DNA from: Trematomus loennbergii
Lineage: Eukaryota > Chordata > Actinopteri > Perciformes > Nototheniidae
NCBI GenBank assembly: GCA_012861695.1
Contig: JAAOOA010000652.1
Span: 186,315 to 250,314, forward strand
Reading direction: 5' to 3'
DNA length: 64,000 bases
Below, piece after piece: positions 1 through 64,000 of this stretch (positions are counted from its first letter, which is position 1; each line of letters opens with the position of its first letter). The position numbers and the translations under genes are program-made. The notes under the pieces are model-generated. The model did not search any database. It saw only the letters and a program-made list of their open reading frames with translations, and was not told where the DNA came from.

Positions 1-317
1 ATACACCACTATGTTGAAGATATGCAATGAATGAAAAACTTGGGTCACAGGTTCCTCAACAGTGCATTACAAGACATCTATCAATATGTGTATACCTCCA
101 CCATTAACTGTCATATTCTGCACATTTCTTATACTATCTACATACATAAGAGTATAATTAATGTGTATAATATCAGTTAAAATAAGTGCTTCAACATAGT
201 TAACATTGCAGGAAAGCAATTATTAGACGTTAAGTACTTTGTCAGACTTAATATTTATCTGTAGATACCCCCAAAGCTTTTTTCTTATTTGAAAGAAGAC
301 CTTAACCTAAAGTATTC
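1..317. other. AT-rich flank with a small dispersed-repeat relic
   Basis: No gene is visible. Bases about 25-75 (a run ending in GGGTCACAGGTTCCTC and AACAGTGCA) closely resemble bases 6690-6730 inside the palindromic element, where the same phrase follows a TTTATGGCATATGCCC segment. This looks like the tail of a dispersed teleost retroposon. The family is not identified. Confidence 0.4.
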
Positions 318-451
318 TTTCAAATCAAATCAAATCAAGGTTTATTTATAAGCACATTTAAAAGCGATTTTGGTCGGGCCAAAGTGCTGTACATGTAATA
401 ACTACAATCACATAAAAACACATTTCTATAATCACAATAAAAGACAATAAA

Positions 452-667
452 TTACAACAGATATTTAAAAAGAAAACACAGGGTTAAAGTCAGGAGTCGT
501 GCTCCGCTCTGACTAGAAGGCCAGAGAGAGAAGTGTGTTTTTAGTGTAGATTTAAAAACCCCTAGGGTCTGGGCCGACCTCACATGGAGGGGCAGAGTGT
601 TCCAGAGCCTAGGGCCAGCTGCTGAGAAGGCTCGGTGCCCTCTGGTTTTGAGCCTGGTCTTGGGCAC
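452..667 (-). pseudogene. LINE RT C-terminal tail
   Basis: A 71-codon frame with GHRAFSAAGPRLWNTLPLHV and a following VFKSTLKTH stretch, the characteristic C-terminal end of L2/CR1-type RT proteins in fish. Its end lies about 110 bases before the 3' tandem tail of the element. Confidence 0.75.
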
Positions 668-1159
668 TACCAGCAGCAGCTGGTCAGCAGACCTTAAAGC
701 TCTGGCTGGGGTGTAGCGCTGGAGCAGTTCAGCTATATAGCCGGAGCCAGCCCATTTAGTGCTTTGAAAACAAATAAAAGGATTTTAAAATCAATTCTGA
801 ACCGAACTGGAAGCCAGTGCAGTGAGGCCAGAATAGGGGTGATGTGGTCACGCATTTTGTGGCCAGTGAGTAGACGTGCAGCTGCGTTCTGGACTAGCTG
901 CAGGCGTTTCAATTACGCCTGGTCCATACCCACGTACAGAGCGTTGCAGTAGTCCAACCTCGAGGTAACAAAGGCATTAATAACCCTTTCCAGGTCCTCA
1001 AACGATAAAAACGACTTAGTCTTGGCCAATAGTCGTATTTAAAAAAAGCAGGTTTTGACTACGCTGCTGACCTGCTTATCAAATTTAAAAGCGCTATTGA
1101 AGGTCACTCCAAGGTTCGTGACAGAGGGGAGGATATTATTTTTGAGGGAGCCCAGAATA

Positions 1160-1411
1160 TCAACCTGGGAGGCTAGAGGTTGGGGTCCAAAAAATAACCT
1201 CAGTCTTGCTCTCATTGAGGTTGAGGACATTTTGGCTCAGCCAGGATTTGATCTCTGCTAAGCAGTCCATCAATAGCTGTAATGAGTTAACATTTGAATT
1301 GAGTGGCAGATAGATCTGTACATCGTCGGTGTAGCAGTGGAAGGGGATGTTGTGTTTTGTGAGAATTGAACCTAGGGGCAGTATGTACAGTAGAAAAAGG
1401 ATGGGGCCCAA
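1160..1411 (-). pseudogene. LINE reverse-transcriptase active-site fragment
   Basis: An 83-codon frame with [15 protein letters not shown] followed by [10 protein letters not shown]. The YxDD box is the RT polymerase active site, and the spacing to the preceding PILF motif is normal. It lies between the upstream RT fragment and the C-terminal tail of the same broken element. Confidence 0.75.
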
Positions 1412-1541
1412 AATCGAGCCTTGGGGAACCCCACAGGTAAGAGGGGCTATGGCTGAGGAGAAGGCACCTAGCTGTACGAGAAGCTACGGTCTGTCAGGTA
1501 GGACCTGAACCATGCAAGGGCAGAGCCGTGACAACAGGATG

Positions 1542-2030
1542 CTATGGTCCAGTGTCGAAGGCAGCTGTCAGGTCTAACAGCACCAAGACAGCTGGGCTAC
1601 CTGAGTCGGCGGCTAGGAGCAGATCATTAAAAACTCTTAAAAGGGCTGTTTCAGTGCTGTGCAGCGCGTCTGAGAGCACAAGTACAGTCATTGAGCCACG
1701 GCTCTGAGAGAACTTTGGTGCGTCTAAGCGTAAAGGAGCAACAGAATCCAGTATTAGTGTGCATGTCGAGTCAAACATGGAGATAAGCTCATCAGCACTA
1801 AAAACACAGTTCACCTCTAATTTACAGATAGGAGAAGCATTAAAAACATCAGAAAACTGTGAGGCAGTCAAGGGGTTAATCGAACGCAGACGACGCGCCG
1901 GGGCACGTGATTCGACTCCTGCGGAAGGGATGGAGGTTGTAAACAGAACCGGTAAATGGTCTGAGATACGCGTTGCTGCACATATTTCATCCACAGATAC
2001 AGACAGTCCAAACGATAATACTAAGTCCAA
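1542..2030 (-). pseudogene. LINE endonuclease end fused to RT start
   Basis: The 162-codon frame opens with the endonuclease's SDHLPV box, a normal catalytic end motif. It runs through the linker and then jumps directly to the HSTETALLRVFND and LVLLDLTAAFDT segments, which are the first reverse-transcriptase motifs. Family proteins have well over 100 residues between these points, so there is an internal deletion near plus-strand 1690. The frame is lost again just after the AAFDT box. Confidence 0.7.
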
Positions 2031-3097
2031 AGTGTGTCCTTTTCCGTGTGTTGGGCCACGGACTGAACGAGACCAAAAGAATCGAGGAGATTTAAAAAGT
2101 CCCTAACCAGAGGTTTGGACTCGCAACACACATGGACATTGAAGTCTCCGGACATCAAAACACGATCATATTTCACCATGATCCCGGACAAAAAGTCAGA
2201 AAAGTCATTTATGAAATCCTTATTGCACTTTGGTGGACGAGACACGACTGCGCAGAGTATCGGCGAGGCCGGGTTCAGTTCAAAAAGCTGCGACTCAAAG
2301 CTAGCATAGCTAGTTACAGGGTGAAGCAATCGGCATTGGAGGTTAGCTCTAAACACTGATGCTATGCCCCCACCATGGCCGGTGGCACGGGGGGAGCTGA
2401 AGAATGTACAGTCAGGAGGAAGAAGTTCAGAGAACGGTGTATACTCGCCAGCGTGGACCCAGGTCTCCGTCAGAAACATAAAATCCAGTTCACGAGAGGT
2501 GAAGAAGTCGTTTAGCAGGAACGTTTTGTTTGCTATCGACCTAGCATTTAGCAAAGCCATGCAAAGTTTTCGCTCTGGGCTTGCCGAAGGTGTAGTGCGT
2601 CTCAGCTGACGAAGATGTGCGTGTTGAACGCCGCGCGGGCCGGGAGCAGTCAGTCGGGCAGGAGGAGCTGGCAGTGGGCACAGCAGAGTCCGCAGCTCCG
2701 GAAAAACAGGGCGAATCCATCGATCCCTCACATGGCGTGCAGCGGGAGGGCCATGACATCCGAGGCGTGGATAAGTCCCAGAAGAAGCCGTCAGGTATGC
2801 CTTAAGATGGACCAGTGCACCACCACGCTTTCCCCGTCGTCTAAAGCGCTTTCGGCGAGGCAGGATGCAGGGCAACCGGTGCAGGTAGTTGGGAATATTC
2901 GACAGTAGAGGGGGGGGGGACGATTTATGGTTGCCAGATGTAGGTTTTGGCACCAATATCAACTCCAGTGAGGGTCTGAGGTGGAGGAGAGCTTGGCGAT
3001 CGTCGAGCAGAGCAGAGGCATTCTGACAAACATAAAACAAAAACAGGATAGCTAAAGGTAGAGAGCTGAGGGAACGGCGAGCCGACACAGGCGCCAT
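2021..3097 (-). pseudogene. LINE N-terminal region and apurinic-like endonuclease
   Basis: A 358-codon open frame starting at the element's first ATG. The first 80 residues are hydrophobic then basic (an RRRGKRGG-type stretch, usual just before the endonuclease in L2/CR1 proteins). The endonuclease follows from about residue 180, with MALLNARSIANK at its start, the FLTETW box and the SGDFNVH box. In this family the domain nicks target DNA to prime reverse transcription. The frame ends inside the domain, where homology continues in the next reading frame. Confidence 0.75.
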
Positions 3098-3110
3098 CTT
3101 GAATCACGTG

Positions 3111-4893
3111 TTAATAAAGGTTAATTAGTTTGTCTGTTTTGCACATCCTCATATTAATATCTTTGTACATCCGGCACTATATCAGGCACTAAACTGTTTT
3201 ATTGTAGAGATCACTTACAGTATCTTCTTGATTTTTTATATTCTATATTTCTATCATTGACCTTCTACTTTCCCCCTATGAAAGTATGTACTCTTAATAT
3301 TTTATTCATCAAATAACATTATTCAACAAAAATAACATTATTCAACAAAAATAATTCAATAACGTGCTTTAACCACTAGGCGGTGCACACAAGGTACACA
3401 CAGCATACCAATAATAACTTTGTATTATTAGTGTAGGACACACATATATGTATAACATCTGAAGATGTGTAGTTTTATTCATGTTTTTACATAATTGTAC
3501 AGGATATTGCTATACTATTTCTCATGTTTTACTTCTACACATTAATATCTGATTTGTAAAACATCACAGACAGAAAGGTATATCCGTCATTTAACAGTAA
3601 GCTATTGAAATTGTGATTCCATAGATGTGTCTCCATCACCCAAATCCCCTGACTATTCTCTCAACTCAGTATTTACATTCTTATATTCAAAGAAAATCAG
3701 TAATATCTTTAAAAACTACAAGTCTTTTTCTATCAGCTGTGCACCGTTATGGTGTAAATATAACCTATCTACCAATTGGATCAAATATAAAAGTCAGCCG
3801 AATTAGTATTGATACTGCAAGGAGACGTATTGTGTGAAAATAAATGTAAGATGTTGTTTAATTGTTGATATATTTATGATCCACGTCACGTATTCAGTTT
3901 TGGCGGCAGTGCTTCCAGTTTGTATTACAATGCCGTTATGTGATGACTTACAAAGAGAAAAGCAAGAACACTCGGAATAAAGTATTATTATTTTTTTTTT
4001 AAATGTTTTCGGATTTCACATTGCATAGACACAGGCTTCCCAACGTGCATTGCGGCTAAAACATCCAATCAGCGAGCTGAGGATCTTTCCTACGTCTGTT
4101 TCCGGTATTGTTCCTGTAATGAGAGTTCACATTTATGCTACATTGAAGTGACTGAATTGACTACACATCTTCAGAAACATAATTTGCTTCAGATATAACT
4201 CATAGCAATATTGTAACCATTAAGAAAAGCCAACTGCATTAAAAACCCAGTTAACAAACACTAGGTCAAGTATTTTTCCTTCAGTAATGAAGATGTAATT
4301 CCAATGTAGACACACCTGGGGTCGCTGTTCAGTCTGTTACGCTGAGCCATGCATTGTCTGGAACGTAAAAGGGACGAAGAAGACAAAGTGAAGTGACATA
4401 CTTCCGGTTCAATGTGAAAACATTCCCAGTTAAACAACAGAAACAAATCGCTAAATAAAAAGATAAAACACTGGCATGTAATTTACGTTAGAATAAATAG
4501 AATGGTTTTGAATAATAGATGAGAGTAAAATCTACGTCACTTTACAGCCCCGCCCACTTTTAGGGAAACCAACGCTGTCATTTGAACGGCGATCAGACTG
4601 AAGCCACAGAGCTCTTCTGTTACTGTCCTTTCTTCTGAGAGGAAGTTTGAGGTGTTTGAGGTGCAATAAACGACACAGCAGCTTGTTGGCATGTTAAAAC
4701 TCTGCCTCGCAGCTGGTGAAATTACAGCCTCGCCTACTGATTTTAATTTAACCATCGGATATCGAGCCCGATCGTCGATTTCAAATGTGTGCTCTAAAAT
4801 GATATTTATAAATTACTATTATCATGATTATAAGCAAGACAATAAATGGCAAAGATATGTAGAAAATAAACGTATTTGAGATACGTTCATACA
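3111..4893. other. No recognised gene
   Basis: About 1.8 kb of AT-rich sequence with only short unsupported open frames. ETS-like ACTTCCGGTT and TTTCCGG words occur around 4099 and 4396, and a poly-A/T run near 3990. I see no repeat structure and no exon I can defend. Confidence 0.5.
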
Positions 4894-4899
4894 AACGTA
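4894..4899 (+). repeat. Left 6-bp target-site duplication AACGTA
   Basis: AACGTA lies directly before the element terminus AGTAGTATTAC and is repeated exactly after the other terminus at 19435-19440. A direct repeat outside two inverted termini is the mark of one transposase- or integrase-mediated insertion of the whole 14.5 kb. Confidence 0.8.
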
Positions 4900-5014
4900 A
4901 GTAGTATTACAAATCCTGTTTCAATCACATTAGTATGCATAAAAAGTGACAGGTCACACCTGCCCTATCAGTACTACTACTTATGTTAAGTCCCGCCCCC
5001 TAATTATGCTAATG

Positions 5015-5540
5015 AGCCCCTTTGATATGCTAACGGGCCCCTTTGTTCGAGTGTGATCACATGTAGGTGTGACATTCCCCCATTGTAGTAGATCCTTTGT
5101 TGTGTAATCTAATTAGCCTTTGATGTCTGATCCCTTTGTTGTCTATCCTTTGATGTGAGGGGTGAGGTGTTTGTGACATGTAGGTGTGATATCCCCTGTT
5201 GTAGTAGATCCTGTGTTGTATAATCTAATTAGCCTTTGATGTCTGCCCCCTTTGTTGTCTAATCTAATTACCCTTTGATGTCTATCCTTTGATGTGAGGG
5301 ATGGGGTGTTTGTAACATGTAGGTGTTAACTCCCCATTGTAGTAGATCCTTTGTTGTATAATCTAATTAGCCATTGATGTCTGACCCCTTGTTGTCTAAT
5401 CTAATTAGACCCTTTGATGTATGTCCTTTGATGTAAGGAGGGAGGTGTTATAACATGTAGGTGTGTGTGTGTGCACCGGTGTGTTATAAGCCTTTGATGT
5501 CAATCAAATTAGCCCTTTGATGTATGTCCTTTGATCAGTG
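5015..5540 (+). promoter_or_regulatory. Left terminal array of CCTTTGAT/CCTTTGTT motifs
   Basis: About 16 copies of CCTTTGAT or CCTTTGTT in some 520 bp, within imperfect repeats of roughly 120-160 bp that also carry ACATGTAGGTGTGA, TAGTAGATCC and CTAATTAG. Inverted, the motif reads ATCAAAGG or AACAAAGG, the core bound by TCF/LEF and SOX HMG-box proteins. Subterminal repeats bound by the element's own recombinase are the alternative. It lies 0.2-0.7 kb upstream of the first reading frame. Confidence 0.6.
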
Positions 5541-5755
5541 TTTGTAACTATTGTCAAGGTAGTCTCTTTGAAGTTGTGTGAGACTGTCTCGCACCCCGTC
5601 CTCCTCTCACCTCTTCCCCTCTCACCCCTCCCCCCTTCCTTTTGCTGTGATGTCAGAAGATAGAGGTGGAGGGTGGAGTTAGATGAAAAATAAAATCCGT
5701 GCAAACTAGATAAAAAGCCACTCACCAAGTCACCTAAACTTTTCAAAAAACGAAA

Positions 5756-5941
5756 ATGGCAAAGAGACGCATCCATATGGGTTTAATCAGCGAGACGCCT
5801 GTGACAACTTACCGCCATCCGTCGGGAGCTCCAGTCAAGAAACGGATGCAGTATCTGTGCCGGGTTCAGACCCTCCGTCGGAGGCTCTTCATGAAAAATG
5901 GAGTCTGGATGTGTGAGACTGTCTCCCCTCACACCCCCTAA
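5756..5941 (+). CDS. Small basic protein, left arm
   Basis: A 61-codon frame, function unknown. It begins MAKRR and is rich in Arg and Lys, with a proline/threonine/tyrosine patch around residues 14-25 and a second basic cluster (LRRRLF) near residue 44. No signal peptide or membrane segment. It is preserved in the mirrored copy with a few changes near residues 7-8. The 15-mer GTGTGAGACTGTCTC lies both upstream (5576-5590) and inside its 3' end (5911-5925), each time followed by a pyrimidine-rich run, so the coding block may have arisen by, or be bounded by, a local duplication, or the pyrimidine runs may be splice acceptors. The composition would suit a DNA-binding or core-like protein; that is only inference. 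Confidence 0.45.
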   Translation: MAKRRIHMGLISETPVTTYRHPSGAPVKKRMQYLCRVQTLRRRLFMKNGVWMCETVSPHTP

Positions 5942-6269
5942 CACCCCCTCCCCTCCCCCCTGCCTGTCACCTCCTGATTTTCCTATCAGCCGTTAATTCT
6001 CATTCACTAAGTCACCTAAAACTTTTATTGTCCTCTCTAAATTAGATTAGTTTTTTAATATGATTTGTGTTAACTAAGGATGTTCTCTTAAGTTGTATGG
6101 CTTGTGAACTAATGTTTAATTACTTTATTAACTATAACAAAGTCTCTCTGAGAGGAAAATAATAATTTAAAATATGTTAATGACCCCCTGATATTGTATT
6201 TTGTAATGTTTAATTACTTCGCACAACTATTAATGAATCCCTATATGAAGTTACATGAGGCTACATTTA

Positions 6270-6480
6270 CTTGGGTTGAGCCCTGGATGATGAAAATAAT
6301 CTAAGTGTCATGTTAGGGGGGCATTACGGAACTCAGGAGTCCGCCCTTGGAGGCCTGGAGAGCGGATAAAGAGAGGTGTATTTACTGGTGTTGAGCCCTG
6401 GATGATGTAAATAGTCCAAGTGCCATGGTAGGGGGGCATTACGGAACTCAGGAGTCCGCCCTTTGAGGCGTTGTTAACAT
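6270..6480 (+). repeat. Direct duplication of about 112 bp, left arm
   Basis: Two copies of a unit containing TTGAGCCCTGGATGATG and GGGGGGCATTACGGAACTC, starting near 6277 and 6390. It looks like a duplicated G-rich non-coding box. The open frame on the opposite strand here is not considered real. Confidence 0.7.
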
Positions 6481-6819
6481 TAATGCTTTTGTTTTTGTTA
6501 CTAAGATACTTTTTTAGATACACTTTTGAAGTGAGCAACACTTTACAACTGGTAGAAAGTTAAGTACTTTGTATGGAATGGGGTTTTCTTTAGAGCTGTT
6601 TTCAGTGAGACAATGCAGTTTCTGATCATTTTAAGTTTTCAAGTTTCAAGGCTTTATGGCATATGCCCATTAGCTACAGTGTAGATATGTCAATGAAAAA
6701 CATAGGTCACAGGCTCCTCCAACAGTGCACATAAAACAGATAAAATACTGCAATAGAATGTTTTGATATGACAGATTTGTGCGTAATTCTCTCACAAAGG
6801 AACTGTAAGATACACGTTT

Positions 6820-8880
6820 ATGTATGGAAAACTTCATAACTTGGTAAAATATTCATTCATTTGTAACGAATTGAGTTTTCTTCAAGAATCAAACTCTAAT
6901 GGAGAGTTTATGATTTTTAACACTGTTTCGATGAAACAATGCAGTTTTTGATAACTTGACTTGACTAACATTACTTTTTTTAAATATATGTTTTTAGATG
7001 CTTTACTTTTGATTTCTTTCATGTTATTTTAACACATTACTTTTTTCATATTTTTCAACATACTGTGATATTTTTTTTTTCTCTCCTTTTTCCATTATAT
7101 TTTGAATATACAGACATTCAACGCAATAAGTCCCACCCCAATTAGCAAATCATCCAAAACTAAGGACCCCCACTAAGACGAACAGATTTTCTTTAAGACT
7201 GTGACTCTTAAAGGCACTTTGGGATTTTAGTAAAACAATCCAGTTTTCTGGAAATAACTTAAATGATTTTCGTTTTTTCTCCTACAAAGATACTTATAGT
7301 TACACTTTAATGGATGCAAAACTTTATAACTTGGTAAAATATTCATTAATTTGTAATGAATTGAGATTCTTAAAGAATCAAACTCTAAATGGAGAGTTTG
7401 TGATTTTAACACTGTTTCGATGAAACAATACAGTTTTTGATAACTTGACTTGACTAACATTACTTTTTTAAATATATGTTTTTGTTAGATGACTTTACTG
7501 ATTTTTGCTTTTTTCTTCCTTGCTTTTGTTTGTGTTACTAGGATACTTTTAGATACACTTTGAAGTGTGCAACACTTTACAACTGATAGAATAGTACTTT
7601 TGTAAGGAATTGGGTTTCTTAACAATCCTGCTCCATCATTAAATCACTTAATCTGCTACTTCCAGGCAAAAAGCTTTTAAAACTCGCATCGTGTATTAAG
7701 TCATGTCTTGGCAAAAATGAGAGTCCTGGGTGCTTTAAAACATTTCTTAGAACATTTTGATATATTCAAACACATAATGAACTGCAATGACTCACTGCAT
7801 CAAATTTATTTTACACTGCTGGGAGGACAAAACTATGAGACTCTCAGACCCTTTTGTTGTCAATCTAATTAGCCTGTCCTCATTCCAACTAAAGTAATTT
7901 AACCTAAGTGGAGCCAACCTAAGGAGTGGGCCCTACAGTCTGGGACTAGCTTACTTTTTAACATTCTAATCAAAGGGGCCCGTAAATATTATCTCCGCCA
8001 ATATGCTATATTCAAATATCAGTTAAAAAAAAATAAAATAAAAATAAAACTCATTTCATGTTGAAATGATCAAGGAAAAGCCAGTCAATGTTATGCTAAC
8101 ACAAACAAAAGTTCTGTTTTATATGTTGAAATATAATTTAAAAAACAACGATATAGTATTTTCAAGTCTTACTTTAGTATGGTAAAATTAAGAATAAGTC
8201 ACATTAAAGTTTGTCATGATTTTCCGTAAAATAGTCAAGTATAGTTTGTCAAAAGAATATGAAAAAATCATTTTGTAGAGTAGTATGTTGAAAATCTCAG
8301 TGTTTAACTGAACACACCTACACAACACCTCGAACAAAGGGGTAATTAGCATACAAAGGGGGGTCACTAGCATCAGTGGGGGAAAGGTGCTACGGAAATG
8401 AACTTTGAGGAGAACAGAGTTATACCGACTAATTATTTACGGCGTTCGAACGCATACCTCGTCAACCATCTGTTTACAAACTCAAAGATTATGATGGAGA
8501 AGAGATCAAGGGGACTTTTTTATGAGAAAGAGTTGAAAAAGTGAAGGTAGTACTTTTTTTATGAACAGATTTTCTTTAAGACTGTGACTCTTAAAGGCAT
8601 TTTCTAGTAAGACAATCCAGTTTTCTGGAAATAACTTGAATGATTTTTGTTTTTTCTCCTACAAAGATACTTATAGTTACACTTTAATGGATGCAAAACT
8701 TTATATAACTTGGTAAAATATTCATTAATTTGTAATGAAATTAGTTTCTTAAAGAATCAAACTCTAAATGGAGAGTTTGTGATTTTAACACTGTTTTAGA
8801 TGAAACAATGCGGTTTTGATAACTTGACTTGACTAACATAACTTTTTTTTTTTTTTAAATATATGTTTTTTAGATGCTTT
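6820..8880 (+). repeat. Three dispersed copies of an AT-rich repeat, left arm
   Basis: Related blocks at about 6820-7000, 7200-7490 and 8570-8880 share CTTGGTAAAATATTCATT, CAAACTCTAA, GGAGAGTTT, ACTGTTT and CTTGACTTGACTAACAT in the same order. Open frames over them are not alike in length and are probably chance. The region between also has repeated GTATAGTATGT-like words. No gene is recognised in about 6480-9130. Confidence 0.65.
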
Positions 8881-9509
8881 ACTTTGATTTCTTTCATGTT
8901 ATTTTAACACAACATTACTTTTTTCATATTTTTCAACATACTGTGATATTTTGTTTTTTCTCTCCTTTTTCCATTATATTTTTGAAAAACTACACAGTGA
9001 TTTTTATCAAAATACAACATGCAACTAATACATTATACAATATTACGACTTTTTGCGATATTTTCAACACAATATACTTGTACCTTTTTCTGTAGGGCTT
9101 CAGGATATTTGGCATGTCATGCATAAAAACCGGTGTCATCTTTCCTGAAACTGACGTGCTGTCCGTTTTACAAACAAGTTATCTTTCTGCTTCTTCACCC
9201 TCTGAATTTTCCTCCCCCGTCCCTATTCCTTCAGCCATCACAACAACAATCAAGTCAGATCTGTGAAATTAAACACCTCTCCCCAAAGCGTGACTTCCCT
9301 ATTGATGGAGTGGGGCCGTAGGGCCTAACCCGATTGGCCTAATATACTAACATGCAGAATGTATGGTATGTTTGAAAAAAGACTAACCATCTATCCAGTT
9401 CAAGCTGTCTTTAAGATGCGACATCGTGCTCTGACTTTTTCCGTAAAATCGTGACAAACTATTACTTATTCTTACATTTGACCTCTTGCTGCTTGGTTGG
9501 AAATGATAG

Positions 9510-9806
9510 ATGAAAAAGCTACAAAGCTTAAAGAACTTTTCTAAAAAACTCTCAATTCTACAGATGAATCCCCCCACTCAACGCAATAAGTCCGCCCCCC
9601 ACTCAGCAAATCATCTAAAACGAAGGACCCCACTAAGACGACCGTTGAAAACTAGCCAGGGATCTGAGAAAAACCAAGTCTCCCCCGCGAGTTGCAGCCA
9701 GGAACAAACTCCTGTCTCCTATCATCACCACCATTGTGGACACCCACATATTGCAGTACTACTGCTGCTGATGTTACTCCTGAGGCCAAGACGTCTCTGT
9801 TTATGA
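9510..9806 (+). CDS. Basic Ser/Pro-rich N-terminal frame, left arm
   Basis: A 98-codon frame overlapping the next one by 115 bases in another phase. From about residue 20 to 65 it is rich in Lys, Arg, Ser, Pro and Gln (RRTPLRRPLKTSQG), resembling a flexible nuclear-targeting N-terminus. The last 30 residues (histidine run, then leucine run) look like out-of-frame translation. A plausible reading is that the true protein begins here and continues in the phase of the following frame, through a frameshift or an intron. The function is not recognised. Confidence 0.35.
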   Translation: MKKLQSLKNFSKKLSILQMNPPTQRNKSAPHSANHLKRRTPLRRPLKTSQGSEKNQVSPASCSQEQTPVSYHHHHCGHPHIAVLLLLMLLLRPRRLCL

Positions 9807-10228
9807 ACATAGTCAAATCGGAGTTGGTTGATATTCTGGAGAGGGTGCTGCATCGGTACAGAGAAAAAATCTGCAATGGATGCCGAGTCAGTCACCCCGG
9901 CCAGAGGCAACACGATTGTCTGAATGACACTCCAGAATATTTCTTCAGAAACAATTACAACGCGTTAATGAAAAGTCTTTGGCTCGCCGACTTCATTACA
10001 GTGAATGACCAGAGTCTTAATGATAAAAAAACATTTACACGGCTGAATGGAGGATCCAAGGCGCTTCGGAGGCTTTTCTGTACAATCTCAAAAACTGCAG
10101 ACGCCTCAAGGAGAGACTTGAAAAGATCCATGCCGAGCTGGATGGATAGGAAGAAGACTAATAACCAGCGGTTGATTGAAGCCGGGGATTTTTTTTTTTT
10201 TCGATACTTTTACTTTTCTTTAAAGTAA
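9692..10228 (+). CDS. Cys/His-motif protein, left arm
   Basis: A 178-codon frame, the longest non-repetitive one in the element. Residues about 45-75 look alpha-helical; then comes ICNGCRVSHPGQRQHDCL, a C-x2-C-x(10)-H-x-C arrangement that could bind one zinc ion, followed by an aromatic, basic helical stretch (EYFFRNNYNALMKSLW) and a basic region. The last dozen residues, after a poly-T run, are probably not real. No named family is assigned. Similar short C-x2-C/H-x-C boxes occur in proteins of DNA viruses and mobile elements, so a replication or regulatory role is possible but unproven. Its mirror copy at 14142-14666 is nearly identical. Confidence 0.55.
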   Translation: MQPGTNSCLLSSPPLWTPTYCSTTAADVTPEAKTSLFMNIVKSELVDILERVLHRYREKICNGCRVSHPGQRQHDCLNDTPEYFFRNNYNALMKSLWLADFITVNDQSLNDKKTFTRLNGGSKALRRLFCTISKTADASRRDLKRSMPSWMDRKKTNNQRLIEAGDFFFFRYFYFSLK

Positions 10229-10235
10229 AATAAAA

Positions 10236-10475
10236 ATGGGTAACTACTATGGAAAACAATCTGTATATATCTATCAGAATGCAGTCAATACCTGTTTAAT
10301 AAGTGTGTTGTTGATGACGATTGAAAACAGAATGAATAGTGATCCCCGTGTAAACAGAACGGCTGAAGTTTGTAAACTAGAAGACATTTTGGATATCGTT
10401 CATTCTGGCAGTACTATTCCGGGTCATTGGGAAACGATTGTAAACGAAACTTTAAAAGTGGTACTGGAATCTTAA
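10236..10475 (+). CDS. Helical protein, first part, left arm
   Basis: A 79-codon frame rich in hydrophobic and polar helical stretches, ending at a TAA. The next frame (10509-10700) starts 34 bases later in another phase. Together the two parts have the length and helix pattern of a small all-alpha protein. In the right arm the base context at this stop differs, and no stop stands there. The function is uncertain; see the second part. Confidence 0.4.
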   Translation: MGNYYGKQSVYIYQNAVNTCLISVLLMTIENRMNSDPRVNRTAEVCKLEDILDIVHSGSTIPGHWETIVNETLKVVLES

Positions 10476-10508
10476 TTTTCCAAAACATTCTGTAACATTA
10501 CCGAAGAA

Positions 10509-10700
10509 ATGAAACAAACACCAAAAGTGTATCATGTGCTCGCATTGTATGCTCTGTTTGTAGATGTAATGCATCTTTGTGTCAAAAACAGCATACACAT
10601 GAATACTTTGGCCGAAGTGCAAAAACTCCATTATAATATTTCCCTTCATCTAGGGGATTCTGTGCTGGAGAAGATCATGGGGATGTTGCAATCAGTATAA
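10509..10700 (+). CDS. Helical protein, second part, left arm
   Basis: A 63-codon frame. Residues 9-28 form a hydrophobic helix (VYHVLALYALFVDVMHLCV) and residues 38-60 an amphipathic one. Order and spacing loosely recall the BH1-BH2 half of Bcl-2-like apoptosis inhibitors, which are known as accessory genes of several DNA viruses and adintovirus/Polinton-like elements. The typical NWGR core is absent, so this is only a suggestion; any small helical protein could look alike. A polyadenylation-like AATAAA lies just downstream, near 10730. Confidence 0.35.
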   Translation: MKQTPKVYHVLALYALFVDVMHLCVKNSIHMNTLAEVQKLHYNISLHLGDSVLEKIMGMLQSV

Positions 10701-11199
10701 ATGTATTACTGCTTCCTATGGGTGAAAACAATAAATTGTAAATATGAAATTCTGCAAATAATAAAAAGTGTTTTTACATTTAAAAACTGTTGTCTTCAAA
10801 TCATAGTATAGTATTTCCTACATATCATTTTTTTTAAAAGAGTCACAGTATAGAATGTCTGAACATTTATTTTTAAAAGTACTAGTATAGTATGTTAAAA
10901 GTATCGTGAAAAAGTCCAAGTATAGTATGTAGTTAAGAATTATATTATATATTTTGTCTGCAATGTCAGTATAGGATCTCTAAAAAAAAAAAAAAAAAAT
11001 GAGAGAAAGTCATAGTATAGTTTGACAAAAAGATCTTGAAAAAGTCATGACATTGTGTTGAAATGGTTTTGAATAAACACATCAGTATTTTTAAAAAGTA
11101 AAATGGTATCAAGTGCATCAGACAACTCAAATTACTCAATTTGAACCATATTATAAATAAGTAAAGAATGGTCATAGTATATAACAGGGCTGTTTAATA
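10701..11199. other. AT-rich spacer, left arm
   Basis: No gene. It contains a poly-A run near 10981 and recurrent AGTATAGTATGT-like words, mirrored at 13136-13650. Confidence 0.5.
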
Positions 11200-11735
11200 G
11201 TTTTCGGCGTTTCAGTGTTTTAGTGTCAGTGTCAGTGTTCAGTGGTGCAGTGTTTCAGTGTTTTGTTGTCAGTGTTCTGTGTGTCAGTGTTTTTGTGTTT
11301 CAGTGTTTTGTGTTCAGTGTTTTTGTGTTTCAGTGTTTCAGTGTTTCAGTGTTTCAGTGTTTTGTGTTTCTGTGTTTTTGTGTGTCAGTGTTTTCAGTGT
11401 TTCAGTATTTCAGTGTTTCAGTGTTTCAGTGTTTTTCAGTGTTTCAGTATTTCAGTGTTTCAGTGTTTCAGTGTTTGTGTCAATGTGTCAGTGTGTCAGT
11501 GTTTCAGTGTTTCAGTTTTCAGTGTTTCAGTGTTTTGTGTGTCAGTGTTTCGTGTGTCAGTGTTTCAATTGTCAGTGTCAGTGTTTCAGTGTTTCAGTGT
11601 TTCAGTGTTTCAGTGTTTTTGTTTCTGTGTTTTTGTTGTCAGTGTTTTCAGTGTTTCAGTATTTCAGTGTTTTGTGTTTCAGTGTTTTGTGTGTCAGTGT
11701 TTCAGTGTTTTGTGTGTCAGTGTATCAATGTTTAC
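11200..11735 (+). repeat. 8-bp array CAGTGTTT, left of centre
   Basis: More than 60 imperfect copies of CAGTGTTT with occasional TTTGTGTTTCAGTG variants. All three forward frames stay open because the unit lacks stops, giving spurious Cys/Phe/Ser/Val-rich proteins. Confidence 0.9.
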
Positions 11736-11825
11736 AGCCTTTCTTTGCTCTGATCAATCCCCAGGGATCCTCCCCTGGAAGGAATATAGCAGGATGAGAG
11801 AAAAAACATTTAAAAAAAAACGTAT

Positions 11826-11989
11826 CTTAGAGGTGGCTATAGCATCTGATGCAATTCTAAAAGATAGTCAGATTCCTAAAAAGTTACAAACGGATGCAGG
11901 AAACATTTGTTTCTTCAGCATCCGTTTGTAACTTTTTAGGAATCTGACTATCTTTTAGAATTGCATCAATGTATAGCCACCTCTAAGAT
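11826..11989. repeat. Central hairpin 1 (turning point)
   Basis: Inverted repeat with arms of about 73 bases, from CTTAGAGGTGGCTATA to its inverse, around a loop centred near 11907 (AAACATTTGTTTC). On both sides it is followed by the same inverted flank (CCAGGGATCCTCCCCTGG is itself a palindrome, at 11760 and 12037) and then by 8-bp arrays, so this is the true centre of the palindrome. Confidence 0.85.
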
Positions 11990-12082
11990 ACGTTTTTTTT
12001 TAAATGTTTTTCTCTCATCCTGCTATATTCCTTCCAGGGGAGGATCCCTGGGGATTGATCAGAGCAAAGAAAGGCTGTAAAC

Positions 12083-12172
12083 ATGACACACTGACACACA
12101 AAACACTGAAACACTGAAACACTGAAACACAAAACACTGAAACACTGAAACACAAAACACTGAAACACATAA
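12083..12172 (-). repeat. 8-bp array (AAACACTG), short block between hairpins
   Basis: About 11 copies of the inverse unit between the two central hairpins. With 12174-12432 it forms an extra block found only on the right side. Confidence 0.85.
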
Positions 12173-12173
12173 A

Positions 12174-12340
12174 CTTAGAGGTGGCTATAGCATCTGATGC
12201 AATTCTAAAAGATAGTCAGATTCCTAAAAAGTTACAAACGGATGCAGGAAACATTTGTTTCTTCAGCATCCGTTTGTAACTTTTTAGGAATCTGACTATC
12301 TTTTAGAATTGCATCAAATGTTATAGCCACTTCTAAGATA
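12174..12340. repeat. Central hairpin 2 (duplicate)
   Basis: Second copy of the 11826-11989 hairpin with near-identical arms and loop, followed by the same flank as hairpin 1 on its right side. It shows that a block of about 350 bp (array, hairpin, flank) was duplicated on the right side only. Confidence 0.85.
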
Positions 12341-12432
12341 CGTTTTTTTTTAAATGTTTTTCTCTCATCCTGCTATATTCCTTCCAGGGGAGGATCCCTG
12401 GGGATTGATCAGAGCAAAGAAAGGCTGTAAAC

Positions 12433-13135
12433 ACTGACACTCTGACACACAAACACTGAAACACTGAAACACTGAAACACAAAACACTGAAACACTGAAA
12501 CACAAAACACTGAAACACATAAACACTGAAACACTGACACACTGAAATACTGACACACAAAACACTGAAACACTGCAACACTGACACACTGCAACACTGA
12601 CACACTGAAACACTGCAACACTGAACACAGAACACTGAAACACTGAAACACTGCAACACTGACACACTGAAACACTGAAACACAAAACACTGAAAACACT
12701 GAAACACTGCAACACTGAAACACTGACACCCTGAAACACTGACACACAAAAACACAGAAACACAGAAACACAAAAACACTGAAACACTGAAACACAAAAA
12801 CACTGAAACACTGAAACACAAAACACTGAAAACACTGAAAGACTGCAACACAAAAACACAGAAACACAGAAACACAAAAACACTGAAACACTGAAACACA
12901 AAACACTGAAAACACTGAACACAAACACACTGAAACACTGAAACACAAAACACTGAAAACACTGAAACACATAAACACTGAAACACTGACACACTGAAAT
13001 ACTGACACACAAAACACTGAAACACTGCAACACTGCAACACTGACACCCAAAACACTGAAACACTGCAACACTGAAACACAGAACACTGAAACACTGAAA
13101 CACTGCAACACTGACACACTGACACAGAACACAGA
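12433..13135 (-). repeat. 8-bp array (AAACACTG), right of centre
   Basis: About 85 copies of the inverse unit, counterpart of 11200-11735 but longer, with variants ACACTGCA, ACACTGAC and CACAAAAA. It joins the unique right arm at ACTATTAAACAGCCCTG, the inverse of the left junction. Confidence 0.9.
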
Positions 13136-13654
13136 AAACTATTAAACAGCCCTGCTATATACTATGACCATTCTTTACTTATTTATAATATGGTTCAAAT
13201 GGAGTAATTTGAGTTGTCTGATGCACTTGATACAATTTTACTTTGTATGTGTTTATTCAAAACCATTTCAACACACAATGTCATGACTTTTTCAAGATCT
13301 TTTTGTCAAACTATGCTGTGACTTTCTCTCATTTTTTTCATTTTTTTTTTTTTTTTTTAGAGATCCTATACTGACATTGCAGACAAATTATATAATATAA
13401 TTCTTAACTACATACTATACTTGGACTTTGTTCACGATACTTTTAATATACTATACTAGTACTTTTAAAAATAAATGTTCAGACATTCTATACTGTGACT
13501 CTTTTAAAAAGAAAATGATATGTAGGAAATACTATACTATGATTTGAAGACAACAGTTTTTTGTTTTTTTTTAAATGTAAAAACACTTTTTATTATTTGA
13601 AGAATTTCATATTTACAATTTATTGTTTTCACCGCATAGGAAGCAGTAATACAT

Positions 13655-13846
13655 TTATACTGATTGCAACATCCCCATGATCTTCTCCAGCACAGAATCC
13701 CCCAGATGAAGGGAAATATTATAATGGAGTTTTTGCACTTCGGCCAAACTAGTCATGTGTATGCTGTTTTTGACACAAAGATGCATTACATCTACAAACA
13801 GAGCATACAATGCGAGCACATGATACACTTTTGATGTTTGTTTCAT
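13655..13846 (-). CDS. Helical protein, second part, right arm
   Basis: Mirror copy of 10509-10700. It differs by clustered changes near residue 31 (MTSLAEV against MNTLAEV) and one near residue 5, and is otherwise the same. The clustered base changes show genuine divergence between arms. The first part lies upstream at about 13880-14120 and is interrupted by different small changes from those of the left arm. Confidence 0.35.
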   Translation of the reverse strand: MKQTSKVYHVLALYALFVDVMHLCVKNSIHMTSLAEVQKLHYNISLHLGDSVLEKIMGMLQSV

Positions 13847-14141
13847 TTCTTCGGTAATGTTACAGAATGCTCGGAAAAGGAAGATTCCAGTACCACTTTA
13901 AAAGTTTCGTTTACAATCGTTTCCCAAATGACCCGGAATAGTACTGCCAGAATGAACGATATCCAAAATGTCTTCTAGTTTACAAACTTCAGCCGTTCTG
14001 TTTACACAGGGATCCCTACTCATTCTGTTTTCAATCGTCATCAACACACATTTATTAAACAGGTAATGACTGCATTCTGATAGATATATACAGATTGTTT
14101 TCCATAGTAGTTACCCATTTTTATTTTACTTTAAAGAAAAG

Positions 14142-14666
14142 TCAAAGTATCGGAGAAAAAAAAAAAAAATCCCCGGCTTCAATCAACCGCTGTTTATTAG
14201 TCTTCTTCCTATCCATCCAGCTCGGCATGGATCTTTTCAAGTCTCTCCTTGAGGCGTCTGCAGTTTTTGAGATTGTACAGAAAAGCCTCCGAAGCGCCTT
14301 GGATCCTCCATTCAGCCGTGTAAATGTTTTTTTATCATTAAGACTCTGGTCATTCACTGTAATGAAGTCGGCGAGCCAAAGACTTTTCATTAACGCGTTG
14401 TAATTGTTTCTGAAGAAATATTCTGGAGTGTCATTCAGACAATCGTGTTGCCTCTGGCCGGGGTGACTGACTCGGCATCCATTGCAGATTTTTTCTCTGT
14501 ACCGATGCAGCACCCTCTCCAGAATATCAACCAACTCCGATTTGACTATGTTCATAAACAGAGACGTCTTGGCCTCAGGAGTAACATCAGCAGCAGTAGT
14601 AATGCAATATGTGGGTGTCCACAATGGTGGTGATGATAGGAGACAGGAGTTTGTTCCTGGCTGCAA
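14142..14666 (-). CDS. Cys/His-motif protein, right arm
   Basis: Mirror copy of 9692-10228 with the same C-x2-C-x(10)-H-x-C motif. One early residue differs (Ser to Ile near residue 22), and one Asn/Lys change and a different tail lie around the poly-A/T run near the end. The shared part, with very few changes, spans about 165 residues. Confidence 0.55.
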   Translation of the reverse strand: MQPGTNSCLLSSPPLWTPTYCITTAADVTPEAKTSLFMNIVKSELVDILERVLHRYREKICNGCRVSHPGQRQHDCLNDTPEYFFRNNYNALMKSLWLADFITVNDQSLNDKKTFTRLNGGSKALRRLFCTISKTADASRRDLKRSMPSWMDRKKTNKQRLIEAGDFFFFSPIL

Positions 14667-14848
14667 CTCGCGGGGGAGACTTGGTTTTTCTCAGATCCCT
14701 GGCTAGTTTTCAACGGTCGTCTTAGTGGGGTCCTTCGTTTTAGATGATTTGCTGAGTGGGGGGCGGACTTATTGCGTTGAGTGGGGGGATTCATCTGTAG
14801 AATTGAGAGTTTTTTAGAAAAGTTCTTTAAGCTTTGTAGCTTTTTCAT
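14552..14848 (-). CDS. Basic Ser/Pro-rich N-terminal frame, right arm
   Basis: Mirror copy of 9510-9806. Because the same phase break before the Cys/His frame is present in both arms, it predates the duplication or is a true feature (splice or programmed shift), not a random assembly error. Confidence 0.35.
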   Translation of the reverse strand: MKKLQSLKNFSKKLSILQMNPPTQRNKSAPHSANHLKRRTPLRRPLKTSQGSEKNQVSPASCSQEQTPVSYHHHHCGHPHIALLLLLMLLLRPRRLCL

Positions 14849-15449
14849 CTATCATTTCCAACCAAGCAGCAAGAGGTCAAATGTAAGAATAAGTAATAGT
14901 TTGTCACGATTTTACGGAAAAGTCAGAGCGCGATGTCGCATCTTAAAGACAGCTTGAACTGGATAGATGGTTAGTCTTTTTTCAAACATACCATACATTC
15001 TGCATGTTAGTATATTAGGCCAATCGGGTTAGGCCCTACGGCCCCACTCCATCAATAGGAAGTCACGCTTTGGGAGAGGTGTTTAATTTCACAGATCTGA
15101 CTTGATTGTTGTTGTGATGGCTGAAGGAATAGGGACGGGGGAGGAAAATTCAGAGGGTGAAGAAGCAGAAAGATAACTTGTTTGTAAAACGGACAGCACG
15201 TCAGTTTCAGGAAAGATGACACCGGTTTTTATGCATGACATGCCAAATATCCTGAAGCCCTACAGAAAAAGGTACAAGTATATTGTGTTGAAAATATCGC
15301 AAAAAGTCGTAATATTGTATAATGTATTAGTTGCATGTTGTATTTTGATAAAAATCACTGTGTAGTTTTTCAAAAATATAATGGAAAAAGGAGAGAAAAA
15401 ACAAAATATCACAGTATGTTGAAAAATATGAAAAAAGTAATGTTGTGTT

Positions 15450-17540
15450 AAAATAACATGAAAGAAATCAAAGTAAAGCATCTAAAAAACATATATTTAA
15501 AAAAAAAAAAAGTTATGTTAGTCAAGTCAAGTTATCAAAACCGCATTGTTTCATCTAAAACAGTGTTAAAATCACAAACTCTCCATTTAGAGTTTGATTC
15601 TTTAAGAAACTAATTTCATTACAAATTAATGAATATTTTACCAAGTTATAAAGTTTTGCATCCATTAAAGTGTAACTATAAGTATCTTTGTAGGAGAAAA
15701 AACAAAAATCATTCAAGTTATTTCCAGAAAACTGGATTGTCTTACTAGAAAATGCCTTTAAGAGTCACAGTCTTAAAGAAAATCTGTTCATAAAAAAAGT
15801 ACTACCTTCACTTTTTCAACTCTTTCTCATAAAAAAGTCCCCTTGATCTCTTCTCCATCATAATCTTTGAGTTTGTAAACAGATGGTTGACGAGGTATCG
15901 AACGCCGTAAATAATTAGTCGGTATAACTCTGTTCTCCTCAAAGTTCATTTCCGTAGCACCTTTCCCCCACTGATGCTAGTGACCCCCCTTTGTATGCTA
16001 ATTACCCCTTTGTTCGAGGTGTTGTGTAGGTGTGTTCAGTTAAACACTGAGATTTTCAACATACTACTCTACAAAATGATTTTTTCATATTCTTTTGACA
16101 AACTATACTTGACTATTTTACGGAAAATCATGACAAACTTTAATGTGACTTATTCTTAATTTTACCATACTAAAGTAAGACTTGAAAATACTATATCGTT
16201 GTTTTTTAAATTATATTTCAACATATAAAACAGAAACTTTGTTTGTGTTAGCATAACATTGACTGGCTTTTCCTTGATCATTTCAACATGAAATGAGTTT
16301 TATTTTTTATTTTATTTTTTTTTAACTGATATTTGAATATAGCATATTGGCGGAGATAATATTTACGGGCCCCTTTGATTAGAATGTTAAAAAGTAAGCT
16401 AGTCCCAGACTGTAGGGCCCACTCCTTAGGTTGGCTCCACTTAGGTTAAATTACTTTAGTTGGAATGAGGACAGGCTAATTAGATTGACAACAAAAGGGT
16501 CTGAGAGTCTCATAGTTTTGTCCTCCCAGCAGTGTAAAATAAATTTGATGTAGCAGTGAGTCATTGCAGTTCATTATGTGTTTGAATATATCAAAATGTT
16601 CTAAGAAATGTTTTAAAGCACCCAGGACTCTCATTTTTGCCAAGACATGACTTAATACACGATGCGAGTTTTAAAAGCTTTTTGCCTGGAAGTAGCAGAT
16701 TAAGTGATTTAATGATGGAGCAGGATTGTTAAGAAACCCAATTCCTTACAAAAGTACTATTCTATCAGTTGTAAAGTGTTGCACACTTCAAAGTGTATCT
16801 AAAAGTATCCTAGTAACACAAACAAAAGCAAGGAAGAAAAAAGCAAAAATCAGTAAAGTCATCTAACAAAAACATATATTTAAAAAAGTAATGTTAGTCA
16901 AGTCAAGTTATCAAAAACTGTATTGTTTCATCGAAACAGTGTTAAAATCACAAACTCTCCATTTAGAGTTTGATTCTTTAAGAATCTCAATTCATTACAA
17001 ATTAATGAATATTTTACCAAGTTATAAAGTTTTGCATCCATTAAAGTGTAACTATAAGTATCTTTGTAGGAGAAAAAACGAAAATCATTTAAGTTATTTC
17101 CAGAAAACTGGATTGTTTTACTAAAATCCCAAAGTGCCTTTAAGAGTCACAGTCTTAAAGAAAATCTGTTCGTCTTAGTGGGGGTCCTTAGTTTTGGATG
17201 ATTTGCTAATTGGGGTGGGACTTATTGCGTTGAATGTCTGTATATTCAAAATATAATGGAAAAAGGAGAGAAAAAAAAAATATCACAGTATGTTGAAAAA
17301 TATGAAAAAAGTAATGTGTTAAAATAACATGAAAGAAATCAAAAGTAAAGCATCTAAAAACATATATTTAAAAAAAGTAATGTTAGTCAAGTCAAGTTAT
17401 CAAAAACTGCATTGTTTCATCGAAACAGTGTTAAAAATCATAAACTCTCCATTAGAGTTTGATTCTTGAAGAAAACTCAATTCGTTACAAATGAATGAAT
17501 ATTTTACCAAGTTATGAAGTTTTCCATACATAAACGTGTA
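15450..17540 (-). repeat. Three dispersed copies of an AT-rich repeat, right arm
   Basis: Mirror counterparts of the left-arm blocks, in the same relative order and spacing. Confidence 0.65.
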
Positions 17541-17869
17541 TCTTACAGTTCCTTTGTGAGAGAATTACGCACAAATCTGTCATATCAAAACATTCTATTG
17601 CAGTATTTTATCTGTTTTATGTGCACTGTTGGAGGAGCCTGTGACCTATGTTTTTCATTGACATATCTACACTGTAGCTAATGGGCATATGCCATAAAGC
17701 CTTGAAACTTGAAAACTTAAAATGATCAGAAACTGCATTGTCTCACTGAAAACAGCTCTAAAGAAAACCCCATTCCATACAAAGTACTTAACTTTCTACC
17801 AGTTGTAAAGTGTTGCTCACTTCAAAAGTGTATCTAAAAAAGTATCTTAGTAACAAAAACAAAAGCATT

Positions 17870-18085
17870 AATGTTAACAACGCCTCAAAGGGCGGACTCC
17901 TGAGTTCCGTAATGCCCCCCTACCATGGCACTTGGACTATTTACATCATCCAGGGCTCAACACCAGTAAATACACCTCTCTTTATCCGCTCTCCAGGCCT
18001 CCAAGGGCGGACTCCTGAGTTCCGTAATGCCCCCCTAACATGACACTTAGATTATTTTCATCATCCAGGGCTCAACCCAAGTAAA
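17870..18085 (-). repeat. Direct duplication of about 112 bp, right arm
   Basis: Mirror counterpart of the 6270-6480 duplication, with both copies kept. Confidence 0.7.
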
Positions 18086-18409
18086 TGTAGCCTCATGTAA
18101 CTTCATATAGGGATTCATTAATAGTTGTGCGAAGTAATTAAACATTACAAAATACAATATCAGGGGGTCATTAACATATTTTAAATTATTATTTTCCTCT
18201 CAGAGAGACTTTGTTATAGTTAATAAAGTAATTAAACATTAGTTCACAAGCCATACAACTTAAGAGAACATCCTTAGTTAACACAAATCATATTAAAAAA
18301 CTAATCTAATTTAGAGAGGACAATAAAAGTTTTAGGTGACTTAGTGAATGAGAATTAACGGCTGATAGGAAAATCAGGAGGTGACAGGCAGGGGGGAGGG
18401 GAGGGGGTG

Positions 18410-18595
18410 TTAGGGGGTGTGAGGGGAGACAGTCTCACACATCCAGACTCCATTTTTCATGAAGAGCCTCCGACGGAGGGTCTGAACCCGGCACAGATAC
18501 TGCATCCGTTTCTTGACTGGAGCTCCCGACGGATGGCGGTAAGTTGTCACAGGCGTCTCGCTGATTAAACCCCTATCGATGCGTCTCTTTGCCAT
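18410..18595 (-). CDS. Small basic protein, right arm
   Basis: Mirror copy of the 61-codon frame at 5756-5941. It differs near the N-terminus (MAKRRIDRG against MAKRRIHMG) and is otherwise the same where compared. Preservation of the frame in both arms is weak evidence for coding, because the arms are so similar overall. Confidence 0.45.
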   Translation of the reverse strand: MAKRRIDRGLISETPVTTYRHPSGAPVKKRMQYLCRVQTLRRRLFMKNGVWMCETVSPHTP

Positions 18596-18799
18596 TTTCG
18601 TTTTTGAAAGTTTAGGTGACTGGTGAGTGGCTTTTTATCTAGTTTGCACGGATTTTATTTTCCATCTAACTCCACCCTCTCTATCTTCTGACATCACAGC
18701 AAAAGGAAGGGGGGAGGGGTGAGAGGGGGAAGAGGTGAGAGGAGGACGGGGTGCGAGACAGTCTCACACAACTTCAAAGAGACTACCTTAACACTAATT

Positions 18800-19320
18800 A
18801 CAAACACTGATCAAAGGACATACATCAAAGGGCTAATTAGATTGACATCAAAGGCTATACACAGGGAGAACACACACCTACATGTTATAACACCTCCCAC
18901 CTTACATCAAAGGACAGACATCAAAGGGTCTAATTAGATTAGACAACAAGGGGTCAGACATCAATGGCTAATTAGATTATACAACAAAGGATCTACTACA
19001 AGGGGAGTTCACACCTACATGTCACAAACACCCCATCCCTCACATCAAAGGATAGACATCAAAGGGTAATTAGACAGACAACAAAGGGGGCAGACATCAA
19101 AGGCTAATTAGATTATACAACAAAGGATCTACTACAACAGGGGATATCACACCTACATGTCACAAACACCTCACCCCTCACATCAAAGGATAGACAACAA
19201 AGGGATCAGACATCAAAGGCTAATTAGATTACACAACAAAGGATCTACTACAATGGGGAATGTCACACCTACATGTGATAACACCTCGAACAAAGGGGCT
19301 CATTAGCATATCAAAGGGGC
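18800..19320 (-). promoter_or_regulatory. Right terminal array of ATCAAAGG/AACAAAGG motifs
   Basis: Inverted counterpart of the left terminal array, with the same ACATCAAAGG and ACAACAAAGG words and the intervening CTAATTAG and TCACACCTACATGT words. It is not identical: spacer lengths differ by small indels, so the arrays evolve faster than the arms. Confidence 0.6.
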
Positions 19321-19434
19321 TCATTAGCATAATTAGGGGGCGGGACTTAGCATAAGTAGTAGTACTGATAGGGCAGGTGTGACCTGTCACTTTTTATGCA
19401 TACTAATGTGATTGAAAGGATTTGTAATACTACT

Positions 19435-19440
19435 AACGTA
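19435..19440 (+). repeat. Right 6-bp target-site duplication AACGTA
   Basis: Exact copy of 4894-4899, directly following the right terminus GTAATACTACT. Confidence 0.8.
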
Positions 19441-19549
19441 ACGTGGGAGAAAATACGTTTCTAGCTAAACGTAATTGAGAATGCAGTTTAGTTCTGTGGG
19501 AACGTAAGTTTTTGGAGACAGGGTTGCAATTCGGGCCATACACGTTCGT

Positions 19550-19768
19550 CAACGTCAGATTGTTGCCACATATTTTGCCAGTTGCGATAATAAAACGGCC
19601 ACTTGGGTCTGATATAACATTGGACACAGAGAATGGGACAGATTTATGAACAAGAATTTCAACGCCTCGGGCCTTGCTCGAAAAAAGAATGGTAAAGCTG
19701 TCCCACCCACCCTCTGCAAAGTTTAAGATGGTCTGATGGTTGGAGGTGGGTTTCTTGCAAAAAGGCAA
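19550..19768 (-). pseudogene. L1/Tx1-type LINE endonuclease fragment
   Basis: The minus strand encodes a piece resembling an L1-type endonuclease: the segments RGVEILVHKSVPF, GRFIIATG and LTLTNVYGPN are the usual order in the middle of that domain. Similarity stops soon after NVYGPN. The other edge abuts the last 19 bases of an NLR leucine-rich-repeat exon at 19776, so the LINE joined or replaced part of that exon. Confidence 0.65.
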
Positions 19769-19937
19769 TTTTAGCGTGAACTGGAGACTCTCAGGTCAGA
19801 CCACAGGTTTTTTTAAACAGTTTTACTTTAAAACCTGCTCATCCAGCTTCAGGTTCATGTTAATAAAGTTGGTCAACATCTGTATCTTCATGCTGACATA
19901 ATTAAAACACTGAGTTTACTGTATTCCCTGGTTCCAG

Positions 19938-20111
19938 TCTCTCAGGCTGTCTGGTCACAGAGGAAGGCTGTGATTCTGTGGCTTCAGCTCTGAGCTCCGA
20001 CACCTCCCATCTGAGAGAGCTGGACCTGAGTAACAACGACCTGCAGGATTCAGGAGTGAAGCTGCTGTCTTCAGGACTGGAGAGTCCACACTGTGAACTG
20101 GAGACTCTCAG
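19938..20111 (+). pseudogene. NLR LRR exon, intact frame
   Basis: Exactly 174 bp, the usual size of an LRR exon in fish NLRC3-like genes, between TTCCAG and GTCAGG splice borders. It encodes [17 protein letters not shown], then [20 protein letters not shown] with the LxxLxLxxNxL pattern, and ends ELETLR. No stop in the proper phase. Confidence 0.85.
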
Positions 20112-20258
20112 GTCAGGATTATGCATTTTATTTTCAAGTGGTTTAACTGTTAATCCTTTTTATCCAGCTTCTGGTTCATGTTGATGAGGATGATCAACCT
20201 CTGTATGATTTTCCTGCTGCTTTTAAAACACTGAGTTTACTGTGTTCCCTGGTTCCAG

Positions 20259-20430
20259 TCTCTCAGGCTGTATGGTCACAAGGAAGGCTGTGTTTCTCTG
20301 GCTTCAGCTCTGAGCTCCAACACCTCCCATCTGAGAGAACTGGACCTGAGCTACAATCATCCAGGAGACTCAGGAGAGAAGCTGCTGTCTGCTGGACTGA
20401 GGATCCACTCTGGAGACTGGAGACACTCAG
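20259..20430 (+). pseudogene. NLR LRR exon, decayed
   Basis: Second LRR exon with the same borders (TTCCAG, GTATGG), but 172 bp. It is missing a base in the GGTCACA-AGGAAGG part and another near GGACTGAGGATCC, so the frame shifts. The LRELDLSYN core is still readable in pieces. Confidence 0.8.
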
Positions 20431-20770
20431 GTATGGACAGACAGACTGAAGGTGTCTCTAATATCTCAAATGTCCTGTTCTTCTTCTCATTTATGACAAT
20501 TATTGAAATTATATTTCATTGAGTTTTTACACCCTCATTGACGGCTGAGTCCACTCTACTCTATAAGAGACGCAAGTGATCACCAGCGGTTCAGTTTGGA
20601 TAGTTCTGACTGTGTTCGGGTAACGGCTAACAGAGCTAAACTCACCGCAGGACTCAGATTCTCTGATCAGAGGTTACAGGCTTACAACACAATCTGCCAG
20701 CTATGTGTTATAATTGTATCTTGATTATTTACTGGCCTGCTTTGGCCGATGATCAGCATATTACCTAGTC

Positions 20771-21500
20771 CAGGGGTCGGCAACCCGCGGCTCTCGAGCC
20801 GCATGCGGCTCTTTAAGCCCTCTGCTCTGGCTCCCTTGAGCTTAGACAAAAATAAGAAGGAAATCAAATAAAAGTATTTGTAGGACTAATTAAATGTTGT
20901 TGCGCGGTTGAAAATGTTTCGTATCTTGTATTTTGAGGATACTGTGACACATAAATAAAAAACAAAACGGTTTTAATTAGGTCAACTAAAATATGCATCA
21001 CATCCTGCTACGGTCCCGCGCCAGCGCCTTTTCTTGAGGCGAATAACCTGACCCCCGGCTCGATGAGCGAACTAGGGATACATCAAAGAAAAAGAAAAGT
21101 ATCTGAGGAACACAGAGGGTTTAATTCTGCGTGGAGAGAGTTATCTGCTTTCACAGCGAACGATGCTGGCTTACCGGGATGTTTGATATGTGGAGAGAAG
21201 TTGTCAAAGGTGCTGCAGCCTTTACGTATTGCAGGAAAAACACGGAAGAGGAAGACAGCTGACGATCTTCATCATAACTCAATCAGTAAACTCTTTAGGG
21301 TGCAGCTATAGGTTTGATTTATTTCATTTTTATTGTATTTTTTTTCCTTCAAATGTGCAGAGGACTCCCAAGTGCTGTGTTTAATTTATTTTAAAGTAGG
21401 CCTGTGTATTTTAATTCTCCTTATAAGAGTCATTTGTTTCATATTAGAGGTTAACGTTTTATAATGTAATAAATAATAAATGCAAAAAAACTGTAGTTTT
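20771..21500 (+). mobile_element. hAT (Charlie/ZBED-like) fragment
   Basis: Begins with CAGGGGTCGGCAACCCGCGG, a well-known hAT terminus, with an internal GCGGCTCTCGAGCCGC palindrome. At 21063 a frame opens with MSELGIHQRKRKVSEEHRGF, then CLICGEKLS, the BED-type zinc-finger start of GTF2IRD2/ZBED-like hAT transposases. The protein breaks off after about 80 codons and no matching inverted end was found, so the 3' part is deleted. Confidence 0.7.
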
Positions 21501-21544
21501 GTCTATGATGTAACAATAAATACAACTTTATAAGCTATCAAGCT

Positions 21545-21650
21545 ATCAATATGTTTGTCAGCCGTTAGCCGTTGACTGTAAGCAGGTAGCTGTTAGCAGG
21601 TAGCTGTTAGCCGTTAGACGTTAGCTATAAACTGTAAGCAGTTGAATGTG
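21545..21650 (+). repeat. Short degenerate repeats GCAGGTAGCTGTTA/GCCGTTAGCCGTTA
   Basis: Interspersed copies of AGCAGGTAGCTGTTAGC and GCCGTTAG-type words over about 100 bp. Low complexity, no gene. Confidence 0.5.
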
Positions 21651-22006
21651 TACGGGATGCCTCACTGCACATTAATCCCGCTTATTACACGGCTACATGA
21701 TAAACAAACTAACGACTTGACTCCTGATATATAATTGAGATGATTTTATTGACTTGAAATGATGGTCATGGTTCCGGTGACGTCACCATACTGAATGGCA
21801 GCCTAGTTTAGCTTCTCCCCCGGTAAGAGATTAATTTCCCCTCGTTTGATTGCCAAATAAGAAATGTCTCTGTAAAATTAGAAATAGTTAACGGGGCGAA
21901 GATGGGAAGAAAGGATGGACAAAAGAAAACATTGGCTCAGAGTCTACCAACGAAGAAAATACAACGAACAACTCGCCTTCACAGGTTGATGATGAGGAAG
22001 CTAGCG

Positions 22007-23357
22007 CAGATAGGGGCGCTAGGGGCGCCGCCCCACCTCTTCCCATATTAAAAAATAAAAATAAAAAATATATATATTTTTATTTTTATTTTTAATGAAC
22101 AAGGTAAATATTATATAATTGGTATCAGTAAAATGTATAATCTACAATAAAATCTCGTTTAAAATTGTGTTACGATGTCTAAAGTTACTGATAAGTCACA
22201 TGTTTCCTGCCTGGCCTTGCCCGTGTACCTTCTCTCGTCTGGGCGCTAAGAGAGGAGCCTCAACCAGTGCAGCAGCAGCCACTAGCAGCTGACTGTTGCT
22301 ATCTGTAACGTGTAAACTATGCCGCGAAAACATAATTTCAGCCAATCAGCGTCGTCAAATCTGATGGTCACAGGGCTCCTCCGTGAGCGCCCGGTGCAGT
22401 CTGTGAGTTGTTTGGACTCGTATCCAAGGAGACAAAACAGGAAGCTGTCATACACTCTGGAAGCTACCATTAGCAGCTAATGAAAACTCCGTTTTGACAT
22501 AAAAATGGAATTATGGATCATCAATCATTTTTCAAAGTGACAGACACATTGGATTAAACCTATGGATTAACCTTCAGCTGCGTTTTTCTCGTTTTTGATC
22601 AGAATTGTTATTCTGCAAAAGGTGAGCATATCTCTGTGTTTTGCTACCTAAAGCTACGTCGTGTGATGTCTGTATTTGCTTCCCCTGTCGCGAGTTCTGA
22701 TCGCTCAGTGATGATACTTATATTTCTAGAATATGTGGAATCTCAGTTTGTAACTTGTTTGTGCATATCCGATAAGTATATAGATTGATTTATACCTAGA
22801 GTGCGTTAGCATTTTTTCGCTCAGGGCTCATTTAGACGCTTCTTGTGAGACTTGTGTTTTGTTTCGGTAAACATGGTTCATATCATCAGTTAGATGCGTT
22901 TCCTCTGAGTAGGACACATGAATAGTTTATTACATTTAAGAAGCCCTGAGACACAGTTTCGTGAGAAAAAAAACGGGGGAAAAAAAGCCCCTTAACAGGT
23001 TAAATGGGAATTAAATCAGTGTTCCCAAGCCCCGGTGTTCTGCAGTTTGTGGGGCCTACTGTACTGTTGCACAGTTTATGCTGTAGAAAACTATGTCCAG
23101 GACAAGGTGTTTGGAAGTTTTGGAAGATTCATAGCTAACCACACTGAAGTTATGGAGGTATTGATCAGTCTTCTCATATTTTTAAGCCTCAAATTGTCCT
23201 TCTCCCCACCCCCCCCCCTCTAACATCACCAGAAGTCATGATTTAAGGGGTCTTTTCTCAAAAAAATTACCGGGGGAGCATCCCCCGGACCCCTCTAGTA
23301 TTGTTTGATCACCATTTCCACAGCCCCACCTCAAATATTTTCCCCCAGCCGCCACTG
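22007..23357 (+). mobile_element. Non-autonomous hAT-like element nested in the L1
   Basis: The right end reads CCAGCCGCCACTG, the inverse of CAGTGGCGGCTGG, a terminus seen on ZMYM1-related hAT elements. The left end is an imperfect counterpart, starting CAGATAGGGGCGCTAGGGGC. It interrupts L1 ORF1. Between lie A/T runs forming an imperfect palindrome at about 22045-22095 and a GGGGGAGCATCCCCC hairpin near 23275. No transposase and no clear target duplication. Confidence 0.55.
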
Positions 23358-23640
23358 CCCACCAGCTATTTTGCAAAAAACGTAAAGACTACTCCGAGGC
23401 AAAGCGAGTGCTAAGGCAGAGAAATATTCTCCTCCAGACCCCGTTCCCTGCTAAACTACGAGTATTTTAGGAGGACGGGACGAGGCTGTACCAGACTGCT
23501 GTGGAAGCATCCCAGAGGCATGAAGGACAGAGGACTGCTGTCACCGTGATCACACCGAGAGAGAGGCTGAGCAGCTGTCCGCCTGGAGACGCTGGGACAA
23601 TAACCTACACAATTTCATACACATTATTGAAAATCCATGG

Positions 23641-24048
23641 TTGAAATGTTCTCTTAAAATGTGGAAAACTATTATAAAAGAATATAATTGGAGAATGAAA
23701 GTATCTTTCTCAAATGGTGTGCATATGACTCAGATTTCATGCCTAACAGATTGGATATTAGATTTAGGGACTGGCTCTAAAAGGTCTAACAGCTCTGTGC
23801 AAGCTGATGAAAGGGGGAGCATTGCTCAGTTTGGATACCCTCAAAGAGAAATACACTTGGAGAAACAGGACTTTTATGGATATCTTCAGGTACGGCATTA
23901 TGTTCATTTGAAAGTGGAAAAAGTGTCAGAGGCAAGTGTAGGTTTGATAGAAATGTTTAGGAAAGCGTATAACGCAGATGTTAACAGTAGAACCGTATCA
24001 TGTGTATACCAAGGATTGACAAACCTTAAAAAACACTCACTTACATAA
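23641..24048 (+). pseudogene. L1 ORF2 C-terminal fragment
   Basis: A 135-codon frame in the L1 remnant: KMWKTIIKEYN, DWILDLG, then LEKQDFYGYLQVRHYV, which matches the region after the RT in L1 ORF2 proteins. Homology continues beyond the stop in other phases to the C-terminal Cys-rich segment. Confidence 0.7.
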
Positions 24049-24539
24049 TAAAGAAGATGGAGCAGGAAGGAGGGATACATATATCTGGGGAAGAATGGGT
24101 AACAATGTGGAGATATCAATGGAAATGTACCAGCTGGCAGAACTGGAGGGAATATACCTGGAAGAACCTGATAGGATATTTATTCCGCCCTCTCAGAAGT
24201 CCCACTATGATAGGACCCCCCCCTATATGTTGAAGGAACTGTGGTGACCAGAATGCAAACCACTTCCATGTATTCTGGGACTGTCCAGGTATCAAAGACT
24301 ACTGGAAGGAGATACACAACGCCTTACAAGACATTTCAAAGACATAATACCTCTAGAGATCAAGATGTTATACTTTAGGAATTTGAGAAAGGACAAATAC
24401 TTATTGAACATTCTGCTGAAAAGGCATTAACCAGGAAATGGGTATGGAAGCATAGCCCGACTCTAAATGGATGGACATCTCAATGGATATTTACAATATG
24501 GGAAAGATAACAGCATCTGTCAATCATACATTGGAGCAA

Positions 24540-25150
24540 TTTACTCCAACCTGTGAGAAGTGGACTCACTTTGTAAAGCCCTAAAGGCCTGACTTTACCA
24601 TAACACAAAGCCCCTTCCCACCCTGGACCCCAGCTGTTGGAGCTGCTTCCCTCGGGGAGACGCTTCAGGTCCAATGAAATCACAGACAAATAGATATAAG
24701 AACAGCTTTTCCCCAGTGCCATACGTGAGCTGAACACAGCCAGACAATCACAGCACTAATGGAGCTGAACTGATGCTCAAGTACATGTTCACATCCAACT
24801 GCACTTTATATTCTCCCTCATACCGTTTCTATAGAACACATGTTTATTTCTAGTTCTGTAATGATCAACTGCACTGATAAACATATGATCAATCACTTAT
24901 GTATTGGCTTGTTTAACAGATGTGTACTGCATTGACCGTATTGTTGGTGTACTTGTATTTGTATGGTAATGTTATATTGTTTTGTAAGCGTACTGTTCTA
25001 TGTGTGATAGGTCACTTTGAGTCTCTTTATATATGAAATGGTTTGAGGTTGTTTTGTCAGATGATACTTCTACTGTCTGTTATGTGTGAGTGCACCATTG
25101 GGAATGCTTTGAATGTCTCTGTAGAGACAATAAAGGAATCTGATCTGATC
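24540..25150 (+). mobile_element. 3' end of another non-LTR retrotransposon
   Basis: At about 24640-24720 the plus strand encodes the PSGRRFRS-type and NRYKNSFSPVP/IREL-type end that closes many fish LINE RT proteins. A 3' UTR follows and ends with AATAAAGGAATCTGATCTGATCTGA, a short TCTGA tail that marks the 3' end. Strongly 5'-truncated. Confidence 0.6.
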
Positions 25151-25488
25151 TGACTTAGTTTCCACAGATCCAGAACTCTGCTGGAAAGAAATGTCTACTC
25201 CCTAATTGATCACTGTTGTTCTATTTGATTTTCATTTCTTTCTTTATGTCTTTCTCCTCTGTGCTTTCTGTGTCATCATGTGTATATTGCTGAGAAGAGC
25301 TATGAACAGATGTATGTCCTTCATGTGAAGATGTTCAATATCTGAGACAATGTTTGACACTAAACGCCAACAAAAAGTAATTAGAATAAAGAAGCTTGCT
25401 CTAAGAAAGTAACCTCTGTTCCACGAGGTACCAGCAGCTAGGACTCATGTTGGATAGAACATCATCCTGACTGTGTTTCTTCCTCCAG

Positions 25489-25535
25489 GCTGGACCATGG
25501 TGGAGAGCAGAGGTTACAACCAGGTGTGAGGAAGT
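25489..25535 (+). pseudogene. NLR linker exon before B30.2
   Basis: A 47-bp exon between CTCCAG and GTAAGT. In phase it reads LDHGGEQRLQPGVRK, the standard linker joining LRR and B30.2 in fish NLRs. Confidence 0.75.
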
Positions 25536-25697
25536 GTAAGTGTGGATCAGTCAGCTTCTCTCTAAAGACAAAGATGATGGAGGTGCTATTTATTCATTAG
25601 AACATGACCTCTTGAAGCTTTATAGAAAGATCACTGACAGAGAGGAAAGCCTTCAGGTGAGTCTGGTGATAAAACTGCTGTCTGTGTCTCTCCTCAG

Positions 25698-26274
25698 ATT
25701 CCTGTGGACTCACCCTGGACTCAAAACAGCATACAGATACCTCAAACTGTCTGAGGACAACAGGACGGTGACACGTTGAGAGGGAGAGCATATCCTGATC
25801 ATCCAGAGAGGTTTGACCACTGGTCTCAGCTGATGTGCAGAGAAGCTCTGACTGGTCGCTGTTTACTGGGAGGTCGAGTGGAGAGGAGGGGTTCTTATAG
25901 CAGTGACTTACAGAGGAATCAGGAGGAGAGGAGGCGGATGGGACTGTAGGTTTGGATGGAATGATCAGTCCTGGAGTCTGGAGTGCTCTCATAGAGGTTA
26001 CTCTGTCAGGCACAATGAGAGAGAAACAAACATCCCCTCCTCCCCCTCCCCTCCCCCTCCCTCCTCCTCCTCCTCCTCCTCCTCCTCCTCCTCCTCCTCC
26101 TCTGGTAGAGTAGCAGTGTATCTGGATCATCCTGCTGGCTCTCTCTCCTTCTACAGAGTCTCCTCTGACACACTGACCCACCTCCACACCTTCAGAACCA
26201 CATTCACTGAACCTCTCTATGCTGGGTTTGGGTTCTGGTCATATGACTCCTCAGCGTCTCTGTGTCCTCTGTAG
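25698..26274 (+). pseudogene. NLR B30.2 (PRY-SPRY) exon with frameshifts
   Basis: Begins after TCCTCAG with the CGLTLD segment of the PRY motif. Around 25715-25785 and near 25862 (an extra T in CTGTTTACTGGG) the frame shifts. From 25903 it is open to the stop at 26272: TYRGIRRRG, DQSWSLECS, RVAVYLDHPAGSLSFYRVSS, then a conserved end at SASLCPL. A TCC run (26060-26103) gives 14 serines between the two SPRY halves, longer than the usual 4-6. Confidence 0.75.
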
Positions 26275-26608
26275 GAGGAGACCACTTCCTGTCCTGGGTT
26301 TAAGGGTTGCTGTTTTAAATCTGGCTCACTGATTGTGTCTTTACTGTCAGAAGTGTTTTTTATCAGAGAGGCTTTTATGGAAATGAGCATTTATATTTGT
26401 TATTAATAACATGACTCACAGTCAGCCCTATTTTATTATACATTTAAATATATATAATTCACGTGATCAGAGTTTAACTCGTGTTATTTTCTCGTTCCTA
26501 TTCATACTGTAGTTATTCTTATTAGTTTGATGTGTTCTTATTCTCCCTGTTTATTCTCATGTTCTGTGTTTCTGTCTGTTTCTTATAAAACACCTGAAGT
26601 TCCTGATC

Positions 26609-26614
26609 AATAAA
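26609..26614 (+). terminator. Poly-A signal of the NLR gene
   Basis: AATAAA in CCTGATCAATAAAGATCTG, about 335 bases after the B30.2 stop, followed by T-rich sequence. Similar wording ends many fish NLR transcripts. Confidence 0.6.
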
Positions 26615-26684
26615 GATCTGATCTCCTTCACTTTGATCATGTTTCTTTATTTCATACAAACTGTTTACGTCCTCTGTTAAAACA

Positions 26685-27327
26685 CAGGAGAGGACTCTTT
26701 AAAGTGGAGACACTACATACTGATATACACCTGAACATCAGCAGGAGAGGACTCTTTAAAGTAGAGACACTACATACTGATATACACCTGAACATCAGCA
26801 GGAGAGGACTCTTTAAAGTAGAGACACTACATACTGATATACACCTGAACATCAGAGGAGAGGACTCTTTAAAGTAGAGACACTACATACTGATATACAC
26901 CTGAACACCAGCAGGAGAGGACTCTTTAAAGCAGAGACACTACATACTGATATACACCTGAACATCAGCAGGAGAGGACTTTAAAGTAGAGACACTCCAT
27001 ACTGATATACACCTGAACATCAGCAGGAGAGGACTCTTTAAAGTAGAGACACTACATACTGATATACACCTGAACATCAGCAGGAGAGGGACTCTTTAAA
27101 GTAGAGACACTACATACTGATATACACCTGAACATCAGCAGGAGAGGACTCTTTAAAGTAGAGACACTACATACTGATATACACCTGAACATCAGCAGGA
27201 GAGGACTCTTAAAGTAGAGACACTACATACTGATATACACCTGAACATCAGCAGGAGAGGACTCTTTAAAGTAGAAACACTACCTACTGATATACACCTG
27301 AACATCAGCAGGAGAGGACTCTTTAAA
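26685..27327 (+). repeat. 57-bp minisatellite, about 11 copies
   Basis: The unit contains AGGAGAGGACTCTTTAAAGT and ATACTGATATACACCTGAAC, with few changes between copies. It fills the space between the converging NLR and ACTR6 3' ends. The same unit, inverted, occurs in ACTR6 intron 1 (36626-36858). Confidence 0.95.
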
Positions 27328-27433
27328 AGACATACAAAATGGCGAATGAGACGGTTCTTATTTAAATGTTAAAGGACACTTGACATTCATTCAGACTTCA
27401 TAAAGCAGCAGTTCACAAAATGTAATATCAGCA

Positions 27434-27439
27434 TTTATT
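27434..27439 (-). terminator. ACTR6 poly-A signal
   Basis: TTTATT on the plus strand (AATAAA on minus), about 207 bases beyond the ACTR6 stop codon. Confidence 0.5.
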
Positions 27440-27645
27440 GACGTTCCCAAAGGAAGTGTTGAAGCCATAACGTCTGCACACACACAACAAATATACAACA
27501 CACTGAAATCACATTGAACAGCTGTAGAGAAACAGCATGTCTGGTGGTTTGAATCCGTTCTGCACGTTGAAGGCAGATCCTGTAGACTGAATATGAAACA
27601 TGCAGGGTTTCCTCTCCAACCTCCGTGAGAGGAGTTTGTTTTCAG

Positions 27646-37042
<9,397 letters not shown>

Positions 37043-37290
37043 TTTGTCGCCGTCTCTCAAAACATGAAATGGAGTAAAATCTCTAAATGAATTAAACGGA
37101 ACACATTTCCTTCACTGGAACAAACCCGCCATTAGCTTCTTCTTCTCTTTCTCCGTTCTGCAGAGGACGTGACGCTGTGAGGCAGCCAATCAGAGCTCTT
37201 CTCCTCCTTTTCATTATGTTCATTGGCGGTTGGTGTAGCCAATCAGATACGAGGCTTAGGGTCCTTTTGTGGAAAATGTCCATTGTCCCG
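37043..37290 (-). promoter_or_regulatory. ACTR6 promoter region
   Basis: Immediately upstream of the ACTR6 ATG. It contains CCAATCAG words at about 37187 and 37239 and ATTGGCGG at about 37221, i.e. clustered CCAAT/NF-Y-type boxes, and no TATA box. This is usual for a housekeeping gene. The start site cannot be placed. Confidence 0.5.
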
Positions 37291-37390
37291 TCTTCATGTA
37301 ATCCTATTTGTGTTCTTATTGTATTCCGAACATAACAGCAACGATCTCACAGAGCACTTCAACAGTTGATATGATATACAAAACAGCCCC

Positions 37391-37860
37391 TCTGTGGACT
37401 TCAGAATAAAAGCTTCTCTGAGGACACAGCCTTCAGAATAAAAGCTTCTCTGGGGACATAGCCTTCAGAATAAAAGCATCTCTGAGAATACAGCCCTCAG
37501 AATAAAGCATCTCTGAGGACACAGCCTTCAGAATAAAAGCTTCTCTGAGGACACAGCCTTCAGAATAAAAGCCTCTCTTGGGATACAGCCTTCAGAATAA
37601 AAGCCTCTCTGAGGACACAGCCTTCAGAATAAAAGCCTCTCTTGGGACACAGCCTTCAGAATAAAAGCCTCTCTTGGGATACAGCCTTCAGAATAAAAGC
37701 CTCTCTGAGGACACAGCCTTCAGAATAAAAGCCTCTCTGGGGACACAGCCTTCAGAATAAAAGCCTCTCTGGGGACACAGCCTTCAGAATAAAAGCATCT
37801 CTGACGACACAGCCTTCAGAATAAAAGCCTTTCTGAGGACACAGCCTTCAGAATAAAAGC
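37391..37860 (+). repeat. 32-bp minisatellite, about 14 copies
   Basis: The unit contains ACACAGCCTTCAGAATAAAA and GCCTCTCTGAGG, with indel variants. Each copy carries AATAAA on the plus strand. Intergenic, between the ACTR6 promoter and the FAM3 3' end. Confidence 0.95.
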
Positions 37861-37975
37861 ATCATTACACTATATACTCTACATCATTACACTATATACT
37901 CTACATCATTACACTATATACTCTACATCATTACACTATATACTCTACATCATTACTCTATATACTCTACATGGA
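37861..37975 (+). repeat. 22-bp tandem repeat, 5 copies
   Basis: The unit is CATCATTACACTATATACTC plus TA, directly abutting the 32-bp array. Confidence 0.9.
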
Positions 37976-38470
37976 TGGAGAAAGGAATCTGGTGGATCAC
38001 TCTGTGATTTCTGAACACATGATGCATTTATTAGATGTAATTGAGTAAGTACCTTTATATACAGTCTATGGTAAGTACTGACAGGCAGTATACGATCGTT
38101 TTGAAAGCAATGACTGTTTGAATTAAAGGCTTTTGTATGCTGTGGTTATGTCGGAGGAGAATCTCGGACTAGGCTAGTCGAAAGAGTCCGGACCTCCTTC
38201 TCAACATCATAACTGATTAACTTTCTTGGTGATGCTCACGGGTTCTGAAGAGATCGCTGGAGGCAGAGTTTGGTGCAAAAAGAACTTTACTTCACCAACG
38301 ACAAACACAAAGTCTGAGCAGACCCGGGATCGTACTGTTGAACAAACGTTGAACTGTTGTTACTATTTATGGCATGACATTTTACCTTTAGTATAAAAAC
38401 AAGTTTTCAGCTCCAATAGAAACAAAACAAATATAAAATACAGTGACGATGAAGAAGATACCATGAAACC
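37976..38470. other. Intergenic, no recognised gene
   Basis: Mixed sequence without supported features. The part 38140-38340 has no match I recognise. Confidence 0.4.
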
Positions 38471-38474
38471 CGCA

Positions 38475-39340
38475 CCTTTGGGGTCATTGTGTGTGTCTTT
38501 GGGGTCATTGTGTGTGTCTTTGGGGTCATTGTGTGTGTCTCTGTGGTCATTGTGTGTCTTTGGGGTCATTGTGTGTGTCTTTGGGGTCATTGTGTGTGTC
38601 TCTGTGGTCATTGTGTGTCTCTGTGGTCATTGTGTGTGTCTCTGTGGTCATTGTGTGTGTCTTTGGGGTCATTGTGTGTGTCTCTGTGGTCATTGTGTGT
38701 GTCTTTGGGTCATTGTGTGTGTCTTTGGGGTCATTGTGTGTGTCTCTGGGGTCATTGTGTGTGTCTTTGGGTCATTGTGTGTGTCTTTGGGTCATTGTGT
38801 GTGTCTCTGTGGTCATTGTGTGTATCTTTGGGGTCATTGTGTGTGTCTCTGGGGTCATTGTGTGTGTCTTTGTGGTCATTGTGTGTCTTTGGGGTCATTG
38901 TGTGTGTCTTTGGGGTCATTGTGTGTGTCTTTGGGGTCATGTGTGTGTCTTTGTGGTCATTGTGTGTCTTTGGGGTCATTGTGTGTCTTGTGGTCATTGT
39001 GTGTCTTTGTGGTCATTGTGTGTCTTTGGGGTCATTGTGTGTCTTTGGGGTCATTGTGTGTGTCTTTGTGGTCATTGTGTGTCTTTGGGGTCATTGTGTG
39101 TGTCTTTGTGGTCATTGTGTGTCTTTGCGGTCACTGTGTGTGTCTTTGTGGTCATTGTGTGTCTTTGGGGTCATTGTGTGTGTCTTTGTGGTCATTGTGT
39201 GTCTTTGCGGTCACTGTGTGTGTCTTTGTGGTCATTGTGTGTGTCTCTGTGGTCATTGTGTGTGTCTTTGGGGTCATTGTGTGTGTCTCTGGGGTCATTG
39301 TGTGTCTCTGTGGTCATTGTGTGTCTCTGTGTTTGGTGTC
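38475..39340 (+). repeat. 21-bp minisatellite, about 41 copies
   Basis: The unit is GTCATTGTGTGTGTCTTTGG plus G, with CTCTGTG variants. All three forward frames stay open, giving spurious Cys/Val/Gly-rich proteins of nearly 300 codons. It lies just downstream of the FAM3 stop codon. Confidence 0.95.
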
Positions 39341-39479
39341 TCATGTTGACCCTTGACCCTCTGGAGACATGCTGAGGGCCTTGAATATAACAGGAAAGAT
39401 ACATAAACATCTTTGTGACTTTCCGAATACGAGTGTGAGATGTTTTTATACAAAGTGTCCTCTGTTCCTCTGCAGATGT

Positions 39480-42400
39480 TCAGCCCAGGTACTTTGGGAT
39501 GCAGCCCTGCACCTCCACCAGCTCGGGCCACTGCTCGTATTTATTTGTCGCTCTATTGTTCTTTACGTGCTGAAACAAACAGAAAGAGACAAACGTCAAC
39601 CAGGAGACAGGAAACACTGGATTATTCATCAGTTTATTCGGGCAGCGTATTAGGGCAGCGTATTAGGGCAGCGTATTAGGGCAGCGTATTAGGGCAGCGT
39701 ATTAGGGTAGCGTATTCGGGCAGCGTATTCGGGCAGCGTATCAGGGCAGCGTATCAGGGCAGCGTATCAGGGCAGCGTATTAGGGCAGCGTATTAGGGCA
39801 GCGTATTAGGGCAGCGTATTAGGGCAGCGTATTAGAGCAGCGTATTAGGCAGCGTATTAGGGCAGCGTATTAGGGCAGCGTATTAGGGCAGCGCATTCGG
39901 GCAGCGCATTAGGGCAGCGTATTAGGGCAGCGTATTAGGGCAGCGCATTAGGGCAGCGCATTAGGGCAGCGTATTCGGGCAGCGTATTAGGGCAGCGTAT
40001 TCGGGCAGCGTATTAGGGCAGCGTATTAGGGCAGCGCATTAGGGCAGCGTATTAGGGCAGCGTATTAGGGCAGCGTATTAGGGCAGCGTATTAGGGCAGC
40101 GTATTCGGGCAGCGTTAGGGCAGCGTATTAGGGCAGCGTATTAGAGCAGCGTATTCGGGCAGCGTATTAGAGCAGCGTATTAGGGCAGCGTATTAGGGCA
40201 GCGTATTAGGGCAGCGTATTCGGGCAGCGTATTAGGGCAGCGTATTAGGGCAGCGTATTAGGGCAGCGTATTCGGGCAGCGCATTAGGCAGCGATTAGGG
40301 CAGCGTATTCGGGCAGCGTATTAGGGCAGCGTATTAGCAGCGTATTAGGGCAGCGTATTAGGGCAGCGTATTAGGGCAGCGTATTAGGGCAGCGTATTCG
40401 GGCAGCGTATTCGGGCAGCGTATTAGAGCAGCGTATTAGGGCAGCGTATTCGGGCAGCGTATTCGGGCAGCGTATTAGGGCAGCGTATTAGGGCAGCGTA
40501 TTAGGGCAGCGTATTAGGGCAGCGTATTCGGCAGCGCATTAGGGCAGCGTATTAGGGCAGCGTATTAGGGCAGCGTATTCGGGCAGCGTATTAGCAGCGT
40601 ATTAGGGCAGCGTATTAGGGCAGCGTATTCGGGCAGCGTATTCGGGCAGCGTATTAGGGCAGCGTATTCGGGCCCTGAAACACCAAGCCCATTTCGGCCG
40701 TCGATAGATGTCTGGCCGTCGCCCTACTCAGATTGGTGTGTCCCGCACCGTCGTGTTTTTTCGACCGTGCCGACACCTTCCGCTGCCGATTGAACATGTT
40801 GAATCGGGAGCAGAGGCTGGCGGCAAAATAAATCACTCTGATTGGCTGTTCAGCTTAGCGAATCAGTGCATGAGAAGCGAAACGGTAGTGAAATACGCAA
40901 ACAAACGATTACCGCACTAAACATGTTTTGGATTATAAGTCGTTATGTGAAACCGTCTGTGAAACCGTCTGTGATGGACGAGAGTGAAAATGGAACGCAT
41001 GCTATTTGCTGTTTGTATTTATCACGCAGTCTGTCTTCCGGTTGCCTCTTTTGAATTAAGAATACACACTACCGCTGCCTGCTGGTAAGGAGAGTTATTG
41101 CCGCTCACGCATGCACAGTGCATAGGTGCTACTTGGCCGTCGGCTGAAGTCTTTGCGGTGTGTTCCAGACGCGAGGCGACACAACAGTCGGGTCTGTCTG
41201 GACGTGTTCTTTGGTGTCAGTTTGGTGTGTCCGGCCCTTTAGGGTTTAAAAAGAAGGTATTGGCACGAGGGGGATAACGAGCAGCGGGGTAATAACAGTA
41301 ACAGTGATAATGAGATAGTGACCCCCCCGTATTACACCTGTTTTACACGGTCCGTCAGATAAATGTGTCCCCCAGGATACAGAAACCATTTAAGGGTCGA
41401 CGTGTGGAACGAAACTCTGAGTCTCTTGTAAAAATAGGAGATTTTAGGATCGTCTTTTTAAAGATCAAAATAAAACTTCATATATCAGGGTTGCCAACTC
41501 TCACGTATCTGGCGTGTGACACACGCTTTCACTCTCAATCTCACGCTCTCACGCTGCCCAAACTATTCTCACGCCAAAAACAAGATGAACCGGCGATGGT
41601 TTTTGGTTGGTTATTTACAATGTTGAGTTGACAGCTGCTCAAGCTGTCGATCCGCTCCCTCCCCGCCCCCACCACTCTTAACAACGTTAACAGACAGCAG
41701 AGCAGTGGGAGCCGGTTGGTCAATCCCCGACCCGTATTGCGCATGCGCAGATCTAAGATCCAGTAGAAATGATAAAAAGTAAAAGTCTGCTGCTTATTGT
41801 TCTACTAGGCCAAAATAGAGTCAAAGAGTATATGAGAGTGAGAGTGTGTTAATTAATATATTTGGCAGTTTGGAGTAAGTCTGTAGATGTGTGTGTGTGT
41901 GTGTGTGTGTTCATGGATAGGCCTCTCACGATAATTATTTTGTTGGATACATTTTCCCGGAAGTTATTGCGATAAACGATAATATTGTCGGCACCGTTGT
42001 AAGACCATTTTAGACCACTGACATAATGATAATATATATAATTCAAGTACATCCTTTCAAACTGCTAGTCACATCCTCATGTAAATGTATCGAGGTCATT
42101 TTTATTTATCGTACGATAAGTCAATTAATTGCTTATCGCGACAGGCACACAATAAAACAGTGGAAACAAACATGTTTGACTTTCACTAGTGAATGAAACT
42201 GTGTGCCCTTTATAGTCTGTGTCCATTATTGTGTATTTGTATATATTGTATATATATCCTATATATATGCTAAGGTCCCGCTGCTGACACGATAGCAGTC
42301 ATTTAGTGCGCATATGTGTAATTAAACCCATGATATCAAAATCTCACTCCAGCCAAGTACCCAAAGTTGGCAACCCTGATATATATATATATATATATAT

Positions 42401-45400
42401 CAAGAGGGAAATCGTTGTGCGGCAGAGGTATCGGGATTTAAATAAAATGTAAACAATGATTACGCACAAACAAAAGGCAAGGAATGCCGACAGTAAACAA
42501 AGAAAGATGATGTTTGATCCCGAGGGTTTAGACTTTCTGAAGCCACGTGAGATGATGTTTAATCCCGCTCCAAAACTACGATTTATCAAACATTATTACA
42601 TGGTTTAGTTGAATACTCGATTCTGATTGGTCAATTCGGAACACGTGACACGTTGTTAATCCAGAACAGACAGACCGCTGTCAAGGACTTATTGACCGTT
42701 GTTAAGGACGCTCACATCTGCACAAAAGTCCGGTCGATTGAACTGTATACAGTTTGGCCGAAAAGCAAACTGCATGCAGTTTGCTTTTCTAACTGACAAG
42801 ACAAGAGCGACAAGAAAACAGCGGAGAAGTAACGGGGCAGAAACCCTCCTTTTTACGCAGCGGTCCAGACATAGACATCAAACGGCGACACATATTCAGT
42901 GTGCAGTTCCTTTGGCATTAGGGCAGGGATATCTAGATCTTTCCAAGGTTTGACATCATGAATTGTGCTACTTTTAAAGCAAGCAACAATGTTTTTAAAT
43001 CTGTAATCAAAAAGCTCCTCAAAAACGCTATCGAAGCATTCCTGCTGTTGCTACGTTAGTTCAAACGGTAACAACGGACTATTTTTCTTAGCGGATGCAT
43101 GTCAATTTAAATCAATACATACAACTATTTTTTAAATCAATAAAATCATTTTCTAAATCCATAAAAGCATTTCAATTAATAGTGGGAGTCATATCATTAC
43201 TTTGTTGAGAATGTGGCCGTGTGATAAGCGAGATAATGTGCAGCGACTTGGTCATTATGGGGAACACCTTCATGCTGATCTAGATCCCTCCGCTTCGCGT
43301 CGGGCTCCTGATCTGCCTGTCGGTGTTCTTTTCCCCATAATGACCGCGTCGCTGCACATTATCCCTTACATAAACTCTGGTCGACTTTCCAGAAAAACAA
43401 AACAAATATCAGGCAATCGTCAGAAATAAGGCGACATAATATGCACAAATACTTAAAACAATGAGCCAAATAATGTGGTCGGGAAACTGTAGACCTTCCA
43501 CCGTCCAACCCAAAAACACACAAGTGTCTGACGTCATCAATTCACAGAAAGTGTCCGTATCAAAACACAATTAATAAAAAAAATCACATAAATATCTAAA
43601 CGGTTCTTAAATTAATATATCATAAATGACGCTGTAACTCAAATATAACTCAGCGAGGCGGTCGTTATTGAAAAAATAAATCCAGAGTCCGACACCAAGC
43701 CCCTGATCCTCCTCAGCAACGGTCATTATTTTGCTTAGCAACAGTGTGTTATCGAGTGTTAACGACCTCTGAACTGTCCAAAGTGACCAATCAGAATGGA
43801 GTATTCAACAGAGCCGTGCAATTGAATGGTGCAGTGACGAGTCCTAAAACCAGGAAGTGAGTCAGCATTTTACCACTTCCTGTTCCCTCGTCTCAGAGCC
43901 AATGGGATTCCTCCATATGATTTAGGAAAATATCTGGAAATAAGGTCTGTGGAGACATGTGGAGATTATCCGGCTGAACAAAACGTGCATTTATCAAACA
44001 GGTTCGTTTTCCACAGATCTTATTTTTTACAATATTCCTAAATCCTCTGGAGAAATCCTGTTGCTTTTTGTGGAGGGAACAGCAGCTTACTTCTGGGTAA
44101 ATACGTCCTCCCTGCACCGCTCTGTGGAGCAGAATAAAGCTCCTGGTTATTACCTTCTCCACGGCCCTGTCCTTGGAGGCTCCTTTCCCCCCACAAACAC
44201 CCAGGTGTCCCTGAAGCCCAGAGATTTCACCGAAACGCTGCCGAGCTCCGAGATCAGCTGCCGGGCGTCGTCGCTCAACCTGGGGGAAACAAAACCACAA
44301 TTTACGTAAAGATATATACTTAGATATATTACGTAAAGAGCAAGTATTATTATCTCAGAAAACTAAATGATTGAATCTGTCAATCATTTAAGCGTCTTTC
44401 TTTGAGCACCAGGAAAAGCGCTATAAAAAATCCCATGTGTTATTATATTATTATTATTATAGTTCACGTATATGTTTCACTTAAACATCAACGTTTTTTC
44501 TCGTAATTTAATGAAAGAAAACATATATTTTTTGGCCAATTTTCAAAATAAAAACAACCAATCTAAAATAATATAATAACTGGTGACAATAACTGCCCGT
44601 CCACACGGCAGCGTGCGTTGCTTCAACGGAGACGCTTCCCACTCACTTTGAATGGGGTGACGTCACGCTTTGCCGAACTGCATTGTGGTTCCGTCGCGTC
44701 GCTTTGCCTCCGTTGCTCGCTTTGAAAGTTGAGAAAAGTTCAACTTTTCAAGCGTCGACGGAAGCGCCAGCCAATCAAATCATATGCCAGTACAAGCGCC
44801 AGCCAATCAAATCATATGCCAGTACAAGCGCTAGCTAATCAAACCGCGTGCTTGTGTGTCCGGGGCGGGAGATTAATGTGATTGGTTGTTGGTCGCACGC
44901 CAGACACGCCCGCCGGCAAGCTTTAACGCACGCTGACGTGTGGACGCACCGTAACGATGACTTAATTATACTTTTAAAAGGAGTATAGAATAAAAGGAGA
45001 ATAAACTCCCTAATATTAAATTATATATTATTAACTCAGAAAACAGAATCTGTCAATATTTTCACATCAACGTTTTTTCTCCTATTTTTAAGAAATAAAT
45101 GTAAGAAAATATCATTTTTGGGCAAATGTTTTCCTTTGTTTCCCTCAGAATATCACACATTTGGAAACGGGTCCCATTTGAGCGAGGGTCTGAGGTGCAG
45201 CTTTCTGTCAGAGGAACATATCACTCACTTGGTGGCGGGCTCATCGTAGGACGCCATCAGAACCACGGAGCCCGCCTCCACGCCCTGCAGCAGCGCCACC
45301 AGAGGCTTCACATCTGAAACACACACACACCTTTACATCTCTTCCATTTCTTGTTATTAGAATAATTAGAGCTTTGGAACAGTTTGGATGAGGAGCTCAG

Positions 45401-47938
45401 GATGTCCGAACGTAAAACTGTTTAAAAAAAGGTATAAGGATGAAACTGTTTAATCATAACTGGGTATTTATTTGGTTTTTTAAAAAAAGAAAATGTCAAC
45501 ACTACGTACCACCGCTGTACATGTTGAAGAAATCTGTCTTCAATGTGACTCCTGTCCGACCTGAGAGGAGACACTTTGACGTGAGGGAGGAGACACTTTG
45601 ACATGAGGGAGGAGACACTTTGACGTGAGGGAGGAGACACTTTGATGTGAGGGAGGAGACACTTTGACATGAGGGAGGAGACACTTTGACGTGAGGGAGG
45701 AGACACTTTGACGTGAGGGAGGAGACACTTTGACATGAGGGAGGAGACACTTTGACGTGAGGGAGGAGACACTTTGATATGAGGGAGGAGACACTTTGAC
45801 GTGAGGGAGGAGACACTTTGATGAGGAGGAGACACTTTGATATGAGAGAGGAGACACTTTGATATGAGAGAGGAGACACTTTGACGTGAGGGAGGAGACA
45901 CTTTGATATGAGGGAGGAGACACTTTGATATCAGGGAGGAGACACTTTGATATGAGGAGGAGACACTTTGACGTGAGAGAGGAGACACTTTGACATGAGG
46001 ACGGAGACACTGATGGACTCACTACCGTTTATTATAACCACGTTTATTCCCACTCCAGCGTTATTCAGGACCGACCCCAGGACCCTGAGGACAGTTTGGG
46101 ACAACGTTAGAGACACCGAGACAAAGACACCTACAGTTTGTCGTGTTGTTGATCGTATACCTCGCCAAAATAAAATACGTTTTTAAAAGGTATTTTCAGC
46201 TTAAAATGAAATGATATGTTTTTTAAAGGGTGTTTCGTCATATCGCTCACTCATAAGTTGACCAGCTGATGACAATAGTGTAAAGTCAATAGGGTTCTTC
46301 CTCTGGGGATCATGAACAGTTTGAGGAGGACGTTTTACGATGCGACACCTACAGTTTGTCGTGTTGTTGAACTTATACCTCGCCAAAATAAATCAGTTTT
46401 TCAAAAGGTCTTTTCAGCTGACGTTGATAGTATGAAGTCAACAGGGTTCTTCCGATGGGATCATGAACCATTTTGAAGACTTGAAAGGAAGCAGGTAGTG
46501 TTTACGGAGGACGTATTAGGATGCGACACCTACAGTTTGTTCTGGAAGCAGATCTTTGGAGCCACGACGTTGGCGGCTCCGCTCTGAAGCAGGAAGCTGA
46601 ACTGATCCTGAGGACAAGATCTCTGAGAGCAGGGCCCCGCTGACAGGAAACACACAACACACCCCGTCAGAATAAAGCTCACATTCACCAGGCTGACAGG
46701 AAACACACAACACACCCCGTCAGAATAAAGCTCACATTCACCAGGCTGACAGGAAACACACATCACACCCCGTCAGAATAAAGTTCACATTCACCAGGCT
46801 GACAGGAAACACACACACCCCGTCAGAATAAAGTTCACATTCACCAGGCTGACAGGAAACACACAACACACCCCGTCAGAATAAAGCTCACATTCACCAG
46901 GCTGACAGGAAACACACAACACACCCCGTCAGAATAAAGCTCACATTCACCAGGCTGACAGGAAACACACAACACACCCCGTCAGAATAAAGCTCACATT
47001 CACCAGGCTGACAGGAAACACACAACACACCCCGTCAGAATAAAGCTCACATTCACCAGGCTGACAGGAAACACACAACACACCCCGTCAGAATAAAGCT
47101 CACATTCACCAGGCTGACAGGAAACACATAACACACCCCGTCAGAATAAAGCTCACATTCACCAGGCTGACAGGAAACACACAACACACCCCGTCAGAAT
47201 AAAGCTCACATTCACCAGGCTGACAGGAAACACACAACACACCCCGTCAGAATAAAGCTCACATTCACCAGGCTGACAGGAAACACACAACACACCCCGT
47301 CAGAATAAAGCTCACATTCACCAGGCTGACAGGAAACACACAACAACCCCGTCAGAATAAAGCTCACATTCACCAGGCTGACAGGAAACACACAACACAC
47401 CCCGTCAGAATAAAGCTCACATTCACCAGGCTGACAGGAAACACACGACACACCCCGTCAGAATAAAGTTCACATTCACCAGGCTGACAGGAAACACACA
47501 ACACACCCCGTCAGAATAAAGCTCACATTCACCATTGACAGGAAACACACGCACACCCCGTCAGAATAAGCTCACATTCACCAGGCTGACAGGAAACACA
47601 CAACACACCCGTCAGAATAAAGCTCACATTCACCAGGCTGACAGGAAACACACAACACACCCCGTCAGAATAAAGCTCACATTCACCAGGCTGACAGGAA
47701 ACACACAACACACCCCGTCAGAATAAAGCTCACATTCACCAGGCTGACAGGAAACACACAACACCCCGTCAGAATAAAGCTCACATCACCAGGCTGACAG
47801 GAAACACACAACACACCCCGTCAGAATAAAAGCTCACTCCTCCAGGTAGCATCTCTCACCTCCAGTGTTCCCTCTTCTTGTTCTGACCAGACCCCTCTTT
47901 GCTGTTAGATATACGCCGCCCGACGCAAGTCCTCTGCA

Positions 47939-47969
<31 letters not shown>

Positions 47970-48421
47970 ATATATATACACACACACACCACACACACAC
48001 ACACAACACACACACACACACACACACACACACCACACACACACTGAAATGCCTTGTTTACGTAAAAATAAAAGTCCTATTTCCTGTTGTTATTGTGGGA
48101 GGATGAATGAACATTAAGAATATTATTAAATATAGAAAAAATGAAAAGTAACAAGAAAGTGAACCTTTGATATCCTGCACTGAGCTGCTGTACTCCTGCA
48201 GGAAGAGAGTGAGGAGCAAGACGACCGGAACCAGCAGCAGACACCACAGAAACCACCCTGACACACACACACACAACACACAACACACACACACACACAC
48301 ACCACACACACACACGCACAACAATGTTACTTGTTAGACGCTTTTACTTTTACATACTCCATACTGAGGACAATCCCCACAGGAGTAAGATGGGGTGAAG
48401 TCCACTGCGCCACAGCCTCCC

Positions 48422-48506
<85 letters not shown>

Positions 48507-48610
48507 TTAATTCTAAGTGAAATCAGGGAAATCAGATAAATATGCCACTAACAGGTGAAACACTGATCAGTTGTAAACGAGTTATGATTGTTAAATATAT
48601 TTACATGTGT

Positions 48611-48693
<83 letters not shown>

Positions 48694-49179
48694 TGTGTGT
48701 GTGCAGGTGAAAGTATGCACTCAAACACACACAGTGGTTAGAGTGTACATGCAGAGCAGTGTTTCTACATCCGGTCTCTTAAAGGTTTCAGGTGTGAGCC
48801 CGTGTTGTCTGCAGGTAAATACAGCAGGTGATCAAATCCTGTTGGTTTGATGTCACTCTTTGTTCTGGGGTTCTCTCTGTGCTCTGAGCCTCGCCCTGCG
48901 CACACAGAGCTGGAGGATCAGAGGCACAGCTTTAAGAGTTAACACTGATTCATTCATAATCAATCATTTACATGGAGAACATATTCCCGGGCAGAAGGAA
49001 GGAGTTGTTACGTCATATTTATTCCAACATGGAATGAAAAAAAGGCTATTTCATATTTATGTATTTATGGTTATAACACACACTTTAATATGAATTTAAA
49101 TGTGAAAGGAAGGATTTCACTGAAAAACCAGTTTAGAGTCAAAACAGGAACAACCAGGTGAGTGAATAACCAAGGAGGA

Positions 49180-49255
<76 letters not shown>

Positions 49256-49276
49256 CACACACACACACCACACACA

Positions 49277-49325
<49 letters not shown>

Positions 49326-49327
49326 GA

Positions 49328-49373
<46 letters not shown>

Positions 49374-49375
49374 GA

Positions 49376-49427
<52 letters not shown>

Positions 49428-49472
49428 GAGACACACACACACACACACACACCACACACAACACAGACAGAG

Positions 49473-49506
<34 letters not shown>

Positions 49507-49530
49507 ACACACACACACACAGACACACAG

Positions 49531-49561
<31 letters not shown>

Positions 49562-49563
49562 GA

Positions 49564-49600
<37 letters not shown>

Positions 49601-49603
49601 ACA

Positions 49604-49652
<49 letters not shown>

Positions 49653-49657
49653 AGACC

Positions 49658-49692
<35 letters not shown>

Positions 49693-49862
49693 CCGCACAG
49701 ACACAGACACATGCACACCACACACAGACACACACACAAACACACACACACACAGACCCGCACAGACACATGCACACACACACACACACCCGCACAGACA
49801 CATGCACACACACACACACACACACACCACACACACACACACTTACTTGGTCGTCTTGCCAT
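39480..49862 (-). CDS. FAM3-family secreted factor, 9 coding exons
   Basis: FAM3 proteins are small secreted, metabolism-related factors with a lectin-like GG domain. Coding exons (minus strand): 49847-49862, 48165-48257, 47860-47933, 46534-46639, 46026-46084, 45510-45560, 45229-45313, 44154-44279, 39480-39569. The N-terminus MARRPR leads into the hydrophobic anchor [19 protein letters not shown]. Family segments then follow: [113 protein letters not shown]. Predicted length about 233, normal for FAM3. Frame breaks of one base occur in exon 3 and in the exon at 44154, probably assembly errors. Which paralogue (A-D) cannot be decided here. Confidence 0.88.
39633..40668 (+). repeat. 13-bp minisatellite TTAGGGCAGCGTA, about 80 copies
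   Basis: The unit GGGCAGCGTATTA has a common TTCGG variant. It is in the last FAM3 intron, about 65 bases upstream of the last exon's acceptor. The TTAGGG word is incidental, not telomeric. Confidence 0.95.
40669..41243. mobile_element. Non-autonomous TIR transposon (MITE) in last FAM3 intron
   Basis: The left end GGGCCCTGAAACACCAA and the right end TTGGTGTGTCCGGCCCTTT are imperfect inverted copies. Inner parts also pair partly (TTGGTGTGTCCCGCACC near 40734). No transposase; about 570 bp. The superfamily is uncertain. Confidence 0.6.
41486..42378. mobile_element. Non-autonomous hAT-like element
   Basis: The ends CAGGGTTGCCAACT and AGTTGGCAACCCTG are exact inverted repeats. Flanks are AT repeats (TCATATAT left, ATATATAT right), compatible with an 8-bp duplication in a TA-rich target. 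It contains a (TG)14-type run at 41890 and no coding region. Confidence 0.7.
42740..42788. repeat. Two adjacent perfect palindromes
   Basis: AACTGTATACAGTT (14 bp, 42740-42753), and seven bases later a perfect 28-bp palindrome whose half is AAAAGCAAACTGCA (42761-42788). Both share the AACTG...CAGTT core. Confidence 0.85.
43228..43369. repeat. Hairpin with arms of about 36 bases
   Basis: GATAATGTGCAGCGAC and GGTCATTATGGGGAA are repeated inversely after a spacer of about 70 bases, with two mismatches at the middle of each arm. Confidence 0.8.
44591..44952. mobile_element. MITE with CGTCCACACG termini
   Basis: The left CCGTCCACACGGCAGCGTGC and the right inverse TGCGTCCACACGTCAGCGTGC pair. The interior contains a TTGAGAAAAGTTCAACTTTTCAA imperfect palindrome (near 44730) and a 31-bp unit (AAGCGCCAGCCAATCAAATC) in two and a half copies. 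In a FAM3 intron. Confidence 0.65.
45561..46012 (+). repeat. 22-bp minisatellite at a FAM3 acceptor
   Basis: About 20 copies of GAGGGAGGAGACACTTTGAC plus GT/AT, starting at the acceptor of exon 45510-45560 and ending about 14 bases before the donor of exon 46026-46084, so it makes up nearly the entire intron. On the gene strand it is a reiterated CTCCTCCCTC pyrimidine tract. Ser/Pro/Val-rich frames here are artefacts. Confidence 0.95.
46124..46375 (-). repeat. Duplicated exon-4 donor region in FAM3 intron 4
   Basis: The words surrounding the exon 46534-46639 donor (on the gene strand ACAAACTGTAGGTGTC) are repeated in the downstream intron at 46128-46141 and 46346-46359, together with flanking CCTCGCCAAAATAAA and TTTTCAGCT words. 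Two decoy donors therefore follow the real one. Confidence 0.75.
46641..47835 (+). repeat. 53-bp minisatellite carrying copies of a 3' splice site
   Basis: About 22 copies of a unit with GGCTGACAGGAAACACACAA and CCCCGTCAGAATAAAGCTCA, filling FAM3 intron 3. On the gene strand each unit ends TGTGTTTCCTGTCAG, identical to the real acceptor of exon 46534-46639, which is the last repeat. The frames with [15 protein letters not shown] repeats are artefacts. Confidence 0.95.
47940..48047. repeat. (CA)n-(TA)n microsatellite at the FAM3 exon 3 acceptor
   Basis: CA run with a central TATATATA segment. It begins seven bases from the acceptor of exon 47860-47933. Confidence 0.95.
48259..48500. repeat. 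(CA)n and (CAGA)n runs upstream of FAM3 exon 2
   Basis: 48261-48318 is CA and, inversely, forms the GTGTGTGTGTCAG acceptor of exon 48165-48257. 48418-48500 is CAGA followed by CA. The sequence between is intronic without features. Confidence 0.9.
48605..48705. repeat. (TG)n microsatellite in FAM3 intron 1
   Basis: About 95 bp of TG with two GGTG breaks. The stretch 48706-49180 holds no recognised feature. Confidence 0.95.
49183..49842. repeat. (CA)n with CAGACAGAGA interruptions in FAM3 intron 1
   Basis: About 660 bp, with periodic CACAGACAGAGACACA blocks and, towards 49650, CAGACCCGCACAGACAC and ATGCACAC variants. It ends at the exon 1 donor (GTAAGTGTGTGTG on the gene strand). All long Cys/Val or Thr/His frames are artefacts. 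Confidence 0.95.
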
Positions 49863-49926
49863 TTTTGTTTTTCCTGTAAAAATAAAATAAATTGATCATT
49901 AAGATAAATGGATCTTAGTGATATAC

Positions 49927-50064
<138 letters not shown>

Positions 50065-50480
50065 CTGTCACCTGATCATTGCTTAAATCCTGTTACTTGT
50101 GTTACTTGTTTATTCTTATTTCATTTGACTGGTATTGTTTTGATCCCATGTGTAATATCTGTTTCTATTGTTGCTGCCATCACACATGAGTTTACATGTT
50201 GTTACACCTTGGTCATCAACATGTGTTTACTTTAACGCACACGTCTGCTCTAACGCCATCTTCAAACAAATCACTTCTCAAACCTGCCTTTTTAAAACTG
50301 TGTAAACAAAGTCTGTAACAGAGGAATACAAATACACACATTATTAGAGAAGCAGTTTGAAAAGTACCTGAAGCTGCTGCTAAAGTATGAAGTACTTCCT
50401 GTGGATGGCAGCTCCTCTCTCTCTCACACACACACCACACACACCTGGGGAATATAGGTGTGTGTGAGGCATTCACTTAC

Positions 50481-50620
50481 CTCAGGAGAAACAGGTCTGT
50501 CCTGCTGAGCCTGTGCTGACAGCCAATCAGCTGCAGGGAGGGGCGGGGCTAGAGAGGGAGGGGGCGGGGCTACAAAGGGAGGTGACCTCAGGAGAGGAAG
50601 CGTTTAATAAAGAAATACTT
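50481..50620 (-). promoter_or_regulatory. FAM3 leader exon and GC-box promoter
   Basis: On the minus strand CTGTTTCTCCTGAG|GTAAGTGAAT at 50481 is a strong donor that matches the non-coding acceptor at 49873 (TTTTTACAG). Upstream are two GGGGCGGGGCT-type GC boxes at about 50540 and 50560 (plus-strand orientation) and a CCAAT box (AGCCAATCAG at 50520). A TATA-less promoter is likely in about 50520-50620. The start site is not placed. Confidence 0.55.
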
Positions 50621-50934
50621 TTTTTGTAGAATTTATTTTAGAATATGTTGATGTTTGTTGTGTTGCACATTTGTTCTTATTTCTCCATTTTAATGTCTCT
50701 TTCTGTTCTAATGTATGCTCTCACTCACACACATGTCACACACACACAACAAATGTGATTCAGTGTCCTCAGCTGTTTAGTCTATCTATTGAAAAATGTT
50801 GATTATTACACTCTGAGTTCAAACCTGGAGCTACAGGAGGGCTCTTCAGAATGTATGTGGCATCTCAACCGTGTGGTCAGATCGTGGCCCGTGACATGTC
50901 TTGTGAATTCTCCGGCCGAAGCTCCAAATAAACC

Positions 50935-51200
50935 GTCAGTGTTTGCCATCAAAGCTCCATCTCTCCTCGTGTCTCTCTGAGTCCTGACTCCATCAAAGCT
51001 CCAGCTCTCTGAGTGTCTCTCTCTGAGTCCTGACTCCATCAAAGCTCCAGCTCTCCTCGTGTCTCTCTGAGTCCTGACTCCATCAAAGCTCCAGCTCTCC
51101 TCGTGTCTCTCTGAGTCCTGACTCCATCAAAGCTCCAGCTCTCCTCGTGTCTCTCTGAGTCCTGACTCCATCAAAGCTCCAGCTCTCCTCGTGTCTCTTT
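50935..51200 (+). repeat. 44-bp minisatellite, first block
   Basis: About six copies of the unit with GAGTCCTGACTCCATCAAAG and CTCCAGCTCTCCTCGTGTCT. Confidence 0.95.
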
Positions 51201-52110
51201 TGCCCCTTTCACACCGGCGCTTTTCCAGCTCCTGCTGGGAGCTAGAGCCTGAAAAGCGCCGGTTTTTCCTGTTCACACCGCAGCGGCGGCGCGTCATAGC
51301 TCCGGAATGCGGTTCACTTCCAGCTCCAAAAAGTTGTCGGTCCAGAGGCAAGAGCTTTGGAGCTATGACGCGGCGTCGCTTACGTCGAGGCGTGCAGGAA
51401 ACCTTACTTTGACCATCCGTTCGCTGTTATTGATCATTGTGGAGAGCAGGCAGACGTTTTGTTTGTTATTATAGCAGCTATCGGATGGAATTAATACATG
51501 GGCTGTACAGGTTGTCATGTCCGACTATCACAAGTAGAATCATAATGAAAAATACGCCGGTAAAATGTGCCTGGAGAAAACGGCTTAGCAAGTAGTCAGT
51601 TTAGCTTCGGTTGCTATGCTAACATCACCCATGTTATACCAGAGACACTTCATAACAGCGTTGTGATGCCAAACAGCGTCAATTCAGACTGACACACATT
51701 CACTTAAAGGGAACTGGGGATATGTATCAGCTGCTTGTGTGACAGTCAGACAGTGAATACTTTAGAGCCGTGTGAGCTAACGGGAGAATAACCTCCCGTT
51801 GAAGAGCAGCCAGCACTGTAGCGGTCGGTAAATGCCGCTGAAACACATTAATAAACAATGAACCACGGCACTCTGGAGAAAAGTATAAGATTGGAGAAGT
51901 CGTTATTTAATTTAATCTGGCTTCGTATGATTAAAAGCAACACGATCGTCGACCCGACGTAGTCCCCGGCCCGTTGTTGTTGTGGGAGAAAATCTCTCGG
52001 CAGCTCTGGGCGGTGTGAACAGAGCGGGAGCTGAAAAGGGAAACGGGAGCTGAACCAGAAAAGCTCTCGCGAGGAGCTAGAAAGTGAAAAGCGCCGGTGT
52101 GAAAGCCGCA
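51201..52110. mobile_element. MITE of about 0.9 kb splitting the 44-bp array
   Basis: The ends TTTCACACCGGCGCTTTTC and the inverse GAAAAGCGCCGGTGTGAAA are exact 19-base inverted repeats, with looser pairing inside (GGAGCTAGAGCCTGAAAAGCGCCGG near 51240 pairs again). No transposase. Sequence 51430-51850 is unique and uncharacterised. Confidence 0.75.
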
Positions 52111-53612
52111 TTTGAGTCCTGACTCCATCAAAGCTCCAGCTCTCCACGTGTCTCTCTCTGAGTCCTGACTCCATCAGAGCTCCAGCTTCTCGTGTCTCTC
52201 TGAGTCCTGACTCCATCAAAGCTCCAGCTCTCCTCGTGTCTCTCTGAGTCCTGACTCCATCAAAGCTCCAGCTCTCCTCGTGTCTCTCTGAGTCCTGACT
52301 CCATCAAAGCTCCAGCTCTCCTCGTGTCTCTCTGAGTCCTGACTCCATCAAAGCTCCAGCTCTCCTCGTGTCTCTCTGAGTCCTGACTCCATCAAAGCTC
52401 CAGCTCTCCTCGTGTCTCTCTGAGTCCTGACTCCATCAAAGCTCCAGCTCTCCTCGTGTCTCTCTGAGTCCTGACTCCATCAAAGCTCCAGCTCTCCTCG
52501 TGTCTCTCTGAGTCCTGACTCCATCAAAGCTCCAGCTCTCCTCGTGTCTCTCTGAGTCCTGACTCCATCAAAGCTCCAGCTCTCCTCGTGTCTCTCTGAG
52601 TCCTGACTCCATCAAAGCTCCAGCTCTCCTCGTGTCTCTCTGAGTCCTGACTCCATCAAAGCTCCAGCTCTCCTCGTGTCTCTCTGAGTCCTGACTCCAT
52701 CAAAGCTCCAGCTCTCCTCGTGTCTCTTGAGTCCTGACTCCATCAAAGCTCCAGCTCTCGTGTCTCTCTGAGTCCTGACTCCATCAAAGCTCCAGCTCTC
52801 CTCGTGTCTCTCTGAGTCCTGACTCCATCAAAGCTCCAGCTCTCCTCGTGTCTCTCTGAGTCCTGACTCCATCAAAGCTCCAGCTCTCCTCGTGTCTCTC
52901 TGAGTCCTGACTCCATCAAAGCTCCAGCTCTCCTCGTGTCTCTCTGAGTCCTGACTCCATCAAAGCTCCAGCTCTCCTCGTCTCTCTGAGTCCTGACTCC
53001 ATCAAAGCTCCAGCTCTCCTCGTGTCTCTCTGAGTCCTGACTCCATCAAAGCTCCAGCTCTCCTCGTGTCTCTCTGAGTCCTGACTCCATCAAAGCTCCA
53101 GCTCTCCTCGTGTCTCTTGAGTCCTGACTCCATCAAAGCTCCAGCTCTCCTCGTGTCTCTCTGAGTCCTGACTCCATCAAAGCTCCAGCTCTCCTCGTGT
53201 CTCTCTGAGTCCTGACTCCATCAAAGCTCCAGCTCTCCTCGTGTCTCTCTGAGTCCTGACTCCATCAAAGCTCCAGCTCTCCGTGTCTCTCTCTGAGTCC
53301 TGACCATCAAAGCTCCAGCTCTCCTCGTGTCTCTCTGAGTCCTGACTCCATCAAAGCTCCAGCTCTCCTCGTGTCTCTCTGAGTCCTGACTCCATCAAAG
53401 CTCCAGCTCTCCTCGTGTCTCTCTGAGTCCTGACTCCATCAAAGCTCCAGCTCTCCTCGTGTCTCTCTGAGTCCTGACTCCATCAAAGCTCCAGCTCTCC
53501 TCAAGTCTCTCTGAGTCCTGACTCCATCAAAGCTCCATCTCTCCTCGTGTCTCTCTGAGTCCTGACTCCATCAAAGCTCCAGCTCTCCTCGTGTCTCTCT
53601 GAGTCCTGTCTC
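52111..53612 (+). repeat. 44-bp minisatellite, second block
   Basis: About 34 copies, very homogeneous, with occasional 2-6 base losses. It reads on from the first block, so the MITE inserted into an existing array. Confidence 0.95.
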
Positions 53613-54500
53613 CTTCAGAAGTTTCCCCCACAGATGTGTAAATTACCCAAGTATGTAGTTAAATACAATGTTGAGGTACTTGTACTTCACTTGAGTATTT
53701 CCCTTTACCTTATACTTTTACTTTACTACAGTAGTAGTAGTTTACTTTTAACTCGACTACGTATATGTTTAAACCTGTAGGTCGAGCAGTGAACCAAGTT
53801 ATTTAAATCCTCATTTACCAGCTGACATCAATAATTAAAATACAAACATTTCATATTTTTCAGGACGTTGTCAGGATTGTAACCCTTTAAATCTGCTATA
53901 AATAATCATTATGTAGATATTAATAGAGCTATACAGTGTGTTAACATTTAGAGACTCATTTTACTGTGATATCTTGTTTCAGTTACTTTATCACTTTATT
54001 TCAACAATTATTTGTATTTTATTTAAATGTCTTTATTTTTACTCTGTGTTTTTAACTCTGACTCGTTATCAACGCCTGAGTTTCCCCAAGAGGATAAATA
54101 AAGCTCCATCTGATCTGATCATTCATCTTCAACACCAGGAGAAGACACTTGAAGGATATGAAAATGTCCACAATCTAACTCAATATCCTCATATCATGGC
54201 ATCATGTTTGTGATTGGTCGAATGCTCCAAATACCACCCCTTTCATGTGAACGTGCACCTAACTAGATAGGGCAAAGCTGGCTTGAGTTAACGAGTTGAT
54301 AACCAGCGTCGTAGGACCCCTTAGCGAGAGCGCTTATGTTTTGGATTAGGCCAACCAGCTAACTCAAACATATCCAGGTTAGGTTGAACCGGCTTCGTCG
54401 TACAGGCCTCAGGAAAAGACACTTGAAGGATATTAAAATGTCCTCAATCTAACACAATATCACGGTATTGGTGTAATATCAATACATTACTCTAACATCC
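53613..54500. other. Mixed repeat debris; no gene
   Basis: Includes a retroposon-like tail ending AATAAAGCTCCATCTGATCTGATC near 54099-54121, and a MITE-like segment (54230-54410). The segment is flanked by a direct repeat of about 60 bp containing AAGACACTTGAAGGATAT (near 54142 and 54418). The open frame at 53938-54213 is not supported. Confidence 0.45.
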
Positions 54501-57500
54501 TTCAAACACCGGAAATGAATCAGGTTTCTAAAATAAACACACAGCTTGATAAGGATGCTCAAATGTTATTTAAAATGTCAAATAGCTCTTGATTTAAATT
54601 CCCTTGTTGTTGTTGTCGGAGGCCGTGGATCAGAGTTGACTTTCTCAAAAGAAGCAATACGATCATTTTCAATCAATAAATTCAGTTCATATTGAGAGTG
54701 GAGTCGTTAGTGTGGTTAGTAATAACTTCATAATGAACTGCGTCTGAAAGCAGAAGTCCGGGTCAAATCATCTCGAGACTCGTCAGTGTCACAGAATGAG
54801 ATGCATTGTGGGACATGTAGTTTATGGGCAGCGTGCTCCTGTAAAGCGGCATGTAACCGTATAATAAACGTATTATATTCTTCAGAGCTCTTTCGGGGAC
54901 ACAGAAAATGAAGCGTTGAGTTTGACCCCCTGATATAAATGGAAGAGAGATATACTCGTAAAGATATGTGCTAAGTTTTCATGACTTTTTCTTGCTTTTT
55001 AAATAATTTAACCAACTTTTATTCACTTTTCTTGCAAATATTGTTCCTTTTTATTAATTTCTTATCAAGTATTCATCATTTGTATGACTTTTTTAAGATC
55101 TATCATTTTATCACTTTATCAAATATTTATAATTTTTAGGACTTTTTTAACAAATATCTATAATTTGTAGGACTTTTTAACAAATATCTATCATTTTTAT
55201 GACTTTTTTAACAAATATCTATCATTTTTAAGACTTTTTTAACAAATATCTATCATTTTTATGACTTTTTTAACAAATATCTATCATTTTTATGACTTTT
55301 TTAACAATATCTATCATTTTTATCACTTTAACAAATATCTATAATTTTTATGACTTTTTTTAACAAATATTTATCATTTTTAGGACTTTTTTTAACAAAT
55401 ATTTATCATTTTTAGGACTTTTTTTAACAAATATCTATAATTTTTATGACTTTTTTTAAACACAATATCTATAATTTTTATCACTTTAACAAATATCTAT
55501 CATTTTTATGACTTTTTTAACAAATATCTATCATTTTTATCACTTTTTTAACAAATATCTATCATTTTTATCACTTTTTTAACAAATATCTATCATTTTT
55601 ATCACTTTAACAAATATCTATCATTTTATGACTTTTTTAACAAATATCTATCATTTTTATCGCTTTTTTAACAAATATCTATCATTTTGATCACTTTAAC
55701 AAATATCTATCATTTTTATGACTTTTTTTAACAAATATCTATCATTTTTATCGCTTTTTTTAAAAATATCTATCATTTTTATGAGTTTTTTTAACTAATA
55801 TCTATCATTTTTATCACTTTTTAACAAATATTTATCATTTTTAGGACTTTTTTTAACAAATATCTATCATTTTTAAGACTTTTTTTAAACACAATATCTA
55901 TCATTTTTATGACTTTTTTTAAAATATCTATCATTTTTATGACTTTTTTTAACAAATATCTATCATTTTTATCACTTTTTTAACAAATATCTATCATTTT
56001 TATGACTTTTTTTAACAAATATCTATCATTTTTATGACTTTTTTTAACAAATATCTATAATTTTTATGACTTTTTTTAACAAATATCTATCATTTTTATG
56101 ACTTTTTTTAACAAATATTTATCATTTTTAGGACTTTTTTTAACAAATATTTATCATTTTTAGGACTTTTTTTAACAAATATCTATAATTTGTATCACTT
56201 TAACAAATATCTATCATTTTATGACTTTTTTAACAAATATCTATCATTTTATCACTTTTTTAACAAATATCTATCATTTTTATCACTTTAACAAATATCT
56301 ATCATTTTTATCACTTTTTTAACAAATATCTAACCTTTAAGGACTTTTTTCAACAAATATTGTTCCTTTTTATGAATTTCTTATCAAATATTTATCCTTT
56401 TTCACTTTTTTAATCAAATTTCTATCATTTTGATCACTTTTTATCAAATATTGATCATTTAATTTGAAATTGACCCCCTCCCTTCAAACACCGGAAATGA
56501 ATCAGGTTTCCAAAATAAGCACACAGCTTGATAAGGATGCTCAAAATGTTATTTAAAATGTCAAATAGCTCTCGATTTAAATTCCCTTGTTGTCGGAGGC
56601 GTGGATCAGAGTGACTTTCTCAAAAGAAGCAATACGATCATTTTCAATCAATAAATTCAGTTCATATTGGGAGTGGAGTCGTTAGTGTGGTGGTAATAAC
56701 TTCATAATGAACTGCTTCTGAAAGCAGAAGTCCGCGGCAAATAATCTCAAGACTCGTCAGTGTCACAGAATGAGATGCATTGTGGGACATGTAGTTTATG
56801 GGCAGCGTGCTCCTGTAGAGCGGCATGTAACCGTATAATAGACGTATTATACTTCAGAGCTCTTTCGGAGACACAGAAATTAAGCGTTGAGTTTGACCCC
56901 CCTGATATAAATGGAAGAGAGATATACTCGTAAAGATATGTGCTAAGTTTTCATGACTTTTAGTTGCTTTTTAAATAATTTAACCAACTTTTATTCACTT
57001 TTCTTGCAAATATTGTTCCTTTTTATTAATTTCTTATCAAGTATTCATCATTTGTATGACTTTTTAAGATCTATCATTTTTATCACTTTATCAAATATTT
57101 ATAATTTTTAGGACTTTTTTACAAATATCTATAATTTGTAGGACTTTTTAACAAATATCTATCATTTTTATGACTTTTTTAACAAATATCTATCATTTTA
57201 AGACTTTTTTAACAAATATCTATCATTTTTATCACTTTTTTAACAAATATCTATCATTTTTATCACTTTTTTAACAAATATCTATCATTTTTATCACTTT
57301 AACAAATATCTAAATTTTTATGACTTTTTTTAACAAATATTTATCATTTTTAGGACTTTTTTTAACAAATATTTATCATTTTTAGGACTTTTTTTAACAA
57401 ATATCTATAATTTTTATGACTTTTTTTAAACACAAATATCTATAATTTTTATCACTTTAACAAATATCTATCATTTTTATGACTTTTTTAACAAATATCT

Positions 57501-60500
57501 ATCATTTTTATCACTTTTTTAACAAAATATCTATCATTTATCACTTTAACAAATATCTATCATTTTTATGACTTTTTTTAACAAATATCTATCATTTTTA
57601 TCACTTTTTTTAACAAATATCTATCATTTTTATCACTTTTTAACAAATATTTATCATTTTTAGGACTTTTTTAACAATATCTATCATTTTTATGACTTTT
57701 TTTAACAAATATCTATCATTTTTATCGCTTTTTTAACAAATATCTATCATTTTTATCACTTTTTTTAACAAATATCTATCATTTTTATCACTTTTTTAAC
57801 AAATATTATCATTTTAGGACTTTTTTTAACAAATATCTATCATTTTTATGACTTTTTTTAACAAATATCTATCATTTTTATCACTTTTTTAACAAATATC
57901 TATCATTTTTATCACTTTTTTTAACAAATATCTATCATTTTTATGACTTTTTTTAACAAATATCTATCATTTTATGACTTTTTTAACAAATATCTATCAT
58001 TTTTATCACTTTAACAAATATCTATCATTTTTATCACTTTTTAACAAATATCTAACCTTTAAGGACTTTTTTTCAACAAATATTGTTCCTTTTTATGAAT
58101 TTCTTATCAAATATTTATCCTTTTTCACTTTTTAATCAAATTTCTATCATTTGATCACTTTTTATCAAATATTGATCATTTAATTTGAATTTGACCCCTC
58201 CCTTCAAACACCGGAAATGAATCAGGTTTCCAAAATAAGCACACAGCTTGATAAGGATGCTCAAAATGTTATTTAAAATGTCAAATAGCTCTCGATTTAA
58301 ATTCCCTTGTTGTCGGAGGCCGTGGATCAGAGTTGACTTTCTCAAAAGAAGCAATACGATCATTTTCAATCAATAAATTCAGTTCATATGGGAGTGGAGT
58401 CGTTAGTGTGGTTGGTAATAACTTCATAATGAACTGCTTCTGAAAGCAGAAGTCCGCGGCAAATAATCTCAAGACTCGTCAGTGTCACAGAATGAGATGC
58501 ATTGTGGGACATGTAGTTTATGGGCAGCGTGCTCCTGTAGAGAGGCATGTAACCGTATAATAGACGTATTATATTCTTCAGAGCTCTTTCAGAGACACAG
58601 AAAATTAAGCGTTGAGTTTGACCCCCCTGATATAAATGGAAGAGAGATATACTCGTAAAGATATGTGCTAAGTTTTCATGACTTTTAGTTGCTTTTTTAA
58701 ATAATTTAACCAACTTTTATTCACTTTTCTTGCAAATATTGTTCCTTTTTATGAATTTCTGATCAAGTATTCATCATTTGAATGACTTTTTTAACATCTA
58801 TCATTTTTATCACTTTATCAAATATTTATAATTTTAGGACTTTTTAAAAATATCTATCATTTTTATGACTTTTTTAACAAATATCTATCATTTTTATCAC
58901 TTTTTTTAACAAATATCTATCATTTTGATCACTTTAACAAATATCTATAATTTTTATGACTTTTTTTAACAAATATCTATCATTTTTATGACTTTTTTTA
59001 ACAAATATCTATCATTTTTATGACTTTTTTTTAACAAATATTTATCATTTTTAGGACTTTTTAACAAATATCTATCATTTTATGACTTTTTTTAAACACA
59101 AATATCTATAATTTTTATCACTTTAAAATATCTATCATTTTTATGACTTTTTTAACAAATATCTATCATTTTTATCACTTTTTTAACAAATATCTATCAT
59201 TTTTATCACTTTTTTAAACAAATATCTATCATTTTTATCACTTAACAAATATCTATCATTTTTATGACTTTTTTTAACAAATATCTATCATTTTTATCGC
59301 TTTTTTAACAAATATCTATCATTTTGATCACTTTAACAAATATCTATCATTTTTATGACTTTTTTAACAAATATCTATCATTTTATCGCTTTTTTTAACA
59401 AATATCTATCATTTTTATGAGTTTTTTTAACTAATATCTATCATTTTTATCACTTTTTTAACAAATATTATCATTTTTAGGACTTTTTTAACAAATATCT
59501 ATCATTTTTAAGACTTTTTTAAACACAAATATCTATCATTTTTATGACTTTTTTTAACAAATATCTATCATTTTTATGACTTTTTTTAACAAATATCTAT
59601 CATTTTTATCACTTTTTTTAACAAATATCTATCATTTTTATGATTTTTTAACAAATATCTATCATTTTTATGACTTTTTTTAACAAAATCTATAATTTTT
59701 ATGACTTTTTTTAACAAATATCTATCATTTTTATGACTTTTTTTAACAAATATTATCATTTTTAGGACTTTTTTAACAAATATTTATCATTTTTAGGACT
59801 TTTTTTAACAAATATCTATAATTTGTATCACTTTAACAATATCTATCATTTTTATGACTTTTTTAACAAATATCTATCATTTTATCACTTTTTTAACAAA
59901 TATCTATCATTTTTTATCACTTTAACAAATATCTATCATTTTATCACTTTTAACAATATCTAACCTTTAAGGACTTTTTTCAACAAATATGTTCCTTTTT
60001 ATGAATTTCTTATCAAATATTTATCCTTTTTCACTTTTTAATCAAATTTCTATCATTTTGATCACTTTTTTATCAAATATTGATCATTTAATTGAAATTG
60101 ACCCCCTCCCTTCAACACGGAAATGAATCAGGTTTCCAAAATAAGCACACAGCTTGATAAGGATGCTCAAAATGTTATTTAAAATGTCAAATAGCTCTCG
60201 ATTTAAATTCCCTTGTTGTCGGAGGCCGTGGATCAGAGTTGACTTTCTCAAAAGAAGCATACGATCATTTTCAATCAATAAATTCAGTTCATATTGGGAG
60301 TGGAGTCGTTAGTGTGGTTGGTAATAACTTCATAATGAACTGCTTCTGAAAGCAGAAGTCCGCGGCAATAATCTCAAGACTCGTCAGTGTCACAGAATGA
60401 GATGCATTGTGGGACATGTAGTTTATGGGCAGCGTGCTCCTGTAGAGCGGCATGTAACCGTATAATAGACGTATTATATTCTTCAGAGCTCTTTCGGAGA

Positions 60501-63500
60501 CACAGAAAATTAAGCGTTGAGTTTGACCCCCCTGATATAAATGGAAGAGAGATATACTCGTAAAGATATGTGCTAAGTTTTCATGACTTTTAGTTGCTTT
60601 TTAAAATAATTTAACCAATTTTATTCACTTTTCTGCAAATATTGTTCCTTTTATTAATTTCTTATCAAGTATTCATCATTTGTATGACTTTTTTAAGATC
60701 TATCATTTTTATCACTTTATCAATATTTATAATTTTTAGGACTTTTTAACAAATATCTATAATTTGTAGGACTTTTTAACAAATATCTATCATTTTTATG
60801 ACTTTTTTAACAAATATCTATCATTTTTAAGACTTTTTAACAAATATCTATCATTTTTATCACTTTTTTAACAAATATCTATCATTTTATCACTTTTTTA
60901 ACAAATATCTATCATTTTTATCACTTTAACAAATATCTATAATTTTTATGACTTTTTTAACAAATATTATCATTTTTAGGACTTTTTTTACAAATATTTA
61001 TCATTTTTAGGACTTTTTTAACAATATCTATAATTTTTATGACTTTTTTAAACACAAATATCTATAATTTTTATCACTTTAACAAATATCTATCATTTTT
61101 ATGACTTTTTTAACAAATATCTATCATTTTTATCACTTTTTTAACAAATATCTATCATTTTTATCACTTTAACAAATATCTATCATTTTTATGACTTTTT
61201 TTAACAAATATCTATCATTTTTATCACTTTTTTTAACAAATATCTATCATTTTTATCACTTTTTTAACAAATATTTATCATTTTTAGGACTTTTTTTAAC
61301 AAATATCTATCATTTTTATGACTTTTTTAACAAATATCTATCATTTTTATCGCTTTTTTAACAAATATCTATCATTTTATCACTTTTTTAACAAATATCT
61401 ATCATTTTTATCACTTTTTTAACAAATATTATCATTTTTAGGACTTTTTTAACAAATATCTATCATTTTTATGACTTTTTTTAACAAATATCTATCATTT
61501 TTATCACTTTTTTAACAAATATCTATCATTTTTATCACTTTTTTTAACAAATATCTATCATTTTTATGACTTTTTTTAACAAATATCTATCATTTTTATG
61601 ACTTTTTTAACAAATATCTATCATTTTATCACTTTAACAAATATCTATCATTTTTATCACTTTTTAACAAATATCTAACCTTTAAGGACTTTTTTTCAAC
61701 AAATATTGTTCCTTTTTATGAATTTCTTATCAAATATTATCCTTTTTCACTTTTTTAATCAAATTTCTATCATTTTGATCACTTTTTTATCAAATATTGA
61801 TCATTTAATTTGAATTTGACCCCTCCCTTCAAACACCGGAAATGAATCAGGTTTCCAAAATAAGCACACAGCTTGATAAGGATGCTCAAAATGTTATTTA
61901 AAATGTCAAATAGCTCTCGATTTAAATTCCCTTGTTGTCGGAGGCCGTGGATCAGAGTTGACTTTCTCAAAAGAAGCAATACGATCATTTTCAATCAATA
62001 AATTCAGTTCATATTGGGAGTGGAGTCGTTAGTGTGGTTGGTAATAACTTCATAATGAACTGCTTCTGAAAGCAGAAGTCCGCGGCAAATAATCTCAAGA
62101 CTCGTCAGTGTCACAGAATGAGATGCATTGTGGGACATGTAGTTTATGGGCAGCGTGCTCCTGTAGAGCGGCATGTAACCGTATAATAGACGTATTATAT
62201 TCTTCAGAGCTCTTTCAGAGACACAGAAAATTAAGCGTTGAGTTTGGACCCCCCTGATATAAATGGAAGAGAGATATACTCGTAAAGATATGTGCTAAGT
62301 TTTCATGACTTTTAGTTGCTTTTTTAAATAATTTAACCAACTTTTATTCACTTTTCTTGCAAATATTGTTCCTTTTATGAATTTCTTATCAAGTATTCAT
62401 CATTTGAATGACTTTTTAACATCTATCATTTTTATCACTTTATCAAATATTTATAATTTTTAGGACTTTTTTAACAAATATCTATCATTTTATGACTTTT
62501 TTAACAAATATCTATCATTTTTATCACTTTTTTTAACAAATATATCATTTTGATCACTTTAACAAATATCTATAATTTTTATGACTTTTTTTAACAAATA
62601 TCTATCATTTTTATGACTTTTTTTTAACAAATATCTATCATTTTTATGACTTTTTTTAACAAATATTTATCTTTTTAGGACTTTTTTAACAAATATCTAT
62701 CATTTTTATCACTTTTTTAACAAATATCTATCATTTTATGACTTTTTTAACAAATATCTATCATTTTTATGACTTTTTTAACAAATATCTATCATTTTTA
62801 TCACTTTTTTAACAAATATCTATCATTTTTATCGCTTTTTTAACAAATATCTATCATTTTTATCACTTTAACAAATATCTATGATTTTTATCACTTTTTT
62901 AACAAATATCTAACCTTTAGGACTTTTTTTCAACAAATATTGTTCCTTTTTATGAATTTCTTATCAAATATTTATCCTTTTTCACTTTTTTAATCAAATT
63001 TCTATCATTTTGATCACTTTTTTATCAAATATTGATCATTTAATTTGAGTTTGACCCCCTCCCTTCAAACACCGGAAATGAATCAGGTTTCCAAAATAAG
63101 CACACAGCTTGATAAGGATGCTCAAATGTTATTTAAAATGTCACTAGCTCTCGATTTAAATTCCCTTGTTGTCGGAGGCCGTGGATCAGAGTTGACTTTC
63201 TCAAAAGAAGCAATACGATCATTTTCAATCAATAAATTCAGTTCATATTGGGAGTGGAGTCATTAGTGTGGTTGGTAATAACTTCATAATGAACTGTGTC
63301 TGAAAGCAGAAGTCCGCGGCAAATAATCTCAAGACTCGTCAGTGTCACAGAATGAGATGCATTGTGGGACATGTAGTTTATGGGCAGCGTGCTCCTGTAG
63401 AGCGGCATGTAACCGTATAATAAACGTATATATTCTTCAGAGCTCTTTCGGAGACACAGAAAATTAAGCGTTGAGTTTGACCCCCCTGATATAAATGGAA

Positions 63501-64000
63501 GAGAGATATACTCGTAAAGATAGTGCTAAGTTTTCATGACTTTTAGTTGCTTTTTTAAATAATTTAACCAACTTTTATTCACTTTTCTGCAAATATTGTT
63601 CCTTTTTATGAATTTCTTATCAAGTATTCATCATTTGAATGACTTTTTTAACATCTATCATTTTATCACTTTATCAAATATTTATAATTTTTAGGACTTT
63701 TTTAACAAATATCTATCATTTTTATCACTTTTTTTAACAAATATCTATCATTTTGATCACTTTAAAAATATCTATAATTTTTATGACTTTTTTTAACAAA
63801 TATCTATCATTTTTATGACTTTTTTTTAACAAATATCTATCTTTTTATGACTTTTTTTTAACAAATATTTATCATTTTTAGGACTTTTTTAACAAATATC
63901 TATCATTTTTATCACTTTTTTAACAAATATCTATCATTTTTATGACTTTTTTAACAAATTCTATCATTTTTATCACTTTTTTAACAAATATCTATCATTT
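54501..64000 (+). repeat. Higher-order tandem repeat, units 1.2-2.0 kb, open at window end
   Basis: Units begin at TTCAAACACCGGAAATGAA-type words: 54501, 56483, 58203, 60111, 61828, 63064 (lengths 1982, 1720, 1908, 1717, 1236, partial). Each has a conserved block of about 480-500 bp, then many copies of a 31-bp AT-rich repeat (AACAAATATCTATCATTTTT plus ATGACTTTTTT), then a short unique end (TTGATCACTTTTTATCAAAT). Lengths alternate long and short for the first four units, and long units 1 and 3 share private variants (TATGAGTTTTTTTAACTAAT), suggesting a dimeric unit. Small frames over the conserved block vary between units and are not taken as genes. Confidence 0.9.
54801..54823 (-). promoter_or_regulatory. 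ZNF143/THAP11-like motif, repeat unit 1
   Basis: Plus strand ATGCATTGTGGGACATGTAGTT; inverted it reads AACTACATGTCCCACAATGCAT, split here as AACTACATGTCCCA and CAATGCAT, close to the ACTACAATTCCCAGCATGC promoter element. The same word recurs at 56775, 58497, 60402, 62122 and 63357. Confidence 0.5.

Follow-up and report, generated by a model that had tools for sequence, protein, structure and literature searches.

A multi-copy palindromic element family in Trematomus loennbergii, probably derived from the mirror-duplicated integrase end of a Maverick/Polinton

Foldback (FB) transposons are non-autonomous elements with long inverted arms containing internal tandem repeats, FB-type ends and a longer target duplication, and large inverted-repeat MITE/TIR elements, likewise non-autonomous, keep the ends of an autonomous element. 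Long palindromes are usually considered unstable and are a known assembly hazard. Long inverted duplications were reportedly found in adenovirus defective DNA (Daniell, 1976). Protein-primed replication of Mavericks has been inferred from their polymerase and, to our knowledge, has never been observed. In the account of vertebrate Mavericks (Polintons) by Barreat and Katzourakis (2021; PMC8097293), the ends are (AGT)2//(ACT)2 or (AG)3, the target duplication is 6 bp, and terminal inverted repeats of 46–1447 bp surround a unique core. Snap-back particles of AAV are described in PMC8235507, and enrichment for the left genome end in adenovirus incomplete particles in PMC12090768 and PMC5033970. 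We found no palindromic Polinton family in the open-licence literature, judged by titles and abstract openings.

The window (the whole 64,000-nucleotide stretch of Trematomus loennbergii DNA that we analysed) contains a palindromic element of 14,535 bp (4900–19434), with arms of ~7.2 kb at 96.5% identity and termini AGTAGT...ACTACT, seen also in other copies. The inverted BLASTN self-match pairs 4895–11737 with 19439–12565 (6,927 columns, 96.5% identity), and arms of this length and identity rule out a chance origin of the palindrome. The earlier note had recognised the palindrome and set its limits at 4894 and 19440; these turn out to be the outer edges of the target-site duplications. It had also called the palindrome nearly perfect, which holds for 5893–7642 (zero mismatches or gaps in seven 250-column blocks of the arm alignment) and almost holds to 10138 (0–2 mismatches plus 0–5 gap columns per block), and fails for the outermost 1 kb (4–11 mismatches per 250 columns) and for the innermost 2 kb, which are more divergent than the outermost 1 kb and include an 8-bp minisatellite of varying length. 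There is no unique core: the arms meet at the centre, unlike the TIR-flanked core of an autonomous Maverick/Polinton. The main parts are:

4900–12166, plus strand: left arm, read inward, with the end AGTAGTATTAC (BLASTN self-alignment and arm alignment; inner limit approximate)
12167–19434, minus strand: right arm (BLASTN self-alignment and arm alignment; inner limit approximate)
4894–4899, no strand: target-site duplication AACGTA, left copy, identical to 19435–19440
19435–19440, no strand: target-site duplication AACGTA, right copy, identical to 4894–4899

This palindrome is one member of a large palindromic family in its own genome. Using the end 15-mer, we identified 126 exact matches (62 + 64) in the genome, as compared to 14 (7 + 7) for the control, and the expectation of further copies with the same ends was thus borne out. 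Among 100 listed ends, 70 form 35 inverted (convergent) pairs within 20 kb, 5–17 kb apart (28 of the 35 pairs span 13.0–15.6 kb), none pair in other orientations, and 30 are unpaired. Searches with the main accessory gene (see below; 150 scored hits of 1165 candidates) gave 31 convergent pairs at most 9 kb apart, no pairs in divergent or same-strand orientation up to 15 kb apart, and 88 unpaired hits; two of these 88 (C1743 and C620), considered as single-arm or autonomous forms, proved to be palindromes with a shortened second arm. Perfect 6-bp duplications, predicted earlier for other copies, surround 9 of 11 copies whose flanks are otherwise different; the two copies without one are C56 (in an ATT repeat) and C115. 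With the joined flanks of the window as query, all 40 scored rows (of 1710 candidates) cross the joint uninterrupted (12 of them reach the query end, the best at 99%), which means that empty target copies, proposed as a search in the earlier note, exist; they are paralogous sites elsewhere in the genome.

The arms carry the following genes and repeats:

5132–5465, plus strand: subterminal 139-bp tandem repeats (Tandem Repeats Finder; mirror at 18822–19204)
5756–5941, plus strand: small basic open reading frame starting MAKRR, without family match (mirror at 18410–18595, minus strand)
9803–10225, plus strand: main accessory gene, with the signature C-x-G-C-x-V-x-H-P-x-Q-x-Q-x-x-C
14142–14555, minus strand: mirror copy of the main accessory gene (open reading frame list and comparison)
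10236–10475, plus strand: second accessory gene (MGNYYGKQ...), first part; the frame is interrupted in the window
10476–10700, plus strand: second accessory gene, second part (mirror of both parts at 13655–14110, minus strand)
11209–11733, plus strand: 8-bp minisatellite GTTTCAGT of the left arm (repeat analysis)
12429–13126, minus strand: 8-bp minisatellite of the right arm (repeat analysis)

The second accessory gene is a single uninterrupted frame in locus L055; the predicted structure of its protein is all helical and unusable (mean pLDDT 43). No capsid, ATPase or protease gene was matched by Pfam among the 13 arm frames scanned (five matches in three frames, every one below the curated cut-offs), and the longest arm frame outside the minisatellite has at most 186 aa, which we take to be too short for a capsid gene. 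A PDB sequence search gave a single match (E 0.016), to a protease; one viral contig search gave nothing, and another gave one contig with an 18-base match, possibly by chance. None of the listed matches to PF03175 (PolB) lies inside any of the 35 end pairs, including that of the window (positions compared by eye; 91 of 116 PF03175 candidates scored).

No simple axis separates the arms: the palindrome centre contains two copies of a 350-bp unit with its own inverted tip, and pieces of a Maverick integrase gene recur in it:

11826–12524, no strand: central 350-bp unit in two copies, with an inverted tip inside each (repeat analysis)
11812–11901, plus strand: Maverick integrase core fragment, reading towards the centre (70% over 30 aa, integrase residues 139–168)
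11917–11970, minus strand: integrase fragment, inverted, first tip (sequence comparison)
12202–12261, plus strand: integrase fragment, second tip (sequence comparison)
12265–12351, minus strand: integrase fragment, inverted, at the start of the right arm (sequence comparison)

The earlier note had seen no integrase gene and had described the arms as carrying accessory genes only; the accessory genes are there, and comparison with a Maverick integrase corrects the rest. Because the centre is a fragment of this gene, the arms can be identified as the integrase end, present as a mirror duplication in both of them. All 11 copies examined contain the fragment as judged by tblastn, which detected it in 18 of the 22 halves. 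It is a fragment only (palindrome-type matches span approximately residues 136–198 of 231). Among 150 scored of 549 candidates there are 137 places with the integrase fragment, 13 of them with two hits, all convergent and 12 of the 13 spaced by 11–16 bp. The palindrome centre lacks integrase residues before ~136 and has the minisatellite region in their place, so the central joint is more than a simple break within a single gene. In C408 the centre is asymmetric, with one integrase fragment followed directly by reversed minisatellite.

A full Polinton with related ends, a search proposed before, was found in the same genome (C687). This Maverick contains both PolB and integrase (integrase core: Pfam rve, E 2e-13), is flanked by its own 6-bp duplication (TACAAT), and has ends homologous to those of the palindrome (E 3e-35 and 9e-37 when the C687 locus alone was searched; 36 of the outer 41 bp are identical). 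The corresponding segments of the palindrome are:

4900–5075, plus strand: Maverick-like terminal segment; its homologue is the C687 terminal repeat (~77% over the outer 176 bp)
19259–19434, minus strand: mirror copy of this segment (inverted 4900–5075; limit approximate)

The integrase side of C687 and the palindrome arm share the order end, accessory gene, integrase; the main accessory gene is homologous to the integrase-adjoining gene of C687 (37% over 108 columns), and the palindrome integrase fragment has 59% identity with the C687 integrase over 37 aa. The homologous ends, the same gene order and the central integrase fragment together identify the element as a Maverick integrase end joined to its mirror image. 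In ends, 6-bp duplication and total length it resembles the vertebrate Mavericks as far as PMC8097293 describes them, from which it differs in its inverted repeats (~7.2 kb vs 46–1447 bp) and in containing an integrase fragment only; genes for PolB, ATPase, capsid and protease were not detected in the searches described above. The shared ends, the 6-bp duplications, the empty targets and C687 support the earlier view that the whole palindrome entered in a single insertion as a non-autonomous, fold-back-like Polinton derivative. Since no working core gene was found in the palindrome, it is presumably mobilised in trans by the enzymes of a helper Maverick, as its ends, its duplications and the lack of enzymes of its own suggest. 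A candidate helper is the recently active Maverick lineage marked by 24 stop-free integrase copies with 100% identity over 231 aa (among 150 candidates scored out of 1425; some may be alternative contigs, e.g. C1142 and C1606 share PolB coordinates); 18 of the 24 have PolB on the opposite strand, 6.6–8.0 kb away (compared with 41 of 122 PolB rows).

We propose that these elements probably form a non-autonomous Maverick/Polinton family that arose by snap-back of the integrase end and is replicated and integrated by a helper, the likeliest origin being snap-back during protein-primed replication. The ancestral Maverick would have been related, not identical, to the active lineage of this genome. 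During protein-primed, strand-displacing synthesis a growing or displaced strand may have folded back inside the integrase gene and been copied outward to the same end, so that all sequence past the mid-integrase gene was lost and the integrase-side end (terminal repeat, accessory genes and integrase fragment) was joined to a mirror copy of itself. The product would lack any working core gene while having a Maverick-type end on each side, and helper enzymes could replicate and integrate it, generating the 6-bp duplications. Against this explanation count the ends of the candidate helper (only ~77% alike to those of the palindrome over 176 bp), the minisatellite in place of the early integrase residues at the centre, the two copies that lack a perfect duplication and the failure to find a monomeric parent; among the scored hits, main-gene hits and PF03175 hits are always more than 20 kb apart (compared by eye). 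Longer degraded integrases with 46–67% identity (e.g. C1356, residues 10–227, and C1210, residues 10–191, both with stops) could be remains of the parent.

A palindrome of identical appearance would result from a chromosomal event, in which head-to-head Maverick insertions or sister-fusion repair lost the inner parts and the product was later mobilised via its outer ends. End joining could also make the asymmetric centre of C408, and a palindrome with two arm types did move as a unit: three copies (that of the window, C56 and C209) have arms whose inner zones fall into two distinguishable types that were inherited together, so a cycle can evidently pass without arm-to-arm copying. We regard such an origin as rather unlikely, given the recurrence of the same short integrase fragment throughout the copies and the structurally different subfamilies (e.g. 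C1944 and C960), in each of which both arms show rearrangements peculiar to that subfamily; this requires either repeated arm-to-arm copying or repeated independent fusions. We infer that changes are copied between the arms of one palindrome. The arms of one copy resemble each other in structure (mean 21-mer similarity 0.797 vs 0.425 for shuffled pairings, matched by 1 of 20,000 shuffles), but the partner arm is the mutual nearest arm in only 3 of 11 copies (C981, C1944 and C761).

It is quite improbable that the family is an unrelated, Foldback-like type of transposon whose terminal inverted repeats are very long and whose ends converged on AGT: long inverted arms with internal tandem repeats do resemble Foldback elements, but the ends, accessory gene and integrase are homologous to those of a Maverick in the same order, and the duplication is 6 bp long. 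MITE/TIR elements differ in another way: the palindrome did not keep both original ends around an internal deletion, since its two arms correspond to the same side of the parent type. That a fold-back read, or a contig joined at the palindrome centre, produced the palindrome is very unlikely because there are many palindromic copies with unrelated flanks as well as empty target copies; long palindromes are prone to misassembly, and C741, whose right flank is also that of C209, could be an alternative haplotype contig, but substitutions distinguish the two arms, 9 of 11 copies are bordered left and right by an identical hexamer within otherwise different flanks, and the uninterrupted target of the window is present elsewhere. 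As the source of the family, assembly fold-back is ruled out by the copies with different flanks, the duplications and the empty targets.

If the palindromes did arise by snap-back, the family may, tentatively, consist of snap-back defective genomes that form an inherited line and parasitise Mavericks, existing as extrachromosomal, linear, hairpin-capable palindromes that are copied by a helper and re-inserted. The protein-primed polymerase of the helper could copy such a palindrome from its single end type, and one arm could template the other; helper and palindrome would be competitors for polymerase, integrase and perhaps capsids, and re-insertion would make the latter element a self-homogenising palindromic transposon. 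Snap-back defective viral genomes likewise keep one end and duplicate it as a mirror image (the AAV 'snapback' form, as presented in PMC8235507), and the palindrome would share their need for a helper; unlike them, it sits in the host genome in many copies, inserted with target duplications and passed on by inheritance. This suggests that Mavericks, like viruses, carry their own defective parasites. A multi-copy mirror-image Maverick end is the product expected from protein-primed replication, and the family is natural material for testing Maverick replication (junctions, hairpin forms and arm-to-arm copying); it may reveal how Mavericks copy their DNA and can be parasitised. It also shows that 14-kb palindromes are able to spread and persist in an animal genome.

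Two loci considered as full-length integrases of the palindrome lineage were rejected: the long frame in C408 is a minisatellite read-through around the same short fragment, and C190 covers only residues 140–198 (from the match listing). C641 (5.3 kb) has no long inverted arms in the alignment rows listed and looks like a deletion derivative.

Self-comparison of the window revealed inverted arms at 4895-11737 and 19439-12565 with 96.5% identity; once the bases of the target duplication are taken off, the element spans 4900-19434, with AACGTA on each side. As seen in the arm alignment, the outer 1 kb of the arms contains 4-11 mismatches per 250 columns, the 4.2-kb zone between the outer and inner zones is nearly identical in the two arms, and in the inner zone differences are more numerous and an 8-bp minisatellite varies. 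The centre consists of two copies of a 350-bp unit, with an inverted tip inside each.

We searched the host genome (1.208 Gb in 3566 contigs, including the window at C652:186315-250314) for related copies. With the outer 1 kb of the arm as query, the best 40 of 1620 candidates were scored, at 93-100% identity. The exact end 15-mer (with one ambiguous base) has 62 forward and 64 reverse matches, as compared to 7 and 7 for the control, the same pattern taken backwards. Among the 100 end places listed, 35 convergent pairs lie less than 20 kb apart with spans of 5.3-16.7 kb (28 of them 13.0-15.6 kb), no divergent or same-strand pair lies within 20 kb, and 30 ends have no partner. Using the main arm protein (encoded at 9803-10225 (+), mirrored at 14142-14555 (-)), the best 150 of 1165 candidates include 31 convergent pairs less than 9 kb apart, no divergent or same-strand pair within 15 kb, and 88 matches without a partner, two of which (C1743 and C620), when read inward, are palindromes with a shortened second arm. 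Four end pairs have odd spans (C23:19601627, 7.4 kb; C37:562491, 9.8 kb; C399:35632159, 8.7 kb; C27:3982975, 16.7 kb), and may represent other fold-back points or deletions. Copies C209 and C741 have the same right flank and hexamer, as would be seen with a segmental duplication or with contigs of alternative haplotypes.

The palindrome inserts as one unit. Perfect 6-bp duplications flank 9 of 11 copies (the window and ten others, the latter read as halves); C56 is inserted in an ATT microsatellite with the hexamers of both sides out of phase, and in C115 the two hexamers differ. Joined with one AACGTA, the window flanks give an uninterrupted match to repeated host sequence: with this 406-base query, all 40 scored rows (best 40 of 1710 candidates) cross the joint, and 12 of the 40 reach the query end, with a best identity of 99%. 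These matches are empty sites in paralogous sequence and do not show the locus itself in a second individual. The target itself (4694-4899 and 19441-19640) is a high-copy host repeat (1710 candidates), and its right part (19433-19795 (-)) resembles a LINE endonuclease fragment by eye, with no significant match in Pfam.

The palindrome family is Maverick-derived. According to PMC8097293, vertebrate Mavericks classed as intact are 12.7-24.6 kb long, are flanked by 6-bp duplications and carry inverted repeats of 46-1447 bp; their ends are (AGT)2//(ACT)2 or (AG)3//(CT)3 (a third type is given for one species). The host genome contains 122 matches to protein-primed PolB (PF03175) at many loci, and contig C687 carries a Maverick with PolB and integrase and with TACAAT just beyond each end. 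The end upstream of its PolB aligns with the palindrome end at 76.5% over 179 columns (E 3e-35; 36 of the 41 outermost bases identical) and its other end at 77.0% (E 9e-37); E-values for the C687 ends, genes and fragment come from searches of single loci or halves only. Inward from the integrase-side end, a 270-aa gene comes first, followed by the integrase (Pfam rve, E 2e-13). The main gene of the palindrome is homologous to this 270-aa gene (37% over 108 columns, E 7e-23), with a common cysteine-histidine signature, and the central frame matches the integrase (59% over 37 aa, E 4e-9) in a region that we take to be around the second catalytic aspartate. Gene order and orientation match between the palindrome arm and the integrase side of C687.

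With tblastn, 18 of 22 halves, and all 11 copies, showed the integrase fragment; the lack of a match in C56_L, C127_L, C895_L and C981_R means little, because the halves were cut near the middle. Using the 38-aa integrase piece of C960, we found 137 places, counted as sequence matches, among the best 150 of 549 candidates; all 13 places with two matches are convergent, 12 of them with a gap of 11-16 bp. Palindrome-type matches span only about residues 136-198 of the C687 integrase frame (231 aa, clipped at the edge of the fetched stretch), and in the palindrome centres seen the residues before ~136 are missing and the minisatellite region stands there instead; the original joint has thus undergone remodelling. 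In C408, a single fragment passes straight into reversed minisatellite. The centre in the copies seen is one common short stretch with varied tips. Longer degraded integrases (46-67% identity to the C687 frame), which could be remnants of the palindrome's parent, are also found in the host genome.

The data establish the structure of the palindrome, its ends and duplications, the existence of empty targets, and its Maverick ancestry. The likeliest origin is snap-back in protein-primed replication, which best accounts for a single Maverick end being mirrored and for structural changes common to both arms; the main rival is chromosomal fusion. The two arms of a given copy tend to share a structural subfamily: their 21-mer similarity has a mean of 0.797 within copies as compared to an average of 0.425 for shuffled pairings, and the observed value was attained by 1 of 20,000 shuffles. 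C1944 is the clearest case (0.893 between its arms, never above 0.275 with arms of other copies). Pairing is looser within subfamilies, and the mutual nearest arm is the own partner in only 3 of 11 copies (C981, C1944, C761). The window, C209 and C56 have two inner-zone types in common, one on each arm (the window left arm resembles C209 left and C56 right; the window right arm, C209 right and C56 left), and so what moved was an entire palindrome whose two arms could be told apart. C761 and C115 have a single type on both arms. Whole-molecule inheritance and arm homogenisation both seem to occur; alternatively, separate fold-backs may have arisen independently in each subfamily.

The palindrome, which would work like a snap-back defective genome, is a non-autonomous Maverick derivative and not an autonomous Maverick, since PolB and integrase are lacking as complete genes (the palindromes examined yielded no complete core gene) and its ~7.2-kb arms do not fit the Maverick repeat lengths. 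Among the best 150 of 1425 candidates, the C687 integrase is found at 24 places at 100% over 231 aa without a stop. At 18 of these, PolB lies 6.6-8.0 kb away on the other strand (a count drawing on 41 of the 122 PolB rows), and some of the 24 may stand for one place on alternative contigs (e.g. C1142/C1606). Because these copies are identical, the sequences suggest a Maverick lineage very recently active in the host. Among its members, ends were read in C687 alone, and these are related to the palindrome's; the lineage is a natural candidate helper acting in trans. No closer monomeric parent was found among the scored matches.

The main-gene match is broken across frames in 14 of 22 halves. 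The second accessory gene, interrupted in the window (10236-10700), is a single open frame in C1743 (L055:5375-5836 (-)), has two unnamed public relatives (P0005 and P0006, 86-88% identity), and its protein is predicted, with low confidence, to be all-helical.

Other features of the window are as follows.
1160-3103 (-): LINE remnant with reverse transcriptase (PF00078, E 6e-14) and more frames upstream
19906-20457 (+): leucine-rich-repeat fragment, with LRR_6 at 19906-20181 and a like frame at 20147-20449 by eye
27966-28865 (-): weak actin match (E 1.2e-4, under the curated cut-off), its frame broken by a dinucleotide repeat
30633-33894: tandem array
39635-40673: tandem array
46639-47846: tandem array
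52113-53621: tandem array
54499-64000: long AT-rich tandem array (GC 0.23-0.28) reaching the window end, with repeats at several kilobase-scale offsets
Such leucine-rich-repeat fragments are common in the large NLR gene families of fish. GC skew rises to 0.85 at 32-34 kb of the window.
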